NCBI GenBank assembly: GCA_022447625.1
Contig: JAKVAX010000002.1
Coordinates: forward strand, 62,001 to 126,000
From: Flavobacteriales bacterium
GTDB taxonomy: Bacteria; Bacteroidota; Bacteroidia; Flavobacteriales_D; Sanyastnellaceae
Length of the DNA stretch: 64,000 nucleotides
Reading direction: 5' to 3'
Shown here: positions 1 through 64,000 of the stretch, in pieces
How the letters are laid out: every line of letters starts with the position of its first letter
Position numbering within the stretch: the stretch's first letter is position 1
Notes under the pieces: generated by a model
Told to the model about the DNA's origin: nothing
The model's input: only the letters and a program-made list of their open reading frames with translations
Databases searched by the model: none
Made by a program: the position numbers and the translations under genes

Positions 1-1
1 G

Positions 2-1480
2 AATAATTGGATGACCAGAAACCTTGTGGTAGCTGGAAACTTCAACTTGACGAACGTTGACGAACTCTTCGGTCAACTTGTTGAGCTTGGTCAACACCCA
101 AAAGAGAAAGCAGACACAGTCACCGTGATGGAGAAGATCGGGCACTTTCTCGATGAGGAGAACGAGCGCCTGTTCCGCATCTACAAAGATCAAGGGTATG
201 CTAACGATAAGATCTCACGCCTCATCGCTCAGAACATGGATGTGGCGGAAATTCTGCGACGCTCAGCTGACAAGTGGGACGGTGGGTACGCCATGGCCGG
301 AATGATGGGCCACGGTGACGCTTTTGTATTGAGAGATCCAAGTGGAATTCGTCCGGCTTACTGGTACGAAGACGACGAAATCGTTGTTGTCGCCAGCGAA
401 CGCCCGGTGATCCAGACAGCTTTCAATGTACCTATGGAAAAAGTGCAAGAAATCGACCCAGGACACGCCTTGATCATTCGTAAAGACAACCGTGTTTCGA
501 TTGATCAGATCCGCGAACCGTTAGAGCGCAAAGCATGTAGTTTCGAGCGCATCTATTTCTCACGAGGAAGCGACTACTCGATCTACTCTGAGCGTAAAGA
601 GCTTGGTCGCCTTGTGGTGCCAAAGACCCTGGAGGCCGTAGACCACGACCTTGAAAACTCCGTGTTTAGCTTTATTCCTAATACCGCTGAGACTTCATTC
701 TACGGTATGGTAAAAGGACTAGAAGACTACCTTAATCAATGGAAGTTTGACGAAATCCGTAAGGAAGGGGAAGGCATCTCTGCTGAACGCCTTGAGAAAT
801 TGATTTCTGTGCGTCCTCGAGTAGAGAAGATTGCTATTAAAGACGCCAAGCTTCGTACCTTCATCACGCAGGATGATGCGCGGGATGACATGGTTGCTCA
901 CGTATACGATATTACCTACGGAACGGTCAAAAAAGGCACTGATAACCTCGTGGTTATCGATGACTCTATTGTTCGTGGAACGACACTCAAGAAGTCGATC
1001 ATCCGCATCCTTGACCGTCTTGGGCCTAAGCGTATTATCGTGGTGTCAAGTGCACCTCAAATTCGCTACCCTGACTGCTACGGTATCGATATGGCTAGGA
1101 TGGGTGATTTTATTGCGTTCCAAGCTGCGATTTCCCTCTTGAAAAAGCACAGCAACGAAGGTTTGATTGACTCTGTTTACCGCAAGTGTAAGGAGCAGGA
1201 GAACCTTCCGAAAGAACAGGTTAAGAACTACGTGCAAGAGATCTACGAGCCGTTCACAGACGAGCAGATTAGCGACGAAATTTCTGAATTGCTCACCCCA
1301 AAGAACATTAATGCCGAAGTGAAAATCATCTACCAAAGTGTAGACAATTTGCACCAAGCATGTCCTGGAAACTTGGGTGATTGGTACTTCACAGGAAACT
1401 ACCCAACCCCAGGAGGAAATAAGGTAGTCAACCGCGCATTCATTTACTACGTAGAAGGACGAAACGAGCGCGCCTACTAA
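2..1480 (+). CDS. purF: Amidophosphoribosyltransferase, 5'-truncated by window edge
   Basis: This enzyme makes 5-phosphoribosylamine from PRPP and glutamine, the first committed step of purine synthesis. The reading frame is open to the window edge. The N-terminal Cys2 nucleophile and the first part of the class II glutaminase domain are missing, so the true start lies upstream. The ATG at position 11 is probably internal. Visible parts are the later glutaminase region (WDGGYAMAGMMG, RDPSGIRPAYW) and the PRPP-binding loop VVIDDSIVRGTT about two thirds along. The C-terminal half carries the long insertion that I associate with the Bacteroidota form of roughly 630 residues. A weak hairpin and T-run follow the stop codon, and the next gene converges on it. 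Confidence 0.93.
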   Translation, partial: NNWMTRNLVVAGNFNLTNVDELFGQLVELGQHPKEKADTVTVMEKIGHFLDEENERLFRIYKDQGYANDKISRLIAQNMDVAEILRRSADKWDGGYAMAGMMGHGDAFVLRDPSGIRPAYWYEDDEIVVVASERPVIQTAFNVPMEKVQEIDPGHALIIRKDNRVSIDQIREPLERKACSFERIYFSRGSDYSIYSERKELGRLVVPKTLEAVDHDLENSVFSFIPNTAETSFYGMVKGLEDYLNQWKFDEIRKEGEGISAERLEKLISVRPRVEKIAIKDAKLRTFITQDDARDDMVAHVYDITYGTVKKGTDNLVVIDDSIVRGTTLKKSIIRILDRLGPKRIIVVSSAPQIRYPDCYGIDMARMGDFIAFQAAISLLKKHSNEGLIDSVYRKCKEQENLPKEQVKNYVQEIYEPFTDEQISDEISELLTPKNINAEVKIIYQSVDNLHQACPGNLGDWYFTGNYPTPGGNKVVNRAFIYYVEGRNERAY

Positions 1481-1507
1481 GAACCATCCTAGCGGTTCAT
1501 TTTTTAC
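1481..1507 (+). terminator. Weak intrinsic terminator after purF
   Basis: GAACC at 1481-1485 pairs with GGTTC at 1494-1498 and is followed by ATTTTTTA. The stem is only five pairs. It sits in the 37 bp between two convergent genes. Confidence 0.45.
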
Positions 1508-1517
1508 TATTCATTCT

Positions 1518-2366
1518 TTATTCTCCAACCGGTCTGTTCCCTTGCAGGCCACCGGTATGAATAGCTAGGATCGATTCCGCGCTAGCGAGTTTACCTTGCT
1601 TCAGAAAATCTTCAAGACCGAACATCATTTTGGCGGTGTAAACGCGGTCAAGTGGTAAGCCCGCTTGTGCTTTTTGATGCATGAAGGATTGAAGCTCTGG
1701 AGGACATTTTGCAAAGCCTCCGAAGGTATAGTCCCAAATCCACTCTACTCGTTTGCTTAATTCTTGTGCAAGTTCTTCATCAAAAAGCGCCCAAAGCAAT
1801 TGTTGTTGTAATCGTGCAGGAAGCGATTCGTCTTTCAACGCTGGAAATGCCAATATGCGTTGCCCTTGTTTCGCTGAAAGTAAGATACCCGCCAGGGTGG
1901 TTCCGGTGCCTACAGAAACCGCGATGACGTCAGCATCCTTGTCCTCATCGTCTAAGATCTCCATACAACCGTTGATGCCTAAGAAGTTGCTACCGCCCTC
2001 AGGAATGAAGTGGCAAAATCGATATTCTTCATGCACCCACTGCTTAAACGATTCACTATTGCGAAGGGCAAACCATTCACGTTCTATAAAAACCAATTCC
2101 ATGCCCCAGGCCTCGCAATCATTGAGTGTTGGGCTCAGCCTCTGAGGACGCGAGCCATGCACGAGTCCAACACATGGTATTCCTGCTTTTTGACAAGCAG
2201 AAGCCGTAGCATGAAGGTGGTTGCTAAAAGGACCTCCCACCGTCACGATACGGTCTGCCGATTTTTCTTGGGCCTTGATGAGGTTGTACTTCAGCTTGAA
2301 ATATTTGTTCCCCGGAGCCTCTGGGTGTTGCAGGTCAAGGCGTTTAACCTTGATAGTATTGGTCAT
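1518..2366 (-). CDS. PLP-dependent enzyme of the ACC deaminase/D-cysteine desulfhydrase family
   Basis: This is a fold-type II PLP enzyme. The N-terminal segment HPEAPGNKYFKLKYN carries the likely PLP lysine. VGGPFSNHLHATA is the substrate/cofactor loop, SVGTGTTLAG the phosphate-binding glycine loop, and AIHTGGLQGN the C-terminal active-site strand typical of the family. Substrate cannot be told from sequence: 1-aminocyclopropane-1-carboxylate, D-cysteine and other small amino acids are all possible. At about 282 residues it is slightly short for the family (about 300-340). The ATG at 2366 overlaps the stop of the upstream acyltransferase-like gene as ATGA, which suggests translational coupling. 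An in-frame ATG at 2375 is an alternative start. A copy of the dispersed CGCTAGCG motif lies within the gene and encodes LASAES. Confidence 0.8.
   Translation of the reverse strand: MTNTIKVKRLDLQHPEAPGNKYFKLKYNLIKAQEKSADRIVTVGGPFSNHLHATASACQKAGIPCVGLVHGSRPQRLSPTLNDCEAWGMELVFIEREWFALRNSESFKQWVHEEYRFCHFIPEGGSNFLGINGCMEILDDEDKDADVIAVSVGTGTTLAGILLSAKQGQRILAFPALKDESLPARLQQQLLWALFDEELAQELSKRVEWIWDYTFGGFAKCPPELQSFMHQKAQAGLPLDRVYTAKMMFGLEDFLKQGKLASAESILAIHTGGLQGNRPVGE
1575..1588 (+). repeat. Dispersed CGCTAGCG motif, exact 13-mer copy 1
   Basis: TTCCGCGCTAGCGA lies inside the PLP-enzyme gene, antisense to it. It reads as LASAE in the gene frame. Confidence 0.85.
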
Positions 2367-3172
2367 TGCATCCACTCTATGCGTTCGATTTGATCAGGTG
2401 ATCTAGTTGTTCTGAAGTGAACTCGGAACTCTTTGATGAAAGATGCGAACCCCTTTCCTTCCATCAGACGATGATCGAAGACAAAACCAAAGGTCATCAG
2501 CCGAGATACAGCAGGCACTCCGTCTTTGACCACTGCCGCATTACGAGCAGTTCCCATCGAAACCACCATAGAGTTTTTCGTGTAAGGAGCGATGGGGGTC
2601 AACGCTCTTGGAATATCTAAACTGCCTACGCTCGTGAGCATCACGCTCCCGAAGGCGTCTGCCGGAGCACCGACACGAAGATTAAGCGAATAGTTCACGA
2701 AACTCATCACGTCTAGCACCCATTTAGAAAGTAGTCCAGGAACGATCTGGAATATCTTCTTCCCTTCCTCTAGAGGGGCCTTTCCTTCTTTAGCTTTCTT
2801 CACTCTGAAAAGAAACGCTTTGTTGAGCTCTTCTGTGGCCTTTTCGTGGGCCGCCCGAAAGACCAAACCAGAGAGGTCATCGCCTTCATCAGGTAACACA
2901 TGAAAAAACACGCTTGAGACCTCGCGCTGATAGATTCCCCCAAAACGCACTGTGCGGTTAACTTCAGGGTGTTTATCTACTGTGAGCGAAAGGGCTTTAA
3001 GAATCATAGTATGGATATTGAGTGCCTGTTCCTCTGCGTACTTTTCAAGCTCTGTGATGTCTAAGTCATCCCAACTGTAGGTCGAAGAGTCTCCTGTAGG
3101 TCTCCAAGAGCCTAACGAGATTTTTCGCCAAGGACTGGCCTTGATTCTTGATGAATACCGCAGGTTCTTCAT
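2363..3172 (-). CDS. Orphan E2-type acyltransferase-like protein (2-oxoacid dehydrogenase catalytic-domain fold)
   Basis: The roughly 269-residue product resembles the chloramphenicol-acetyltransferase-like catalytic domain of 2-oxoacid dehydrogenase E2 subunits. It has no lipoyl or peripheral-subunit-binding domain. The segment FGFVFDHRLMEGKGFASF near residues 240-257 matches the family motif DHRxxDG: the catalytic His is kept but the Asp is replaced by Glu. SVMLTSVGSLDIP and PYTKNSMVVSMG match the core strands. The start is placed at MKNLRYSSR, because the longer reading frame adds an unrelated leader. It is likely co-transcribed with the overlapping PLP enzyme, so the two may act in one small-molecule pathway, but the acyl donor and acceptor are unknown. 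Confidence 0.7.
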   Translation of the reverse strand: MKNLRYSSRIKASPWRKISLGSWRPTGDSSTYSWDDLDITELEKYAEEQALNIHTMILKALSLTVDKHPEVNRTVRFGGIYQREVSSVFFHVLPDEGDDLSGLVFRAAHEKATEELNKAFLFRVKKAKEGKAPLEEGKKIFQIVPGLLSKWVLDVMSFVNYSLNLRVGAPADAFGSVMLTSVGSLDIPRALTPIAPYTKNSMVVSMGTARNAAVVKDGVPAVSRLMTFGFVFDHRLMEGKGFASFIKEFRVHFRTTRSPDQIERIEWMQ

Positions 3173-3266
3173 AGTTACAAACCACAAGATAGCCCTTTGG
3201 GGCAATGACTTTTACCATCTTATTGTAAAAGAAAAGTTCTATCATTGGGAACCAATTAACGAAGAG

Positions 3267-3647
3267 ATGGAATCAGCTGAACTAGGCCAAGAAAAATTCG
3301 ACAAGCTCCGTGCATACGCAGTGAAATCAGTTGTTGAATATGACTCTTCTCCTGAAGAGGTGGTTCGCGTATTGGAAAAGGGAGGAATGACGCCTGAGCA
3401 AGCGCATGGGGTGATCCAAGAAATGAAAGACGCGAACATCTTTAACATGAAGCGTCAAATCGAAAAGAAAGATCGCGGAGCTGCATACCGAAAGATCGCT
3501 ATTGGTGCCTTGTTTCTTGTTGGTGGTTTGATCATCACTATTCTCACGTATGCGAATGCATCTGGTGGTGGTCGCTACGTCATCACTTATGGAGCCATTA
3601 TTTGGGGAGCCATCAAGTTAATCGACGGCTTAACAGACTTGAAATAG
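3267..3647 (+). CDS. Small membrane protein of unknown function
   Basis: I do not recognise this 126-residue protein. It has an acidic, helical N-terminal half (SPEEVVRVLEKGGMTPEQAHGV, resembling a small helical-bundle motif), a basic stretch (MKRQIEKKDRG), and two C-terminal membrane segments at roughly residues 75-93 and 100-118. The start at 3267 is preferred over an upstream in-frame ATG at 3141, since the extra 42 codons would overlap the divergent gene's start and look non-protein-like. It is divergent from the acyltransferase-like gene and upstream of the small cysteine-rich protein. Confidence 0.6.
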   Translation: MESAELGQEKFDKLRAYAVKSVVEYDSSPEEVVRVLEKGGMTPEQAHGVIQEMKDANIFNMKRQIEKKDRGAAYRKIAIGALFLVGGLIITILTYANASGGGRYVITYGAIIWGAIKLIDGLTDLK

Positions 3648-3664
3648 CCAAATACGGCCGCTTT

Positions 3665-3677
3665 GCACGATTCGTGC
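3665..3677. other. Short inverted repeat GCACGA-T-TCGTGC
   Basis: A perfect 6-bp inverted repeat with a one-base centre lies upstream of the cysteine-rich protein gene. With no T-run it is more likely a protein-binding site than a terminator. This is inference only. Confidence 0.3.
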
Positions 3678-3701
3678 AGCAATTCAGAACATCCTAAATC
3701 A

Positions 3702-3709
3702 TACCTTTG
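3702..3709 (+). promoter_or_regulatory. Candidate -7 element TACCTTTG
   Basis: It matches the Bacteroidota -7 consensus TAnnTTTG and ends 13 bp before the ATG at 3723. No convincing -33 TTTG lies at the usual spacing. Confidence 0.35.
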
Positions 3710-3722
3710 TTGTTGGAGCAGA

Positions 3723-3920
3723 ATGGCAGCCAGCATGAGCGATGATATGAGTGGGTTCGGACGCATGAAGTCTCTTGACCCCGAAGACTTTTATTACAGC
3801 GAAGAAGGATTCGTCGTTTTCACAGAAAAGTACCACTTGAAACGTGGCTACTGCTGTAAAAGCGGCTGCAAGCACTGTCCGTATGGTTACGACAAGAAAA
3901 CGGGCCATATCAAATCATAA
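3723..3920 (+). CDS. Small cysteine-rich protein, DUF5522-like
   Basis: This 65-residue protein contains the block RGYCCKSGCKHCPYGYDKK near its C-terminus, four closely spaced cysteines followed by PYGY. That matches the small family I know as DUF5522, and a metal-binding role is plausible but unproven. The start at 3723 or the ATG at 3735 (MSDDMSG) is more likely than the upstream TTG, because a -7 element lies at 3702-3709. The stop is 15 bp before the urocanate hydratase gene, so the two may be co-transcribed. Confidence 0.7.
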   Translation: MAASMSDDMSGFGRMKSLDPEDFYYSEEGFVVFTEKYHLKRGYCCKSGCKHCPYGYDKKTGHIKS

Positions 3921-3935
3921 CTGAACTGAGACCTC

Positions 3936-5969
3936 ATGAGCACAATGACTGCTGAGACCTTGACCAAAGAAGCTTTTCAATCACACCTGAATGCAGGAAT
4001 TCCTTCAGGTTTGCCTGAGCACCCAGGAATTGATTCCAATGTTAGTCACGCCCCTCGTCGTAAAGACATTCTTGATACCGAAGAAAAAGAGCTTGCCATC
4101 CGCAATGCCCTTCGCTATTTCCCAAATGATCTCCATTCCGCGCTAGCGAAAGAATTTGCAGACGAACTCAAGACATACGGACGAGTATACATGTACCGCT
4201 ACCGTCCAACCTATGAAATGAAAGCACGTCCAATCGACTGGTATCCAGCCCAATGTCAGCAGGCAGCAGCGATCATGTTAATGATTCAAAATAACTTGGA
4301 TTACGCCGTAGCTCAGCACCCAAATGAGCTGATCACCTATGGTGGAAATGGTGCCGTTTTCCAGAACTGGGCGCAGTACCACTTGGTGATGAAGTATCTC
4401 TCGGAAATGACTGAAGAGCAGACCTTAGTGATGTACAGCGGACATCCGCTCGGACTTTTCCCTTCTCACAAAGACGCTCCGCGCGTGGTTGTGACGAATG
4501 GAATGATGATTCCGAATTATTCAAAGCCAGACGATTGGGAGAAATACAATGCACTGGGCGTAACGCAATATGGTCAGATGACCGCCGGTTCGTACATGTA
4601 CATTGGCCCACAAGGAATCGTTCACGGTACTACCATCACCGTGTTGAATGCCGGCCGCAAACTGACTGGAGGTGGAAGCCTTGCGGGTAAACTATTCGTG
4701 ACCGCTGGTCTTGGTGGTATGAGCGGTGCACAGCCGAAGGCTGGTAATATCGCTGGCGTTGTTTCCGTGACCGCTGAAGTAAACCCAGACGCGGCTTACA
4801 AACGTCATAAGCAAGGATGGGTAGATGAGGTAATCACTGACATCAATGAACTCTGTAAAATGGTGCGCGCTTCGAAAGAAGCCGGCGAAGTGAAGTCATA
4901 CGCTTACCTCGGAAACATCGTAGACGTTTGGGAGGCTTTTGACGCACAGAATATCCATGTAGAACTTGGTTCTGATCAAACTTCATTGCATAACCCGTGG
5001 GCGGGTGGTTACTACCCTGCCGACATCAGCTTTGATGATGCGAATGAAATGATGGCTGCTGAGCCGGAGAAATTCCGTGATGCGGTCAAGGAGACCTTGC
5101 GCCGTCATGCTGCAGCGGTAAATCGCCATACGGCCAAAGGAACTTACTTCTTCGACTATGGTAATGCGTTCCTGTTGGAGTCTTCCCGCGCCGGAGCAGA
5201 CGTGATGGCCTCTGATGGCAAGCGTTTCAAATACCCGAGCTATGTCCAAGACATCCTAGGGCCAATGTGTTTCGATTACGGTTTCGGTCCGTTCCGTTGG
5301 GTGTGTTGTTCGGGAGATCCTGCTGATCTTCAATTAACTGACAACATCGCGTGCGAGGTGCTCGAAGCAATGCGTCAAGTTTCTCCGCCAGAGATTCAGC
5401 AACAGATGGCTGACAATATTCAGTGGATCAAAGGAGCTCAAGAAAACCAGATGGTTGTGGGTTCTCAAGCTCGTATTCTCTACGCTGACGCGGAAGGGCG
5501 TATGAAGATTGCAAAGGCTTTCAATGACGCTATCGCGGAAGGTAAAATGAACGGACCAGTGGTACTTGGTCGTGATCACCACGATGTAAGTGGAACAGAT
5601 TCTCCGTACCGCGAAACGTCGAATATCTATGATGCTTCTTCATTCACAGCCGACATGGCGGTTCAAAACTTTGCGGGAGATGCCTTCCGAGGAGCGACAT
5701 GGATTTCAATACACAATGGTGGTGGTGTTGGTTGGGGCGAAGTAGTCAATGGTGGTTTCGGAATGCTCATTGATGGTTCCGCTGACAGCGAACGTCGTTT
5801 GAAGATGATGCTTCATTGGGATGTCAATAACGGCATTGCTCGTCGTTCTTGGGCAAGAAATGACGAAGCTATTTTCGCCATTAAGCGCGCCATGGAGGAC
5901 GAACCTCGCCTTAAAGTGACCCTTCCGAATATTGTAGACGACAATGATCTAGACGGCCTCTTTGACTAG
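3936..5969 (+). CDS. hutU: Urocanate hydratase
   Basis: Urocanase converts urocanate to 4-imidazolone-5-propionate in histidine degradation, using tightly bound NAD+. The 677-residue length suits the Bacteroidota form. Family signatures include GGNGAVFQNWAQY, the NAD-binding GLGGMSGAQPKAG, SDQTSLHNPWAGGYYP, and the conserved late-domain block YGFGPFRWVCCSGDPADL that contains the catalytic cysteine. NGGGVGWGEVVNGGFG lies near the C-terminus. No other hut genes (hutH, hutI, hutG) are in the window, so the pathway is dispersed. A copy of the dispersed motif encodes SALA at residues 68-71 (HSALAKEF). Confidence 0.96.
   Translation: MSTMTAETLTKEAFQSHLNAGIPSGLPEHPGIDSNVSHAPRRKDILDTEEKELAIRNALRYFPNDLHSALAKEFADELKTYGRVYMYRYRPTYEMKARPIDWYPAQCQQAAAIMLMIQNNLDYAVAQHPNELITYGGNGAVFQNWAQYHLVMKYLSEMTEEQTLVMYSGHPLGLFPSHKDAPRVVVTNGMMIPNYSKPDDWEKYNALGVTQYGQMTAGSYMYIGPQGIVHGTTITVLNAGRKLTGGGSLAGKLFVTAGLGGMSGAQPKAGNIAGVVSVTAEVNPDAAYKRHKQGWVDEVITDINELCKMVRASKEAGEVKSYAYLGNIVDVWEAFDAQNIHVELGSDQTSLHNPWAGGYYPADISFDDANEMMAAEPEKFRDAVKETLRRHAAAVNRHTAKGTYFFDYGNAFLLESSRAGADVMASDGKRFKYPSYVQDILGPMCFDYGFGPFRWVCCSGDPADLQLTDNIACEVLEAMRQVSPPEIQQQMADNIQWIKGAQENQMVVGSQARILYADAEGRMKIAKAFNDAIAEGKMNGPVVLGRDHHDVSGTDSPYRETSNIYDASSFTADMAVQNFAGDAFRGATWISIHNGGGVGWGEVVNGGFGMLIDGSADSERRLKMMLHWDVNNGIARRSWARNDEAIFAIKRAMEDEPRLKVTLPNIVDDNDLDGLFD
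4136..4150 (+). repeat. Dispersed CGCTAGCG motif, exact 15-mer copy 2
   Basis: TTCCGCGCTAGCGAA lies inside hutU in the sense direction and is read as S-A-L-A. Confidence 0.85.
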
Positions 5970-6173
5970 GTTCAATCCTCTCTTCCCACGCGTTTGCCGG
6001 TCACCTTTGATGTTGACCGTTCTTTGTGTTTTCCTGTGTTTACAGTTCATATAGGACTAATTACAGTTCAGCTACGTATTCTGACCATTCAACAGAATCG
6101 AATTCGAATGCCGTTGACTTCCTTCTTCCTTTGCGTGGAAACCCAGGACACTATGGAAACGTTTTAACATGTT

Positions 6174-6207
6174 TTTCGTTTCCATTGGGAGTTTTGGGTT
6201 AACTTTG
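6174..6207 (+). promoter_or_regulatory. Candidate promoter of the efflux operon
   Basis: TTTCG at 6174-6178 and TAACTTTG at 6200-6207 are 21 bp apart, close to the Bacteroidota TTTG/TAnnTTTG layout. The ATG begins at 6212, so the predicted transcript would start at or next to the initiation codon. Confidence 0.45.
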
Positions 6208-6211
6208 CCCT

Positions 6212-6835
6212 ATGGAAGAAAAAGAGTCGAAGATAATTGAGGCTGCTATCGGCATTTTCATGCGATTTGGAATCAAAAGCGTGAACATGGCTGATATCGC
6301 GGCTCAACTTGGGATCAGTAAGAAGACACTCTACAAGTACGTATCAGATAAGGCTGACTTGGTCAAGCGCGCAATGGAATATCACTGCGACCTTGAAGAC
6401 AAACAACTAAAAGAGATTGCAGAAAAGAACCTCAACGCCATTGATGAGAGTTTTGAGGTGATGCGTATGGTCATGAATATGGTGAAAGACATTCACCCTT
6501 CAGTGTTGTTTGACATCCAGAAATACCATCCAGAGATCAAGAAATCGATGGAAGAAGATCGCCACAAGATCATCTATGACCATCTCACAGCGAACATGGA
6601 AAAGGGCATGAAAGAGGGGGTATATCGTGATGATATCCACCCTGATATCGTGGCTTCGCTTTATGTCAATAACGTGGAAGCGATCTTCCACAAACTCACT
6701 TTCGTGGAAACGGAATACTCGTTTGCAACCCTTTACCGCGAACTATTTCGACTGCATATCCGAGGAATTGCCAGTGCAAAAGGCATCAAATACCTCGTCG
6801 AAAAAATGAAACAAGAATCAAACACCAAACAATAA
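6212..6835 (+). CDS. TetR-family transcriptional regulator of an RND efflux operon
   Basis: The N-terminal helix-turn-helix (residues about 8-55: IIEAAIGIFMRFGIKSVNMADIAAQLGISKKTLYKYVSDK, broken here only by family variation) is typical of TetR repressors. The C-terminal two thirds form the helical ligand/dimer domain, with no recognisable ligand signature. The gene is first in a four-gene run, two bases before the TolC-like gene, and probably represses its own operon in the absence of an inducing compound. A PAS-free, 207-residue size is normal for the family. Confidence 0.85.
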   Translation: MEEKESKIIEAAIGIFMRFGIKSVNMADIAAQLGISKKTLYKYVSDKADLVKRAMEYHCDLEDKQLKEIAEKNLNAIDESFEVMRMVMNMVKDIHPSVLFDIQKYHPEIKKSMEEDRHKIIYDHLTANMEKGMKEGVYRDDIHPDIVASLYVNNVEAIFHKLTFVETEYSFATLYRELFRLHIRGIASAKGIKYLVEKMKQESNTKQ

Positions 6836-6837
6836 CA

Positions 6838-8247
6838 ATGAAACCAGCAAAAGCACTCTCGTTAGTGATCGCCGTGCTTATCGCACAGTTCTCCTATGCA
6901 CAGGAGGCGGTGAGCATGAGTCTTGCCCAGGCGCAACAATATGCGCTTGAACATGGCTTTGCTGTTACCAACGCACGTCTCGATGCGGCCAAAGCCGAGC
7001 GAGAAGTGAAAGAAACGTTGTCTATCGGTTTACCTCAAGTAACGGGGTCACTCGATTACAACAACTACATCGACATTCCAGTGCAGGTAGCCCCTGCAGA
7101 TGCCTTTGGCTTCCCAGACTACCTCAACCAGTTCTTATTTGATGTTTCAAATGAAACTGGTGTTGACTTAAATGCTCCTGAACCCGATCCAGATGCGATT
7201 AGCGAGTTCCAATTCGGAACACCGCAGACCATCACCGCGGGAATCCAGGCAACTCAAATCGTCTTCGACGGTTCTTACTTCGTAGGAATTCAGGCCTCAC
7301 GCGCTTATGCTGACGCGATGCGTAACGGAATCGAAAAGTCAGAAGTAGAGACGAAAGAAGTGGTAGCAAGCGCCTACCACACAGTGCTCGTTGCACAGGA
7401 AAACAGTCGTATCCTTTCAGAAAGTCTTGGTCTACTGAAAGACACTTTCGAAGAGACACAAGCACTCTATGAGAATGGCTTCGCTGAAGAAATGGATGTG
7501 GATCAACTTCGTCTCAACCTTGCTGATTTGGAAAGTCGCATCAAGTATGCTGACCAACAAGCAGAGGTTGCGCTTGACATGTTGAAGTTCCAAATCGGTA
7601 TGGACCTAGCCGCTGACCTCACGCTAACGGATAACGTGGAGTCTTTGACGGGTGATACAGGAGCTTCAATGCTTAGCACACCATTCAACATTGAAAACAA
7701 TCCTGACTTCAAGATGCAGCGTAGCTACGTGAATCTTGCTGAGCTCGGGGTGAAGAATGAAAAGGCACGTGCGCTTCCCTCCGTTGGAGCTTTCTACAGC
7801 TACCAGCGAAATGCGCAGCGTGATGAATTCAACTTCCTCGATTTCGATCAGAAATGGTACCCTATCCAACTTTGGGGTGTGCAGATGACCGTTCCAATCT
7901 TCGGTTCTACACAAGGATACCAGCGTATTGAAAAGGCGAAGGTTGATTTGGCTCGCGCCGAAGAAGCACTCTTCCAGGTTGAACAAGGAGCAAAACTAGA
8001 ATTTACCAGCGCGCGCATTGACTTTGATAAATCACTCGAACAACGCGAGATTCAAAAGCAAAACCTGAAACTCGCTGAGAAGATCTTTAACAAAACGCAG
8101 ATCAAGTACAACGAAGGGGTGGCTAGCAGCTTTGAACTTTCTCAAAGCCAGTCGCAACTTCTGACTACTCAAGGAAACTATATCAACGCCACGTTACAGC
8201 TACTCAACGCACGTGCGCGACTTAATAAAGCACTCAATAATTTCTAG
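6838..8247 (+). CDS. TolC-family outer-membrane efflux channel
   Basis: This is the outer-membrane exit duct of the tripartite pump. A signal peptide (MKPAKALSLVIAVLIAQFSYAQ) is followed by the two OEP repeats, visible as long alpha-helical stretches rich in Ala, Glu and Gln (for example LAQAQQYALEHGFAVTNARL and the later ALFQVEQGAKLEFTSARI). The final helix KYNEGVASSFELSQSQSQLL is characteristic of TolC proteins. 469 residues is a standard length. The start is two bases after the TetR stop, and the adaptor gene follows after 20 bp. Confidence 0.92.
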   Translation: MKPAKALSLVIAVLIAQFSYAQEAVSMSLAQAQQYALEHGFAVTNARLDAAKAEREVKETLSIGLPQVTGSLDYNNYIDIPVQVAPADAFGFPDYLNQFLFDVSNETGVDLNAPEPDPDAISEFQFGTPQTITAGIQATQIVFDGSYFVGIQASRAYADAMRNGIEKSEVETKEVVASAYHTVLVAQENSRILSESLGLLKDTFEETQALYENGFAEEMDVDQLRLNLADLESRIKYADQQAEVALDMLKFQIGMDLAADLTLTDNVESLTGDTGASMLSTPFNIENNPDFKMQRSYVNLAELGVKNEKARALPSVGAFYSYQRNAQRDEFNFLDFDQKWYPIQLWGVQMTVPIFGSTQGYQRIEKAKVDLARAEEALFQVEQGAKLEFTSARIDFDKSLEQREIQKQNLKLAEKIFNKTQIKYNEGVASSFELSQSQSQLLTTQGNYINATLQLLNARARLNKALNNF

Positions 8248-8267
8248 CCAGACCAACGATTTCAGCC

Positions 8268-9428
8268 ATGAAAACGACAATCAAAATATTATCAATCTTC
8301 ACTCTCACAGCATTTCTTGCCAGCTGTGGTGGTGAAGCCGTAGATCAAGACCTAAAGGCCTTGACTGAAAAACGCGACTCAATCAAAACAGAGATCGCTA
8401 CCATGACCGAGGAGCTCATGGAACTCGAAACCCAAATCGCAAAAATGGATGACGATTTCACATTGCTCCAGGTAACTGCTATTGAGGCCTCCATTTCGAC
8501 TTTCGATCACTACTTCACCGTTCAAGGAACGATTGAAACCGATATGAACGCACAGGTTTTCCCTGAGTCTCAAGGAATGATCACTTCAATCAAAGTGAGC
8601 GAAGGACAGCAAGTCTCAAAAGGACAAACCATCCTTACACTTGACACGGAGTTGATCCGCAAAAACATCGCAGAAGTCGAAACGCAGTATGAACTTGCCG
8701 TTGAAATTTACGATCGTCAAAAGCGTCTTTGGGAGCAGAACATCGGTTCAGAGGTTCAGTACCTCGAGGCAAAGACCAACAAAGAACGCTTAGAAGGAAC
8801 ACTTGCTACACTCAACAAGCAAGTAAGCATGGGTACTGTTCGCGCACCATTCTCTGGAGTGATTGATCAAATCGGACCAAAGATTGGAGAGATGGCGAGC
8901 CCGGCATTCCCGGTAGCGCGTATCGTAAGTCTTGATAAGATGTACGTAACAGCTGACGTTTCTGAGTACTACGTGAACTCGGTAGAGGAAGGAATGAACA
9001 TCGATGTTATCCTTCCTGGAATTGATACGCTTGACGCGGCGATTGATCGCGTGGGACGTTTTATCAAGCCAGAAAACAGAACCTTCGAAGTTTCTGCAGA
9101 ACTGGAAAACTCACCTTCACTTCGTCCGAACATGTTCTGTGCATTGCGGGTGAACGATGCTCACTATGACAGCACGATGGTAATCCAGTCTTCTATGGTC
9201 CAGCAAGACGTTTCAGGAAAAGACTTCATCTACTTGTTGACACGTGAAGGCAACAAGTATAGCGTGAAGAAGCAGCCAATCACAACGGCTGAATCTTTCG
9301 GAAATGAAGTACGTGTATCGGCAGGGCTTAAGCCTGGAGACCTTATTGTTGACAAAGGCGCGCGCCGCGTGATCGATGGTCAAGAAGTGGAGTTGTTCGT
9401 GGAGAACGCTTCCGTAGCAACTAAGTGA
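8268..9428 (+). CDS. RND efflux periplasmic adaptor (membrane fusion protein) lipoprotein
   Basis: The adaptor joins the inner-membrane RND pump to the TolC channel. The lipobox LASC ends at about residue 20, so it is probably lipid-anchored. A short coiled coil (residues about 27-60, ALTEKRDSIKTEIATMTEEL) precedes the biotinyl-lipoyl half-motif GMITSIKVSEGQQVSKGQ, the alpha-hairpin (AEVETQYELAVEIYDRQ) and the second lipoyl half GTVRAPFSGVIDQI. Beta-barrel and membrane-proximal domains follow. The extra coiled coil before the first lipoyl half is common in Bacteroidota adaptors. Confidence 0.92.
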   Translation: MKTTIKILSIFTLTAFLASCGGEAVDQDLKALTEKRDSIKTEIATMTEELMELETQIAKMDDDFTLLQVTAIEASISTFDHYFTVQGTIETDMNAQVFPESQGMITSIKVSEGQQVSKGQTILTLDTELIRKNIAEVETQYELAVEIYDRQKRLWEQNIGSEVQYLEAKTNKERLEGTLATLNKQVSMGTVRAPFSGVIDQIGPKIGEMASPAFPVARIVSLDKMYVTADVSEYYVNSVEEGMNIDVILPGIDTLDAAIDRVGRFIKPENRTFEVSAELENSPSLRPNMFCALRVNDAHYDSTMVIQSSMVQQDVSGKDFIYLLTREGNKYSVKKQPITTAESFGNEVRVSAGLKPGDLIVDKGARRVIDGQEVELFVENASVATK

Positions 9429-9454
9429 TCTATTCATCCTTTAATCTGTAAATC

Positions 9455-12400
9455 ATGAAAGAAGAGGATATCATTGATCAAGGCGCAGGTAGCAGCCAAT
9501 CAAAAGAGGAAAAGCTCAAAGAGTTTGGCCTAACTACCTTCTCGATCCAAAACCGTACAACGGTCTTTGTGATCACCTTTATCATCTTCGCTGCCGGGTT
9601 GTTCTCGTACATCACGGTACCAAAAGAAAGTTTCCCAGAAGTAGTTATTCCTGAGATCTACGTAGGTACACCTTACCCCGGTAACGGACCTACCGATATC
9701 GAAAAGTTGATTACTCGTCCACTCGAGAAAGAAATCAATACCATCACGGGTATCGACGAAATCGTATCTACTTCTACCCAAGGTTACTCTGCAATCCAGG
9801 TCAAGTTTGACTTTGATGTGACGCCACAAGAAGCCTTGAGAAAAGTAAAAGACAAGGTAGACGTTGCGATGTCGGATCCGGACTTCCCTGACGACCTACC
9901 TGCTGACCCGAACATCTTTGAGATGAACTTCTCTGAGCTTGTTCCTGTAATGAATGTCAACCTTTCTGGAGATTACTCTTTAGATGACCTTAAGGCTTAC
10001 GCCGAAATCTTGGAAGACCGCATTGAAAATGTTCCACAAATCTCAACGGTCGATATCCGCGGGGTGATGGATAAAGAAGTCGAAATTGAAGTCGATTTCT
10101 TGAAGGCGGAAGCCATGAACATCAGCTTCAATGACATCTCCGGAGCGATCCAACAAGAGAACCTGACTATATCAGGGGGTGACGTTTTGGTAGACAACTT
10201 CAAACGCACCCTTCAGGTCAAAGGAGAATTCCAGACGATGCACGACATCGAGCGCGTGATTGTGAAGAGCGAAAACCAAAACGTAGTATTCCTCGGAGAC
10301 ATCGCGAAGGTAGAGTTCGTTGAAGAAGAGAAAGAGAGTTTCGCTCGTGAATACCTTCAACCGGTAGTTTCGCTAGATATCATCAAGCGTGCGGGAGAAA
10401 ACCTCATCGAGGCCAGTGATCAGATCAACGAGATCATTGATGATGCGCGGTTGAACGATCTTCCAGAGAACCTTTCGATCACGATTACCAATGACCAAAG
10501 TGATCAGACACGTACTCAGGTAGACGAGCTACAAAACAGTATCATCTTCGGGGTGATCTTGGTTGTAGGAGTTCTTCTGTTCTTCCTAGGTCTGAGAAAC
10601 GCGCTCTTCGTTGGGGTGGCGATTCCACTTTCGATGTTCATGTCGTTCATGATCTTGAACGTGATGGGAATCACCTTCAACGTAATGGTTCTCTTCTCAT
10701 TGGTGCTCGCACTGGGAATGCTCGTCGACAACGGTATTGTCGTCGTCGAGAACATATATCGACTCATGGACGAAAAGGGCATGAATGCCATCCAAGCTGC
10801 ACGCTACGGTGTGGGTGAGGTAGCATGGCCTATTATCGCATCTACGGCAACAACATTAGCGGCCTTTATTCCTCTCGCCATTTGGCCTGGAATGATGGGT
10901 GAGTTCATGAAGTACCTCCCGATGACGCTCATTATCGTATTGAGCTCATCTCTCTTCGTCGCCTTAGTAATTAACCCGGCATTGACTGCCGTTTTCATGC
11001 GCGTTGGAGAACAACAAGTAAACAAGCGCCGCTCACTTATGGTGGGAGGAATCCTGACTGCGGTTGGTCTACTCTTCGTGTTGGTGAGCTACGGAATGAT
11101 CGATGAAGATGGTGTAGATAAAGGAGTGGCTGTTCGAGTATTTGGTAACATGCTTGGCGTAGCCGGTGCATTGACACTTCTCAACACCTTTGTTCTCACG
11201 CCTGCGGCGGAAGGCTTCCAAAATATAGTGCTTCCACGCCTTGAGAGCGCTTACGAGCGATTCTTGACTTACGCTGTGTCTGGTATCCGTCCTTGGGTAT
11301 TCTTCTTCGGTACTATTGGTATGCTCTTCTTATCATTCATATTGATGGGCGTGGCTACTCCGAAGGTAGAGTTCTTCCCTGCGAATGAGCCTCAGTACTT
11401 GAACATCTTCATTGAGAAGCCTATTGGAACTTCAATTGATGAAACAAACCGCGTAACTGAGTTGATCGAGCAACGCGTGATCAACGTGGTGAACAGCGAG
11501 CAATTCCAGAAACCTGATCCTATCACGGGAGAGGTTCAACCATTCTTGGTGAACTCCGTCATCGGTCAGGTTGGTAACGGAACAAGTGACCCTAACCAAG
11601 GGCCGCAGCTAGGAAACACGCCGCACAAGGCGCGTATTACCGTTTCATTCATCAAGTTCCAGGAACGTCAGGGCTTGAGTACCAATGATGTGTTGAATGC
11701 CATTCGTGAAGACTTGAAGAGCTTCCCTGAAGCAGAGATTGTAGTCGCGAAGAACGAGAACGGACCTCCGCAGGGTCCTCCAATTAACATCGAAATCAAG
11801 GGTGATAACTACGATTCTTTGATGCACTACGCACAAGTAATGAAGCGCTTCATCAACGATCGAAGAATTGCTGGTATTGAAGAGCTCAAGCTTGACGTCA
11901 ACAAGTCGAAGCCAGAAATGCCGGTAACCATTGACCGCGAAAAAGCACGTCGATACGGACTCTCAACTTACCAAGTAGGCGATGCCATTCGTACAGCGCT
12001 CTTCGGTCGTGAAGTGAGTACTTTCAAAGATGGCGAAGATGATTACCCAATCAACATCCGATTCAGCGAAGAGTACCGCAACAACCCAGATGCCCTCTTG
12101 AACCAAAAGATCACCTTCCGTGATCCTGCCAATGGACAGATTAAGCAACTGCCAATTTCGTCTGTAGCAACGATCGGAAAGTCGAACACCTTTAACGCGG
12201 TGAAACGAATCGACTTGGAACGAGTGATCACGATCTATTCGAACGTTCTGGAAGACTACAACGCCAATGAAATCGTGAATTCGATCAAGGGAGAGCTTCA
12301 AACATTCGAAATGCCGGATGGAGTCACGTGGGAGTTCACTGGTCAGCAAGAAGAACAAGCAAAAGAAATGGCCTTCTTGGTTTCTGCCCTTTTGATTGCC

Positions 12401-12943
12401 TTCTTCATGATCTTCTTGATCATCACGGCGCAGTTCAACTCGATCAGCACGCCTTTCATCATTGGGTTCTCTGTATTGTTCTCAATGATTGGTGTACTTC
12501 TCGGATTGGTTGTGTTCCAGATGGACTTCGTGATTTTGATGACGATGATCGGAATCATCTCATTGGCCGGAGTCGTCGTAAACAACGCCATCGTACTGAT
12601 TGACTACACCAACTTGATACGTGACCGTAGAAAGCGTGAATTGGGTCTGCCAGAAAACGAGCGTTTGGAATTCAAGGATGTGGTTCAAGCCATCATTGAA
12701 GGTGGTAAGACACGTCTTCGTCCAGTACTTCTTACAGCGATCACAACGATCTTGGGTCTTCTGCCACTTGCGGTGGGGCTTAATATTGACTTCGTAGGCT
12801 TCATGGTTGACTATGACCCGAAGATTTACGTAGGTGGTGACAACAATGTGTTCTGGAAACCAATGTCTTGGGCGATCATCTTCGGATTGACCTTCGCCAC
12901 CTTCTTGCCTTGGTCATCGTACCAATTATGTATTGGTATTTGA
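9455..12943 (+). CDS. RND-family efflux pump (AcrB-like), 3' end frameshifted
   Basis: This is the inner-membrane proton-driven pump of the tripartite exporter, 1162 residues as read. It has the two-fold RND layout: TM1, a large periplasmic loop, TM2-6, TM7, a second loop and TM8-12. LALGMLVDNGIVVVENIYR in TM4 carries the proton-relay Asp, and its repeat is AGVVVNNAIVLIDY. The reading ends in WSSYQLCIGI, which is not RND-like. Inserting one base before position 12908 restores T-L-V-I-V-P-I-M-Y-W-Y-L-N-R-M-K, the usual last helix and cytoplasmic tail, with a TAA at 12982-12984. So a single-base deletion, real or technical, changes the last residues. Confidence 0.93.
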   Translation: MKEEDIIDQGAGSSQSKEEKLKEFGLTTFSIQNRTTVFVITFIIFAAGLFSYITVPKESFPEVVIPEIYVGTPYPGNGPTDIEKLITRPLEKEINTITGIDEIVSTSTQGYSAIQVKFDFDVTPQEALRKVKDKVDVAMSDPDFPDDLPADPNIFEMNFSELVPVMNVNLSGDYSLDDLKAYAEILEDRIENVPQISTVDIRGVMDKEVEIEVDFLKAEAMNISFNDISGAIQQENLTISGGDVLVDNFKRTLQVKGEFQTMHDIERVIVKSENQNVVFLGDIAKVEFVEEEKESFAREYLQPVVSLDIIKRAGENLIEASDQINEIIDDARLNDLPENLSITITNDQSDQTRTQVDELQNSIIFGVILVVGVLLFFLGLRNALFVGVAIPLSMFMSFMILNVMGITFNVMVLFSLVLALGMLVDNGIVVVENIYRLMDEKGMNAIQAARYGVGEVAWPIIASTATTLAAFIPLAIWPGMMGEFMKYLPMTLIIVLSSSLFVALVINPALTAVFMRVGEQQVNKRRSLMVGGILTAVGLLFVLVSYGMIDEDGVDKGVAVRVFGNMLGVAGALTLLNTFVLTPAAEGFQNIVLPRLESAYERFLTYAVSGIRPWVFFFGTIGMLFLSFILMGVATPKVEFFPANEPQYLNIFIEKPIGTSIDETNRVTELIEQRVINVVNSEQFQKPDPITGEVQPFLVNSVIGQVGNGTSDPNQGPQLGNTPHKARITVSFIKFQERQGLSTNDVLNAIREDLKSFPEAEIVVAKNENGPPQGPPINIEIKGDNYDSLMHYAQVMKRFINDRRIAGIEELKLDVNKSKPEMPVTIDREKARRYGLSTYQVGDAIRTALFGREVSTFKDGEDDYPINIRFSEEYRNNPDALLNQKITFRDPANGQIKQLPISSVATIGKSNTFNAVKRIDLERVITIYSNVLEDYNANEIVNSIKGELQTFEMPDGVTWEFTGQQEEQAKEMAFLVSALLIAFFMIFLIITAQFNSISTPFIIGFSVLFSMIGVLLGLVVFQMDFVILMTMIGIISLAGVVVNNAIVLIDYTNLIRDRRKRELGLPENERLEFKDVVQAIIEGGKTRLRPVLLTAITTILGLLPLAVGLNIDFVGFMVDYDPKIYVGGDNNVFWKPMSWAIIFGLTFATFLPWSSYQLCIGI

Positions 12944-12994
12944 ACAGAATGAAGTACAAGATGTTATATAAGCAAGCAGTATAACACTCATAAT

Positions 12995-13021
12995 TGGTTG
13001 GTCTGTCGAGAGTTCCAACCA
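12995..13021. other. Inverted repeat TGGTTGG...CCAACCA
   Basis: A seven-base stem is separated by 13 bases, just after the restored end of the pump gene. It has no T-run, so it is only a weak candidate for a transcript-end hairpin. Confidence 0.25.
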
Positions 13022-13056
13022 GTGTTTACTAGTTTGGTTAAGGTTTAAACGAATCA

Positions 13057-13083
13057 AGCCCCGGAAACGTCCGGGGCTTTTCG
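13057..13083. terminator. Intrinsic terminator after the efflux operon
   Basis: AAGCCCCGG pairs with CCGGGGCTT across the loop AAACGT and is followed by TT. The GC-rich stem of about nine pairs makes this the clear end of the efflux operon. Confidence 0.8.
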
Positions 13084-13122
13084 TATGCTACCCTTAGCCG
13101 TCAATTTTTGGCTAATTTTAGC

Positions 13123-13137
13123 TTCCGCGCTAGCGAA
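13123..13137 (+). repeat. Dispersed CGCTAGCG motif, exact 15-mer copy 3 (intergenic)
   Basis: TTCCGCGCTAGCGAA lies between the terminator and the arsS promoter region. It is the only exact copy outside a gene, which shows that coding is not required for its presence. Confidence 0.85.
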
Positions 13138-13176
13138 TTGTGTCAGGTTTGTGATAACCGAGGTAAAACACTGACC

Positions 13177-13184
13177 TACATTTG
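13177..13184 (+). promoter_or_regulatory. Candidate -7 element of arsS-arsM
   Basis: TACATTTG matches TAnnTTTG and lies 24 bp before the ATG. A TTTG at 13148-13151 is 25 bp upstream, longer than the usual spacing. Confidence 0.35.
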
Positions 13185-13208
13185 CAAGACGTGAAAATCG
13201 TTTGAGAA

Positions 13209-14186
13209 ATGAACAAGAGCCTCCCCATACTAGATCAGTCATTTGAGTCTACTCTGCGCAAGCATCAGATAGAGTTGAAACGTAAAGAGATCAAAATCTT
13301 ACAAGTGAATATCGGGAAACTGTGTAATCTCGCTTGTTTGCATTGCCACGTTGAGGCAGGGCCAAAGCGAACAGAAAACATGGTGCGTAAAACGGTAAAT
13401 CGCATTCTTGACCTTCTCCGCCAAGAGCCACAAATTCACACCGTTGATATCACTGGTGGGGCGCCTGAGATGAATGAGAACTTTCGCTACTTCGTTTCTG
13501 AAATCAGAAAGATGGGCAAAGAGGTAATTGACCGTTGCAACTTGACAGTGTTCTTTGAGCCTGGACAAGAAGACACGATTCAATTTCTTGCTAGCCAAAA
13601 GGTAAAGGTGGTCGCTTCTCTTCCGTGTTACCTGAGTGACAACGTTGATAAGCAGCGCGGTAAAGGAACGTTCGTGAAGAGTATCGATGCCCTTCAGCAA
13701 ATGAATGATCTCGGTTATGGAAAGCCTGGATCTGGACTGGAGCTTGACCTTGTATATAATCCGGTAGGTGAACACCTTCCTCCAGGACAAGTGAAACTTC
13801 AAGAAGATTACAAAGTCTACCTCAAAGACAATTTCAATATTGAATTCAATCAGCTGTATACGATTACCAACATGCCAATCAAGCGTTATGCGCACATGCT
13901 CGAGCGTGAAGGAAAAATGGTGGAGTATATGCAGCTGTTAATCAACGCTTTCAACCCTCGCGCAGCAGAAGCTGTAATGTGTACTGAGTTGATCTCTATT
14001 TCCTACGACGGACAGATTTACGATTGTGACTTCAATCAGATGTTGGAGATCCCACTGAATTGGAAAGATCGTACCGTATTCAACATCGAATCATTTAGCA
14101 GCCTAGAAGAAGACATCGCATTCGACAACCACTGTTTCGGATGCACGGCTGGTGCCGGAAGTTCATGCGCAGGTGCCATTCTTTAA
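13209..14186 (+). CDS. arsS: Arsenosugar biosynthesis radical SAM protein ArsS
   Basis: A radical S-adenosylmethionine enzyme proposed to add the 5'-deoxyadenosyl group of SAM to dimethylated arsenic on the way to arsenosugars. The [4Fe-4S] cluster motif is C39-x3-C43-x2-C46 in KLCNLACLHCHVEAGP. The SAM-binding GGAPE-type strand follows (DITGGAPEMN). The C-terminal domain ends in CFGCTAGAGSSCAGAIL (Cys309, 312 and 320), which I recognise as the hallmark of this family and which may hold an auxiliary cluster. It is nine bases upstream of arsM, so the two enzymes are almost certainly co-expressed. Confidence 0.9.
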   Translation: MNKSLPILDQSFESTLRKHQIELKRKEIKILQVNIGKLCNLACLHCHVEAGPKRTENMVRKTVNRILDLLRQEPQIHTVDITGGAPEMNENFRYFVSEIRKMGKEVIDRCNLTVFFEPGQEDTIQFLASQKVKVVASLPCYLSDNVDKQRGKGTFVKSIDALQQMNDLGYGKPGSGLELDLVYNPVGEHLPPGQVKLQEDYKVYLKDNFNIEFNQLYTITNMPIKRYAHMLEREGKMVEYMQLLINAFNPRAAEAVMCTELISISYDGQIYDCDFNQMLEIPLNWKDRTVFNIESFSSLEEDIAFDNHCFGCTAGAGSSCAGAIL

Positions 14187-14195
14187 TCGAAGATC

Positions 14196-15239
14196 ATGAC
14201 CACAAATAATATCCAAGATTCTGTCAAGAACTACTACGGAGAAGTTCTTGAGACCAAAGCAGACCTTAAAACCTCTGCATGTTGTCCAACAGAAGCCATG
14301 CCTAAGCACCTTCGTCCGCTAGTGAAGAATGTGCACAACGAAATCAAAGACAAGTTCTACGGCTGTGGATCACCGATTCCACATGCACTCGAAGGTATGA
14401 CTGTAGTTGACCTTGGGTGTGGAACGGGGCGCGATGCCTACGTTCTTTCTCAGTTGGTGGGTCCAACGGGAAAAGTCATCGGGATTGACATGACTGAGGA
14501 GCAGCTTGAAGTTGCTAACCGACATGTTGATTACCATATGGAGAAGTTTGGGTTTGATGCGCCAAACATTGAATTCCGTCACGGTTTGATTGAAGATCTC
14601 GCTTCAGCTGGTCTAGAAGATAATTCTGTTGACTTGGTTGTATCTAATTGCGTGATCAACCTTTCAGCTGACAAGACGAAGGTTTTCAAAGAGATCTTCC
14701 GGGTGTTGAAGCCTGGTGGTGAGATGTACTTCAGTGATGTATTTAGTGGTCGCCGTATTCCTAAGGCTATCGCCGAAGACGATGTCTTGCTGGGGGAATG
14801 CTTAGGAGGAGCGATGTATACTGAAGATTTCCGTCGTGCCCTGCGTGACCTCGGATGCCTTGACTACCGAGTGGTATCAAGCGGGGTGATTGACATCGAG
14901 GATGAAGAGCTCTACGCTAAAGCGGGAATGATTGATTTCTACTCATTGACGGTTCGAACTTTCAAAGTAGACTTCGAAGACATCTGTGAAGACTACGGAC
15001 ATGTAGCTTACTACAATGGAACGATTCCTCATGCGCCACACAGCTTTGTGTTAGACGACCATCATGAGTTCCAAACAGGGATGCCTGTACCGGTATGTGG
15101 AAACACTGCTCGCATGTTGGCAGATACTCGATTCTCTTCACACTTCCGTGTAGCGGGTGACTTCAGCACACACTTCGGCCCATTTGATAAGGGAAACGAT
15201 GAGAGCAACGGCAATGACTTGCCTGCTGCTTGTTGTTGA
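14196..15239 (+). CDS. arsM: Arsenite S-adenosylmethionine methyltransferase
   Basis: It methylates As(III) stepwise to mono-, di- and trimethyl species. The SAM-binding motif I is VVDLGCGTGRD (residues about 70-80). Arsenic-binding cysteines conserved in ArsM are visible: Cys57 in FYGCGSPIP, the cysteine in SNCVINLSAD, and one in PVCGNTARM. The protein also has CC pairs near residue 29 and at its very C-terminus (DLPAACC), a common ArsM feature. The C-terminal third is the extension found in arsenosugar-type ArsM. No arsR, arsC or acr3 is nearby, so this is an arsenic biotransformation pair rather than a full resistance operon. Confidence 0.93.
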   Translation: MTTNNIQDSVKNYYGEVLETKADLKTSACCPTEAMPKHLRPLVKNVHNEIKDKFYGCGSPIPHALEGMTVVDLGCGTGRDAYVLSQLVGPTGKVIGIDMTEEQLEVANRHVDYHMEKFGFDAPNIEFRHGLIEDLASAGLEDNSVDLVVSNCVINLSADKTKVFKEIFRVLKPGGEMYFSDVFSGRRIPKAIAEDDVLLGECLGGAMYTEDFRRALRDLGCLDYRVVSSGVIDIEDEELYAKAGMIDFYSLTVRTFKVDFEDICEDYGHVAYYNGTIPHAPHSFVLDDHHEFQTGMPVPVCGNTARMLADTRFSSHFRVAGDFSTHFGPFDKGNDESNGNDLPAACC

Positions 15240-15403
15240 TAATCATAGCATAAGAATCAAACAGTGGTAATTGCTTGAGGTGTCGCTTATCTAGCACTTT
15301 AATCAGTCTATCGTTGCTTTTGTGCCCCTGAACAGCTATTTAGAATCATTCTTTGAACTAGTTCTTTCCCTTTAATTATATTAGGATTTCAAACTAGCAA
15401 AAA

Positions 15404-15772
15404 ATGACAGCTAAACATCTGATTCTCTCAACGGCATTCGTGCTGTTGAGCCTCGTTGGTTTTGGCCAAGACAAGACGGCACCATCTGACGTTGATGCAG
15501 CCACCATTCAAACCAACAAAATAGTCGAGCTACTCAATCTCGATCAAGCTCAAAAAGAGCAGGTCTATCAAATTAACCTTGAAACGGTCAAAGAGATCAG
15601 CGCTATGAAAACGAGCGCCGGATCCCAAGTCGGTTGGGACCAACTCGCTCCTGTTGTTAAGACACAACAAGACCGCATTGCTGCACTTCTGACAGCAGAC
15701 CAAAAAGTCCTTTTCAAGGAAATGAACGATCGTTACCGTGAGCGTATGATCGAACGTTCAGAAAAGAAATAG
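15404..15772 (+). CDS. Small exported helical protein of unknown function
   Basis: This 122-residue protein has a signal peptide (MTAKHLILSTAFVLLSLVGFGQ). The mature part is helical and charged (KIVELLNLDQAQKEQVYQIN, RIAALLTADQKVLFKEMNDRYRERM). The pattern of a LNLDQAQ helix followed by LTADQKVLFKEM resembles Spy/CpxP-like and related small periplasmic helical proteins of Bacteroidota, though this is only a resemblance. It is first in a tight three-gene run with the Asp-rich lipoprotein (22 bp gap) and the cupin oxygenase, so it may act in the same system, for example as a chaperone-like partner. A 165-bp intergenic region upstream probably holds the promoter. Confidence 0.6.
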   Translation: MTAKHLILSTAFVLLSLVGFGQDKTAPSDVDAATIQTNKIVELLNLDQAQKEQVYQINLETVKEISAMKTSAGSQVGWDQLAPVVKTQQDRIAALLTADQKVLFKEMNDRYRERMIERSEKK

Positions 15773-15794
15773 CCACAACTCAACCTTTCCTAAA

Positions 15795-16094
15795 ATGTCA
15801 AATAAGAAGTTCACATTGGTGGATGCAGATATCTCCACCGTGAAAGAAAGTCCGGCTTCTTCACGTCCAAAATACTGGACAAAAGCAAGCAGCGTTGTTA
15901 TCGCTCTTGCTGTAGGAAGTGCGGCATTGTCAGGATGTTCTGACGACAAACCATGTACTGACGCAGACCGTGGCGCAGACCCATATGTATACGATACAGG
16001 CCAATTTGCCGATCCTTATGATTTCGGAGGTGATAGCGACACAGGTGTTGCTGATCCAGCAGGGAACGGGGATCTATGTAGAGATTACGACTAA
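15795..16094 (+). CDS. Asp/Gly-rich repeat lipoprotein, possible substrate of the adjacent oxygenase
   Basis: I do not recognise this 99-residue protein. A 30-residue polar N-terminal leader precedes a hydrophobic segment (residues 31-47) that ends in the lipobox ALSGC (Cys48). The remaining 51 residues contain 14 aspartates and a loose internal repeat: ADP at 61-63, 72-74 and 86-88, and DTG at 67-69 and 82-84, plus Cys54 and Cys95. The layout of leader, membrane or lipid signal and short repeated tail is unusual for an ordinary lipoprotein. It lies eight bases upstream of a JmjC/cupin-type oxygenase, a family that hydroxylates Asp, Asn, His or Arg in proteins. A modified surface peptide (RiPP-like product) is therefore a reasonable hypothesis, but nothing in the sequence proves it. 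Confidence 0.6.
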   Translation: MSNKKFTLVDADISTVKESPASSRPKYWTKASSVVIALAVGSAALSGCSDDKPCTDADRGADPYVYDTGQFADPYDFGGDSDTGVADPAGNGDLCRDYD

Positions 16095-16102
16095 GAAAAA
16101 CC

Positions 16103-17263
16103 ATGTTCGATATTAATCAACTGTTCAGCCCACTTTCGTGGGCTGAATTCATTTCAGAATACTTCGAGAAAAAGCACCTGCTCATCGCTAGAAAGGACCC
16201 GCACTACTACGATGAAGTAGTCACATTAAAGGATGTAGATGAGGTTATTTTCTCCCAAAAGATCAATCACCCCGCATTTCGCGTGGTTGATTCGAAAACA
16301 GGTGAGTTCCCTGACCCAAGGCGCTACACTCAAAACGGAACCTCATCCATTAACCCGGTAGAATTCTGTAGAGAATATACTGAGGGAGGTACACTCGCGC
16401 TTGCTGGAATGCAACACCATGTGCGTTCGCTTCGAGAGTTCTGTAACAACCTGCAGCGCGCTTACGGACATCCGGCCCAGACCAATCTATACTTGACACC
16501 TCAAGATGCCCAAGGTTTTTCTCCTCATTACGACAACCACGATGTCATCGTGCTTCAAATCCATGGTAAGAAACACTGGAGGCTGTATGAGTCAGACATG
16601 AACTTACCGGATAAATCAATGCCTTTTCAAAAGGAAGGATTCACCCCAGGTAAGGTGTTCAAGGAGTTTGATCTCAACGCAGGTGATCTCCTGTACATTC
16701 CTCGCGGACTTGTGCACGATGCGATTACCACGGATGAATCATCGCTGCACGTGACCCTTGGTGTACTTGGATACACTTGGAGTCAGTTGCTCATCGAATC
16801 GGTGGTTAAACTCACGGAGGAAAACAAAGAGTTCCGTCACTTCGTTTCGGAAGGCATGCGATCAACGGATTACGATCAGCACTTTAAGACGTTGCTTAGC
16901 AAGCTCGAAGAAGACCTTAGAGAACGCAACGGAATTCGTCGATTCTCAAAGCAATTAGAAGAACAAACTCCATCAGAAAATGTAGGCCACCTGCTCAACC
17001 TCCTTGATTCCTCGTCGAATCAAGGTCCAGAGGAATTCGCTATCATTGAAGGAGTCTCTCTGGAAGAGAATGGTGAGGCTATCAGCTTCAAAAAAGGGTT
17101 TAAGGAAGTCTCCTTCCCTATCTTCTGTAAGAACACATGTGAAGAACTGGTCACCCGCGGAGAACGGTTCTCTCGATCTCATCTTGACAAAGAGCTAGAT
17201 GATGAAGGGATTGATGTTATGATCTCTCGGTTATTGAGAGAAGGAATAATCAAACGAGTTTAG
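16103..17263 (+). CDS. JmjC/cupin (cupin_4, RoxA-like) Fe(II)/2-oxoglutarate oxygenase
   Basis: The 386-residue protein has the size and layout of ribosomal oxygenases such as E. coli YcfD/RoxA: an N-terminal JmjC barrel, a dimerisation helix region and a C-terminal winged-helix-like domain (SHLDKELDDEGIDVMISRLL). HYDNHDVIVLQIHGKKHWRLY supplies the His and Asp iron ligands of the HxD motif. GDLLYIPRGLVHDA and SLHVTLGVLGYTW supply the distal His and the 2-oxoglutarate region. Known members hydroxylate ribosomal protein residues. Here the tight coupling to an Asp-rich lipoprotein gene, rather than to translation genes, suggests that protein as the substrate. A terminator follows at once. Confidence 0.82.
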   Translation: MFDINQLFSPLSWAEFISEYFEKKHLLIARKDPHYYDEVVTLKDVDEVIFSQKINHPAFRVVDSKTGEFPDPRRYTQNGTSSINPVEFCREYTEGGTLALAGMQHHVRSLREFCNNLQRAYGHPAQTNLYLTPQDAQGFSPHYDNHDVIVLQIHGKKHWRLYESDMNLPDKSMPFQKEGFTPGKVFKEFDLNAGDLLYIPRGLVHDAITTDESSLHVTLGVLGYTWSQLLIESVVKLTEENKEFRHFVSEGMRSTDYDQHFKTLLSKLEEDLRERNGIRRFSKQLEEQTPSENVGHLLNLLDSSSNQGPEEFAIIEGVSLEENGEAISFKKGFKEVSFPIFCKNTCEELVTRGERFSRSHLDKELDDEGIDVMISRLLREGIIKRV

Positions 17264-17267
17264 ACGA

Positions 17268-17303
17268 AAAAGGCCCCTGCAAATGCAGAGGCCTTTTTTA
17301 ATT
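17268..17303. terminator. Bidirectional intrinsic terminator
   Basis: AAAGGCCCCTGC pairs with GCAGAGGCCTTT around AAAT, with one mismatch, and is followed by a T-run. It sits between the convergent oxygenase and RNA-binding protein genes and has A-runs upstream, so it can serve both strands. Confidence 0.85.
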
Positions 17304-17318
17304 ATATCGTGTGGTTGT

Positions 17319-17771
17319 TTACCAACCTGAGTTTCCACGTCCACCACCACGGTTGTCGCGATCGTAGCCTCCACGGCCACCACCACGGTTATCGCGATCG
17401 TAACCTCCACGGTCACCACCACGTCCACCTCCACGGTTATCACGGTCGTAGCCTCCACGGCCACCGCCGTATCCGCCACCACCACGGTTGTCACGACGGA
17501 ATCCGCCGCCACCACGGTTGCCCATCTCTTCGCGAGGACGAGCTTCTTTAACCACCATACGACGACCGTCGTATTCCATGTCGTTCAGCGCTTCGATCGC
17601 GGCGCGACCAGCATCATCATCATCCATTTCAACGAAGCCGTAGCCTTTAGAATTTCCGGTTTCACGGTCCATGATGACCTTCGCCGATGAAACCTCTCCG
17701 TACTCTCCAAAGAGTTCCATGAGGTGATCCTGAGTCACACTAGGGCTCAGTTTAGTAACAAAAATATTCAT
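17319..17771 (-). CDS. RNA-binding protein: RRM domain plus RGG tail
   Basis: Residues 1-78 form one RNA recognition motif, with RNP2 IFVTKL at residues 3-8 and RNP1 KGYGFVEM near residue 43. The tail from about residue 84 is a low-complexity RGG/GGYDRDN region with at least three near-identical DNA repeats coding GGYDRDNRGGGRG. Bacteroidota have several such RRM proteins, and some have been linked to broad control of mRNA abundance. RGG tails promote RNA binding and phase separation in other systems. The gene is single, with a 250-bp upstream region holding an inverted repeat near the start. Confidence 0.88.
   Translation of the reverse strand: MNIFVTKLSPSVTQDHLMELFGEYGEVSSAKVIMDRETGNSKGYGFVEMDDDDAGRAAIEALNDMEYDGRRMVVKEARPREEMGNRGGGGFRRDNRGGGGYGGGRGGYDRDNRGGGRGGDRGGYDRDNRGGGRGGYDRDNRGGGRGNSGW
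17330..17520 (-). repeat. In-gene tandem repeat coding the RGG tail
   Basis: Blocks of about 36-45 bp containing ACGGTTGTCGCGATCG-like or ACGGTTATCGCGATCG-like cores recur within the 3' part of the RNA-binding protein gene. Copy number could vary by slippage or recombination. Confidence 0.75.
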
Positions 17772-17801
17772 ATAAGAGAATTAAAAAAAATGCAGTAGAA
17801 T

Positions 17802-17815
17802 GCCACAAATGTGGC
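17802..17815. promoter_or_regulatory. Inverted repeat GCCACAAATGTGGC upstream of the RRM gene
   Basis: A six-base inverted repeat with a two-base centre lies 31 bp upstream of the start codon, where a repressor or activator could act. On the minus strand it includes CACATTTG, close to a -7 element. Assignment is tentative. Confidence 0.35.
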
Positions 17816-18021
17816 CTGAATTGGGGAGTTAACTTGTTATCATGGAGATTTGACTTCGTCTAAAAAACTAAAAACAGCTCCCCTTAAATCATTGTATTAG
17901 TCGCCGGCTTTTTGACTCCGACAGTACGAAGGTAGACTTTTTCCACAGTCACACCCCTTTCACTGTGTAAAATTCCTGTTAATAAGGCGTTGATTCACAA
18001 TTAACTGAGCAATTTCCCCAC

Positions 18022-19635
18022 TTATTGCTTAATCAACGAGATCACTTCACCCTCCTCTGTACGAAGCAAATAGCTTCCGCTTTCAAGTCCTGACAAGTCC
18101 CAAACGGTGTTATCATTAACCATTCCCTGACGTAATACACGTCCTTGGCTATCGTAAATGGTTACTGTACCCGACGTACTGACCTCGATACGTAAGTCAC
18201 CTTGAATTGGGTTCGGGTACGCCTTCAATTTCTTTTTCGCCGGGTAACTAACTGAGTTACTCCAATCAACCACTACTGTGAATGATGCTGAACACACTCC
18301 ATCGCTGACAGTGACAACATATTCTCCTGGAAGAAGGTTGGTTGCGGTGTCTCCCGTTTGACCGTTGCTCCACTCGATAGTCCATCCCGCTTCCGCGTTA
18401 GCGAAATCAATAGTCACAGCACCATCACCAGCGTCAACAGCAGAAGCAGAAGTCTCCGTGAGCACGTAGCTCGGATTAAAGGGTTGCTCCCGTAGAGACT
18501 CGAAGAAATTATACCCTGCGAGCATCGCAAAGGGCGCACACTCTCCGTGATCGAAATTACCTCCATCAAGCGCTTGAACGGTCGCAGATCCATTGGCGAT
18601 CATCGTCTCTTCAGCGACCACAGAATTCATGTAGCCCACTTGGTCATCTCCGGTGCAGTAATACAAATTCGTTGGAGCTGTTGGAGCCCAGTCGTAGACG
18701 TCGTTATCTGCCAACGCAAGTCGCAGAGGGTGCTGTGGATCTGATTCAAAGGCCTCCAATACTTCAGGAACTAGCATTTCAGAAGGAACATCTGGAAAGG
18801 CGTTGTTGATCTGCCCCATGGTGGTTAAACCAGTAAACAAGTCTGGAATCACCGCTGCGTACTGAGGAAGGAATACATCCTCTAACTCCTCATAAAGGTT
18901 GCCATATACTTCTTGGTAGCTCAAGATAACGTAAGGCATGTATCCTGGTGTTGGATAAACCTCATCACTGGTCAACACCTCTGCTTGCGAGCCAGAGATG
19001 TCATATGGACCGCTCATTGGAGCGCTCCCGGTTACCGTAAACTCTTCTGAAAATTCAGTTTCAATCTTCTTATGCAGCGCCATGGTTGCGTGGCCCCCCT
19101 GAGAATACCCCCACAAGAAGAGTTGGTCATCTAACTCAAAATCGAGCGCGTCTTGAAGATTGTGCGCCGCGCGAATCAAATCAAGGCTCGCATTAGCTTG
19201 TGACTCCGCATGCACATACAAATGCATCCCTGGAGAATCTCCTAACCCGATGTAATCAGGCATGGTAATGGCGTAACCGGCACTAGCGTATAGCAACCCC
19301 AGTCTCGACTCGTAATTCTGGTAACTCGGCACGTTAATTTTCAAGGCTACGGTGCCGTGCTGATAGCTCGAGAGCGGCAATGGGCAGTCAAGATCACTTG
19401 GTAAACAAAACGCCCCCGTCACTTGCACGCTATCACCATTTGGGTGAATCGTTTGATAGGTCACTTTGAAGAAGTCAACCTCATGTTGAAGGTTCACCAT
19501 ATCACTATTCAGTCCGAAATCTTGGAGTATCTCGGTCACCTCATCGACCGTGTAATGATCGATGAGTTCCACGTCTTGTGCGTGGCTTACAGAAACAAGA
19601 ATAGTCAGGGTCAGAGATAGAAAGAGTCTTTTCAT
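18022..19635 (-). CDS. Secreted alpha/beta hydrolase (lipase-like) with T9SS sorting domain
   Basis: A signal peptide (MKRLFLSLTLTILVSVSHAQ) is followed by an alpha/beta-hydrolase domain. The nucleophile elbow is GYSQGG in LWGYSQGGHATMALHK. MPDYIGLGDSPGMH matches secretory-lipase-type hydrolases, and the acid and histidine lie later (CTGDDQVGY; FDHGECAPFA). An SPRB-like repeat-type linker (VDAGDGAVTIDFANAEAGWTIEW...) precedes the C-terminal sorting domain (YPAKKKLKAYPNPIQGDLRI ... SGSYLLRTEEG), which directs export by T9SS and surface anchoring. Substrate is unknown: a lipid or other ester. A variant of the dispersed motif lies in the linker. Confidence 0.85.
   Translation of the reverse strand: MKRLFLSLTLTILVSVSHAQDVELIDHYTVDEVTEILQDFGLNSDMVNLQHEVDFFKVTYQTIHPNGDSVQVTGAFCLPSDLDCPLPLSSYQHGTVALKINVPSYQNYESRLGLLYASAGYAITMPDYIGLGDSPGMHLYVHAESQANASLDLIRAAHNLQDALDFELDDQLFLWGYSQGGHATMALHKKIETEFSEEFTVTGSAPMSGPYDISGSQAEVLTSDEVYPTPGYMPYVILSYQEVYGNLYEELEDVFLPQYAAVIPDLFTGLTTMGQINNAFPDVPSEMLVPEVLEAFESDPQHPLRLALADNDVYDWAPTAPTNLYYCTGDDQVGYMNSVVAEETMIANGSATVQALDGGNFDHGECAPFAMLAGYNFFESLREQPFNPSYVLTETSASAVDAGDGAVTIDFANAEAGWTIEWSNGQTGDTATNLLPGEYVVTVSDGVCSASFTVVVDWSNSVSYPAKKKLKAYPNPIQGDLRIEVSTSGTVTIYDSQGRVLRQGMVNDNTVWDLSGLESGSYLLRTEEGEVISLIKQ
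18391..18405 (+). repeat. Dispersed motif, one-mismatch copy 4 (CGTTAGCG)
   Basis: TTCCGCGTTAGCGAA differs by one base in the core. It is antisense in the hydrolase gene and coded as FANAEA. Confidence 0.7.
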
Positions 19636-19655
19636 ACTTGGAAGATAAGGCTCTT

Positions 19656-21263
19656 TTATGGCCCGAACAGATTAGTTAACGCTAAAAGTAGGTCGTAGGT
19701 ATCTACATCGTCGTCATCATCTAAGTCTCCATCACAATCTGGGCCAGAACAACCATAGTTTGAAAGGAAGTCAAGCAAGTCGGTAACGGTCCCTGTAAGA
19801 TCGTTATTCAAGTCTGCATCAGCGTCTTCCAAGGTTTGTCCTTCAACGAAGTAATGCTCCGTATTGATCTCTAAATCAAAAAACTCTTCAACCAAGCCGT
19901 TAGGCCAACGAATAACCAAGCTGTCTGCCGTTTGCCGCTCGCCCAACCCGAACACCATCCGGTCACTATTCTGCTGTGAGTATCCGCTAGCACCGAGATG
20001 TTCATCTACTTGCATGTGGCCTTCGCTCCATAGCGTTACACGCGAACCGAAAGCATCGCGGTTCGAAACCGTGCCCTCAAAACGAAGTCCAATGTAGTTC
20101 CCCGTCTCTGAGTTGTTCGAGAAGAGTTGAACACCTGGTGAATCGCCAAACAAACTATTCGCAACAAGAATATCTTCATCACCATCGTTATCTGCATCGG
20201 TAATTGCAATCGCTGCGCTACTCCACGGGCTATCAATCACACCGTCATCACCGGAGATGGCGAATGTACCGTCTCCAACATTCCGAAAAAGGCGATTCGG
20301 GAAGGTGGAGAAGTTATAATTGTTCGCCATGTATAGGTCCTTCTCGCCGTCGAGGTTGTAATCAAACCAGGCTACTCCCCACCCCATTCCTGGGTCGTTT
20401 ACAGCTAATTCTTCTTCCACGTTAGTGAAAGAGCCGTCACCGTCATTGCGCAAGAGGGCGTTACCATCGTAGTTATTGGTAATGTAGATATCGAGCCAGC
20501 CGTCGTGATCGAAATCTGTTACATCTACTCCCATTCCTTCACCGGAATGCGCTGCGCCCAGCTGGAACCCTTGGTTACTGAATACTCCCGCACCATTGTT
20601 GATATAGAGGCGATTGGGTTGATAGGCGTCGTGTGTCAGATAAAGGTCAACGTCACCGTCATTATCGCTATCAAAGAACACGGCGCCCATTCCAACCAAG
20701 TTGTCGAATGCTCCTGATGCAAGGTAGTGATCAGTAAACCCACCAGAATGACCGAGGTAAAAGGCATTCGCTTGGTTGATGTTCACGACGTAAATGTCAA
20801 GCCAACCATCGTTGTTGACATCACCAGTAATCACACATCGACACTGTCCTTCGTCTGCAATTCCCAAGGCTTCTGCGCCTTCAACGAACAGACCACTTCC
20901 CATATTTCGATAGAATGAATTGGGTCCGTTGTAGTTTCCACAATAGAGGTCTTTGTCGCCGTCGTTATCGAAATCTGCCCAGATAGATGCGTAGGTATTT
21001 CCAGCATCGTCAAGGCCCAATTCTGGGGCCACATCTGTGTAGGTTCCATCAGCGTTGTTTTGATACAGTTTATTGGGTGAGTTCTTGATACTCACGTAGA
21101 AATCATCCAGTCCATCTTCATTGATATCAACCACAGAAAGCCCGTAGTTAATGCCCTCTCCAGTAATATTTGCCCCTTCAGAGACATCGCTGAACACAGC
21201 TTCTTGCCCGACAATCACAGAGCTAGCCACACAAGCCAAAGCGAAGATTAAGGTCTTTTTCAT
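19656..21263 (-). CDS. Secreted FG-GAP/VCBS repeat protein with ASPIC/UnbV and dockerin-like end
   Basis: A signal peptide (MKKTLIFALACVASSVIVGQ) is followed by seven or so FG-GAP-like repeats with Ca-binding DxDxDG loops (DINEDGLDDFYVS, DFDNDGDKDLYCG, DVNNDGWLDIYVV, DSDNDGDVDLYLT, DFDHDGWLDIYIT). These predict a beta-propeller. An ASPIC/UnbV (CRTAC1-type) domain follows (DSLVIRWPNGLVEEF). The end (DLNNDLTGTVTDLLDFLSNYGC ... DLDDDDDVDTYDLLLALTNLFG, interrupted) looks like a paired dockerin-type calcium module and not a T9SS domain. The start is set at MKK, since the longer frame adds a non-signal leader. The role is probably cell-surface binding. Spacing of 20 bp to the hydrolase gene suggests an operon. 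Confidence 0.8.
   Translation of the reverse strand: MKKTLIFALACVASSVIVGQEAVFSDVSEGANITGEGINYGLSVVDINEDGLDDFYVSIKNSPNKLYQNNADGTYTDVAPELGLDDAGNTYASIWADFDNDGDKDLYCGNYNGPNSFYRNMGSGLFVEGAEALGIADEGQCRCVITGDVNNDGWLDIYVVNINQANAFYLGHSGGFTDHYLASGAFDNLVGMGAVFFDSDNDGDVDLYLTHDAYQPNRLYINNGAGVFSNQGFQLGAAHSGEGMGVDVTDFDHDGWLDIYITNNYDGNALLRNDGDGSFTNVEEELAVNDPGMGWGVAWFDYNLDGEKDLYMANNYNFSTFPNRLFRNVGDGTFAISGDDGVIDSPWSSAAIAITDADNDGDEDILVANSLFGDSPGVQLFSNNSETGNYIGLRFEGTVSNRDAFGSRVTLWSEGHMQVDEHLGASGYSQQNSDRMVFGLGERQTADSLVIRWPNGLVEEFFDLEINTEHYFVEGQTLEDADADLNNDLTGTVTDLLDFLSNYGCSGPDCDGDLDDDDDVDTYDLLLALTNLFGP
20415..20429 (+). repeat. Degenerate relative of the dispersed motif
   Basis: TTCCACGTTAGTGAA keeps the frame and flanks of the motif with three mismatches, inside the FG-GAP gene. 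It may be chance or a decayed copy. Confidence 0.3.
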
Positions 21264-21406
21264 CATAGTCAGTGCTCTCAACACCACTAAGTTAGCGGCT
21301 TTAGGTTCTTCAAATCAAGCCTGAGTTGGCGGAATGTGCCAAGGCTATCCGGCGAAATAACCTTCGAACTTTGCAAAAGTTGACAAGTCAAGTGGATGAA
21401 AGGCAT

Positions 21407-21414
21407 TATCTTCG
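21407..21414 (+). promoter_or_regulatory. Candidate -7 element TATCTTCG before the DUF3098 gene
   Basis: It ends six bases before the ATG at 21420, so a transcript from here would have almost no leader. One mismatch to TAnnTTTG. Confidence 0.3.
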
Positions 21415-21419
21415 CTCCC

Positions 21420-21662
21420 ATGGACAACAAAAGCTTTCCATTTCAGCGCCAGAACTATATCCTCATGCTTATTGGCATGGGTGTAGTGATCCTTGGGTTC
21501 ATCTTGATGTCTGGCGGTGGGTCTGATGACCCGAATGTATTCAGCGAAGAGATCTTTAGCTTCCGCCGAATTACGCTTGCACCGCTCGTGGTACTTGGTG
21601 GTTATGGTTTCATCATGTACGCCATCATGAAGAAGCCGAAGACGACTGATTCAGCAGAATAA
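21420..21662 (+). CDS. Small two-helix membrane protein, DUF3098
   Basis: The 80-residue protein has the DUF3098 pattern: a short polar N-terminus (MDNKSFPFQRQNYILM), a first membrane helix, the acidic loop SGGGSDDPNVFSEEIFSFRRI, and a second helix ending in basic residues. The family is confined to Bacteroidota and usually sits beside uppP, as here (15 bp gap), often behind ftsX. Its role is unknown but the context points to cell-wall or division functions. The start at 21420 is chosen over an in-frame ATG at 21396 because family members begin close to this methionine. Confidence 0.8.
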   Translation: MDNKSFPFQRQNYILMLIGMGVVILGFILMSGGGSDDPNVFSEEIFSFRRITLAPLVVLGGYGFIMYAIMKKPKTTDSAE

Positions 21663-21677
21663 CTTAGCCCTCCCCCC

Positions 21678-22466
21678 TTGGCGATCATTGAAGCGATCAT
21701 ACTTGGTATTATTCAAGGACTCACCGAGTTCCTTCCTGTTTCTAGTAGCGGACATTTGGAACTCGCCAAAGCGGTGCTTGGAAACGAGCAGCTGCCAGCT
21801 GAAAGTTTGGCCTTTACGGTCATTGTGCATTTCGCCACTGCATTGAGTACGATCGTCATCTTCCGCAAAGACATCGTAGAGATTGTCAAAGGACTCTTCT
21901 CAGGAAACAAAGAATCTATCAGCTTCTCGATGAAGATCATCGTTTCCATGATCCCAGCAGCGTTGATTGGCGTCTTGTTTAATGACCAAATCGAAGCGTT
22001 GTTTAGCGGCCAAATCTTGCTTGTTGGAGCTATGCTCGGAGTTACTGGGTTGTTGCTTTTCCTCGCTGATCGCGCGAAATCAACAGAGAAATCTGTGGGT
22101 TTACTTGACGCGGTAGTGATCGGACTAGCGCAAGCGATTGCCATTCTTCCTGGAATTTCTCGATCAGGTGCAACAGTGAGCACGAGCGTGTTGCTGGGAA
22201 TCGATCGCGAGAAATCAGCACGCTTTTCGTTCTTGATGGTCGTACCATTGATTCTTGGTAAAATGGCCAAAGACATCCTCGATGGTGTGCAGTTTACTGG
22301 AGATGCTTTCGGTGTGTATGTCGCAGGATTTATAGCCGCATTTATCGCCGGCTTGCTCGCTTGCCAATGGATGATTGCCTTGGTGAAACGCAGTCAATTG
22401 AAGTATTTCTCTTACTACTGCTTCATTGTCGGTGCCATTGCCTTGGTGTGGGCGCTCAGCGCTTAA
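21678..22466 (+). CDS. uppP: Undecaprenyl-diphosphatase
   Basis: This integral membrane enzyme recycles undecaprenyl pyrophosphate to the monophosphate carrier for peptidoglycan and other envelope polymers. The N-terminal signature AIIEAIILGIIQGLTEFLPVSSSGH holds the catalytic Glu and the PVSSSGH block. The second signature is LPGISRSGATVS. About eight membrane helices and 262 residues match the family. The only plausible initiator is TTG at 21678, which places the signature at exactly the usual distance from the N-terminus, so this is a true TTG start. Confidence 0.95.
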   Translation: MAIIEAIILGIIQGLTEFLPVSSSGHLELAKAVLGNEQLPAESLAFTVIVHFATALSTIVIFRKDIVEIVKGLFSGNKESISFSMKIIVSMIPAALIGVLFNDQIEALFSGQILLVGAMLGVTGLLLFLADRAKSTEKSVGLLDAVVIGLAQAIAILPGISRSGATVSTSVLLGIDREKSARFSFLMVVPLILGKMAKDILDGVQFTGDAFGVYVAGFIAAFIAGLLACQWMIALVKRSQLKYFSYYCFIVGAIALVWALSA

Positions 22467-22529
22467 CAGCTTTTCTCTTGTCTCGAATTCTTCTTCACTA
22501 TTGACAATCAAACAACTGCTGTTTTTGGG

Positions 22530-22537
22530 TACTTTTA
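22530..22537 (+). promoter_or_regulatory. Candidate -7 element TACTTTTA before the M1 peptidase
   Basis: One mismatch to TAnnTTTG, ending four bases before the ATG at 22542. No clear -33 box at standard spacing. Confidence 0.3.
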
Positions 22538-22541
22538 GCTC

Positions 22542-24986
22542 ATGACCAGAGCATTGCTACTCCTTTCGTTCGTGTTGCTATCTGCTTCCGCGCTAGCGCA
22601 AAAAGAATATTTCGGATGTCACAATTACCGAAACCGCGTGATGCCCGAAAGCAAGAAACTCACGCACGCGCAGCAAAAAGCGCTGCAGACGAGCATCCTG
22701 CGAAGCGACACCATCGATATTCAGCACTATGACATTTTCATTGACGTTACTGACTACGGTGGTGGAGTTATTAATGCGGCCACTACGATTACTTACTCAC
22801 CAATTGAGCCAGACCGCGAGAGCATTATTCTCGATCTCTTTCAGCTGCAGGTTGATAGTGTCGTAGACGCCACAGGTCAGCTCACCTATACCCACGATGG
22901 TGAATTCCTTCAGGTGTACTTTGACGCGTCTCCAGAAGTTGGTGAGACCTATAATATGACGGTTTACTACCAAGGAGACCCACATCAAGATCCGGGCTGG
23001 GGTGGATTCTACTTCCAAAGCTTCTACATCTACAATCTTGGTATTGGTTTAACTACGGTTCCGCCAAACTTTGGAAAGGTATGGTACCCTTGTTTTGACA
23101 CCTTCCTTGAGCGCGCTTCATACACATACCGTGTGCGTTCTGCGAATGGAATGGTGGCGAGCTGCCAAGGAGATCTGGTGGAGGAAATCATTGAAGAAGG
23201 AGACACCCTGACGCGCGTTTTTGAATTCGCTGGACCTATTCCAACGTACCTTTCTGCTATCGCTGTCGCGGAATATGAGACGACCTCTTTTGTACACGAC
23301 GGTGTATATGGAGATGTAGACGTCTCGCTAACAAGTAAGCCGGAGCATCAAGGAGCGATGAATAACACCTTCCAAGAGGTTGGCATTGCCATTGATGCCT
23401 GTGAATATTGGTGGGGACCCAACCCGTGGTCACGCGTTGGATACGTTTATACCACAGACGGCGCCTTAGAGATTCCAACGAACATCGCTTACCCTCAATT
23501 CATGGCCAACGAGAGCCTGAATAGTAATGCTGAGCTCTTCACGCATGAGCTCGGTCACTACTGGTGGGGTGATGTGATCACGATGATCGAGCACAACCAC
23601 ATGTGGATCAAAGAAGGGCCGGCAGAATACTCTTCTCAACTCTTCTTCGAATGGCGTGATGGTTGGGAAGAATTCACCGACGTTGTGAAAGACAACCAGC
23701 TCTTCGTTTTGGAAGAATGTCACGTGCAAGACAATGGTTTCCATGCCATGTCTCCAATGCCAGATGACGAGATTTACGGACGAACGACTTACCAAAAAGG
23801 AGCGTCTGTACTTCACAACTTGCGCGCTTATCTAGGCGATGAACTCTTCCGTGATGGAATGATGACGATGCAGGAGAGCATGCCATATTCGAATGTCAAT
23901 GCCGCTGAATTCCGTGATTCATTGAGCATGTACACGGGGTATGACCTGACCGATTTCTTTGATGATCAGATCTTCAACCCTGGGTTCAGCGTGTTCGTTC
24001 TCGACTCTGTATCAAGTACTGACAATGGAAGTGGTTATACCCACACTTTGTACCTCCAACAGAAACTCCGCGAGTGTCCAGATTTCTACGATAACGTGCC
24101 GCTTGAAGTGAGCGCTATTGACACTGACTGGAGCAAAGAGAACTTCATGGTGAACGCCACCGGACAGTACTCAACGGCAACGATCGAAACGGATGAGATG
24201 CCGGCATTGATTGAACTCAACACCAATGGCCGTCTGAACCAGTCGCGTCTAGATACTGAATTCGTCATCGATGACACCTCATCTCCGCTCAACCGTCCGT
24301 TCGTAGACTTCCGTTTGGGTACAAATGAGATCAATGAAGGCGACTCAGCATGGGTGCGTGTTGAGCACATCTGGGCAGGTCCTGACAATGACAACCTTAT
24401 GCCGTACATCTACGAGGTCTCGTCAACGCACTTCTGGAAAGTAAGTGGAATCTTCCCTGATGGCATTGAAATGGATGGCCGCCTGACTTACGCTGGAGAC
24501 GATCCAATCGAAGATCTCGATAATGACCTATATGGTATCAACGAAAACGAAGCGATGCTTGTTTGGCGACCTGATGCCTATTCTCCATGGATGAAGTATC
24601 CTGACTATGAGTGGCAAGGCGGTAACTTGAACAATGGCGCAGGTCAGTTCGTGATTGAGCCGCTGCTTCCTGGTCAATATGCCTTCGCCAATGGTGATGT
24701 GGCTGCTGCTGTCGCTAGCGCGGAAGCGGTAACTCCTAAGATTTACCCGAACCCAAGTCACGGAGTTATCCAGTTGGAGCTACCTGAAGCGCTTCAACAA
24801 CGTGCGTTAATGGCTGTCAACGTCATAGACATGAATGGTCGAACAGTCATGAACACCACTCTTCCTTCGGGAATTGTACGTCACCAATTAGACCTGAGCA
24901 CCTTGTCTCAAGGTTCTTACTTGATACAATTACTTGATCAGAGAACGATCGTTAATACGTCTCGAATTGAATTGTTGAACCGGTAA
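22542..24986 (+). CDS. Secreted M1-family metallopeptidase with T9SS sorting domain
   Basis: A signal peptide ending SASALAQ is followed by an aminopeptidase N-like beta domain and a gluzincin catalytic domain. The zinc motif is HELGH in ELFTHELGHYWWGD, with the third ligand Glu in KEGPAEYSS. The exopeptidase GAMEN motif appears as GALEIPTN, altered, so aminopeptidase activity is uncertain. The C-terminal 85 residues (TPKIYPNPSHGVIQLELPE ... LSQGSYLIQLLDQ) are a T9SS sorting domain. Two copies of the dispersed motif are in this gene: one encodes the signal peptide's end and the other the linker before the sorting domain. Confidence 0.88.
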   Translation: MTRALLLLSFVLLSASALAQKEYFGCHNYRNRVMPESKKLTHAQQKALQTSILRSDTIDIQHYDIFIDVTDYGGGVINAATTITYSPIEPDRESIILDLFQLQVDSVVDATGQLTYTHDGEFLQVYFDASPEVGETYNMTVYYQGDPHQDPGWGGFYFQSFYIYNLGIGLTTVPPNFGKVWYPCFDTFLERASYTYRVRSANGMVASCQGDLVEEIIEEGDTLTRVFEFAGPIPTYLSAIAVAEYETTSFVHDGVYGDVDVSLTSKPEHQGAMNNTFQEVGIAIDACEYWWGPNPWSRVGYVYTTDGALEIPTNIAYPQFMANESLNSNAELFTHELGHYWWGDVITMIEHNHMWIKEGPAEYSSQLFFEWRDGWEEFTDVVKDNQLFVLEECHVQDNGFHAMSPMPDDEIYGRTTYQKGASVLHNLRAYLGDELFRDGMMTMQESMPYSNVNAAEFRDSLSMYTGYDLTDFFDDQIFNPGFSVFVLDSVSSTDNGSGYTHTLYLQQKLRECPDFYDNVPLEVSAIDTDWSKENFMVNATGQYSTATIETDEMPALIELNTNGRLNQSRLDTEFVIDDTSSPLNRPFVDFRLGTNEINEGDSAWVRVEHIWAGPDNDNLMPYIYEVSSTHFWKVSGIFPDGIEMDGRLTYAGDDPIEDLDNDLYGINENEAMLVWRPDAYSPWMKYPDYEWQGGNLNNGAGQFVIEPLLPGQYAFANGDVAAAVASAEAVTPKIYPNPSHGVIQLELPEALQQRALMAVNVIDMNGRTVMNTTLPSGIVRHQLDLSTLSQGSYLIQLLDQRTIVNTSRIELLNR
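22586..22600 (+). repeat. Dispersed CGCTAGCG motif, exact 13-mer copy 5
   Basis: TTCCGCGCTAGCGCA is sense in the M1 peptidase gene and encodes SALAQ at the predicted signal-peptidase site. Confidence 0.85.
24712..24725 (-). repeat. Dispersed CGCTAGCG motif, exact 13-mer copy 6 (reverse)
   Basis: The minus strand reads TTCCGCGCTAGCGA. It codes VASAEA in the low-constraint linker before the T9SS domain. Confidence 0.85.
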
Positions 24987-24998
24987 AGACCGCCCCTG

Positions 24999-26039
24999 TT
25001 AAGCTCCGGCCCCTTTTAGGGTCAGCGTTTTCACGATAGCCTCTACTTCGCGCATGTACTCGCGTTTGTCGAAGTACGGAGCGTAAGCATAGCCATCCAC
25101 TGAAACGATGCGCTGGTTTGCTTCGTCATAGAAAGTCAGCATGTAGTAAGGCCCTCCCATGAAGTCATTCTGCATCTTCCAAAGACCGCGTACTTCAGAG
25201 GCAAACATGCCTTTGAACACCACTTCTTCATAAGTCGGAACGAGATGCATTTCATTGGCCATGTAGCTTCCGTCCGTCGGACCTGGCACGTACTTGCGGA
25301 GCATGTCTTGGCGCTTCTCCAGAAGCCAGTTCATGCTAAATATAGAGTCGGTTGTGTACGGGTAGGTGTAAACGAAGACACCTTCTTTGATGTCATGATT
25401 GTTCCCTCCTTTCATACGTGTCATTTCACGTTGTAACCAGAGAAACTCCAAGCGTTCATCGCTGGTGTCAACAATTTCAGCCACGACAAACATGTCACGC
25501 GGAATATCGAGGGTCAATCCGTATTTCTCCATCAAGTCAGCGTTCAGGGCTTCGTTGTCAAAGGCACGCACATTCGCTGCCAAACGATCCACTTCTTCTT
25601 TGTGAAGGATACTTAGGATTTCATTCCCACGGGAGATGATAGCATCTGCCAGCTCTTGCTGAGACTTTCCTCGTGCTTCGATATAGATCTGACCGCTTGA
25701 ATAGCGGTTACGGGCGAATTCAACTTTGGAGATGGTTTGCTCCACCGCCTGACCCACCTCGATGTAGATAATATTACGGTGAGGCTTCCAGAATTTGTCA
25801 AAGTCTCGTGGGTCGAGGTTGACAAGGTCAAAATGACTTTCGGCTTGAGGTAGAACAGGGTATGGTTGGGCAACAACCTCGCGGATAGCAGCGCCCACAG
25901 GGCCATTCCATACACTTTCAGAGGCAACAACAAGAAGTTCTCCCGCCGGACCAACTTTGCCCGGAAGGACGGGGGCTTCACCGCTTTGGCTGCATGCTAG
26001 CAGAACGGAGAACATCCCCAAGAATAGTAGCTTTTTCAT
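24999..26039 (-). CDS. DUF4837 lipoprotein
   Basis: The lipobox LLAC at residue 16 marks a lipoprotein. The mature protein follows the DUF4837 pattern: GPAGELLVVASESVWNGPVG, FDKFWKPHRNIIYIEVG, DLMEKYGLTLDIPRDMFVV, and the C-terminal ASEVRGLWKMQNDFMGGPYY. The family is Bacteroidota-specific and functionally uncharacterised. The start codon overlaps the stop of the lytic transglycosylase gene as ATGA, so the two are translated together. That suggests an envelope or peptidoglycan-related role. Confidence 0.85.
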   Translation of the reverse strand: MKKLLFLGMFSVLLACSQSGEAPVLPGKVGPAGELLVVASESVWNGPVGAAIREVVAQPYPVLPQAESHFDLVNLDPRDFDKFWKPHRNIIYIEVGQAVEQTISKVEFARNRYSSGQIYIEARGKSQQELADAIISRGNEILSILHKEEVDRLAANVRAFDNEALNADLMEKYGLTLDIPRDMFVVAEIVDTSDERLEFLWLQREMTRMKGGNNHDIKEGVFVYTYPYTTDSIFSMNWLLEKRQDMLRKYVPGPTDGSYMANEMHLVPTYEEVVFKGMFASEVRGLWKMQNDFMGGPYYMLTFYDEANQRIVSVDGYAYAPYFDKREYMREVEAIVKTLTLKGAGA

Positions 26040-27514
26040 AGACTGATCTTTTCAATTTTGATCTTTTGTCCTTGCTTCAAATCCTTGGCGTTCAGCCCTT
26101 TGTTGAGTCGTTGTATTTGCTCGACCGAAACACCATCATACAATTTGGCAATATCCCACAAGGTATCACCTTTTCGAACAGTATGATAGCGATAGTCTGC
26201 GTCGTGCGTAGTTTCAGGTTTCGGAGTACGCTTTTCCGTTTTGTTAACGGAAGAACTACTCTTTTTCTTGTCCTTCTTATCGGTATAGATGTAAAGTTTC
26301 TGTCCGGCTCGGATCATGGAGCCTCGGATGTTGTTCCACGCTTTAAGCTGTGAAACCGTTACGCCATGGCGCTGGGCAATGCTTCCCAACACATCTCCCG
26401 AGCGCACATAGTATACGACCGGCTCGTCTTGAACCACGATTTCCGGTTCCTCGTCTTTCTTATAGTTGTAGATACTATCAGCTACCGCAAGGAAATCGGA
26501 CGCTGTTCCATAGGGTAATCGAATGGCGTAATCACTGTCTTTTGGGATCACCCCTTTGCGGTAGGTAGGGTTGTACCAGCTGAGCGCATCCTGATCAATG
26601 TCGAGGAAGGCCTCAATCTGATCGAAACGCAATTGATCACTTACTTGAATGGTATCCGTTTCTAGCCAACTGCACGTCGCTTCCGCTGGGTAAATGTTGT
26701 ACTCCTCATGGAAGTTCATGAGGTAGACTACTGCAATAAAAGCGGGCACGTAGCCACGTGTTTCTCGTGGTAGGTATGGTCTTACTTCCCAATAGGTGGT
26801 TTTTCCTCCTGACCTTCGAATGGCCTTGTTGACATTCCCTGGACCGGCATTGTAAGCTGCCAAAGCAAGGTTCCAATCGCCGTACAATCCGTGAAGTTTA
26901 TGTAGGTATCTGCAAGCAGCTTCGGTGCTTTTCACCGGATCCATGCGCTCGTCAACGTAGGAATTGACTTGAAGGTCGTAGGCACGTCCCGTCTGGTACA
27001 TAAACTGCCATAACCCTGTAGCTCCCACGCGTGAACGGGCTCTCGGGTTGAGCGCAGATTCAACAATCGGAAGGTGCTTTAGCTCCAATGGGACATCCGC
27101 TGCATCTAGCTTTTCTTCGAACAATGGGAAGTAGTAGCCCGACATACCGAGCATTCTACCAAGCTGTTTATTTCGTCGAGAATAGTAGAAACGGATGTAA
27201 TCGAGAACTGTTTCGTTCCCTTTGAGGTTCATCGGAGTTTGCGTATCGAGCAAATCAAGGCGTTGCAACACCAATGCGGTATCGATCGAAGGAAGCTCAC
27301 CTTCTTCAAAGTCGTAGACGTTCCAAAAGGAGGTATCTGTGCTTAGACAGAATTGCTCTTGAAATGATTGTTGCCAGATCGAATCGACCTCGCAGAGGTA
27401 CAGGCCGCTCAATAACTGGGCGTCTGAAGCGGGGGCTTCTACTTGAGTAGAATCCTGTGCTGTCATGCCCAGTTGAATCAGGGCAAAAAGGATCATGAAG
27501 TTAACACGGCGCAC
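26036..27514 (-). CDS. MltD-like lytic transglycosylase with two LysM domains
   Basis: It cleaves peptidoglycan glycan strands. A signal peptide (about residues 1-19) is followed by an SLT catalytic domain: PIVESALNPRARSRVGATGLWQF contains the catalytic Glu, then AALAAYNAGPGNVNKAIR. Two LysM modules bind glycan: YYVRSGDVLGSIAQRHGVTV near residue 365 and YHTVRKGDTLWDIAKLYDGV near residue 440, joined by a Lys/Ser-rich linker. This order matches MltD-type enzymes. The protein is probably periplasmic or outer-membrane-associated. Confidence 0.92.
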   Translation of the reverse strand: MRRVNFMILFALIQLGMTAQDSTQVEAPASDAQLLSGLYLCEVDSIWQQSFQEQFCLSTDTSFWNVYDFEEGELPSIDTALVLQRLDLLDTQTPMNLKGNETVLDYIRFYYSRRNKQLGRMLGMSGYYFPLFEEKLDAADVPLELKHLPIVESALNPRARSRVGATGLWQFMYQTGRAYDLQVNSYVDERMDPVKSTEAACRYLHKLHGLYGDWNLALAAYNAGPGNVNKAIRRSGGKTTYWEVRPYLPRETRGYVPAFIAVVYLMNFHEEYNIYPAEATCSWLETDTIQVSDQLRFDQIEAFLDIDQDALSWYNPTYRKGVIPKDSDYAIRLPYGTASDFLAVADSIYNYKKDEEPEIVVQDEPVVYYVRSGDVLGSIAQRHGVTVSQLKAWNNIRGSMIRAGQKLYIYTDKKDKKKSSSSVNKTEKRTPKPETTHDADYRYHTVRKGDTLWDIAKLYDGVSVEQIQRLNKGLNAKDLKQGQKIKIEKISL

Positions 27515-27569
27515 AATGTCACTTTAATTAACCTACGCAGAAATATGCTGATTGTTTTATGGAGAGACC

Positions 27570-27746
27570 TTAGTCTTCGATGCGTTCGCCTTTCGATGAC
27601 TTTTCGTCATCTGCTTGCGTAGCGTCTTTGAATTCTTTGACACCACGTCCGAGACCGCGCATAAGTTCAGGAATCTTACGTCCTCCGAACAAAAGCAGGA
27701 TAACTGCTACGATTAGTACGATTTGCCAAGGGCCAATGCTTCCCAT
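27570..27746 (-). CDS. tatA: Sec-independent translocase subunit TatA (short)
   Basis: A 58-residue protein read on the minus strand starts MGSIGPWQIVLIVAVILLLF, then FGGRKIPELMRGLGRGVKEFK. That is the TatA/E pattern: one membrane helix, the FGGKK-type hinge and an amphipathic helix, followed by a short charged tail (DATQADDEKSSKGERIED). It forms the Tat export pore with TatBC, which are not in the window. It lies upstream of the lytic transglycosylase gene in the same direction with a 55-bp gap. Confidence 0.9.
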   Translation of the reverse strand: MGSIGPWQIVLIVAVILLLFGGRKIPELMRGLGRGVKEFKDATQADDEKSSKGERIED

Positions 27747-27842
27747 AATGGATTATTTTGGAGGTTCTCTGCTAAAGCGTCTGCTCTAACACTCACGTAA
27801 GACAAAGGTATATAAACCCTACGGATGTGTCGCGTTTTTCGA

Positions 27843-28682
27843 CTAATTCAGCGCCATATTATCGATGAGGCGCACACCATCAACCCATGCGGCTGCCAAA
27901 GCACGTACTTCACGCGACCAATCTGAGGCCTCTTGAAAGTCATCGGCGTACACCACAGACAAGTATTCAAGCTTTACTCCAGGTTGCTGTTCCAGGTGAC
28001 GATGTCCCCAATGCTGCACCATTTGCGGATCCACTTTCGTTGCGCGTTCCGCCATCTCTTTTAGGGTTCGATAGATGGCTAGTGCATTTTGCCTGCCTCG
28101 CAGCGAAAGGCGCACGTTGCGAGAACTCATGGCCAATCCATCCGTGTCTCTAATAAGTGTGCAAGGCATAATCTCTGTCAGGATCTGTTCTCGGCGCACT
28201 AGTTCGCGAATGATAGCTAATTGCTGAAAGTCTTTCTCTCCGAAATAGGCTTTGTCTGCTTGAATCGAATCTAATAAAAGGCGAACGACGGTTACCACCC
28301 CGTCAAAATGGCCTGGTCGCTTTGCTCCTTCGAGTGTTTCGGTCAAGAAACCATAATCAGCGCGAAGGCTTTCGACCTTATCACCATAAATGTCGTTCAC
28401 ACCAGGGGCAAAAATAGCATCGCAACCGTAGCTTTTTGCCAGTTCAATATCGGCAGATAGCGTACGCGGATAAGCGTCTAAATCGTTAGATCTGTCGAAT
28501 TGAGTGGGGTTTACGAAGATGCTACACACACAAATTTCGTTCTCTTTTGCAGCCCGTTCAATCAAGCTCCCATGCCCCGCGTGAAGCGCCCCCATTGTGG
28601 GAACATAACCCACTGATCCTGCGCTGGTAAAGACTTTGCTTCGCAGCGCTTTCCATTCGTCTGGATGTGTGAAAAGGATCAT
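27843..28682 (-). CDS. panC: Pantothenate synthetase
   Basis: It condenses pantoate and beta-alanine with ATP to make pantothenate. The nucleotidyltransferase signature PTMGALHAGHGSLIERA is present, with the HxGH-type motif. IFVNPTQFDRSNDLDAYPRT is the pantoate-binding block, and DKAYFGEKDFQQLAIIREL follows. MSSRNVRLS corresponds to the KMSKS-like loop. 279 residues is normal. It is divergent from the starch-synthase-like gene, an arrangement I recall from other Bacteroidota, where panD is often beside it. panD is absent here. Confidence 0.95.
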   Translation of the reverse strand: MILFTHPDEWKALRSKVFTSAGSVGYVPTMGALHAGHGSLIERAAKENEICVCSIFVNPTQFDRSNDLDAYPRTLSADIELAKSYGCDAIFAPGVNDIYGDKVESLRADYGFLTETLEGAKRPGHFDGVVTVVRLLLDSIQADKAYFGEKDFQQLAIIRELVRREQILTEIMPCTLIRDTDGLAMSSRNVRLSLRGRQNALAIYRTLKEMAERATKVDPQMVQHWGHRHLEQQPGVKLEYLSVVYADDFQEASDWSREVRALAAAWVDGVRLIDNMALN

Positions 28683-28733
28683 AGAAAACGGGGTGGTTTA
28701 GTTACGGCAAAACGGCCAAAGCTAATAGATTCG

Positions 28734-28765
28734 TTTGAATTTGGGCCTAGTTTTTCGTAATTTTG
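28734..28765 (+). promoter_or_regulatory. Promoter of the starch-synthase-like gene
   Basis: TTTG at 28734-28737 and TAATTTTG at 28758-28765 are 20 bp apart, a good match to the Bacteroidota -33/-7 consensus. The predicted start site is about 20 bp before the ATG. Confidence 0.6.
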
Positions 28766-28793
28766 CAAACAATCCTGACAAATTCAATTCCTG

Positions 28794-29624
28794 ATGAGTA
28801 AAGCCAGAATTCTATACGTTTCTCAAGAAATACAACCTTTCTGTCCAGAAACAATTATCTCAAGGATTAGCAGGCATCTCCCACAGGGCGCACACGAGAA
28901 AGATAAAGAGATCCGAGTGTTCATGCCTCGTTATGGTAAGATCAACGAGCGCAGGCACCAACTTCACGAAGTGATCCGTCTTTCTGGAATGAATCTTATC
29001 ATCGACGATACGGATCATCCTCTCATTATTAAGGTCGCATCTATCCCTAGTGCGCGTATGCAAGTTTACTTCATTGATAATGAAGAATTCTTCAAGCGCA
29101 AGGCGTACGTAACGCAAGAAGATGGCGAAATGTTTGAAGATGCCGATGAACGCTCGATGTTCTTTGTGCGCGGCGTGTTGGAGACAGTGAAAAAGCTAGG
29201 CTGGGTCCCTGATGTGATCCATAGCCACGGCTGGATGTCTGCACCTTTAGGTATGTACGTAAAAGAAGTCTACAAAAACGACGCACATTTCTCCAACTCT
29301 AAACTTGTCTACAGCATCTACGAAGATGGTTTCGAAGGCACGTTGAACGAGAACTTCAGTAAGAAACTAGTTCAAGACGGAGTTTCAGAAGCTGCATCAG
29401 ACATCGTTAAAGAGCCAACATTTGTTAATCTTAACAAGCTGGCTGTCCACTATTCTGATGCTGTAATCGTTAATGGTGAGAATATTGATTCAGAATTGCG
29501 CACCTTTGTCGACGATTCTGATAGCGTATCTATCACTTGTGACAATGAAGACAACATCGTTGCTGAAGCGACTACACTTTATGACACTATCCTTGAGGGA
29601 AAGCCGGCACTCGTTGAAGAGTGA
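28794..29624 (+). CDS. Glycogen/starch synthase N-terminal-domain protein (GT5-like)
   Basis: The 276-residue protein resembles only the N-terminal Rossmann domain of GT5 glycogen/starch synthases: ILYVSQEIQPF near the start (replacing the usual KxGGLxD loop), VFMPRYGKINERRHQLHEVI, and DVIHSHGWMSAPLGMYVKEVY. The C-terminal nucleotide-sugar domain is absent, so it is unlikely to be a working glycogen synthase. Similar stand-alone proteins are widespread in Bacteroidota beside panC, which makes a regulatory or carbohydrate-binding role more likely. It has its own promoter and terminator. Confidence 0.75.
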   Translation: MSKARILYVSQEIQPFCPETIISRISRHLPQGAHEKDKEIRVFMPRYGKINERRHQLHEVIRLSGMNLIIDDTDHPLIIKVASIPSARMQVYFIDNEEFFKRKAYVTQEDGEMFEDADERSMFFVRGVLETVKKLGWVPDVIHSHGWMSAPLGMYVKEVYKNDAHFSNSKLVYSIYEDGFEGTLNENFSKKLVQDGVSEAASDIVKEPTFVNLNKLAVHYSDAVIVNGENIDSELRTFVDDSDSVSITCDNEDNIVAEATTLYDTILEGKPALVEE

Positions 29625-29643
29625 TCAACGGCCATTAAATCAT

Positions 29644-30942
29644 ATTGTTGAGAAGCGGCCCATTTGGGCCGCTCTCTTTTTGTTCACGCTTTTCGCCATA
29701 GCTGGTTGCGAAAAACCCGAACAAGAACTAGGCCTGGGTATCCAACCCGATGATGACCTATTGACGGCATTCCAAACAGACACCACAACCATTGAGTGTT
29801 TCACCATCCGTGAAGACTCTCTGGCTACGGATGAACTCTCGCAGTCACTACTTGGAAACTACTTCGATCCATTAACCGTAATCACAAGTACCTAAATCTA
29901 CACTCAGCTCCGACTCGGAACTCCTGACCAAGACTTTGGTACCAACCCCGTAGCCGATTCTATTGTGCTCGCAATGCGCTACACAGGTGAATCGTACGGG
30001 TCACTGCAAGATCAGTTCTTCGAAGTATACCGCCTCACTGAAGACTTGTTCATCGATTCAACCTACTATTCGAACGATGACTTCGACTTCGATTTTGATA
30101 ACCTCGTTGAAATTGGACAAGAAACTCAAGGCTTCAACCTTTCAGACAAGCTATTCTTTGAAGAGGATTCAGCAAACCCTCAGTTACGTCTTCCGCTAGA
30201 TCTTGCCTTTGGTGAAGAGCTTATGAACGCTGGTGATGAGATATACGACACCAATGAGAACTGGCTGGAATACTTCAAAGGAATCTACGTTCGCTCCTCA
30301 AGCGGAGGTGGTGGTGTAGTGAATCTAGACCTTGTAGACAGTGAGTCTGCTGTGCGTCTATATTACCACAACGACGATGACACACTGTTCTACGACTACG
30401 TGATCAACACATCTTGTGCTCGTGTGAACCGCTTTGAACATAGCTTCACAGGAGACTTGATGCCACTGAACAACTTTGGCGAATCTCCTGCTAACCAAGT
30501 CGGCTATGTACAAGCCGCAGCTGTGTGTAAAACGCGCATTGAGTTCCCGCACATTGATGATTACAACGAGTTCGAACAACGCACAATCAACAAAGCAGAG
30601 CTAATCATTCCTGTTTTTCAGGAGTTTGATGAGCGCTTACCTCTCCAATCCGCCTTGTTCCTGTTGACCGAAGATGAAGACGGTGACGCCGTGGGTCTTC
30701 CAGGTCAGCTCTCAACGGTTGTCGACATCGGCGGCAGCTACAATTCAAGCACCAATGAATACCGATTCAACATTTCACGCTGGTTTCAAGAGTACCTCAA
30801 TGGTAACCAAGCTGTGAATTTCGTGAACTTGGTGTCGAATAATGCCGGTATCTCTGTGCGTCGCGTTGGAGCCAACGGACCAGAGGCTAATCCAGAGGAT
30901 TCATCGAACAACATGAGGTTGATTCTGACCTTCACAGACTGA
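29644..30942 (+). pseudogene. DUF4270 lipoprotein gene broken by an in-frame TAA
   Basis: One frame runs from about 29644 to 30942 and encodes a DUF4270-type surface lipoprotein. It reads EKRPIWAALFLFTLFAIAGCEKP (signal and lipobox), ELGLGIQPDDDLL, then LLGNYFDPLTVITST, a TAA at 29893-29895, and IYTQLRLGTPDQDFG in the same frame to the end. Family members have a continuous sequence across this point. No ATG, GTG or TTG is properly placed for the signal peptide, and only an ATT at 29644 fits. The start region also overlaps the previous gene's terminator. So the gene is either a recent pseudogene or affected by consensus errors. Confidence 0.7.
29654..29680 (+). terminator. Intrinsic terminator after the starch-synthase-like gene
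   Basis: AGCGGCCC pairs with GGGCCGCT around ATTT and is followed by CTCTTTTT. The eight-pair GC-rich stem lies 30 bp after the stop codon and inside the signal-peptide codons of the DUF4270 frame. Confidence 0.8.
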
Positions 30943-31069
30943 TCTAATATCAGATAACATCTTACGCATAGCTTGTCGTTGATTACGCAAACTTGCAATG
31001 GCCAAGCTCGAAGGCATTTTTGTATACCTTCGTAATGGTCTATGATGATCCTAAAACTGTAGAATACCT

Positions 31070-32914
31070 ATGTGTGGAATTGTCGCTTATCTCGGAGATG
31101 AGAATGCATACCCTGTACTTATTAAAGGGTTAAAGAGACTGGAATACCGTGGCTATGATAGCGCGGGTGTTGCCATCCTTAAAGAAAACGACATTGCGCT
31201 TCACAAGTGCAAAGGAAAAGTGAGTGATCTTGAAGCACACATCGGTGACGCTTCAACAGACGGAACCGTAGGAATCGGTCACACCCGTTGGGCAACGCAC
31301 GGACCACCGAACGACATCAATGCTCACCCCCATGTTTCGGGAGATGGCGAGCTCGCCATCATTCACAATGGAATCATTGAGAATTACAGCACCCTTAAAG
31401 AAGAGTTGATCAACCGCGGACACAAGTTCGAGAGTGATACAGATACTGAAGTGTTGGCCCACTTGATTGAAGAAGTACGTAGCAATACAGAAGTAGAACT
31501 TTTTGAGGCCGTTCGTATTTCATTGAACGAGGTGGTTGGTGCCTACGCTATCGTAGTGATGGATCGTAACAATCCAAACCAATTGATCGCGGCGAAGAAG
31601 TCGAGCCCGTTGGTCATTGGAATTGGAGAAGACGGAACGTACTATGTAGGTTCAGATGCGACACCAATTGTTGAATACACGAAAAACGTTGTCTACCTCG
31701 AGGATGAGGAGATTGCTTTGATGGACCGCCAGTCAGGTCTGAAAATCAAGACAATCCAAAACCGCGAGAAGACCCCATATATCCAGGAACTTGAGCTTCA
31801 CTTAGAAGCGCTAGAGAAGGGAGGGTATGATTACTTCATGCTGAAGGAAATCTACGAGCAACCACGCTCTATCCGTGATTGCTTCCGTGGGCGAATGAAC
31901 CTTCAGAAAGGAATGATTCGCTTGTCAGGAATCGAAAACTTCGAAGACAAGTGGACGAACGCCAAACGCATCCTGATTGTGGCTTGTGGTACTTCATGGC
32001 ACGCCGGCTTGGTAGCCGAGTACCTCTTCGAAGACCTCGCGCGCATTCCTGTAGAAGTTGAATATGCTTCTGAGTTCCGTTACCGAAACCCAATCATCAC
32101 CGAAGATGACATCGTTATTGCCATTAGTCAGAGTGGTGAAACGGCGGATACCTTGGCTGCCATTAAGATGGCTAAGGAAAAAGGGGCGCACATCTTCGGT
32201 GTGTGTAACGTGGTAGGGTCTACCATCTCAAGAGAGACTGACAGCGGTTGCTACACGCACGCTGGACCAGAAATCGGGGTGGCATCTACGAAAGCATTCA
32301 CAGCTCAAGTAACGGTATTGACTTTGATGGCCCTGACTGTAGCCCAAAAGCGCGGAACGATCAGCCCAGAGCGTCTGCACCGTCTGATTGCTGAGATCAA
32401 CTCTTTGCCAGACAAAATTGAGCAGACCTTGGCGTCAAACGATCAAATCGAATTCATTTCAGAGATCTACAAAGACGCTAGCAACGCCCTATACCTAGGT
32501 CGTGGCTTCACCTTCCCTGTTGCGCTTGAAGGAGCGTTGAAGCTGAAAGAGATAAGCTATATCCACGCTGAGGGATACCCTGCAGCAGAGATGAAACACG
32601 GGCCGATTGCCTTAATTGACGAGGAAATGCCGGTATTCGTGATTGCTACGCAAGGTCAGAGCTACGAAAAAGTAGTCAGCAACATCCAAGAGGTAAAAGC
32701 GAGAAAAGGAAAGATCATCGCCATCGTTACGATTGGGGATACTGAAGTGAAGAAAATCGCTGATCACGTTATTGAGATTCCAAAGACTGATGATGTCTTG
32801 GTACCGTTGGTTTCAGTAGTTCCACTGCAATTGTTGAGCTACCACATCGCATTAATGCGCGGGTGTAATGTTGACCAGCCGCGTAACCTTGCGAAATCAG
32901 TAACCGTAGAGTGA
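31070..32914 (+). CDS. glmS: Glutamine-fructose-6-phosphate aminotransferase (isomerizing)
   Basis: It makes glucosamine-6-phosphate for peptidoglycan and LPS. Cys2 of MCGIVAYLG is the glutaminase nucleophile. LEYRGYDSAGVA and GHTRWATHG complete the class II glutaminase domain. Two SIS domains follow, visible as IVACGTSWHAGLVAEYLFE with AISQSGETADTLAA, and YLGRGFTFPVALEGALKLKE. The C-terminus DQPRNLAKSVTVE is the conserved closing tail. 614 residues is standard. No glmS ribozyme-like structure is evident in the 127-bp upstream region. Confidence 0.97.
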   Translation: MCGIVAYLGDENAYPVLIKGLKRLEYRGYDSAGVAILKENDIALHKCKGKVSDLEAHIGDASTDGTVGIGHTRWATHGPPNDINAHPHVSGDGELAIIHNGIIENYSTLKEELINRGHKFESDTDTEVLAHLIEEVRSNTEVELFEAVRISLNEVVGAYAIVVMDRNNPNQLIAAKKSSPLVIGIGEDGTYYVGSDATPIVEYTKNVVYLEDEEIALMDRQSGLKIKTIQNREKTPYIQELELHLEALEKGGYDYFMLKEIYEQPRSIRDCFRGRMNLQKGMIRLSGIENFEDKWTNAKRILIVACGTSWHAGLVAEYLFEDLARIPVEVEYASEFRYRNPIITEDDIVIAISQSGETADTLAAIKMAKEKGAHIFGVCNVVGSTISRETDSGCYTHAGPEIGVASTKAFTAQVTVLTLMALTVAQKRGTISPERLHRLIAEINSLPDKIEQTLASNDQIEFISEIYKDASNALYLGRGFTFPVALEGALKLKEISYIHAEGYPAAEMKHGPIALIDEEMPVFVIATQGQSYEKVVSNIQEVKARKGKIIAIVTIGDTEVKKIADHVIEIPKTDDVLVPLVSVVPLQLLSYHIALMRGCNVDQPRNLAKSVTVE

Positions 32915-33106
32915 TTCTTGTCAGAAAAAGTGTAAGACTCAACAAAAGGCTTACATTTGGCAACAATGCTAACTGTCTGAACTAGGGTAAATATGCCCCT
33001 GTATCAAACGGGAAGTGTTGAAAACGAAGATATTTACCAAAATCTAGAAGCTAAATCTTTCCGTCCTTGCACGATGGAAACGAGTATTACTAAATTTTCA
33101 ACCATC

Positions 33107-33877
33107 ATGAAAAAAGTAGTCTTTTTTATTGCGGCAGCGCTACTCTGCCTCGCTGGTACAAATGAAGTACAAGCACAGAAACAGATCGGAGGCGACAAGA
33201 ACGTCGAGTTCCAATTCTCTCCACTAGGAGGTAACCCGATCGGAATCAACGGTATCCGTCTGCGTCTCTTCAACTCTGAGTCGTCTGCGATCCGTGTCAA
33301 CGTATTTGTTGGGTCATCAACAGACAAAACAGTAAATACTGAAGAAGGTGCGATCAGTACCGAGGATCCGGTGAGCCCAATCCTTTTCGATTACGCTCGC
33401 ATGTTTGATCTCACTATCCGTCCAGGATATGAGATGCACTTCGACGGAACAGATCGTCTATCTCCTTACGTGGGTGCTGAGATTGATTTCGGTATCGGTA
33501 ACGTATCTAGCGAGTCTGAGTTCTGGGGGCCAAATGACATCGACGATGCAGGAGAGCTTGAGCAGTACATCGTATGGACTGAAACTCAGAAGCAATCATA
33601 CACGCGTTTTGGACTCAACCTTCTATGTGGTTTTGACTTCTACTTCGCAGACAATGTGTATCTTGGAGCAGAGATGGGCTTTGGATTCAGCAACACAAGC
33701 TGGGCTGACGAAGAGCTAGAAGTTTCTGACCAGGTTGCTTACAACCTATTGAACGGAAACGATTCTGACGAAGATCTACCTGCAGCTGGTGCTGGAGACC
33801 TTTCAGATCAGTCTAATAGCTTCGCAGTTGGTCCTAACGTGAACGGACAGATTCGTCTCGGTTTCTTGATCAACTAA
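33107..33877 (+). CDS. Outer-membrane beta-barrel protein of unknown function
   Basis: A signal peptide (MKKVVFFIAAALLCLAGTNEVQA) is followed by alternating strands with aromatic ends (FQFSPLGG, RLRLFNSES, YARMFDLTIRPGYEMHF, YVGAEIDFGIGN, YTRFGLNLLCGFDFYF, VYLGAEMGFGFSNTS) and an end strand GQIRLGFLIN with a C-terminal hydrophobic pattern typical of porin-like barrels. The long acidic loop between residues about 205 and 240 is probably extracellular. Function cannot be inferred. The start is at MKK, because the longer frame adds an unlikely leader. It is 13 bp from the next exported protein gene. Confidence 0.75.
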   Translation: MKKVVFFIAAALLCLAGTNEVQAQKQIGGDKNVEFQFSPLGGNPIGINGIRLRLFNSESSAIRVNVFVGSSTDKTVNTEEGAISTEDPVSPILFDYARMFDLTIRPGYEMHFDGTDRLSPYVGAEIDFGIGNVSSESEFWGPNDIDDAGELEQYIVWTETQKQSYTRFGLNLLCGFDFYFADNVYLGAEMGFGFSNTSWADEELEVSDQVAYNLLNGNDSDEDLPAAGAGDLSDQSNSFAVGPNVNGQIRLGFLIN

Positions 33878-33890
33878 TAGAACGATTAAA

Positions 33891-34739
33891 ATGAAACTGT
33901 TTACCAAACTTGGTTTTTTCGCGCTCGCAGTAGGTGCTATGATCTTGACTTCATGTTCGAAGCAAGAAGAAAGCAACAACTTCGAGTACCAGACTCAAAC
34001 AACTATTGAGCAACAGCGTGCAGCTGAACAGCTCATGGGTCAAATCTCTGAACTAGGGGTTTGGAATGAGGAGCGTGGCCAGTTGTACAAATTCAACTTG
34101 CAAACGCGTGAATTCAGCTTTGCTGACGCCAACGACGGATGGAACTTCTCTAATTCAGAGGGTCCTGTCTTTATTGAGAACCCTGAAGGTGGCGGCATCC
34201 TGATTATCCCTTCGTTCTCTTTTGGGTCTAACACAGGAGGAACCGTAGTAGCTGGTAACAGTGCCCTTGACATCACCTACACATTCTGCTTCTCTGCTTC
34301 TGACGAAGCGCTTGGCCTCGATCTATTCGATTACGGCGGTAACTTCGACGGAGTCTCTATGGTACTTGGTATCGCTGGAGACTTCGAAGCACTAGCAGAC
34401 GGAGATGTTGATGAAGATTCTGACTTCACTGATTTCTTCCAAGGATTCTGCCTCTACTTCGTTTACGATAACGAGGCGCAAGGTTCTTACGAGATCCTTG
34501 ACTGGTTCGATAACCTAGAAGACGACTTGGATAATCTTGATGAAAAAGGTTTCGGGTACTTGATCGACTTTGTAAATTTCAGCGTGTACTTCACCTCTGA
34601 AGGTACGCTTGATGTAAGCGGTGGTCAGATCAGCTTTACCGGTGAATACTTCGGAATCCTTGAGATCCTTGATAACCTAGAAGACGATACTGTCGATTTC
34701 GACATCGTTCCTGGTTTCGGAGCCATGGGTTGTAGTTAA
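33891..34739 (+). CDS. Acidic lipoprotein of unknown function
   Basis: The lipobox LTSC (Cys at about residue 22) predicts a lipoprotein. The 282-residue product has no domain I recognise. It is rich in Asp, Glu, Phe and Gly, with many short hydrophobic strands (GGILIIPSFSFGSNTGG, LDITYTFCFSAS, VSMVLGIAGDFEAL), which suggests a beta-rich fold. It ends in cysteine-containing AMGCS. The preceding barrel gene is only 13 bp away and a strong terminator follows, so the two form a unit. Confidence 0.6.
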   Translation: MKLFTKLGFFALAVGAMILTSCSKQEESNNFEYQTQTTIEQQRAAEQLMGQISELGVWNEERGQLYKFNLQTREFSFADANDGWNFSNSEGPVFIENPEGGGILIIPSFSFGSNTGGTVVAGNSALDITYTFCFSASDEALGLDLFDYGGNFDGVSMVLGIAGDFEALADGDVDEDSDFTDFFQGFCLYFVYDNEAQGSYEILDWFDNLEDDLDNLDEKGFGYLIDFVNFSVYFTSEGTLDVSGGQISFTGEYFGILEILDNLEDDTVDFDIVPGFGAMGCS

Positions 34740-34762
34740 GCATTCCCTTACTCAAAATATTC

Positions 34763-34790
34763 AAAAGCATCCTTCGGGGTGCTTTTGTCG
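34763..34790 (+). terminator. Intrinsic terminator with UUCG loop
   Basis: AAAAGCATCC pairs with GGGTGCTTTT around a TTCG tetraloop, with one G-T pair, and the T-tract TTTTG follows. It ends the barrel-lipoprotein unit. Confidence 0.85.
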
Positions 34791-34800
34791 TTTTACCCCC

Positions 34801-34808
34801 TATCTTTC
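34801..34808 (+). promoter_or_regulatory. Candidate -7 element TATCTTTC before the cyclase gene
   Basis: One mismatch to TAnnTTTG, ending four bases before the ATG at 34813. It lies just downstream of the terminator. Confidence 0.3.
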
Positions 34809-34812
34809 AAGC

Positions 34813-35559
34813 ATGCATGTGATCTTTAATCTCCTTGGTAAGCCCTATCGGGCGGAATTGAATAACGGCACTGATATCTCTATTCCCTTGGAATCTGGTG
34901 TAGGAAAAGTATCTGCTTGGTACGTACCTCCTATTGCAATTGAACCCGTTAAAGGTGACGGCTTTGTTGGGAGTGTGGCCCAAGGTGGTAGCGTCAACTT
35001 CAGAAACATCAGCTTTAATCCGCACGGTCATGGCACTCACACCGAATGTCTAGGTCACATCACAGAGACCCTGCATTCAGTCAACCAGAAAATTAAAGAG
35101 TATCACCTCGACGCTCAATTAATCACCGTTCATCCGAAGAAGCACAACGATGATCACGTCATTGAAGCAGATCAAATTCCTGATGGCGCACTGCCTTCTG
35201 CACTGATACTTCGAACGAGCCCGAATACAGCCTCTAAACTGACGCAACAGTATAGTGACACCAATCCTCCATATTTGAGCTCAGAATGCGCTAAGAAGAT
35301 CGTTTCTTCAGGTGTTCGACACTTATTGATTGACTTGCCCAGTGTTGATCGCGAAGTCGATGGTGGCGAATTACGTGCGCACCACATCTTCTGGCAAGTT
35401 GGTGCAGAAGAAAGACATGACGCAAGCATTACTGAAATGGTCTATGTGCCAGATGAAATCAGCGATGGATATTACTTCATGAATCTGCAATTCCCTCCAT
35501 TCGAGAATGACGCGAGCCCAAGCCGACCAATCATTTATCCAGCAGTACCGGCGTCGTGA
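34813..35559 (+). CDS. Cyclase/kynurenine-formamidase-family metal hydrolase
   Basis: The HxGTHxD-type zinc motif appears as NPHGHGTHTECLGHI, with Glu replacing the usual Asp after the second His. LIDLPSVDREVDGGELRAHHIFW carries the C-terminal metal and active-site residues of this fold. Members include arylformamidase (KynB) and cyclic amide hydrolases, and the substrate cannot be assigned here. The 248-residue length is right for the family. The gene overlaps the 3' end of the convergent sensor kinase gene by 25 bp. Confidence 0.72.
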   Translation: MHVIFNLLGKPYRAELNNGTDISIPLESGVGKVSAWYVPPIAIEPVKGDGFVGSVAQGGSVNFRNISFNPHGHGTHTECLGHITETLHSVNQKIKEYHLDAQLITVHPKKHNDDHVIEADQIPDGALPSALILRTSPNTASKLTQQYSDTNPPYLSSECAKKIVSSGVRHLLIDLPSVDREVDGGELRAHHIFWQVGAEERHDASITEMVYVPDEISDGYYFMNLQFPPFENDASPSRPIIYPAVPAS

Positions 35560-37013
35560 ACCGGTAATTCAACCATGAAAATACTTCCCTCTCCTGGGGT
35601 AGTCGTGAAACTGATGACACCCCCTGCTTGATCCACAATGTTGTGTACCATGGCTAGTCCAAGACCTGTGCCTGTTGACTTGGTGGTGAAGTTCGGTTGG
35701 AAAATCTTTGACTGCATGTCTTCAGGAATTCCCATTCCATCATCTTCAACCGTGGCAATGAGGTGGTCGTCTTTCCGCGATAGCGCCACCTTCACCTCGC
35801 CCACCCTATTTTCAGGAATCGCCTGAATGGCGTTCTTGATCAAATTATTGAATACGCGCAAAATTTGATCACGATCAATGTATACAGAAGTGTCAACTTC
35901 TTTACTTGGGCCGTTGTAAATGACTCGGGCATTCGTCTCGTCATGAAACAACTCAACACATCCGCTAATGGATTCGTTGAGATCAACACGCTCCCGTTGC
36001 GCCTTCGGCATCTTCGCAAAGTCGCTGAATTCGCTCGCGATATTGCTCAAAGCATCAATCTGCTCGATCATGGAATCAGCAAACTTCTTCAACTTTGGTT
36101 CAAACTCAGGATCATCGCTCTTAAACGAACGCTCCAAGTGTTGAACGCGCAGTTTCATAGGCGTCAATGGGTTCTTAATCTCATGGGCCACCTGCTTCGC
36201 CATTTCTCGCCAAGCGCTTTCCCTTTCTGATTTAGCCAGTTCACTGGCCGAACGCTTCACCTCATCCAGCATCCGGTTGTACTCGTTTACTAGAGCGCCA
36301 ATCTCGTCGTTACTATCCCATGAAATGGCTTCATTCCGTTGTTGAAGGTCAACATGTGCCATTCGCTTTCCAATCTTCTGAAGCGAAGAGGTGATGTAGT
36401 TCGAAAGGAAATACGCCAACAACGCCGCCCCCATGAACAAACCAACATAGATTTTCGTCAACTCGCGAAGGAAGGCGTTCAACTCGGCGCGGTCTACCTC
36501 ACGCTTATCGTAGCGCACGTTAGTCACCGCAATTGGGCGATCATCAACATCGCGGAAATACCAGTAAGCCATAATGTAGGTTCCGTGATCGACATCCTTC
36601 GCCATTTCTGCGCGGTCATTACCGGTGCTAAGCTGTTTTAAGATGGTATAATCGATCTCCTGAGCAAAGCCAAGGGCATCAAAGTTATTCTGACTCGAAC
36701 TAATCAGGAGGCGGCCTCTAAGGTCGTATAAGTTGATGGCCAGATTGTGAACGTCAGACAGCTCACAGATTTTATCCGTAAAGATGGTTGGCACCGAAGC
36801 AGTGGCCATGTAGCCATTCCCTTGTTGATCGAGGAAGTAGCGCATGCTTTCCTGGATGGCCAACTCTTTACGACTCAAGCGCGAGAGGTTATACTCTTCC
36901 TCCTGCTGTTTGAAGTTGATATAGGCCGTGATTCCTGAAGCCACGAAGGCTAAGAGAATAATGGTTAGCATCGAGAAATAGATGCGCTGACGTAATGTGA
37001 GATGGATGCCCAT
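35535..37013 (-). CDS. NtrY-like HAMP sensor histidine kinase
   Basis: A membrane-bound two-component kinase. TM1 is at residues about 9-29, a periplasmic sensor region follows to about 190, and then TM2 ([17 protein letters not shown]). A HAMP domain leads to the phosphoacceptor motif [15 protein letters not shown], the N box [13 protein letters not shown], the G1 box [11 protein letters not shown] and the G2 box [14 protein letters not shown]. No response regulator is next to it in the window. A dispersed-motif near copy is in the ATPase region. The start at [11 protein letters not shown] avoids an unneeded leader. Confidence 0.88.
35773..35785 (+). repeat. Dispersed motif, one-mismatch copy 7 (CGATAGCG)
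   Basis: TTCCGCGATAGCG is antisense in the kinase gene and codes VALSRK. Confidence 0.6.
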
Positions 37014-37098
37014 ATTCTGTTTGGAAAGATACACGAAAGCACCGGGCTCTCGTCACTTCTTACCAGCATCAAAAAACATGCTAATATGAAAAACAAAA

Positions 37099-37125
37099 AG
37101 CCCCGCAAATGCGGGGCTTCTTTCC
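37099..37125 (-). terminator. Terminator of the ATP synthase operon
   Basis: AAGCCCCGC pairs with GCGGGGCTT around ATT-type loop AAT. On the minus strand it is followed by TTTTTGTTTTT. It lies 23 bp beyond the atpG stop. Confidence 0.85.
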
Positions 37126-37147
37126 ATCCTCAAAAATGTCCACGTTA

Positions 37148-38026
37148 TCAACCGTTGAGAGCTTCCGCTCCACCAACGATCTCGAGAATTTCATTTGTAA
37201 TCGACGCCTGACGAGCTTTGTTGTATGTCAACTTCAACTCTTTCAATAGGTCTGACGCGTTATCAGTCGCTTTGTGCATTGCCGTCATACGAGCTCCATG
37301 CTCACTAGCATGACTATCCAGCAGGGCCTTAAACAGTTGGAGACGAATTGAGTTCGGGATGATGTTCTCAACAATCTCTTCTCTGTTTGGCTCGAAGATG
37401 TATTCGGTAGCTGCGCTTCCGCCTTTTTCTGCCTTCGCAACAACTGGTAGCATTTGCTCCGTACTCACATCCTGCATGGCTGCATTCTTGAAGCTATTGT
37501 ATACTACGACTACTCGGTCATACTTCGCATCAGCGAATTGGCTCATTGCGATGGTCGCAACATCACCAGCATTTCCAAAGGTCAGGTCATCAAAGATCTC
37601 GTATGGAGTGTCTGAGTAACCTTCTGTTGTGTGGTGCGAAGTCTTGCTGAAGGCATCAGAAGCTTTCTTACCAAGTGAAAGTACATGAACGTTCTTTCCT
37701 GCGTAATCATCCGCAATTAGGCGTTTCACTTCTTTCACAATGTTGTTATTGAACGCTCCACAGAGACCGCGGTTAGAAGTAATCGCAATAACGAGTACGT
37801 TGTTCACCTCACGTTCAACACTGTATACACCTTCGCTGGAATCAAGGGTAGAGCTCACGTTCGCCAAGATCTCTTGCAGTTTCTCTGCGTAAGGGCGCAT
37901 CTGAGTAATAGCATCTTGGGCACGGCGAAGCTTCGCCGCAGACACCATTTTCATCGCCTGAGTGATCTGACGTGTTGATTGGACCGATGTAATCCTACTT
38001 CTTACCTCTTTGAGACCTCCAGCCAT
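37148..38026 (-). CDS. atpG: F-type ATP synthase subunit gamma
   Basis: The central rotor shaft. The N-terminal coiled coil GGLKEVRSRITSVQSTRQITQAMKMV (broken here by conserved positions) and the C-terminal helix ASEHGARMTAMHKATDNASDLL with LTYNKARQASITNEILEIVGGAEAL are hallmarks. 292 residues fits. It is last in the operon, two bases after atpA. Confidence 0.97.
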   Translation of the reverse strand: MAGGLKEVRSRITSVQSTRQITQAMKMVSAAKLRRAQDAITQMRPYAEKLQEILANVSSTLDSSEGVYSVEREVNNVLVIAITSNRGLCGAFNNNIVKEVKRLIADDYAGKNVHVLSLGKKASDAFSKTSHHTTEGYSDTPYEIFDDLTFGNAGDVATIAMSQFADAKYDRVVVVYNSFKNAAMQDVSTEQMLPVVAKAEKGGSAATEYIFEPNREEIVENIIPNSIRLQLFKALLDSHASEHGARMTAMHKATDNASDLLKELKLTYNKARQASITNEILEIVGGAEALNG

Positions 38027-38028
38027 GC

Positions 38029-39606
38029 TTATGCATATTTCGAAGTAAGCTCCGCTGCTGCGTCACGTAGTACTTGCTGTACTTCATCCGTCAATTTACC
38101 AGACTTCAATACGTCTAGGCTATCACGGTGCTTGTTACGCATGTAAGAGAGAAACTCTACTTCAAATTCTTTCACCTTGTTAACTGGAACTTTCGATACA
38201 AGACCTTTTGTTCCTAGGTAGATGATCGCAATCTGCTCTTCTACCGTCATTGGCGAGTTCTGTGCTTGCTTAAGGATCTCTACGTTACGGGCACCTTTGT
38301 CAAGTACTGCTTTCGTAGCGTCGTCAAGGTCAGAACCGAACTTCGCGAATGCTTCCAACTCGCGGTACTGTGCTTGGTCAAGCTTCAATGTACCCGCAAC
38401 TTTCTTCATCGACTTAATCTGTGCCGAACCTCCTACACGTGATACCGAGATACCTACGTTAATCGCTGGACGCACACCTGATAAGAACAGGCTCGACTCA
38501 AGGAAGATCTGTCCGTCGGTAATGGAAATTACGTTTGTTGGAATGTATGCAGAAACGTCACCTGCTTGTGTTTCAATAATTGGAAGGGCTGTCAAAGAAC
38601 CTCCTCCTTTCACGATACCTTTCATTGACTCAGGAAGATCGTTCATCTGAGCAGCAATCTCGTCAGAGTTAATCACCTTCGCTGCGCGCTCAAGAAGACG
38701 GCTGTGTAGGTAGAATACATCTCCTGGGTACGCCTCACGACCTGGAGGACGACGTAGAAGGAGTGATACCTCACGGTAAGCTACCGCTTGCTTAGAAAGA
38801 TCATCATATACAATCAATGCTGGGTTACCAGTATCACGGAAGAACTCTCCAATCGCAGCACCTGTAAATGGTGCGTAGAACTGAAGCGGTGCAGGGTCAG
38901 ATGCGTTCGCCGCAACAACTACTGTGTAGTCCATTGCTCCTGCGTCTTCCAACGTCTTCACGATTCCAGCTACTGTTGATCCTTTCTGACCTACGGCAAC
39001 ATAGATACAGAATACAGGCTCACCGCGCTCGTAGAACTCACGCTGGTTGATAATCGTATCGATCGCAACTGTAGTTTTACCTGTCTGACGGTCACCAATG
39101 ATCAACTCACGCTGACCACGACCGATTGGAATCATCGCGTCAATCGCCTTGATACCTGTCTGTAGTGGCTCGTTTACTGGCTGACGGTAGATAACTCCTG
39201 GTGCTTTACGCTCGATCGGCATTTCGTAAAGGTCACCTTCGATAGGTCCTTTACCGTCGATCGGCTCACCAAGTGTATTTACAACACGACCAAGCATTCC
39301 TTTACCGGCGTTCACAGACGCGATCAAACCAGTACGTTTCACGCTTGATCCTTCTTTTAGGTTTCCTGAAGGACCTAGAAGTACGGCACCTACGTTATCT
39401 TCCTCAAGGTTAAGTACGATACCGCGAACTCCGTTCTCGAACTCGATAAGCTCACCAGACTGTACGTTTGACAGTCCGTAGATACGGGCAATACCATCAC
39501 CTACCTGAAGAACCGTTCCTACTTCTTCAAGTTCTGCTTCTGACTTTACGCCAGAAAGTTGTTCTCTGAGGATCGCAGATACTTCTGCGGGTTTCAAATC
39601 AGCCAT
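38029..39606 (-). CDS. atpA: F-type ATP synthase subunit alpha
   Basis: The non-catalytic nucleotide-binding subunit of F1. The Walker A loop is GDRQTGKT, the Walker B region is [15 protein letters not shown], and [25 protein letters not shown] is conserved. The catalytic-site arginine lies in [10 protein letters not shown]. 525 residues matches Bacteroidota homologues. Confidence 0.98.
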
Positions 39607-39649
39607 TGGATGACGTTTGTTTTGTCCCGAAACGTCGGGACTATTTCAA

Positions 39650-40210
39650 TTATAGCGCTGCTTCGTACGTATCGTCGTCAAACTCGCGGTGGAGTTTTCT
39701 GAACTGACTAAGTACCGAAGCATCGATCATCTTGTCTTCGACCTTAAGAACGAATCCACCAACGATGGCTGGATCTACGCTCTCTTCGATCTCTACAGCT
39801 CCTCCCGAATTCAGCTTCGACACGATCGCATTGATCTTGGCGCGCGCCTCTTCAGTCAGTGCAGTAGCAGTTATAACTTGTGCGGATAGAATGCCTTTAC
39901 GCTTCTTCGTGAGCTCAAGGAAATGCGTTGCCACCTCAGCTAGCACCGCTTCACGACCTTTTGCGGTCATGATGCCGATGAATCCTGTAGTCATCTCCGT
40001 GATGTGAGATCCAAAGAGCGTTTTCAGGATATTCTCCTTCTTATCGCCCTTTACAACTGGACTTAGCAACAACAGCTCAAGATCTCGAGACTCTTGGATC
40101 GTAGAGGAGATAAGGCGCATGTCTTTTTCGACAGCGTCTACCTCGTTACGTTCCGTAGCGAGATCCAGGAGCGACTTGGCGTATCTATGTGCTACTTTCG
40201 GGTTACGCAT
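39650..40210 (-). CDS. atpH: F-type ATP synthase subunit delta
   Basis: The stator subunit linking b to F1. Helical N-terminal domain (VAHRYAKSLLDLATERNEV) and the C-terminal signature VDPAIVGGFVLKVEDKMIDASV are typical of OSCP/delta. 186 residues is usual. It sits between atpF (5 bp) and atpA (43 bp). Confidence 0.96.
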   Translation of the reverse strand: MRNPKVAHRYAKSLLDLATERNEVDAVEKDMRLISSTIQESRDLELLLLSPVVKGDKKENILKTLFGSHITEMTTGFIGIMTAKGREAVLAEVATHFLELTKKRKGILSAQVITATALTEEARAKINAIVSKLNSGGAVEIEESVDPAIVGGFVLKVEDKMIDASVLSQFRKLHREFDDDTYEAAL

Positions 40211-40215
40211 TTCAA

Positions 40216-40713
40216 TTAATTGAGGTCAGTTTCCTGAAGCAATTTGTCAACGAGCGCCTTCTGGCTATCGTCGCTTGAAAGGCTCTGACGAACAACTTTC
40301 TCAGCGATTTCCAGTGAAAGCATAGCCACGTGCTCTTTTAGGTCAGCAAGGGCAGCTGCTTTCTCTGTTTCGATAGCTTCGCGTGCGCTGTTCACCATTT
40401 TCTCAGCCTCTTCCTTGGCTTGGTTTTTCGCGTCAGCGATCATCGAGTCTTTCAACTCACGTGCTTCCTTCAGGATATTGTCACGCTCAACGCGTGCTTC
40501 CTGAAGCAACTTTTCGTTGTCAGACTTTAGATCTGCAATATCCTGACGAGCCTTCTCAGCCTCGTTCAGTGATTCAGCGATCGATTCTTCACGTTCCTTC
40601 AGTCCTTTCAAGATCGGGCCCCACGCCGCACGGCGAAGGATGATCAAGACAATGATGAAGGCAATTGAAGCCCAAACCATGGTGCCGAGACTCGGCGAGA
40701 GCAAAGCATCCAT
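40216..40713 (-). CDS. atpF: F-type ATP synthase subunit b
   Basis: The peripheral stalk. A single N-terminal membrane helix (LGTMVWASIAFIIVLIILRR) is followed by a long, highly charged coiled coil (LKEREESIAESLNEAEKARQ; AKNQAKEEAEKMVNSAREA). 165 residues is standard. Confidence 0.96.
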   Translation of the reverse strand: MDALLSPSLGTMVWASIAFIIVLIILRRAAWGPILKGLKEREESIAESLNEAEKARQDIADLKSDNEKLLQEARVERDNILKEARELKDSMIADAKNQAKEEAEKMVNSAREAIETEKAAALADLKEHVAMLSLEIAEKVVRQSLSSDDSQKALVDKLLQETDLN

Positions 40714-40735
40714 ATCTTCTAAATGGGTTTCTTAA

Positions 40736-40981
40736 TTATCCTAGAGCTACAAGGAGGCAAACGATCACTGCGAATAGCGCTACACCTTCTACAAGTGCCG
40801 CAGCTACGATCATGTTCGCACGGAGGTCACCAGTTGACTCAGGCTGACGAGCCATCGCTTCTAGTGCCGATCCACCGATACGACCGATACCAATACCTGC
40901 ACCGATTACGGCTGCACCAGCTCCTAGGCCTGCAAGACCTTGGTTCATTAGAGTGTCGATAAGAACAGTTAGCAATTCCAT
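40736..40981 (-). CDS. atpE: F-type ATP synthase subunit c
   Basis: The rotor ring subunit, 81 residues with two membrane helices around the polar loop EAMARQPES. The ion-carrying carboxylate is Glu65 in ALVEGVALFA. The first helix has glycine repeats (GAGAAVIGAGIGIG) and lacks the Gln usual in Na+-binding rings, and Glu65 is followed by Gly-Val, so proton coupling is the likelier case. Confidence 0.97.
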   Translation of the reverse strand: MELLTVLIDTLMNQGLAGLGAGAAVIGAGIGIGRIGGSALEAMARQPESTGDLRANMIVAAALVEGVALFAVIVCLLVALG

Positions 40982-40999
40982 TGTTCTTTATTTATTGGG

Positions 41000-42154
41000 T
41001 TAATGATGTGCTTCTTGAGTGGCGTCTCCGAAGTAGAGTGCTGCCAGTAGAGTGAATACGTACGCCTGAAGGAATGCTACTAGCAACTCCAGGAAGAACA
41101 TGAACACCATGAAGGCAACGGCTCCAACTCCAACCCCGAATCCTAGACCTGTGCTTGTCTGTCCGAAGATCACTACAAGACTCACGAACGCCAAGATGTC
41201 GATGTGACCTGCACTGATGTTGGCAGTCAAACGGATCATAAGAACCGTTGGTTTAAGAAGAATACCTACAAATTCAATTGGGATAAGAATAAACTTAATC
41301 GGAAGCGGTACTCCCGGAGGCCATAGAATGTGGCCCCAGTAGTGCTTGTTTCCGTTAATCGTTGTGATGATGAACACGAATGCTGCAAGCACCAATGTCA
41401 CACCCAACGTACCTGTGATGTTGAACCCACCCAGGAATGGTACCAGACCAAGTAGGTTACACATCCAGATAAAGAAGAATACTGTCAACAGGAACGGCAA
41501 GAACCTGTCTGCCTTCTTTGCTCCTAGTGAAGGGATCGCCACCTCATCACGAATGAAAAGGATAAGTGGCTCCAATGCGTTTTGTAATCCGGTTGGCGCT
41601 TGGCCTGCGCGCTTCGTGTACGCTTTACCAACTGAACGGAAAACCAAGATCATGATCAACATGATCATCAACATACCGAATACTGACTTTGTAATCGAAA
41701 GGTCAAATGGCTGTGCTCCAATCACCGGATGTGTGTCGTGGTCGATTGGTGCGTAAGAACCATGTGCATCCGCTTCCGCGTTAGCGTATAAAATCTTGTC
41801 GTGGTAATTCACTACATACTGACCGTCACCGATATCCACACGCTCTATTCCCTGATCATCGTGGTGGAAAGCAGAAGACATGAACATCTTCAATCCATTG
41901 TCTGTCCAAAGAATAACTGGGAGTGGAATACTTACTTCAGGAATACCTTCGGCGTGGTCTCCGAAAAGGTGGATAGAGTGTGAATCAGCAATGTGGTGAA
42001 TAATGTACTCCCCTGCCTGGAACTCAGCCTTTTCAGCATGGTCATCACCGTGTCCTTCGCCAGAGCCTGACGCCAGCACAGAAGGTGCCATAAACATAGC
42101 CGCGGCTACGAGGATTAGGACTTGGAAAAAAGAAGAAATCTTATGAAGATTCAT
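41000..42154 (-). CDS. atpB: F-type ATP synthase subunit a, long form
   Basis: The stator half-channel subunit. The key arginine is in MIRLTANISAGHI. NLLGLVPFLGGFNITGTLG and the closing ELLVAFLQAYVFTLLAALYFG are conserved. The first roughly 160 residues form a signal-like helix and a soluble, His/Asp-rich domain (SGSGEGHGDDHAEKAEF) before the first channel helix. That N-terminal extension, giving 384 residues rather than about 270, is a known trait of Bacteroidota. A variant of the dispersed motif is in the extension (YANAEADAHG). Confidence 0.96.
   Translation of the reverse strand: MNLHKISSFFQVLILVAAAMFMAPSVLASGSGEGHGDDHAEKAEFQAGEYIIHHIADSHSIHLFGDHAEGIPEVSIPLPVILWTDNGLKMFMSSAFHHDDQGIERVDIGDGQYVVNYHDKILYANAEADAHGSYAPIDHDTHPVIGAQPFDLSITKSVFGMLMIMLIMILVFRSVGKAYTKRAGQAPTGLQNALEPLILFIRDEVAIPSLGAKKADRFLPFLLTVFFFIWMCNLLGLVPFLGGFNITGTLGVTLVLAAFVFIITTINGNKHYWGHILWPPGVPLPIKFILIPIEFVGILLKPTVLMIRLTANISAGHIDILAFVSLVVIFGQTSTGLGFGVGVGAVAFMVFMFFLELLVAFLQAYVFTLLAALYFGDATQEAHH
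41774..41786 (+). repeat. Dispersed motif, one-mismatch copy 8 (CGTTAGCG)
   Basis: TTCCGCGTTAGCG is antisense in atpB and codes YANAEA in the extra N-terminal domain. Confidence 0.7.
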
Positions 42155-42189
42155 CGCCTTGGTTTATCAACCCCTTGTAAAAATCGGTG

Positions 42190-42218
42190 CAAAAGTAGGG
42201 ATTAAATCTGGCTGGCAA
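42190..42218 (-). promoter_or_regulatory. Candidate promoter of atpBEFHAG
   Basis: On the minus strand TTG (42218-42216) and TACTTTTG (42197-42190) are 18 bp apart, near the Bacteroidota consensus. It lies 36 bp upstream of the atpB start in the 122-bp gap after the AtpI-like gene. Confidence 0.45.
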
Positions 42219-42276
42219 GGCATTCCTCGCAAAAAAATTAACTGAATGTTACCTGAAGCAGCTAACTGTGGAAAAC

Positions 42277-42669
42277 TCAGTCGTTCTCATTCCCTTCTTG
42301 CTGGCTGATTTGGCGCTGTTTCATCGCTGAACGCACCAGTAAAATGGTGAATGACATATAGGTCACGAATAATGCGATGACAAAGGAAATGGCATCATCT
42401 TTTATTAACAATAGATACAAAAGGGTGACCACCATGGCCACCATTAACTTGATACCAATAACCCCCGTGAAGGCTGCTACGAATCTGCCCGGACTTTTCG
42501 TCTCCGAGCGTTCCATCATGCGTTTTGAAAGTAGGTTGATAAACCCAAAAACAACGATCATCGCCGGGATGGCCCAAACATATGGCTGATTGAACCCATA
42601 CACCACCACCATATAAAGCGCTACCAATAACGCGGTAACCAGAAGGTTTGAGACTAGAAAACGTTTCAT
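42277..42669 (-). CDS. Four-helix membrane protein in the AtpI position
   Basis: The 130-residue product has four predicted membrane helices (FLVSNLLVTALLVALYMVVV, VWAIPAMIVVFGFINLL, FVAAFTGVIGIKLMVAMVV, DAISFVIALFVTYMSFTILL) and a charged C-terminus. Position between atpZ and atpB matches the AtpI-like proteins that help assemble the c-ring or carry Mg2+, but sequence similarity cannot be judged by eye. Its start overlaps the atpZ stop as ATGA. Confidence 0.7.
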   Translation of the reverse strand: MKRFLVSNLLVTALLVALYMVVVYGFNQPYVWAIPAMIVVFGFINLLSKRMMERSETKSPGRFVAAFTGVIGIKLMVAMVVTLLYLLLIKDDAISFVIALFVTYMSFTILLVRSAMKQRQISQQEGNEND

Positions 42670-42887
42670 TTCTTCATTAGGTCTTTGATGGCATAGTACA
42701 TGCCTGCGGAAACACCGACGAGCGCTCCGGCGATCGTCCAGCCAGGGGTTTCGTTACCCTGGTATTCGTCTAGTTTGATTCCTCCATAGATGAACAGCCC
42801 GATGGTCGCTGCCATCGTGAATGCCATTCCGGAGTATCTTAGGAATGCGTTAGGCCGTGCGTTCTTCTGCTCTTGCTCCTTCGTCAC
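42666..42887 (-). CDS. AtpZ-family ATP synthase accessory protein
   Basis: Two membrane helices (YSGMAFTMAATIGLFIYGG and TIAGALVGVSAGMYYAIKDL) separated by KLDEYQGNETPG match the AtpZ/F0F1 gene-1 family, proposed to work with AtpI in ion transport or rotor assembly. GTG at 42887 gives a 73-residue protein with the right N-terminal length. The only in-frame ATGs are too far up- or downstream. This places the start 38 bp inside the bactofilin gene. Confidence 0.75.
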   Translation of the reverse strand: MTKEQEQKNARPNAFLRYSGMAFTMAATIGLFIYGGIKLDEYQGNETPGWTIAGALVGVSAGMYYAIKDLMKK

Positions 42888-43269
42888 GGCTGGAAATATC
42901 CTTGATCTTGCTTCCCATGTGTAGGGTACCTGCAAGCTTAGCCCCAGGTTCAATGCTCAACTGACCGTAGTGAATCTCTCCCTCCATTTGAGCCGACGCC
43001 TTTAGCGACAAGAGCTCTTCAACGCCTAGCTTTCCGGTAAGCTTGCCTTCTACTTCGCAATTCTGGCAACGAACGGTTCCGTTTACAGACCCCTGAGGCC
43101 CGATAACCAAACGTCCTTTCGTCTCAAGGTCTCCCTCGAAAGATCCGTCGATACGAATGTTGCTTTCACAAGAAACCTCGCCTTTGAAACGCGTTCCTTC
43201 CACAATGCGGTTAATGCCGCGCTCGATGTTGTTGTCGATGCTTCTTGCCATCTTGTCTTTCTTCAGCAT
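42850..43269 (-). CDS. Bactofilin
   Basis: A small cytoskeletal polymer-forming protein. Residues about 20-120 are the beta-helical bactofilin core, with the repeating pattern RFKGEVSCESNIRIDGSFEG, LVIGPQGSVNGTVRC and EGKLTGKLGVEELLSLKASA. Terminal tails are short and charged. The gene is four bases downstream of sprE. Bactofilins often organise cell-wall enzymes, and an M23 peptidase gene is divergently placed on the other side of sprE, as in other Bacteroidota, so a shape or surface-export module is plausible. Confidence 0.92.
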   Translation of the reverse strand: MLKKDKMARSIDNNIERGINRIVEGTRFKGEVSCESNIRIDGSFEGDLETKGRLVIGPQGSVNGTVRCQNCEVEGKLTGKLGVEELLSLKASAQMEGEIHYGQLSIEPGAKLAGTLHMGSKIKDISSRDEGARAEERTA

Positions 43270-43272
43270 AGC

Positions 43273-45930
43273 CTACGGTTGATAATTCTCTAGGAAGAAT
43301 TGCTGGTATCCCTCCAAGTCTTTGGTCTTAAATAGAGTCACGTAATTCTCTTTCGAGATCAACGCTGTGGTGTAACCAGCGTCTCGGTACTCCTTCATAT
43401 CGTCACTTGCCATGAATACGCCGAAGAAAGACGTTGCATCTTCCAAACGGTTAAAGGTTTTGACAAGGATTACCTGATTGTTTCGGTCGATCAAATTCGA
43501 AGACACCTTTAAGCCAGAACTACTGAAGTTCTTTCCGGTGAAGTCTGACATCTTCGCCTTCGTGGCGTTGAGATCAGTACCGCGCACCGGAAGTACCATC
43601 ATAAAGTAATGACGTGCCGATTCGTTGTAGTTGAACGGCGATGGTGCTGGTGGCTCATCTTTCGGCTCATCCGTTGTGTCTTCTTTTCCTCCTGCGCCTT
43701 CTGATTTCTCCCCACGAAGTTTCGCGAGCAGTTCAGTAGCGAAGGCAGATTCTTCTGTGTTCGGACATTCGGCAATGACCGACTCTAGCTCTGCGAAGTA
43801 GTTGTCACGCATACCGTACTGTCCATCCATGTATCCTACAGACTGGGCCTTGAGCACTTTGTATTTACACAAGATGCTGTTGTCTGGCTCTGTGCGAATC
43901 ACACTGTCTGTTTCCGTGATCACTTCTTGGTAACGTCGCTGGTAATACTTCGAAAGCACCAACTCATAAGCTTCGCGCTCTTCGGCTTTCTTCAGCTCGG
44001 CGTAATCCTGATAATCAGGATTCTCTACGAGCAGGGCCCATTCTGACCCTGGGTAACGCTCCGTAATAAGGTCTCCCCAATATTGACTACTACATGTTCC
44101 ACAGAACGGGTTCTTATACCCTTGAGACTCCTTATATAGGTAGCTGCGGTACAACAGGTAGAAGCTTGTTGGGTGGAACTCTGAATCGTCATAACGTGTT
44201 ACCAAAACTTCCCACTGCTCAATCGCGTTGTCAAGGTCTTCTAGCTTCTCACGGTAGATAACTCCTGAGTTGTAGTAGGCGTTAGCAATAGACCCCTTAG
44301 ACGCTACTTGACCCGCTTCGCTACATGGAAGCGAGGCCAACATTTGGTCTACCGTAGGGATTCCATCCGTTTCAACAACCAAGGTGTCTTGCGGCGCGTC
44401 AATCACCTCTTCCTCTTCATTGTTGAATGTGGTCTCTAGCTTTTGGCTTCGGCGCCAGTTGTCTTCTAGCTTACGGTCGCCCCAGTAGTCCAAGAAGTTA
44501 CGCTGGCCGATGTCGCGGAGCTGGGCATTGTATACCCAGAACGCACCGGCGTTTCCTCCGCCTTGCCCGGCTGCCGCTGCTGCTGCTGCCGCCGCTTCGA
44601 GCGCTAGACGTTCTTCTTCTGCTTCGTCTTCCTTTTGCTTGCGAATCTTCTCAAGCTTAGCGATCAATGATTCTTCGTCGAGCTCACAGAGCGCTGTCAA
44701 ACTATCTTGCTCCTCAATCACGTTCAAGTGCTGTACGAGTTCTGTCAAACTCTCTGCTTTGTTCTTAACGTCGAGGTAGCGTTCGTGCTCTTCTTGAATG
44801 TTGCGGTAAGTGCTGTCATAGTAAGCCTGCGCGCTTTGATAGTCTTTGTCTTCCAAGTGAAGGTCTGCCAAACGCAAGAAGCTCTTCATCTTCTGCTTCT
44901 GGTTACCTTGATTCACCTCTACCGAAGTCTTCAAGTAGTCAATACCTCCTTCACGGTTTTGTTCTTCAAGTTCCAATTCCGCGAGAGCGTAATAAATCTG
45001 ATCTTGATACTCCAAGTTCTTCTCGTCCTTCAACATCTTGAAGAGCGTCTCCTTGATCTGGTTTGAATTTCCACCTCGACGATCGAAGGCCATGGCTTGC
45101 ATAATCTTCGAGTAGAACTCCATCTCATAGGTTGGCTTGAGTTTCAACACGGCGTTGAAGTAGGCAATCGCATCTTGCCCTTTGTTCTGGCGCTGCATCA
45201 ACTGAGCAAGAATGAAGGTCGGACGTGCCATCTCCTTCTTCTTCTCCATTAAGTTGATTCCCTTTTCGAGCTCCTCAGTAGCTTCCTTCCACATCTCTTG
45301 ACGAATGAAGTAATCAGCATACACGAGCTGAACTTCAGATTTCACCTCAGGCTCGAGGTTCTTCATCTGCGAAGCTTTAAGAATGGCGTTCTTCGCCTGG
45401 TTGTAACTTTCACGTTCCAGGTAAACACGCGTAAGCCAAGCGTTTGCTTGGGCTTGCATATTCTTGTCTTTGTACTTGCGACTTACGTAGAGGAACATCT
45501 CCTCTGCCTTGAAGTAGTTGCGCTTAAGGAAGTAGGCCTGACCAATCAACAGGTAGTTATCGTCAATCCACTTATTCATTTCCGGACGTTTCGACTTTCG
45601 TTTGTCGCGTTTCGGAGGGTCCATGTTGTGGCGTTCGATGACCCGCGAACTCTTCTCAATGGTTCGCTCCATGAGTGGAAAGATGCTTTGCGCAGATTCT
45701 TCGTCTCCATAGACGAACAGAGGTAGAACCTCATCGTAATCATCTTCATGCTTATCCCAGAGGGTCGCGTCGGCTTCCTTCATGGCTTCTTGTGCGTAGA
45801 AGAACCCATTGTAGTGCGCCGTGGTATTGTGGAATACACGGTACACGAACCCGTCTTTCCTCGTTGTACATGCAAGCATGAACAGGAAAGCGAAAACAAG
45901 CACAAACCGAAGTTGCTTATGGATATCCAA
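43273..45930 (-). CDS. sprE: T9SS-associated TPR lipoprotein SprE/PorW
   Basis: It is an outer-membrane-associated lipoprotein needed for type IX secretion and gliding in Flavobacteria. The lipobox LACT is at about residue 21. The signature NTTAHYNGFFYAQEAMKEAD follows, then many TPR motifs across residues 120-400 (for example AKNAILKASQMKNLEPEV; ATEELEKGINLMEKKKEM). The middle has a poly-Ala/Gly linker and GAFWVYNAQLRDIGQRNF, and the C-terminus is a SPOR-like region (RHYFMMVLPVRGTDLNATKA). 885 residues fits. It explains how the T9SS-tagged proteins of this window could be exported. Confidence 0.88.
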   Translation of the reverse strand: MDIHKQLRFVLVFAFLFMLACTTRKDGFVYRVFHNTTAHYNGFFYAQEAMKEADATLWDKHEDDYDEVLPLFVYGDEESAQSIFPLMERTIEKSSRVIERHNMDPPKRDKRKSKRPEMNKWIDDNYLLIGQAYFLKRNYFKAEEMFLYVSRKYKDKNMQAQANAWLTRVYLERESYNQAKNAILKASQMKNLEPEVKSEVQLVYADYFIRQEMWKEATEELEKGINLMEKKKEMARPTFILAQLMQRQNKGQDAIAYFNAVLKLKPTYEMEFYSKIMQAMAFDRRGGNSNQIKETLFKMLKDEKNLEYQDQIYYALAELELEEQNREGGIDYLKTSVEVNQGNQKQKMKSFLRLADLHLEDKDYQSAQAYYDSTYRNIQEEHERYLDVKNKAESLTELVQHLNVIEEQDSLTALCELDEESLIAKLEKIRKQKEDEAEEERLALEAAAAAAAAAGQGGGNAGAFWVYNAQLRDIGQRNFLDYWGDRKLEDNWRRSQKLETTFNNEEEEVIDAPQDTLVVETDGIPTVDQMLASLPCSEAGQVASKGSIANAYYNSGVIYREKLEDLDNAIEQWEVLVTRYDDSEFHPTSFYLLYRSYLYKESQGYKNPFCGTCSSQYWGDLITERYPGSEWALLVENPDYQDYAELKKAEEREAYELVLSKYYQRRYQEVITETDSVIRTEPDNSILCKYKVLKAQSVGYMDGQYGMRDNYFAELESVIAECPNTEESAFATELLAKLRGEKSEGAGGKEDTTDEPKDEPPAPSPFNYNESARHYFMMVLPVRGTDLNATKAKMSDFTGKNFSSSGLKVSSNLIDRNNQVILVKTFNRLEDATSFFGVFMASDDMKEYRDAGYTTALISKENYVTLFKTKDLEGYQQFFLENYQP

Positions 45931-46046
45931 TGTTCGTTGGTGTTGTTTGATTTCGGCTTCTCTTTAACAGAGAACACGCAAAATTATTTTAATTTTTCCT
46001 TTTTTCTTTGCCTTTTCGGCGTTTCAGCCGTTCATTCACCGTCACA

Positions 46047-46919
46047 ATGAGCAAACGGCGCAAAAAAATAGTTAGAAAATTAAAGCGTGAATTTCGTCTT
46101 TCTCTGCTTCACGAGGCAAGCTACGAAGAACGTTTTTCCATTCTGCTCACACCTTTTAACGTAATTCTGCTGATCGCAGGAATTGTGGTTGTCATTGGTG
46201 GAATTACCTATGCTATCACTGCGCTCACGCCTTTGCGTGAATATGTGGTGCCGGGTTATATCGATCAGCAACACCGTCAAGATGCCTTGGATGCCAAACT
46301 CAAAGCTGACTCGTTAGAATACCGTTTGAAGCAGCAAGAGGCTTACTTGGTGAATCTTCAAACCATTCTCACTGGTGGTGTTCCTTCAGATAGTTTGCTT
46401 CAACAACAAGCTGGCGGTGACGCTAGCGCAGAATTGGATTACGAAATCTCTTCGCAAGATTCTGCATTGCGTGCTCAAGTGGAAGATGAAGATCGATTCG
46501 TTTTGCGCGTGAGTCAATCTAGCGCCGAAGAAGAAGGTGCAACTACTGGGTTTCTATTCAAGCCTGTAGAAGGCACCATCAGTTCAGGCTACGATGCCGA
46601 CAATGACCATTATGGTATCGACTTGGTAGCTCCAGAAAACAGTGTGGTCAAAGCGGTAACGGATGGAACCGTAATTCTATCAAGCTTCACCAGCGACGGC
46701 GGGAACGTTATCGCTATTCAGCACAAGAACGAATTCATTTCCATCTACAAACACAACAGTGCCTTGTACAAGGAAATGGGTGAGCAGGTACGTGCGGGGG
46801 AGTCGATCGCGGTGATCGGAAATACAGGAGACCACAGTGATGGGCCTCACCTGCATTTCGAATTATGGCATCGAGGGAACCCGGTGGATCCCCTCGACTA
46901 TTTCATCTTTGAAGAGTAG
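46047..46919 (+). CDS. M23 (LytM) metallopeptidase with membrane anchor
   Basis: A basic N-terminus (SKRRKKIVRKLKREFRLS) precedes one membrane helix (VILLIAGIVVVIGGITYAI), a coiled coil (KLKADSLEYRLKQQEAYL) and a C-terminal LytM domain. Zinc ligands are in YGIDLVAPENSVVKA (His just before, Asp) and HLHFELWHRGNPVDP (HxH). It probably trims peptidoglycan cross-links or activates amidases. It is divergent from sprE across a 116-bp region. A reverse variant of the dispersed motif is at residues about 126-129. Confidence 0.9.
   Translation: MSKRRKKIVRKLKREFRLSLLHEASYEERFSILLTPFNVILLIAGIVVVIGGITYAITALTPLREYVVPGYIDQQHRQDALDAKLKADSLEYRLKQQEAYLVNLQTILTGGVPSDSLLQQQAGGDASAELDYEISSQDSALRAQVEDEDRFVLRVSQSSAEEEGATTGFLFKPVEGTISSGYDADNDHYGIDLVAPENSVVKAVTDGTVILSSFTSDGGNVIAIQHKNEFISIYKHNSALYKEMGEQVRAGESIAVIGNTGDHSDGPHLHFELWHRGNPVDPLDYFIFEE
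46421..46433 (-). repeat. Dispersed motif, one-mismatch copy 9 (reverse)
   Basis: The minus strand reads TTCTGCGCTAGCG, with the core intact. It codes DASAE in the M23 peptidase. Confidence 0.65.
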
Positions 46920-46920
46920 A

Positions 46921-47847
46921 CTACTCTACAAGTATAATGTCAAAATCTACGAGATCAACGAACTTCTGAATTCGGTGATCAATCTCATTTGTCGTTAACG
47001 ACATCAAACGCTCTGGTCCGAACGCCTCACATGTAAACGACGCCATCGCAGATCCGATGATCACGGCACGCTTCATGTTCTGGAATGAAATGTCGTCTGT
47101 GTGTGCAAGGTATCCGATGAACCCCCCGGCGAAAGTATCTCCAGCCCCTGTTGGATCAACGACGTCTTCCAACGGCAGTGCTGGTGCGAAGAATACTTGT
47201 TCTTCATCGAACAAAAGTGCTCCGTGCTCACCTTTCTTGATGATCAGGTAACGCGGACCCATTTTTAGGATCTTCTGCGCCGCCTTCACCAATGAGTGCT
47301 CACCCGTCAGCTGACGTGCTTCTTCATCGTTGATCGTCAGTACATCAACCTTCGCAATCACTGCCGCAAGCTTGTCCATCGCGATGTCCATCCAGAAGTT
47401 CATCGTATCAAGCACCACGAGCTTCGGACGTTTCGGCATTTGGTCAATCACAGACATCTGTACTGTTGGGTCAAGGTTTCCGAGCATCACATACTCAGCT
47501 CCTTTCGCCTCTTCAGGAACCACCGGTTGGAAATCAGCCAATACGTTCAACTGTGTATCGAGTGTATCACGAGAATTCATGTCGTAATGGTACTTCCCAG
47601 ACCAGAAGAAAGACTTCTCTCCTTCTTTAATCTGCAGACCGCCTTGTGCGATACCTCGCGCTTTCATGTCAGCCAGAAACGCTGAAGGAAAGTCATCACC
47701 CACCACAGAGATGAGTTCAGAATGCTTAACGAAGTAGCTGGCAGCCAGCGTGATGTAGGTTGCGGCACCACCCACTACTTTATCGGTTTTCCCGAATGGT
47801 GTTTCAATGGCATCAAAGGCCACTGTTCCAACTGCGATTAGACTCAT
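46921..47847 (-). CDS. PfkB-family carbohydrate kinase
   Basis: A ribokinase-type sugar or nucleoside kinase. VGGAATYITLAASYF is the N-terminal substrate-binding block, and DPTGAGDTFAGGFIGYLA is the C-terminal PfkB signature with the catalytic Asp. 308 residues is typical. The substrate is not clear, and an adenosine- or sugar-like ligand is possible. It converges on the M23 peptidase, with only one base between their stop codons. The upstream -7-like TATCTTTG (minus strand, 47869-47862) is 15 bp from the start. Confidence 0.88.
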   Translation of the reverse strand: MSLIAVGTVAFDAIETPFGKTDKVVGGAATYITLAASYFVKHSELISVVGDDFPSAFLADMKARGIAQGGLQIKEGEKSFFWSGKYHYDMNSRDTLDTQLNVLADFQPVVPEEAKGAEYVMLGNLDPTVQMSVIDQMPKRPKLVVLDTMNFWMDIAMDKLAAVIAKVDVLTINDEEARQLTGEHSLVKAAQKILKMGPRYLIIKKGEHGALLFDEEQVFFAPALPLEDVVDPTGAGDTFAGGFIGYLAHTDDISFQNMKRAVIIGSAMASFTCEAFGPERLMSLTTNEIDHRIQKFVDLVDFDIILVE

Positions 47848-47928
47848 GTGAAATTTTTCCGCAAAGATATTGTTTTGCTTATAAGATTAGCGTAATATTG
47901 CACCCCGTTTTACGCGGGCAACATACCT

Positions 47929-48002
47929 TCCCCTGTAGCTCAGTTGGTTAGAGCATCTGACTGTTAATCAGAGGGTCGTTGGTTCAAGTCCAACCGGGGG
48001 AG
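47929..48002 (+). tRNA. tRNA-Asn (GTT)
   Basis: A complete cloverleaf of 74 bases: acceptor TCCCCTG/CGGGGGA, D-arm with AGCTCAGTTGGTTAGAGC, anticodon stem TCTGA/TCAGA with loop CTGTTAA (anticodon GTT at 47973-47975), and T-arm with GGTTCAAGTCC. CCA is not encoded. Confidence 0.96.
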
Positions 48003-48010
48003 CAGAAATG

Positions 48011-48036
48011 AGGGGGCAATTGCCTCCTTTTTTTGT
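48011..48036 (+). terminator. Terminator after tRNA-Asn
   Basis: GAGGGGGCAATTGCCTCC forms a hairpin with the self-complementary centre GGCAATTGCC and runs into TTTTTTT. Confidence 0.8.
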
Positions 48037-48045
48037 GCCCGAGAT

Positions 48046-48171
48046 GTAAGGACGCATATATGCGTCCATATCCTGGGTCTACAATTGATGGGTTCTTCCA
48101 GATCACCGTGCCCTTTCAATTGGTTCACACCTAAACCGCGGTGATGGTGGATGGATTTCATCCATCCCTAC
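48046..48171. mobile_element. REPIN-like element A
   Basis: The left end is GTAAGGACGCAT-AT-ATGCGTCC, a GTA(A)G-led hairpin. The right end is GGATGGAT-TTC-ATCCATCC followed by CCTAC/CTAC, that is, the same kind of unit inverted. The two ends therefore form an imperfect inverted pair of REP sequences, each a short hairpin next to GTAG/CTAC. No transposase is inside or nearby. Confidence 0.7.
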
Positions 48172-48271
48172 GATACGCCTTTTATCTTCTGATTCTTTGT
48201 TGAGGCGCATAAATCCCGAAGCACGGGACAGGTGCGCCGCTAAAGGACCAATTTCTCACACGGAGCGAGAT
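48172..48271. repeat. Conserved spacer between REPINs A and B
   Basis: This 100-bp spacer matches the one at 49177-49275, including GAAGCACGGGACAGGTGC and CCGCTAAAGGACC. So the two REPIN pairs are copies of a larger unit. Confidence 0.75.
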
Positions 48272-48398
48272 GTAGGGGCGCATGAAATGCGTCCAAATCC
48301 CGGGCCGACCATTATTGGGTTCGACCGTTACACGATTCAGGTTTAGAGGTATCACACCAAAACCAGGGTGATGTCGGATGGATTTCATCCATCTCAAC
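48272..48398. mobile_element. REPIN-like element B
   Basis: The left end is GTAGGGGCGCAT-GAA-ATGCGTCC. The right end is GGATGGAT-TTC-ATCCATC with a decayed terminus CTCAAC. The interior contains GGTTTAGAGGTATCACACC, also found in element C. Confidence 0.7.
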
Positions 48399-48489
48399 CA
48401 ACACATTCCTTCTCATTGGATCTTCATGGAAACAGAAAATACCACATTCGTGTGATTCGTATTTCTTTTTTGGTCATGAACTTTGTACA

Positions 48490-49041
48490 ATGAAAACCCG
48501 AATCAAGATCATCTACGGTTCTGACACCGGTAATACTGAACATGTGCTAACTGATGTTCTTACACCTTTATTAGAAGAGTTTGATTTAGAGGTGAAAACT
48601 GTGGCGGAAATCTCTCCTGAAGACTGGGCAACCCACGACGTCTACATCATTGGGGTGCCAACTTGGTACTTCGGTGACCTTCAAAGTGATTGGGATGATT
48701 ATTTTGAAGAGTTTAAGAAGATTGATTTCTCTGGAAAACATGTGGCTTTCTTTGGGTTGGGAGATCAATTCGGATATGATGAATGGTTCATTGATGGAGT
48801 AGGTATCTTGGCTAAAGCGCTTATCAATAACGGAGGCAAGACATTTGCTCATTGGCCAATTGAAGGCTATGAGTTCACAGAAAGCAAGGCCCTTATTCCT
48901 GGTAAAGAAGACCACTTCTTTGGATTAGCGATAGACGAAGACAACCAATATGAGCAGACGGAAGACCGCTGCACTCAGTGGGTAAACATCTTGAAAAAAG
49001 ACCTTCAATCTATCGTTGCTTCACTGGCGGCTCAAGTCTAA
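48490..49041 (+). CDS. fldA: Flavodoxin (long-chain)
   Basis: An FMN-binding electron carrier. The phosphate loop is YGSDTGNTEH (residues about 9-18). The aromatic FMN-stacking loops are GVPTWYFGDLQSDWDD and GLGDQFGYDEWFIDG. 183 residues with the extra 20-residue loop marks the long-chain class, which replaces ferredoxin under low iron in many bacteria. A -7-like GAACTTTG ends five bases before the ATG. The gene is alone between two REPIN pairs. Confidence 0.93.
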   Translation: MKTRIKIIYGSDTGNTEHVLTDVLTPLLEEFDLEVKTVAEISPEDWATHDVYIIGVPTWYFGDLQSDWDDYFEEFKKIDFSGKHVAFFGLGDQFGYDEWFIDGVGILAKALINNGGKTFAHWPIEGYEFTESKALIPGKEDHFFGLAIDEDNQYEQTEDRCTQWVNILKKDLQSIVASLAAQV

Positions 49042-49061
49042 GTGCTTCTTGATTTCACCTC

Positions 49062-49176
49062 ATAGGAATCATGCGTCCATGTCCTAACGCCTACCATCAT
49101 TGGGTTCGTCCATTTCAGGTTTAGGGGAATCACATCAAAACCCGGGGGATGCCGGATGGATTTCATCCATCCCTAC
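49062..49176. mobile_element. REPIN-like element C (left end decayed)
   Basis: The left end keeps only ATAGGAATCATGCGTCC. The right end is intact: GGATGGAT-TTC-ATCCATCC then CTAC. Its interior matches element B more than A in the GGTTTAGGGGAATCACA segment. Confidence 0.65.
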
Positions 49177-49275
49177 GATACACCTTTCTTCAGGGTTTTT
49201 CCGTTGAGGCGCATGAATCACGAAGCACGGGACAGGTGCACCGCTAAAGGACCGATTTCCCCCAAGGGACCAAAT
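49177..49275. repeat. Conserved spacer between REPINs C and D
   Basis: This 99-bp segment parallels 48172-48271, with shared GTTGAGGCGCAT, GAAGCACGGGACAGGTGC and CCGCTAAAGGACC. Confidence 0.75.
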
Positions 49276-49404
49276 GTAGGGGCGCATGAAATGCGTCCAA
49301 ATCCAGGTTTTACGCCCAAGGAGGTTCGCACCGGTTACGTTGCAGGGTCGAGGGAATCACACCCAAAACCCGGGGGATGCCAGATGGATTTCATCCACCC
49401 CTAC
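49276..49404. mobile_element. REPIN-like element D, overlapping a gene's stop codon
   Basis: The left end is GTAGGGGCGCAT-GAA-ATGCGTCC, identical to element B over 23 bases. The right end is GATGGAT-TTC-ATCCACC then CCTAC at 49401-49404. The TAG stop of the minus-strand outer-membrane protein gene lies in this terminal CTAC. Confidence 0.7.
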
Positions 49405-50681
49405 CCTCTCGATGTGCGCGTCACCTGTTTTGAGCGATCGCGTTCAAAAGACCATTGAATACCGAGCATTCCGAAGGCGTTGGTGTAGCTTCGGCGTACA
49501 CGCGTAGTGATCTCTGTGGTGTTCGATTCACGAGAAGCATAGCCCCCTTCTATTCTTAACCTCCTGTTGCCTTTGTGGCGGCGCATCATCTTTGCGTTGG
49601 CACGTAAGTTTGTGTACTCCAAAGTTGGAAATGGGACTCCTTCTGCCTCTCTAGCTAGACGGTCGTCGTAGTCTCTGCTGGTGTAGCTGACGGATGAATT
49701 GACCTTCCAGTTATCTGTCTTGACATAGAAGCGAATACCTGGTTGCCATTGCACGTAGCTGAAATCTCCGTTACTGATGTCGAATCGGCGGGTGTACTCG
49801 ATGAAGGGTTTTACCTTCACTTGCTTACTCATGGGGAACGCGTAATCTAGCTGTCCAACTATATATCTCCAGCGTCTTGCCGTGTAGGTGATGTTCGGGT
49901 CAAACGGGAAGAAAGGGTCTGGCGCCAGTGGGTCTGGGTCTTCTTGAAGCAACTCGTAATTGATCCAATCGAAGTAGCGACGATCACGGGCGTGTACCTC
50001 TATTCCGATCTTCTGCGTTCGTTTGGCAATCACGCCTGTCTTGATTTCTTGACGAAACTTTGCTCCCCACTCACGCTGGGTCAAACTCACGTCTTGCTTA
50101 TTCAGGTCACAGCCGAAACAGATTTCGTAATTCTTATACGAATAGGTCACTTCCAGCTTTGATGAGTTCCCCCTCGTTTTTTGGCGTTCCACATAAGCGC
50201 CGCCGTCTACTTGGTTGAAAGAGAACGGTGTCAAAAGTTCGCTACCAAGAACGTTCAGTCCAAGTCGGTCTTGTGTTCTCAGTCGCACGTGCGCTCCCTT
50301 GCGCAAGCCGGTTTTTGGCTTGTGGTCATAGCTCAGCTTCGAATAGGCCTCCGTTGCGTTCGCTTGTGTGGTGTTCTGGTAGCGCAATACCTCACCGTGC
50401 GTCTTCCAATTGATGCGGTGGGCATTGAACAACCATTTCATGTTGATCGTTCCTTCCAATTGTAAGAAGGGTTCGCTCACAATGAGCTGAGAACGTTTTA
50501 AGGTGTCAACCACGCTCGAATTGTCACGAATATAGATGTCAGGAGAATTGAAAATGTTGTCACGATATCCAGGCGCAGCGCTGAGTTTGATCGACATAGT
50601 CGACTGAGCACTTATTTGTGATGTAAACGCAATGGCGAGTAGCGTCAACTGCAGGATCCGGTATTCAAATTCCTTTCTCAT
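49401..50681 (-). CDS. Outer-membrane beta-barrel-like protein, last gene of the envelope operon
   Basis: A signal peptide (MRKEFEYRILQLTLLAIAFTSQ...) is followed by a 400-residue region of alternating strands rich in Arg, Tyr and Trp at strand ends (INMKWLFNAHRINWKTHGEV, KLEVTYSYKNYEICFG, RRWRYIVGQLDYAFPMSKQV, VSYTSRDYDDRLAREA). This predicts a barrel of 16 or more strands. No family is recognised. Its start lies 17 bp inside the TPR gene. The stop codon is supplied by a REPIN end, and the last residues (SKQVTRTSRG) are not barrel-like, so an original, longer C-terminus may have been replaced. Confidence 0.7.
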   Translation of the reverse strand: MRKEFEYRILQLTLLAIAFTSQISAQSTMSIKLSAAPGYRDNIFNSPDIYIRDNSSVVDTLKRSQLIVSEPFLQLEGTINMKWLFNAHRINWKTHGEVLRYQNTTQANATEAYSKLSYDHKPKTGLRKGAHVRLRTQDRLGLNVLGSELLTPFSFNQVDGGAYVERQKTRGNSSKLEVTYSYKNYEICFGCDLNKQDVSLTQREWGAKFRQEIKTGVIAKRTQKIGIEVHARDRRYFDWINYELLQEDPDPLAPDPFFPFDPNITYTARRWRYIVGQLDYAFPMSKQVKVKPFIEYTRRFDISNGDFSYVQWQPGIRFYVKTDNWKVNSSVSYTSRDYDDRLAREAEGVPFPTLEYTNLRANAKMMRRHKGNRRLRIEGGYASRESNTTEITTRVRRSYTNAFGMLGIQWSFERDRSKQVTRTSRG

Positions 50682-52926
50682 CTGCAAATTCAGGATATAA
50701 GCTCCTAAGGCGGAGTGCATACTCCGCACTTCGAGGGTCATTGATTTCTGATAGTAGTTGTGTCAAACGATATAGGGTGAATTTGTGTTCTGCATCCACT
50801 TGCAAAGCTCTGGAGAATTCCGATTCCGCGCTAGCGAAATCACCCAAGTCATAAAATGCCTTGCCTTGCCAGTAGCGAATCCAAACGCCATCTTTACCCG
50901 CACTTTCCGCTTTGCGGTAATAATCAATGGCGTCCTGAAACTGATCTGTCTTGTGCATATCACGCGCCAACTCATAGTATGGCTCAGACTCTTCTCTTAG
51001 CTCTACTTCAAATGTTCGAGCTATTAATTCTTGTTCTTTATTCCTCGCCTTCACCGCCAACTCAGCCCATTTCTCAATCGCTTTGAGGTAGTCACGACGA
51101 ATACGAACAGCCTTGTTGAGGTGAATCATCGCCTCGTCAAAATTTCCTTTCTTTTCGTACTGCAGCGCAAGATTAAACCGAAGCTGTGCATCGCTATTAT
51201 CGATGTCTAATGCCTGTCGGTATTGAAGAATTGCCTGATCAAGATCGCCTATCGATGCGTAAATGTTCCCTAGGTTTTTCCAGGCCGACGTGTAGTTCGG
51301 GTCAAGGTCAATCGCACGCTCATAAGCCGCAATCGCCTCTTGGTCTGCTCCACTTTCCGCACGAGCGAAACCCAAGTTGAACCACGCCTTGCTATAGTTT
51401 GGAAAGCGTACCAACATCTCTTCATACACCTTGCGCGCAATTTGCGGCTGGTCTTGATCTAAGTACAACGACCCCATATTGTACCACGCTTTAAGATAAT
51501 CAGGGGCAACGTCAATCAGCGCTCGATACGTCTCAATCGCCTTCTCCACATTCTTCTGATCACTGTAGATCTTACCTAAGTTGTAACGCGCCTTTACAGC
51601 CTTTGGGTTGATCTTAATCGCTTGCTCATAACATCGTACAGCGTCAGCATCATTCCCCGCGCTGCGGTGGGCCAAAGCCATATTATACCATGCCGATTCA
51701 TAAGAAGCACGCACTACTGTAGCTCGTTGGTATGAGGCAATGGCGTCGTCAATCTTGCCTTGTTTCTTCAACAGAATTCCACGATTCAAGTAGGCTTCAG
51801 CGTAGTTGCCATCTGAGAGGTCAATGGCTTTTTCATAGAGGCTGATCGCGGTCTCTAACTCTCCATTTCGGCTCGCAATTTTTGCTCTGTAGAAAAACTG
51901 CTGTGGTGCCAAGGTGTCTTGTCCATACACTTGATCAAAGTACTCTTCAGCGCGCACGATCAAATCATTGTTGATGTAGAAAGATCCCAGCAATTGTGAT
52001 AAGTCTTTGTCTGCAGGATTCAACTGCAAGGCTTTCTCAAAACTCTGCTGTGCATCGTCTGTGCGACCCATGTCTTCCAACACTACGCCTCTGTAATAGT
52101 ATGCCGGAGCATACCCCGGACGCAACGAAATGACTTTGTCTAATTCTTTTAGTCGATCCTCATCTTCGGCAACAGCCAAGGTGCGGTAAATCCGAGGCAA
52201 AATGTATGACGGAGCCAAGTTGATTGCCTCTTCAAAGTATCTGGTAGCTGCTAACGAATCGCCTAAGTTGAATGCTACCATTCCTCGGTAGGTGTTGGCT
52301 TTTGCTTTCTGTTCTCCGGCGGCATATTTGATGGCGTTATTTAACGCTAGCGCGGAAGTGGCCCACTCTTCAATTCGACAATGCATGATCCCTCGATTGA
52401 GCCACGCCTTGGAGTTCGCTGGCGAATGTGTCATCACCAATTCATACACAGAATCTGCTGCTGCATAGTTCTCACGACGAGAGTAAACCAATGCCAAGTT
52501 GATCAACGACGGCACGTATGCACTATCGCTCGCCAAGGCCTGTTCAAAAAGAATTTTCGACTCTACGGTTTGATCTGTGTGTAGGTAAATCAACCCTAAG
52601 TAATTTCGAATCGAGGGCTCTTCTGGGTACTTGTTGACCAGCGAACTGAAGAACTCTTCGGCACGATTGTATTGATTGCGGCGGTAAGCGTCTACCGCGT
52701 TCACAAAGAGTGAATCTGCTTCTAGACCTTCCGTTGCGTCAACGAATTCTTCGCGTTCGAACTGCCAGATATCATTTCGCTCATTGTTAATCACATCGTC
52801 TGTGATGTACACGATCGTCGGCTCCGCGCTTTTGTCGCGTGCCACTTGATCAGCCATAATCACAATCACAATCACAATCGCGAGGAAAATCAGGAAAGGG
52901 GTAGCTGTTGCTTTCTTCTTTCTCAT
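50665..52926 (-). CDS. Membrane-anchored TPR protein of the envelope operon
   Basis: One N-terminal membrane helix (ATPFLIFLAIVIVIVIMAD) anchors about 16 tetratricopeptide repeats spanning residues about 60-740 (for example AWLNRGIMHCRIEEWATSAL and AWYNMGSLYLDQDQPQIARK). Such long TPR scaffolds hold partner proteins in the periplasm. It is translationally coupled to the ATP-grasp gene upstream (ATGA) and overlaps the barrel gene downstream, so it may link inner-membrane and outer-membrane parts of one machine. Two exact copies of the dispersed motif and one weak one are in this gene. Confidence 0.85.
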   Translation of the reverse strand: MRKKKATATPFLIFLAIVIVIVIMADQVARDKSAEPTIVYITDDVINNERNDIWQFEREEFVDATEGLEADSLFVNAVDAYRRNQYNRAEEFFSSLVNKYPEEPSIRNYLGLIYLHTDQTVESKILFEQALASDSAYVPSLINLALVYSRRENYAAADSVYELVMTHSPANSKAWLNRGIMHCRIEEWATSALALNNAIKYAAGEQKAKANTYRGMVAFNLGDSLAATRYFEEAINLAPSYILPRIYRTLAVAEDEDRLKELDKVISLRPGYAPAYYYRGVVLEDMGRTDDAQQSFEKALQLNPADKDLSQLLGSFYINNDLIVRAEEYFDQVYGQDTLAPQQFFYRAKIASRNGELETAISLYEKAIDLSDGNYAEAYLNRGILLKKQGKIDDAIASYQRATVVRASYESAWYNMALAHRSAGNDADAVRCYEQAIKINPKAVKARYNLGKIYSDQKNVEKAIETYRALIDVAPDYLKAWYNMGSLYLDQDQPQIARKVYEEMLVRFPNYSKAWFNLGFARAESGADQEAIAAYERAIDLDPNYTSAWKNLGNIYASIGDLDQAILQYRQALDIDNSDAQLRFNLALQYEKKGNFDEAMIHLNKAVRIRRDYLKAIEKWAELAVKARNKEQELIARTFEVELREESEPYYELARDMHKTDQFQDAIDYYRKAESAGKDGVWIRYWQGKAFYDLGDFASAESEFSRALQVDAEHKFTLYRLTQLLSEINDPRSAEYALRLRSLYPEFADEKGI
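50824..50838 (+). repeat. Dispersed CGCTAGCG motif, exact 15-mer copy 10
   Basis: TTCCGCGCTAGCGAA is antisense in the TPR gene and coded as FASAES inside a TPR helix. Confidence 0.85.
52345..52357 (-). repeat. Dispersed CGCTAGCG motif, exact 13-mer copy 11 (reverse)
   Basis: The minus strand reads TTCCGCGCTAGCG, sense in the TPR gene, coded as SALA. The same gene thus carries the motif in two orientations and two frames. Confidence 0.85.
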
Positions 52927-53786
52927 ATGATCGTCCTCCTTAGCCCATCTTGATTAACGTTTTGAATTTCTAATCCTGGTCGCACATTTATCTCGAGCAC
53001 CATAGGCCCTTTGTGTTGATCAAAGGCGATATCTATTCCTAAATAATTGAGTGGAAATGCAGCATCTACCTTCAGACAAGTGTCGAGCACTTTTGGCCAA
53101 TCTGGAAGCTGCACTCCCGTAATTTGTTGTCCCGAATCTGGGTGAATCTCAGCATAAGATTGCAGGTCGAACACCTTCTTCAAGATGCCCGTTTCGATAT
53201 CTACGCCCACGCCCACCGCTCCTTGGTGGAGGTTCGCCTTACCATCTGAACTTTTGGTTGGAAGCCGAAGCATCGCCATGACGATTTCACCTTCTTTCAC
53301 GATGACGCGAACATCAGCAATCCCTAGGTGACATAGGTTAGTCACCGTTTTGTGGTGAATGATTTTCTCTTCGATCAGCACCTTATCATCCGCTCCGAAG
53401 CTGAATACTCCAAAGATGATGTTCGCGATGTGACGTTCAATGGTATCTTCTGAAATCGGTTTCCCGCCTTTGGTCCAACCGTTTTCTTCATCGTAATCAA
53501 CGATGAGAATTCCACCGCCTCCGGATCCCTTACTGGGTTTAATCACACAACTCTTGCGTGGAGTCGCTGCCCACTTTTCCGTGATGTCTCCTACACTCTC
53601 AATGACCATGAACTGCTCCGCTACCGAAACTTTCTGCTCTTCGAGGATCGCCTTCGTCAATACTTTATCATCTGCTAAATGGAAGTACTTCCTCGGATTC
53701 AATGGGTACACCAGTTTTAGGTTGCGCTCATTGATTCCCAGGGCCACCTGGTCGATCTCCTTACGTTTCTTGAACCATTTCATCAT
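52923..53786 (-). CDS. ATP-grasp ligase (alpha-L-glutamate ligase-like, RimK-related)
   Basis: The 287-residue protein matches the 'sugar-transfer-associated' or alpha-L-glutamate-ligase-like ATP-grasp group. SCVIKPSKGSGGGGILIVD is the ATP-binding glycine loop with its Lys, KVLIEEKIIHH is the hinge, and YLGIDIAFDQHKGPMVLEINVRPGLEIQN has the metal-binding Asp, Glu and Asn. It likely forms amide bonds between a carboxylate and an amine, perhaps adding Glu to an acceptor. The start at 53786 overlaps the stop of the transglutaminase-7TM gene (ATGA). This ligase plus membrane transglutaminase pair recurs in many Gram-negative bacteria. Confidence 0.82.
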   Translation of the reverse strand: MMKWFKKRKEIDQVALGINERNLKLVYPLNPRKYFHLADDKVLTKAILEEQKVSVAEQFMVIESVGDITEKWAATPRKSCVIKPSKGSGGGGILIVDYDEENGWTKGGKPISEDTIERHIANIIFGVFSFGADDKVLIEEKIIHHKTVTNLCHLGIADVRVIVKEGEIVMAMLRLPTKSSDGKANLHQGAVGVGVDIETGILKKVFDLQSYAEIHPDSGQQITGVQLPDWPKVLDTCLKVDAAFPLNYLGIDIAFDQHKGPMVLEINVRPGLEIQNVNQDGLRRTII

Positions 53787-55351
53787 CGCACTAACCATTT
53801 AAATCGACGGTACTCCGTTACTCGAAGTCCAATCCATCTTCCCAAGAGAAGCATGGCTGCGATAATTGTTAAGAAGAGCTCAGGGAAGGCGAGGAAAATT
53901 GCCTCCATGGTTGTTGAGTTCATAGCTACATAAGCGCCCAGCACAACCACCAGGGTTTGGATCGTAATCTTAATGGCGTCTTCGTATCCTTCCTCCATCA
54001 CAGTGCGCGCGAAGCGTTCAGCAGTAATAGTGATCACTACCACTGGGAAGAGGGTGATATAAGCCAACTCGGTGTAGTTCATTTTGATCCCGATGATTGA
54101 TAGCAAGATAAACGCGATCACCACAGTCACGAGCATGATGACCATCTTCGGGGTGTAGAGCATTCCGAGCCGCTCAAGCGGATAGTGCATCAAGCTTACA
54201 ATGACAATCACCAATACGAAAGCCAGCATTCCCCAGAGTAATCCGGTGTATCCAACTGCCACGGCAATCAGCGCTGGAAGGAAGACTCCAAAGGTTTTTA
54301 AGCCGATTACATTTCGGGCGATAGCCACTACCATCGCGCCTAGCGGCATGAGCAGAATAACCTTCAGTAATGACAATGGAATGCCTGCCTTTTCAAAGGC
54401 CGTCCACATTAAGTAGGTGTTGAAGGCGCTACTTTTCAGCTCGCTTGCCAACTTCGGGTTACTCACCAGTTTTGGCTGAATGATAAATAGGTGGTCGAAC
54501 TCAATGTTTGCTGTACGGCTGAATAGAAAATTGTCTTCTTTGTAGAGCTCCAGGTAGTTGGCTGGAATGGATGCAAAGTGCCCGTTCAAACAGTCAAATG
54601 GAACCCAAAAACCTCCCATGTAAACTTCTGCCCATTGGTGCGTGGTTTTCTTACTCCCTTGATCCATGATCAAGCCGCCGACCAATCGTGCTGGAATGCC
54701 TTTGTTTCGACAGAGTGCAACGAACAAACGCGACTTTCCATTACACGAGGCCTCTCCTAATTTCAAGGTAGTCAACGCATCGGTCAACCCCTTGAACGGA
54801 CGTGACTCCATGCCATTGATCTCAGTGAAGATCGACGTCAGGATGGGGAGGAATCGTTCCTCTGAACCCGTGAGTTCATCCGCCTTATCCAGGATCTGCG
54901 GGTGGTTGCTTTGGATCGCTGCCGTGCTGTTAAGGTATTGGTATACCGACGGCGGCAGGTCGCGTGGCACCACCATTTCAGGATCGATGTCGAACTGAAT
55001 CGCTTTTCCTCGTGCTTCGAAAGAGTAGCGAATGAGCTTCTTTCCGGTCACGGCTTGTGCAGTCCAGGAGACTCTTCGGCCCGTGGCGTCGTTCAACTGA
55101 GTGACCCCAAAGACACCCGTTTCTTGAATTTCATTTGTGATTTCCTGGCGCTCGTTAGAGATTGGCAACCAGGTGCTTACTTGTATCTCATCCCCGAAAC
55201 CTTCGATATCAAAAATTACGCTTACCTCGTAGCTGGTTGTCGGAAGGATATTATTGAATGAATATCCATACACGAAAACCTTTAACAAGATTAGAATAAG
55301 GGGGATGATCAGAAATAAGCCAGCGATGACGTGATAACTTCTGATCTTCAA
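53783..55351 (-). CDS. Transglutaminase-like protein fused to seven membrane helices
   Basis: TM1 (residues about 8-28) is followed by a periplasmic N-terminal domain, a transglutaminase core and a C-terminal block of about seven membrane helices from residue 340 on. The family is annotated as 'inactive transglutaminase fused to 7TM', but here the triad appears intact: Cys203 in GEASCNGKSRL, His238 in THQWAEVY, and Asp253 in WVPFDCLNG. It could therefore be a peptidase or amide-forming enzyme. Co-translation with the ATP-grasp ligase suggests a peptide made inside and processed or sensed at the membrane. Confidence 0.85.
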   Translation of the reverse strand: MKIRSYHVIAGLFLIIPLILILLKVFVYGYSFNNILPTTSYEVSVIFDIEGFGDEIQVSTWLPISNERQEITNEIQETGVFGVTQLNDATGRRVSWTAQAVTGKKLIRYSFEARGKAIQFDIDPEMVVPRDLPPSVYQYLNSTAAIQSNHPQILDKADELTGSEERFLPILTSIFTEINGMESRPFKGLTDALTTLKLGEASCNGKSRLFVALCRNKGIPARLVGGLIMDQGSKKTTHQWAEVYMGGFWVPFDCLNGHFASIPANYLELYKEDNFLFSRTANIEFDHLFIIQPKLVSNPKLASELKSSAFNTYLMWTAFEKAGIPLSLLKVILLMPLGAMVVAIARNVIGLKTFGVFLPALIAVAVGYTGLLWGMLAFVLVIVIVSLMHYPLERLGMLYTPKMVIMLVTVVIAFILLSIIGIKMNYTELAYITLFPVVVITITAERFARTVMEEGYEDAIKITIQTLVVVLGAYVAMNSTTMEAIFLAFPELFLTIIAAMLLLGRWIGLRVTEYRRFKWLVR

Positions 55352-55371
55352 ATAGCTTGCGGTTTAAATTT

Positions 55372-56121
55372 CTAAAGCAGGTTGATGCGTTTCCCGAGTG
55401 CATCTTTGTACGAACCACCAATCGGTATCTCTTTCTCGGTTCCTTCCAGTATCAAACCATTAGAAGTAATCGCTCGAATTCGATCCATGTTCGTTATGTA
55501 TGAACGGTGAACTCTTAAAAAATGTTTTCCTGGCAATTTTCTTTCGATGTCTTTCATGGTGCTGTGGATGGTGTATTTCTCCTCCGGCGTGTGAATGACT
55601 ACGTAGTCTTTCAATGCCTCTACATATAGCACCTCTTTGACATCTAACTTTACCAGAGCTGACTGGTGTTTCACGAACAAATACTCGGCGTCATCTTTGT
55701 GTTCCGCCATACTCTTCAAGAGCTCTGCTTCAATCTTAAACTCCTTCTCTTTTTTGTGCTTATGAATTGCCATTTCAATCGACGTATGAATGTCGATCTC
55801 TTTGAAAGGCTTAAGAATATAACCATGAGGCTCTGTCACTTTAGCTTTTGCCAAGGTGGAATCGTCCGCATATGCTGTTAGAAAAATGATCGGTATATCG
55901 ATCGATTTTTTGATCTGCTCCGCTGCCTCAATTCCGGTCATATCACCTTTCAACATGATGTCCATTAAGGCTAGATCCGGCTTTAACCTCCCCGCTAACT
56001 CCACTGCTTTTTCGCCTGTATCGGTAGATCCTATAACGTTGTAGCCCAATTTTTTAAGGCTTCTTTCGATGTCTTTTCTGACGATACTTTCGTCTTCAGT
56101 GACTAGAATGTTAACTGACAT
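55372..56121 (-). CDS. Response regulator with REC and LytTR domains
   Basis: Residues 1-120 form a receiver domain, with acidic residues near the N-terminus, phosphoacceptor Asp54 (LALMDIMLKG) and the conserved Lys in YILKPFKE. Residues about 148-249 are a LytTR DNA-binding domain (VLYVEALKDYVVIHTPEEK; FLRVHRSYITNMDRI). It is 15 bp downstream of the 7-PAS kinase and is its obvious partner. It probably controls this operon and possibly others. Confidence 0.93.
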   Translation of the reverse strand: MSVNILVTEDESIVRKDIERSLKKLGYNVIGSTDTGEKAVELAGRLKPDLALMDIMLKGDMTGIEAAEQIKKSIDIPIIFLTAYADDSTLAKAKVTEPHGYILKPFKEIDIHTSIEMAIHKHKKEKEFKIEAELLKSMAEHKDDAEYLFVKHQSALVKLDVKEVLYVEALKDYVVIHTPEEKYTIHSTMKDIERKLPGKHFLRVHRSYITNMDRIRAITSNGLILEGTEKEIPIGGSYKDALGKRINLL

Positions 56122-56136
56122 GTGAGAGGGTGGTGT

Positions 56137-59100
56137 TTATCGCTTTTCAAATGTAATCAAAAAGGTAGTTCCTGCTTCAGAATCGATCTTGATCTCTGCA
56201 TCGAGTTGTTCTACCAATGCGTAAACCAAATAGATACCCAATGAATCTGAATCTTCGTATTTAAAGTCTTTTGGGAGTCCAATACCATCATCCGCCACCA
56301 ACATCGCGATCTTCCCTTCTTTTTCGGTGATATTCAGGGTCAGGGTGCCTTTATCCCGATCAGGGAAGGCATATTTCAAGGCGTTACTTACAAGCTCGTT
56401 GATGATCAATCCGCAAGGAATGGCTTGATCAAGGTCTAAAAATATCTTGTCAAATTTCGTATCCAACTCCACTTGAACATCGCTTCGGCTATACGACAGA
56501 ATCAAATTCCGCGCTAGCGAAGAGATATAATCAGTGAATTCAATCGAACTAAAATCAGAAGTCTGGTAGAGTGTCTCATGAATGTAACTCATGGTTTTGA
56601 TGCGGCTCTGGCTTTCTTCAAGAAGCTCTAGTGTGCGTTCATCATCAACGAATGAACTCTGCAGATTCAAGATGGAACTGATCACCTGAAGGTTATTCTT
56701 CACACGATGATGTACTTCTTGAAGCAGCACCTCTTTTTCTTTGAGGGAGTTTCGAATCTTGAGGTCAATCTCCTTTCGATCTGTGATGTCATAAGCCAGA
56801 CATGACACCTCTGCCAGTTCATTCTTGATGCGCACTGGGTTGATGAAAACCTGTAACCACAACTCCCCGTCTTTCTCATTCAATACTGGAAGCTCGAACT
56901 GCCGTGCTTTTCCTTCTACCGCCGCCTCAAAGTTCTTCAACTGACCTTGGTATGAATCAGGATTGGTAAAGCCTTTCAAGGCCTCCAAGAAGTTATCTCC
57001 CATGGCATAGCTAGCGCCGAAATCGTGCTCGGTCCATCGGATGAAGTTCTGGTTGAACGAAGTTAATTCTCCATTGACATCCATCGTCCACATCATCATA
57101 TTCTCTGTCGAATTGAAGATGGATTCTAGCTTCGCTCCTTCTTTCAGCGCCACCTCTTCATGGCGGCGCAAATCAGTAATATCTCGATATATCGCACGAA
57201 TGGATTCCGCTTGACCTTCGTTATATCTAATTGAGCTATCGCCGAACACTTTGATGATGTTCCCACTTCGTGAAATGAAATCTAGCTCGAGTGGTTGTCC
57301 GCCGAATGCGGCGACGAGATCATTGCATTTGGAAATCGCATCGTTCGCTACAATCTCTTTCAACTGCATTTGATCGAGCTCTTCACGCGTGCTTTCCATC
57401 GCCTCCAAGAAGGAATTGTTCGCGTAAATAAATCGTCCATCGGCATCAATAGAGAAAATCAAATCAGACGCGTTCTCAAAGAGATCTCGGTAGCGCTCTT
57501 CACTTTCTCGAAGTTCGCGTTCTCTCTTTTTCAATTCAGTGATATCTCGCGCCACTCCCATGAATCCGACTGTCTCGTCTTCATCATTTTTCATGACACT
57601 GGCAGAAAGCAGACTCGTGAATGTTTTGCCAGATTTCGAGACCATTTGAATCTCTCCTGAGAAAGCTTCCTCGCTTCTCAACTCTTTCTGTATGCGTTTA
57701 AAATCGGTCTTGTTCCGATAGAGATTTTCAGAACTCTCACCCATGATTTCTTCTGAGCGATAACCAAACTGTTGCAGTGCCGCTTGATTGAATTCTATGA
57801 TGTGGCTGTTGCGGTCTACGGCAATGATCATATCAATCGAACTCTCGATAATATTTCGAGAGAAATCTTCTGCTTCACGCAATTTCTGCTGTGTTCGCTT
57901 ATGCTCTTCAATCTCCCGTTTCAAAACCACATTGATTTCCTCTGCCAACTGTGCACGCAGGGTTTCTTGCATCAACTTCATACGAAGTGTCACGTTGTTC
58001 AAGGTCACTTGAATCGATGGCTTGTAATCGTAAACAGAAAGGGTGGCTTTCAGTCCTAAGACCAATTCTTCATCACCTCTTCTAATCTTGTACTCGCGCA
58101 ATTCAATGTCTTCTCCTTCTCGCACTGATTGGAGATCTCGTTCAATTTGCAACGCATCCTCATGGTCAAAGAAGTTGGTAAATTTCTCTCCGTAGAGATC
58201 ATCTTCATCTTCTCCGTTGAAGAGTTTGATCCCCGAGCTATTGACATACTTGATTTCACCGTCGGTCAAAATCATGATGCCATTCGGTGAATTCTCTACT
58301 ACGGATTTAAAACGCTCAGTACTTTGCTCAAGTGCTTGTTCTGTGCGCTTTCTAGCCGTGATATCGTAGAAGAGGAATACACTAAAGTCTGTATTTTGGA
58401 ACTCGATTTTACTACCGGTCGACTCCAAGATGAGATGACGTCCATCTCGTGTACTGGTATAGATTTCCGTTCGATTCAGGCTGCGAATGCTGAGGGTTTG
58501 TTCCAGTCTTCTCCATTCACTTTCTGAAATAAAATCGAGTAGATCACGACCTAAAATTTCTTCTTGCTTTTTGTAGCCGAAAAGCTCCACAAATTGCTTG
58601 TTGCAGTCACGCACTTTTCGGTCAACTACAAACACAACCCCTTCAATCGCCACCTCAGAAAGAAGTTTAAAGCGTTCTTCACTTTCCTTCAGTGCTTCTT
58701 CGTAGAACACACGTTCACTGACATCTCTAACCACCAGCTGGATGTTCTCTGGATTGATTTCATCCAGGCGAGACAGGTTCAGCTCTGCATAGAACTGGCT
58801 GTCATCACTTCTTTTCGAAAGGACGCTTGAACGCTGGGGTTCTCCCATTCGCATGCGATCAATTTTGATGTCGAGGTATTCGCGTTCGCTAGGCGATAGC
58901 ACAAATAATCCATCTTTTTGATCGAAGACATTTAGTCCAACAAGATCATGCTTTTCCAGTCCGTAAAGCTCACAGGCACGCTTATTTGCCCTTACTACCT
59001 TCTTTCCATCAAGGAGCATTACTGCGTCCGCGCTAGCGTAAAATAAGGCCTCAAATTGATCCGAAAATTGTTTTTGCTGGGTGATGTCCACTAAAGTCCC

Positions 59101-59721
59101 TACAATGCTTTGTTTGCCGTTATAATCGATGACATAGGCATTTTCAACGCAATAAGCGATCGACTCATCTTTGCGTTGATAGCGAACTTCTTTGTTTCTA
59201 ACACTTCCTTCTTTGATCAGATCCCGAAGGAATTTCGCTCGGTCTTTTTCGTGAACGTACAGCTCATTTCCATTGAGCTTCGCCAACTCAGCCTTTGAGT
59301 ATCCCATCAATTGGCAGAAGGCATCGTTGTACGCTAGAATTTCTCCATCCAAGGTCGTCTCGTAGATACCGGCGACGTTATTTTCGAATACCTTAACAGC
59401 ATGACTCCCCGGGTAGATCATTTGAGGATGATGGAGGCTAATCAAAGCATGCGATTGTTCTCCACAAAACGGAGCAATCGTGACTTGACCAAAGGTAGAT
59501 GACTCTTCAACCACCCACTTCCCACTACTTAATTCTTCAGTAGATCGGGTGAATAAATCTTTAAGTTCTTCAGGAAGTGCGCTGTCTTTAGTATCAACAC
59601 CCAGGTTTTGGAGGAACCATTTTGCGCTGTCATTCACGCACACCATGGTGTGGTCAGCGGTGCTGACCACTAACTGTGCATCTTGATTACGTTCTACCCA
59701 CTGAAGGAGTGCTTTATTCAC
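56137..59721 (-). CDS. Cytosolic seven-PAS histidine kinase (HisKA_2 type)
   Basis: 1194 residues without membrane helices. After a degenerate N-terminal PAS-like module, seven PAS/PAC units can be counted (near residues 105, 215, 340, 465, 600, 720 and 850), joined by short coiled coils. The dimerisation/phosphoacceptor site is EVHHRVKNNLQVISSILNLQ around His1004, of the HisKA_2 class. The ATPase domain has GLIINELVSNALKYAFP, VADDGIGLPKD and SLGIYLVYAL. Multiple PAS domains suggest several internal signals (redox, small ligands). Two dispersed-motif copies lie in it. Confidence 0.9.
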   Translation of the reverse strand: MNKALLQWVERNQDAQLVVSTADHTMVCVNDSAKWFLQNLGVDTKDSALPEELKDLFTRSTEELSSGKWVVEESSTFGQVTIAPFCGEQSHALISLHHPQMIYPGSHAVKVFENNVAGIYETTLDGEILAYNDAFCQLMGYSKAELAKLNGNELYVHEKDRAKFLRDLIKEGSVRNKEVRYQRKDESIAYCVENAYVIDYNGKQSIVGTLVDITQQKQFSDQFEALFYASADAVMLLDGKKVVRANKRACELYGLEKHDLVGLNVFDQKDGLFVLSPSEREYLDIKIDRMRMGEPQRSSVLSKRSDDSQFYAELNLSRLDEINPENIQLVVRDVSERVFYEEALKESEERFKLLSEVAIEGVVFVVDRKVRDCNKQFVELFGYKKQEEILGRDLLDFISESEWRRLEQTLSIRSLNRTEIYTSTRDGRHLILESTGSKIEFQNTDFSVFLFYDITARKRTEQALEQSTERFKSVVENSPNGIMILTDGEIKYVNSSGIKLFNGEDEDDLYGEKFTNFFDHEDALQIERDLQSVREGEDIELREYKIRRGDEELVLGLKATLSVYDYKPSIQVTLNNVTLRMKLMQETLRAQLAEEINVVLKREIEEHKRTQQKLREAEDFSRNIIESSIDMIIAVDRNSHIIEFNQAALQQFGYRSEEIMGESSENLYRNKTDFKRIQKELRSEEAFSGEIQMVSKSGKTFTSLLSASVMKNDEDETVGFMGVARDITELKKRERELRESEERYRDLFENASDLIFSIDADGRFIYANNSFLEAMESTREELDQMQLKEIVANDAISKCNDLVAAFGGQPLELDFISRSGNIIKVFGDSSIRYNEGQAESIRAIYRDITDLRRHEEVALKEGAKLESIFNSTENMMMWTMDVNGELTSFNQNFIRWTEHDFGASYAMGDNFLEALKGFTNPDSYQGQLKNFEAAVEGKARQFELPVLNEKDGELWLQVFINPVRIKNELAEVSCLAYDITDRKEIDLKIRNSLKEKEVLLQEVHHRVKNNLQVISSILNLQSSFVDDERTLELLEESQSRIKTMSYIHETLYQTSDFSSIEFTDYISSLARNLILSYSRSDVQVELDTKFDKIFLDLDQAIPCGLIINELVSNALKYAFPDRDKGTLTLNITEKEGKIAMLVADDGIGLPKDFKYEDSDSLGIYLVYALVEQLDAEIKIDSEAGTTFLITFEKR
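56507..56521 (+). repeat. Dispersed CGCTAGCG motif, exact 15-mer copy 12
   Basis: TTCCGCGCTAGCGAA is antisense in the kinase gene. It is read here in the third frame, as SLARN in a conserved region between the H-box and ATPase domain. Confidence 0.85.
59029..59040 (+). repeat. Dispersed CGCTAGCG motif, near copy 13
   Basis: TCCGCGCTAGCG lacks only the first T of the 13-mer. It is antisense in the kinase gene and coded as YASADA in the second PAS unit. Confidence 0.75.
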
Positions 59722-59726
59722 GTTAC

Positions 59727-61250
59727 CTACTCTTCGAAATCTGCAGGTAATTTAGCACCATTGATCTTTACTTTCTCATCCATCTCGTACTTGATGGTAA
59801 CAATTAGGATTCCATCTTCCTCGTAGTAGCGCCAATCGCCATCTTTAGCTCCACCCTCATACTTACCGAAGATCTTCACTTGACCATTGCGATACCACCA
59901 TCGATGTTTCCCGATTGGAACACCACTTAGAAATTCACCTTGAAAGTATTTTTTGCCGTTATCATAAGTGTAGAGCCATTCTCCGTTCTTCTCCCCATCG
60001 ATGTATTCGCCTTCTTCCTTGTGGTCATTGACATGATAAATCCACGGTCCATTTTTGTATCCATCGATGTACATTCCCTTGTGAATGATCTCTCCGTTGC
60101 GATCGTACTCGACGAAATCGCCGTCTTCTTTTCCTTTTCGATAGACCTCTTCACGTTGTGTTTCTCCATCTTCGAAGATCCAAGTCCAAGATCCATGAGG
60201 CTTCCCTTGACGGTAATTTCGATTCTGTTCTTTCTTTCCACTAGGGAAATAGAATTTCCACTTGCCTTCACGAAGTCCGTCTACATACTCCCCTTCCGCT
60301 CGGATTTCTCCCGTTGGATAGAATAGTTTCCACGGACCCTGGTATCTACCTTCCGCATCCACAATTCCTTCTCCCAATTTGACATTGCCATCGTACACGT
60401 AACTAGTGATAATCTCACCTTCTTTGTCATACTCACGGAACACCCCTTGCTTGGAATCATCGCGGTATGAACCCACAATTTTCTAATGTCCATCTGGGTA
60501 GTATTCTTTTCGGATGTCGAGCATCACTGCTTCGTCAGCATCTGTGACGAGCTCTCCACCTTAATATTTTTCGATGCGATCGAGACGGCCGTTCTTCTTG
60601 TAGATCTTGAATACTCCATTTTTGACGCCGTTGGTCCAGTATCCTTCCTCTTTCTTTTTCCCGTTCGGGAAGAAGTCAACCCAGTATCCTGTTTTCTTGC
60701 CTTCTCGATTGAATCGATTCAACTTTTCGATACTGCGTAGGAAGCCATTCTCATAGTTGAGGTAGGTGATGATTCGGCCGTCTTTGGCGAATTCTTGTCC
60801 TTTCCCTTCTTCTTTGTTGTCTACGAATGCCAAGGTGCGGTATAGCTCACCGCTTTCGTAGAAGTATTTCGCCTCTCCTTGTTTTTGATTTTGATCCCAT
60901 GGCGTTATTGAAATCATGTTGCCTTCTTCAGAGAACTCGATTTCTTCGCCTTGCTTTAGATCTTCGCTGTAGTTGATGATGCGTTCGAGTTCACCATTCT
61001 CGCGATAAAAACTCCAAGAGCCTTCAAGGTTTCCGTTTTTACGATCGCCTTCTGTCTTTAGCAATCCGGTCTCGAAATATGTCTTCCAAGTGCCGGTAGG
61101 TAATCCGTCTTTCATGACCCCCTCGCTTGACAACACTCCGTTGGCATAAAAGAATTGAGTGTAGCCAGCATCTGTAGTATCAATCTGGGCTGAGACTGTC
61201 ACACAAAAAAAGAGGATGCTCAGGGAGCTTATCAGAGTTTTCAACTTCAT
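59727..61250 (-). pseudogene. MORN-repeat exported protein gene split by two in-frame stops
   Basis: A signal peptide (MKLKTLISSLSILFFCVTVSAQ) starts a series of about 20 MORN-like repeats (GxWxxYxxxGxxxxEGxYxxG). The frame is interrupted by TAA at 60563-60561 and TAG at 60485-60483. Between them GGELVTDADEAVMLDIRKEY and after them KIVGSYRDDSKQGVFREYDK continue the repeats in the same frame. Without the stops it would be one protein of about 506 residues (60561-61250 and 59727-60476 are the two long parts). It is first in the operon with the 7-PAS kinase. Whether the stops are real, suppressed or errors cannot be told here. Confidence 0.7.
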
Positions 61251-61735
61251 TAATAATGAATATCTAATTCTTTAAAAAAGGAATAGATGTTATTATAGGC
61301 TTGTTAGTACCGTGTAAAATGTAGTCCAAGTTTTCTTGGTTCTGTAATTTGTACACATTCATCGGGATTTACCCACATTCTACTCACAATTTTTCTTCTT
61401 GAATACCAAGGTGATAACAGACATATCAACATTTAGGTGTGTTATTGAATGTTTACAACCAACCTTGTGCATAGCGTTTAATAAATCTTCATTCCTCGTT
61501 CATGAATGTGCGCAAAAATAGTACCGAGGCTTTCTGCGATTGTTCATAAGCTTTTATAGCTGGAAGAATTTTTCGGATTTCAAACTAAAACTTGTCACGA
61601 CTAGTTAACACCAACTAACATCTACTTAACATTTTATTGACAACGTCGATATTTTCGTGATATAAGGTCATATGTATTGACCAGGTTCACTGGTAACCGT
61701 GCAAATGTGGTTACTTTTGAGGTAAAGATTCAGAA
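61251..61735. other. 485-bp intergenic region between divergent genes
   Basis: No ORF is convincing. It is AT-rich and must hold the promoters of the MORN-led operon and of rpiB. It contains scattered TTAACA/CTTAACA direct repeats (61601-61632). A TACTTTTG -7-like element at 61712-61719 lies 16 bp before rpiB. I see no RNA gene or clear terminator. Confidence 0.5.
61692..61714. promoter_or_regulatory. Inverted repeat GTAACC...GGTTAC upstream of rpiB
   Basis: A six-base inverted repeat with a ten-base spacer overlaps the candidate -7 element, so it could be an operator or a leader hairpin. Confidence 0.35.
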
Positions 61736-62167
61736 ATGAAAGTAGCAATCGGAGCAGATCACGCAGGATACGGGCGTAAAGATTTCATTAAAGAGGTATT
61801 AAGTGCTCTTGGACACGAGGCAGATGATAAAGGAACGCATTCTGGTGATTCAGTAGATTATCCTGATTTCGCGCATCCTACAGCCGAAGCTGTAGAATCT
61901 GGAGACGCTCAACTCGGTGTATTAATCTGTGGATCTGCCCAAGGTGTGGCGATGACGGCTAATAAACACCAAGGGATTCGTGCAGCTGTGTGCTGGACAC
62001 CCGAGATTGCTGCGCTGGCTCGTCAGCATAACAACGCAAATATTTGTTGTATCCCTGCTCGATTTGTTGATGAGAACGTAACCAAGGAGATCATTGAAAC
62101 TTTCTTCAAGACTAGCTTTGAAGGAGGACGACATGATCGTCGAGTAGGAAAAATTGCATGTTCATGA
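61736..62167 (+). CDS. rpiB: Ribose-5-phosphate isomerase B
   Basis: It interconverts ribose-5-phosphate and ribulose-5-phosphate. ADHAGYGRKDFIKEVLSALGH is the N-terminal phosphate/substrate block. The active-site cysteine and threonine lie in LICGSAQGVAMTANK, and HNNANICCIPARFVDEN and EGGRHDRRVGKI are conserved. 143 residues is normal. The stop overlaps the next gene's start. Confidence 0.95.
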   Translation: MKVAIGADHAGYGRKDFIKEVLSALGHEADDKGTHSGDSVDYPDFAHPTAEAVESGDAQLGVLICGSAQGVAMTANKHQGIRAAVCWTPEIAALARQHNNANICCIPARFVDENVTKEIIETFFKTSFEGGRHDRRVGKIACS

Positions 62168-63738
62168 GGAAGTTCATTGTAATGGCGCTAGTTCTTCTAG
62201 CGATGGGTACCAATGCCCAAGAAAGGGATTCATTGGCAGTTAAGTATGCAGAGACAATCACTGCAGAAGAATTAAAAGATCACCTAATGATCTTGGCTAG
62301 CGACGAATACGAGGGTCGCGAGACAGGTGAAAAGGGTCAGAAGATGGCAGCGGAATACATTGCCAATTACTTTAAATCACTAGGAGTTGAGCCAGTGGTT
62401 AATGGTAGTTACTTCCAAGAGTTCCCGTTAAAAACAGAACGCACAGATAAAGGAAGTCTAATGATGGGAGACATTAATCTTTCATTTTATAAAGACTTCT
62501 ACTTCTTCTCTGGATTCAGCGCTCAAGAGATCAAAGGAGAAGCCGTATTCGCCGGCTACGGAGTAAATACTGACAACTACAGCGATTACAAAGACATTGA
62601 TGTCAAAGGAAAGATTGTATTCGTTCTTCCTGGTGAACCAAAAGATTCAGAAGGAAATTCCATCATTACAGGAAACGACAATGTTTCTGAGTGGACTTCC
62701 GATTGGAGAATGAAGCGGGACTACGCGATGGAAATGGGTGCAAAAGCACTCATCACTTACCGACCGGGTTACGACCAGTACATTGGAAGAATCAAGTACT
62801 GGTTAGAGAATCCTGGGATGAGCCTTGACATGGATCGCGAAGAGCGTACAGAAGTGCTCCCTATGTTCTTCACTTCTGAAGAGCACTTTGCTGAGTTAAT
62901 TGCGAATGGCAAAGGCGGTAAACTAGCGAAGATTCAGAAGAAAATTAGGAAGAAGGGAGTTTCTATTTATAAGGAACTTTCAAAGGAGGTGAGCATTAGT
63001 GTACAGCGCGAGCAACGCAAGTTTACCAGTGAAAATGTACTGTGTTACATTCCTGGGTCTGATCCTGAATTGGCTGACGAAGTAGTGGTGGTGACTTCTC
63101 ACTACGATCACGTGGGAATGAATGATACGGATGTATTCAATGGTGCTGATGATGATGGTTCAGGAACGGTTTCTTTGTTAGAAATTGCGCAAGCATTTAT
63201 GCAATCCAAAAACGATGGAAACGGACCACGCAGAAGCGTCCTTGTTATGACAGTGAGCGGCGAGGAGAAAGGCCTCCTTGGAAGCGAGTGGTACTCTGAA
63301 AACCCAGTTTTCCCGCTAGAGAATACGGTTTGTGACTTGAACGTAGATATGATAGGACGAGTTGATGAGGCGCATGCTGACAATGAGAACTACATCTACC
63401 TTATTGGTTCTGATAAGTTAAGCACGCAGCTGCATGATGCGAGTGAGGTGATGAACTCTACCTACACAAAGTTGGAATTGGATTACACTTACAATGATCC
63501 AGATGATCCAAATCGATTCTATTATCGAAGTGACCACTACAACTTTGCGAAGCATGGTATTCCAGTAATCTTCTACTTCTCAGGAGTGCACGAAGACTAC
63601 CACCAGCCTACGGATACACCTGATAAGATCATGTACGAAAAGACCGCAACGATCGCGAAATTAATCTTTCACACTGCATGGGAAGTGGCGAATCGTGATC
63701 AACGTCTAGTAGTAGATGTTCAGAATGATTTTGAGTGA
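62164..63738 (+). CDS. Exported M28-family metallopeptidase
   Basis: A signal peptide (MRKFIVMALVLLAMGTNAQ) is followed by a PA-domain insertion (FAGYGVNTDNYSDYKDIDVK) and an M28 catalytic domain. Zinc ligands and the catalytic acid are in SHYDHVGM, NGADDDGSGT, SGEEKGLLG, VDMIGRVD and YHQPTDT. It is an aminopeptidase-type enzyme for periplasmic or extracellular peptides. The ATG at 62164 overlaps the rpiB stop as ATGA and is preferred over the ATG at 62158. No T9SS domain is present. Confidence 0.92.
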   Translation: MRKFIVMALVLLAMGTNAQERDSLAVKYAETITAEELKDHLMILASDEYEGRETGEKGQKMAAEYIANYFKSLGVEPVVNGSYFQEFPLKTERTDKGSLMMGDINLSFYKDFYFFSGFSAQEIKGEAVFAGYGVNTDNYSDYKDIDVKGKIVFVLPGEPKDSEGNSIITGNDNVSEWTSDWRMKRDYAMEMGAKALITYRPGYDQYIGRIKYWLENPGMSLDMDREERTEVLPMFFTSEEHFAELIANGKGGKLAKIQKKIRKKGVSIYKELSKEVSISVQREQRKFTSENVLCYIPGSDPELADEVVVVTSHYDHVGMNDTDVFNGADDDGSGTVSLLEIAQAFMQSKNDGNGPRRSVLVMTVSGEEKGLLGSEWYSENPVFPLENTVCDLNVDMIGRVDEAHADNENYIYLIGSDKLSTQLHDASEVMNSTYTKLELDYTYNDPDDPNRFYYRSDHYNFAKHGIPVIFYFSGVHEDYHQPTDTPDKIMYEKTATIAKLIFHTAWEVANRDQRLVVDVQNDFE

Positions 63739-63999
63739 TTAAGAGTTCATGAGTCGGTAGTAGAATACACCACCGATAAGCGAACCAGGTATGCTCGTTG
63801 CAAACACAAATAGCAACGGCAGTTCTGCTGTGAGCCAAGTACTGAGTGAAAGCTCCATGTTCACGGCAAAGAGAATCATGTAGGTCATCCCGGCGAGATT
63901 CACCAAGAATGCCAATGGAAAGAGTACTCCTTTTAAGATTGGATTCTTGACAGGGACGAAAACCTTGGTGTTAGATGAAGTTTCTTCAGAATCGAGCAA
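63739..63999 (-). CDS. Small membrane protein, 5'-truncated by window edge
   Basis: The frame is open to the window end, so the N-terminus is probably missing. The visible 86 codons hold a polar N-terminal part (SNTKVFVPVKNPILKG) and two to three membrane helices (FPLAFLVNLAGMTYMILFAV, PLLFVFATSIPGSLIGGVFY). No family recognised. It converges on the M28 peptidase with no gap. Confidence 0.5.
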   Translation of the reverse strand: MLDSEETSSNTKVFVPVKNPILKGVLFPLAFLVNLAGMTYMILFAVNMELSLSTWLTAELPLLFVFATSIPGSLIGGVFYYRLMNS

Positions 64000-64000
64000 G

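Follow-up and report, generated by a model that had tools for sequence, protein, structure and literature searches.

The DNA analysed here (the window, 64,000 nucleotides) carries at positions 49401 to 61250 seven genes, whose reading frames all lie closely packed and co-directional on the minus strand (Table 1). The MORN and kinase genes are 5 bp apart, the kinase and regulator genes 15 bp, and the regulator and transglutaminase-7TM (TG-7TM) genes 20 bp. The TG-7TM and ligase frames overlap by 16 bp, the ligase and TPR frames by 4 bp, and the TPR and barrel frames by 17 bp with the barrel methionine start at 50681, or by 77 bp with the upstream ATG at 50741. The reading-frame listing agrees with a previous sequence-only reading of this DNA on gene positions, shared direction and gaps of 20 bp or less; that reading had counted four overlapping junctions, and there are three. 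Its domain calls were recovered by Pfam and NCBIfam scans, except that the barrel has no family match in either but is modelled with 16 strands. No glycosyltransferase was found among the Pfam and NCBIfam matches of the eight reading frames (limited to the best 25 matches in NCBIfam for the TPR protein, regulator and kinase, and in Pfam for the TPR protein). The seven genes are two units, a core of TG-7TM, ligase, TPR and barrel genes and a MORN-kinase-regulator locus.

Table 1. Features of the seven-gene region (positions in the window).
Feature	Position	Strand	Basis
Outer-membrane beta-barrel, 426 aa, signal peptide-like N-terminus	49401..50681	-	Model, structural matches, recurrence; earlier longer frame from 50741
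TPR protein of 753 aa, repeats preceded by one hydrophobic helix at the N-terminus	50665..52926	-	Pfam TPR families; putative periplasmic location
ATP-grasp ligase, RloC/RimK-like, 291 aa	52923..53798	-	PF14397 and TIGR02291 scores; RimK-type structure neighbours
Transglutaminase-like domain fused to 7TM domain, RloB-like, 522 aa	53783..55351	-	PF14402, PF01841, triad, model
LytTR response regulator	55372..56121	-	Response_reg and LytTR; core neighbour in host genus, family-wide locus
Seven-PAS histidine kinase (HisKA_2)	56137..59721	-	Seven PAS S-box stretches, HisKA_2 and HATPase_c; family-wide locus
MORN-repeat gene with two in-frame stops	59727..61250	-	MORN_2; family-wide locus

The ligase scored over the cut-offs of ATPgrasp_ST (PF14397, 212.8 bits, cut-off 31.4) and Pfam RimK (PF08443, 40.6 bits, cut-off 21), and under those of the RloC model TIGR02291 (242.3 bits, cut-off 314.2) and the RimK-family model TIGR00768 (58.4 bits, cut-off 143.4). 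Its nearest solved structures are RimK-type ligases, which are weak matches, and 43 of its residues are invariant across 24 homologues. In genome G311 (L019), the TG-7TM protein, with a degenerate transglutaminase domain, and the ATP-grasp enzyme form a single 756-aa frame, while in Halobacterium sp. DL1 (L108) a 7TM domain and an ATP-grasp domain share a single 584-aa frame that has no transglutaminase domain. Because the two are fused in these two lineages, one a bacterium and one an archaeon, the ligase is likely to work at the membrane.

The TG-7TM protein matches PF14402 (148.4 bits) and PF01841 (64.9 bits), and reaches 132.4 bits against the NCBIfam RloB model NF052267, under its cut-off of 900. 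The transglutaminase triad Cys203-His238-Asp253 is intact. It is intact in 20 of the 24 homologues aligned (25 rows, less the fragment L050, whose other half is L051 in genome G844), all 20 of which have SCNGKSRL around the cysteine; the other four have lost the triad wholly or in part and still keep the barrel and the ligase. In the structural model (pLDDT 86.0), the fold nearest to the transglutaminase domain is that of 3isr, named as a putative cysteine protease (Z 25.0, rmsd 2.9 over 253 residues), followed by TgpA (Z 9.0) and LapG (Z 8.9). The Foldseek rows for the whole protein were occupied by the transglutaminase domain. Subunit D of Na+-NQR was considered as a fold for the 7TM domain and set aside, its Z of 8.2 over 123 residues being too weak for a helical domain.

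The AlphaFold2 model of the barrel (pLDDT 84.1, pTM 0.78) has 16 long strands, the same number as the BcsC barrel, and matches outer-membrane proteins in structure searches, with AlgE among the Foldseek rows. Structurally it comes closest to two-partner secretion proteins, chitoporins and general porins (CdiB, Z 20.0; chitoporin, Z 19.4), with PelB (Z 17.8, rmsd 10.3) and BcsC (Z 17.4, rmsd 4.5) ranking lower. A profile built from six barrels of the host family was searched against 233 ORFs at loci of other families, a pool from which L039 was excluded because it belongs to the host family. The 13 cluster barrels came out on top with E values of 6e-17 or better, and the next match had 8e-4. 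On 16 whole genomes, the same profile gave matches in 14, and solely the cluster gene in 12. One cluster barrel (L041) bears a C-terminal OmpA domain and was left out of the barrel alignment A1 for this extension, leaving 19 of 20. When only cluster barrels are compared, eight lumen-side positions are Lys or Arg in at least 14 of the 19, against one acidic position, and the net lumen charge is negative in two, L016 (from a congener) and L022.

The N-terminus of the TPR protein resembles short one-helix peptides that replace the TPR gene elsewhere. In a search of 421 ORF N-termini with a profile of nine such peptides, the four best non-self matches were all TPR proteins, two of them near-identical; the match was strong for just three of the 12 TPR N-termini in the set.

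The ligase gene adjoins the 7TM gene in all 22 Bacteroidota genomes that carry the 7TM family, counted after removal of weak PF14402 matches in G126, G814 and G1040 (19-21.4 bits, below the cut-off), and in two named MAGs as well. A barrel of the same family lies beside the pair in 20 of the 22; in one of the others it is lost to contig ends, and in one it is present and unlinked. The cluster contains a long TPR gene in 10/22 and a short one-helix peptide gene in 9/22, with neither seen in the remaining three clusters. Since the core recurs in families other than that of the host, and the host family's own barrel profile picks out the cluster gene there, the core grouping is, judged by sequence, beyond chance. 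According to the sequence-only reading, the grouping would be accidental if relatives kept the ligase-transglutaminase pair but never the barrel, TPR or kinase genes beside it; relatives do keep the barrel and TPR genes there, whereas the kinase is not dedicated to the core. At a spirochaete locus (L007), the TG-7TM gene is preceded by a TPR frame and by one rich in predicted strands; neither matches the barrel profile, and a barrel there is only putative. The locus L006 breaks off within its TPR gene. No description of the four-part cluster was found in the titles and opening lines of abstracts of the open-licence literature; the 2009 amidoligase survey of Iyer and colleagues may note the cluster.

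The pair has a counterpart in the rlo operon (RloA-RloB-RloC, PMC12239564), in which, as in the core, an RloB-type TG-7TM gene adjoins an RloC-type ATP-grasp gene (PF14402 and PF14397, both over cut-off), and the hydropathy of the core TG-7TM protein fits the topology predicted in that paper. In Pseudomonas, the pair plays a part in osmotic stress, in cell shape and in tolerance to antibiotics. The RloA protein secreted by P. aeruginosa cleaves polyglutamate in vitro. Mutants in rloA have a hypo-osmotic defect that is rescued when rloB or rloC is lost as well (PMC12239564), which looks as though a product in the periplasm had to be removed. The transglutaminase is inactive in the rlo operon, whereas the triad is intact in the core, which also adds a TPR protein or peptide and an outer-membrane barrel and so reaches the outer membrane. 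The RloB-type protein of Legionella adelaidensis has K, T and N at the triad columns, in an alignment of about 26% identity. No match to the RloA-type aspartic protease family PF05618 was obtained in the cluster or in the whole genome (99.82% complete); two of 14 control genomes match. Ten of the 22 core genomes have a PF05618 match, none in the cluster: three of four with a damaged triad and 7/18 with an intact one, too few genomes to tell whether an active transglutaminase complements the loss of RloA.

In synthase-dependent exopolysaccharide secretion (AlgK-AlgE, PgaA, BcsC and PelB; PMC9734138, PMC9384988), genes for an inner-membrane synthesis unit, a TPR scaffold in the periplasm and a barrel lie together. 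The core likewise joins an inner-membrane unit, a TPR protein and a barrel. The core differs in having an ATP-grasp ligase instead of a glycosyltransferase, and a TPR protein with an N-terminal membrane helix, separate from the barrel. In layout, it could be seen as a polyamino-acid counterpart of the alginate, PNAG and cellulose secretion systems. RimK of Pseudomonas fluorescens, which together with RimB yields poly-alpha-glutamate in vitro (PMC11957791), belongs to the same RimK-like ATP-grasp superfamily as the core ligase, whose nearest solved structures, though weak matches, are of the RimK type; unlike the core, RimK and RimB serve cytosolic ribosome modification and are not known to have a membrane partner.

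The core probably makes and exports an amide-linked polymer. The preferred reading, with a probability of roughly 0.4, is that it encodes a single trans-envelope apparatus by which an acidic polyamino acid is made and exported. It draws on gene content, recurrence, fusions, triad residues and predicted folds, and it retains the trans-envelope layout put forward earlier as the best account of the locus. The RimK-type neighbours of the ligase, the polyglutamate chemistry of RimK and RloA and the basic lumen positions of the barrels speak for such a product. Weighing against the reading are the scores below the TIGR02291 and NF052267 cut-offs, the negative lumen charge of two barrels, the porin-like matches that rank above PelB and BcsC, the barrel relatives in G003 and near nucleoside genes, the three clusters with neither a TPR nor a peptide gene, and the small number of strong TPR matches to the peptide profile. 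In the proposed mechanism, the RimK-like ATP-grasp enzyme would link amino acids where the 7TM protein faces the cytosol. The product, most likely an acidic polyamino acid (poly-glutamate, for example), would then be carried over the inner membrane by the 7TM protein. A periplasmic transglutaminase-fold domain may then trim, cut or attach the product, the inner-membrane-anchored TPR protein may guide it through the periplasm, and the 16-strand barrel would release it outside. The fusions, and the recurrence of the pair beside a TPR gene and a dedicated barrel, point to a ligase on a channel at the centre of the unit and to the cell surface as its destination. What RloB and RloC make thereby becomes testable outside the cell in a non-pathogenic bacterium. 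The would-be Gram-positive analogue of this function is poly-gamma-glutamate production by PgsBCA/CapBCA, which to our knowledge has a Mur-ligase-like synthetase, no ATP-grasp enzyme and no outer-membrane parts.

A bolder and more doubtful version, which we would hold only tentatively, is an undescribed Gram-negative secretion system for a polyamino acid made without ribosomes, in which an ATP-grasp 'synthase' sits on a 7TM channel and works with a papain-like processing domain that is active, a connector that is either a TPR protein or a one-helix peptide, and a dedicated 16-strand barrel. If so, the rlo phenotype of Pseudomonas would reflect a version whose polymer stays periplasmic and needs removal by RloA.

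Other accounts of the core give the same parts different roles. It is unlikely, though worth weighing, that the unit covalently tags envelope proteins or peptidoglycan, the ligase making an amino-acid or peptide tag, the 7TM protein presenting it and an active transglutaminase joining it to an acceptor in or close to the barrel. The intact triad and the SCNGKSRL motif of most homologues favour such coupling, and a transglutaminase fold is able to transfer as well as cut. RimK attaches glutamates to the ribosomal protein RpsF (PMC11957791). However, the nearest fold, 3isr, is a putative cysteine protease by name, and coupling is not essential to the unit because the four homologues without a full triad keep the barrel and the ligase. 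The same fold, with the TgpA and LapG matches, would suit regulated envelope proteolysis, in which the domain would cut a periplasmic or barrel-linked protein in the manner of LapG or TgpA, with its activity tuned from inside the cell by the ligase. We consider this improbable as the core function, because the Halobacterium fusion joins 7TM and ligase without a transglutaminase domain and those four homologues lack the full triad. Similarly improbable is uptake, in which the barrel would admit a solute, the 7TM protein import it and the ligase conjugate it to trap it. Uptake is consistent with the porins and chitoporins among the barrel matches, and with ECF sigma, FecR and TonB-receptor genes beside seven of the 22 clusters. 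In genus g5, moreover, weak barrel relatives adjoin a cytidine deaminase gene and, in three of the four loci read, a nucleoside-transporter gene (one gene of each kind was checked for its family name). On the other hand, the pairing of TPR and barrel is typical of export (PMC9734138, PMC9384988), and an inner-membrane-anchored TPR protein would be unexpected for uptake.

The full sequence-only reading, a single seven-gene operon with a dedicated cytosolic signalling pair, is very unlikely. The seven genes are packed together in all three genomes seen of the host genus (G000, G001 and G002), as it would have them. Against this, 79 of the host family's 114 genomes have an orthologue of the regulator (59-100% identity), not counting partial matches of 58-77% identity in G019, G475 and G497, and the 7TM protein is found in only six of the 79 and absent from the other 73. 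In all 14 of these regulator loci that were read, kinase and regulator genes adjoin, with the MORN gene seen in 13, and no core gene occurs within the stretches read (that of L095 ends inside the regulator). G034 and G492 have the core and the kinase-regulator genes on separate contigs. The same holds for G016, where, however, the contig of the regulator ends at that point. G003 has the order MORN-kinase-regulator-barrel, with a full-length relative of the barrel, no 7TM protein and no PF14402 match. The MORN-kinase-regulator genes are thus an older locus, separate from the core, and not a dedicated signalling pair, being family-wide and adjoining the core only in the host genus. The core sits behind this locus in that genus, and may now share its transcript, as the gap between the regulator and TG-7TM genes is 20 bp. 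The MORN_2 domain of the first gene was confirmed, but not its single open frame: two in-frame stop codons divide it into stretches of 229 aa (60561-61250) and 249 aa (59727-60476). The gene is intact in both congeners (507 aa in L015, 516 aa in L016 of G001), and both parts are about 98% identical to L015, from which they differ at 80 synonymous, nine nonsynonymous and two stop codons.

The eight reading frames of the cluster were assigned by Pfam and NCBIfam domain calls, in reading order, to two MORN frames, a HisKA_2-domain kinase carrying seven PAS stretches, a LytTR regulator, a transglutaminase-7TM (TG-7TM) protein, an ATP-grasp ligase, a TPR protein and a last protein, modelled as a barrel, that matched nothing in either database. 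The sequence-only reading had taken them for a seven-gene envelope operon with a dedicated cytosolic signalling pair. The genes are indeed co-directional, and the three gapped junctions (5, 15 and 20 bp) stay within its 20-bp limit; of overlapping junctions three were found (16, 4 and 17 or 77 bp), not four. The interrupted MORN gene is intact in both congeners (507 aa in L015, 516 aa in L016). It is about 98% identical to that of L015 in both parts, and the codon differences (80 synonymous, 9 nonsynonymous, 2 stop) indicate that it was constrained until recently. The stops are possibly an error of the draft assembly.

Coordinates of features in the window and at other loci
Sequence	Coordinates	Strand	Feature
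Window	49401-61250	minus	Eight reading frames
Window	59727-61250	minus	Two MORN frames, one gene with two in-frame stops
Window	49041-49420		Intergenic, beside barrel; apparent repeated pieces
Window	~47.96-48.41 kb		Intergenic, near flavodoxin-like gene; apparent repeated pieces
L007 (Spirochaete core)	8108-9925		TPR frame, then strand-rich frame, both upstream
L057 (genome G003)	1355-8498		MORN, kinase and regulator genes, full-length barrel directly after
L108 (Halobacterium sp. DL1 plasmid)	3845-5599		7TM and ATP-grasp in one 584-aa frame

The signalling pair does not belong to the four neighbouring genes for TG-7TM, ligase, TPR protein and barrel (the core). A regulator orthologue (59-100% identity) occurs in 79 of the 114 genomes of the window's family, and only 6 of these 79 have the 7TM family. 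At 14 regulator loci, all outside the window's genus, kinase and regulator stood together in every case, a MORN gene was seen in 13, and an rpiB/M28-peptidase pair lay upstream in 13, as a single fused frame in 5; Pfam finds this pair upstream in the window as well. No core gene was seen in the stretch read at these 14 loci, one of which (L095) ends inside the regulator. MORN, kinase and regulator form a locus separate from the core, which starts 20-33 bp behind the regulator in the window's genus. Genome G003 has MORN, kinase and regulator, then the barrel alone, then a PfkB-type gene like that of the window, and may therefore once have had the core and lost three genes; it has no PF14402 match.

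The 7TM family (PF14402) was found in 7/114 genomes of the family, 13/399 of the order (the family's 7 included), 8/395 of the class (6 over the cut-off) and 7/395 of the phylum (6 over the cut-off), each count including the window's own genome. Only 22 distinct genomes exceeded the cut-off, so the system is patchy in distribution. When the loci of all 22 and of two named MAGs were read, the ATP-grasp gene adjoined the 7TM gene in 24 of 24. Among the 22 genomes, the barrel lay in the same cluster in 20, a long TPR gene in 10 and a short one-helix peptide (46-66 aa) in 9; neither of the latter two was seen in 3 clusters (G255, G311, G755). The order is TPR-barrel-TG-7TM-ligase in family f110 and TG-7TM-ligase-TPR (or peptide)-barrel outside it. 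At the Spirochaete core, a frameshift may have divided a single TPR-barrel gene into the two upstream frames.

Since a profile from all cluster barrels is circular, another was built from just six barrels, all of the window's family. When it was run on the loci of other families (233 ORFs, each 90 aa or longer), exactly the cluster barrels took the first 13 places, at E 6e-17 or better; the next match stood at 8e-4. It matched in 14 of 16 whole genomes, in 12 of them at the cluster only. The other two were G664, where the cluster is cut by a contig end (L042) and the barrel sits at the end of another contig (L120, from base 99), and G134, with an intact, unlinked barrel near recG (L119), where its relative G232 has the whole cluster. 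No match was obtained in G458 and G875, whose cluster barrels were found by a broader profile. Within the family the latter matched in 15/114 genomes: all 7 that have the 7TM protein, G003 over its full length and, weakly, 7 others. A profile of nine short peptides was run against 421 ORF N-termini, and its four best non-self matches were TPR proteins (E 9e-5, 4e-4, 2e-3 and 0.16, the second and third from near-identical congeners); eight of the 12 TPR proteins present were not outstanding. By this sequence comparison, the N-terminus of the TPR protein and the short peptides appear to be the same element.

The triad Cys203, His238 and Asp253 is kept in 20 of 24 TG-7TM homologues and lost wholly or partly in L019, L022, L039 and L041. 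Among solved structures, 3isr from Cytophaga hutchinsonii, named a putative cysteine protease, comes nearest to the TG-7TM model (Z 25.0, rmsd 2.9 over 253). In the TG-7TM tree, L039 (G458), from the window's family, groups with L041 (G734) from a different one (100/100); their triads are damaged and their branches long, and horizontal transfer of the core is likely here. Across all 24 ligases 43 residues are invariant, including Lys87, Glu143, Asp256, Glu269 and Asn271, some of which we take to correspond to nucleotide and metal ligands of RimK. The ligase sequence matched solved structures of RimK-type ligases only, weakly and over short stretches (E 7e-4 to 2.5e-3).

In G311 a degenerate transglutaminase region, the 7TM (269-460, Pfam) and the ATP-grasp domain (483-751) share one 756-aa frame. 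The Halobacterium fusion lacks the transglutaminase domain, and barrel and peptide profiles gave no match within 4 kb on either side. It is absent from the plasmid's gene table, and two transposase genes lie close by. As this archaeon lacks an outer membrane, the presence of 7TM and ligase in it suggests that these two parts are the engine, and TPR protein and barrel an outer-membrane extension.

The barrel model, from a 19-sequence alignment, has 16 long strands (pLDDT 84.1, pTM 0.78), and all 50 structure matches listed were outer-membrane proteins, among them CdiB (Z 20.0, rmsd 4.0 over 283), PelB (Z 17.8, rmsd 10.3 over 282) and BcsC (Z 17.4, rmsd 4.5 over 278), matches up to 1 Z apart counting as tied. 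When the more polar side of every strand was taken to face the lumen, Lys or Arg occupied positions 89, 135, 139, 183, 234, 299, 336 and 384 in 14 or more of the 19 barrels, and position 301 was Asp in all. The net charge of the lumen lies between -14 and +20 (negative in 2/19). For the cluster barrels taken alone, this lumen pattern is compatible with a polyanion. Weak barrel relatives in genus g5 (L058-L061) adjoin a cytidine deaminase gene, in 3 of 4 loci also nucleoside-transporter genes, and are perhaps nucleoside channels. In the window, the intergenic stretches beside the barrel and near the flavodoxin-like gene apparently contain repeated pieces that resemble each other.

In published work, Pseudomonas fluorescens RimK made poly-alpha-glutamate in vitro with RimB present (PMC11957791). 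In P. aeruginosa, secreted RloA cleaved polyglutamate in vitro, the authors allowing free polyglutamate or a polyglutamated protein as its substrate, and triple rloA mutants failed at low osmolarity unless rloB or rloC was deleted (PMC12239564). In Shewanella vesiculosa, disrupting the gene for an inactive transglutaminase-7TM protein increased membrane vesicle output (PMC12096838), which agrees with an envelope role and points to no particular product. In alginate secretion the TPR protein AlgK and the barrel AlgE export the polymer and AlgL clears what is left in the periplasm (PMC9734138); PgaA binds its polymer through the TPR part (PMC9384988). For the core, the genes present, their fusions, the triad residues and the predicted folds were established here. 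Putting the published results together, we infer product, direction and processing step: tentatively (probability about 0.4), the core would be a polyamino-acid synthase-exporter, and the Pseudomonas rlo operon (RloA-RloB-RloC) a version ending in the periplasm. In contrast to rlo, the window core has an intact triad, no RloA, and model scores under the cut-off; unlike exopolysaccharide secretion systems, it has no glycosyltransferase among the Pfam and NCBIfam matches listed. By membership it is neither, and it would work like parts of both. The Legionella adelaidensis cluster consists of RloA type-RloB-RloC, and its RloB-type protein has other residues at the triad positions. No description of the four-part core was seen among the open-licence papers that the searches listed.

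In other lineages ECF sigma factor, FecR-type and TonB-receptor-like genes stand beside the core, so regulation varies by lineage and the core is constant. These genes are divergent from it in 5 of 6 f9 genomes and co-directional in 2 of 3 f35 genomes. Pfam recognised sigma and FecR in L020, L021, L043, L044, L045 and L046, and FecR and a receptor plug in L042, where the sigma frame was assigned by resemblance only. The families f9 (L042-L046) and f35 (L020, L021), both with sigma/FecR/receptor genes, belong to different classes.
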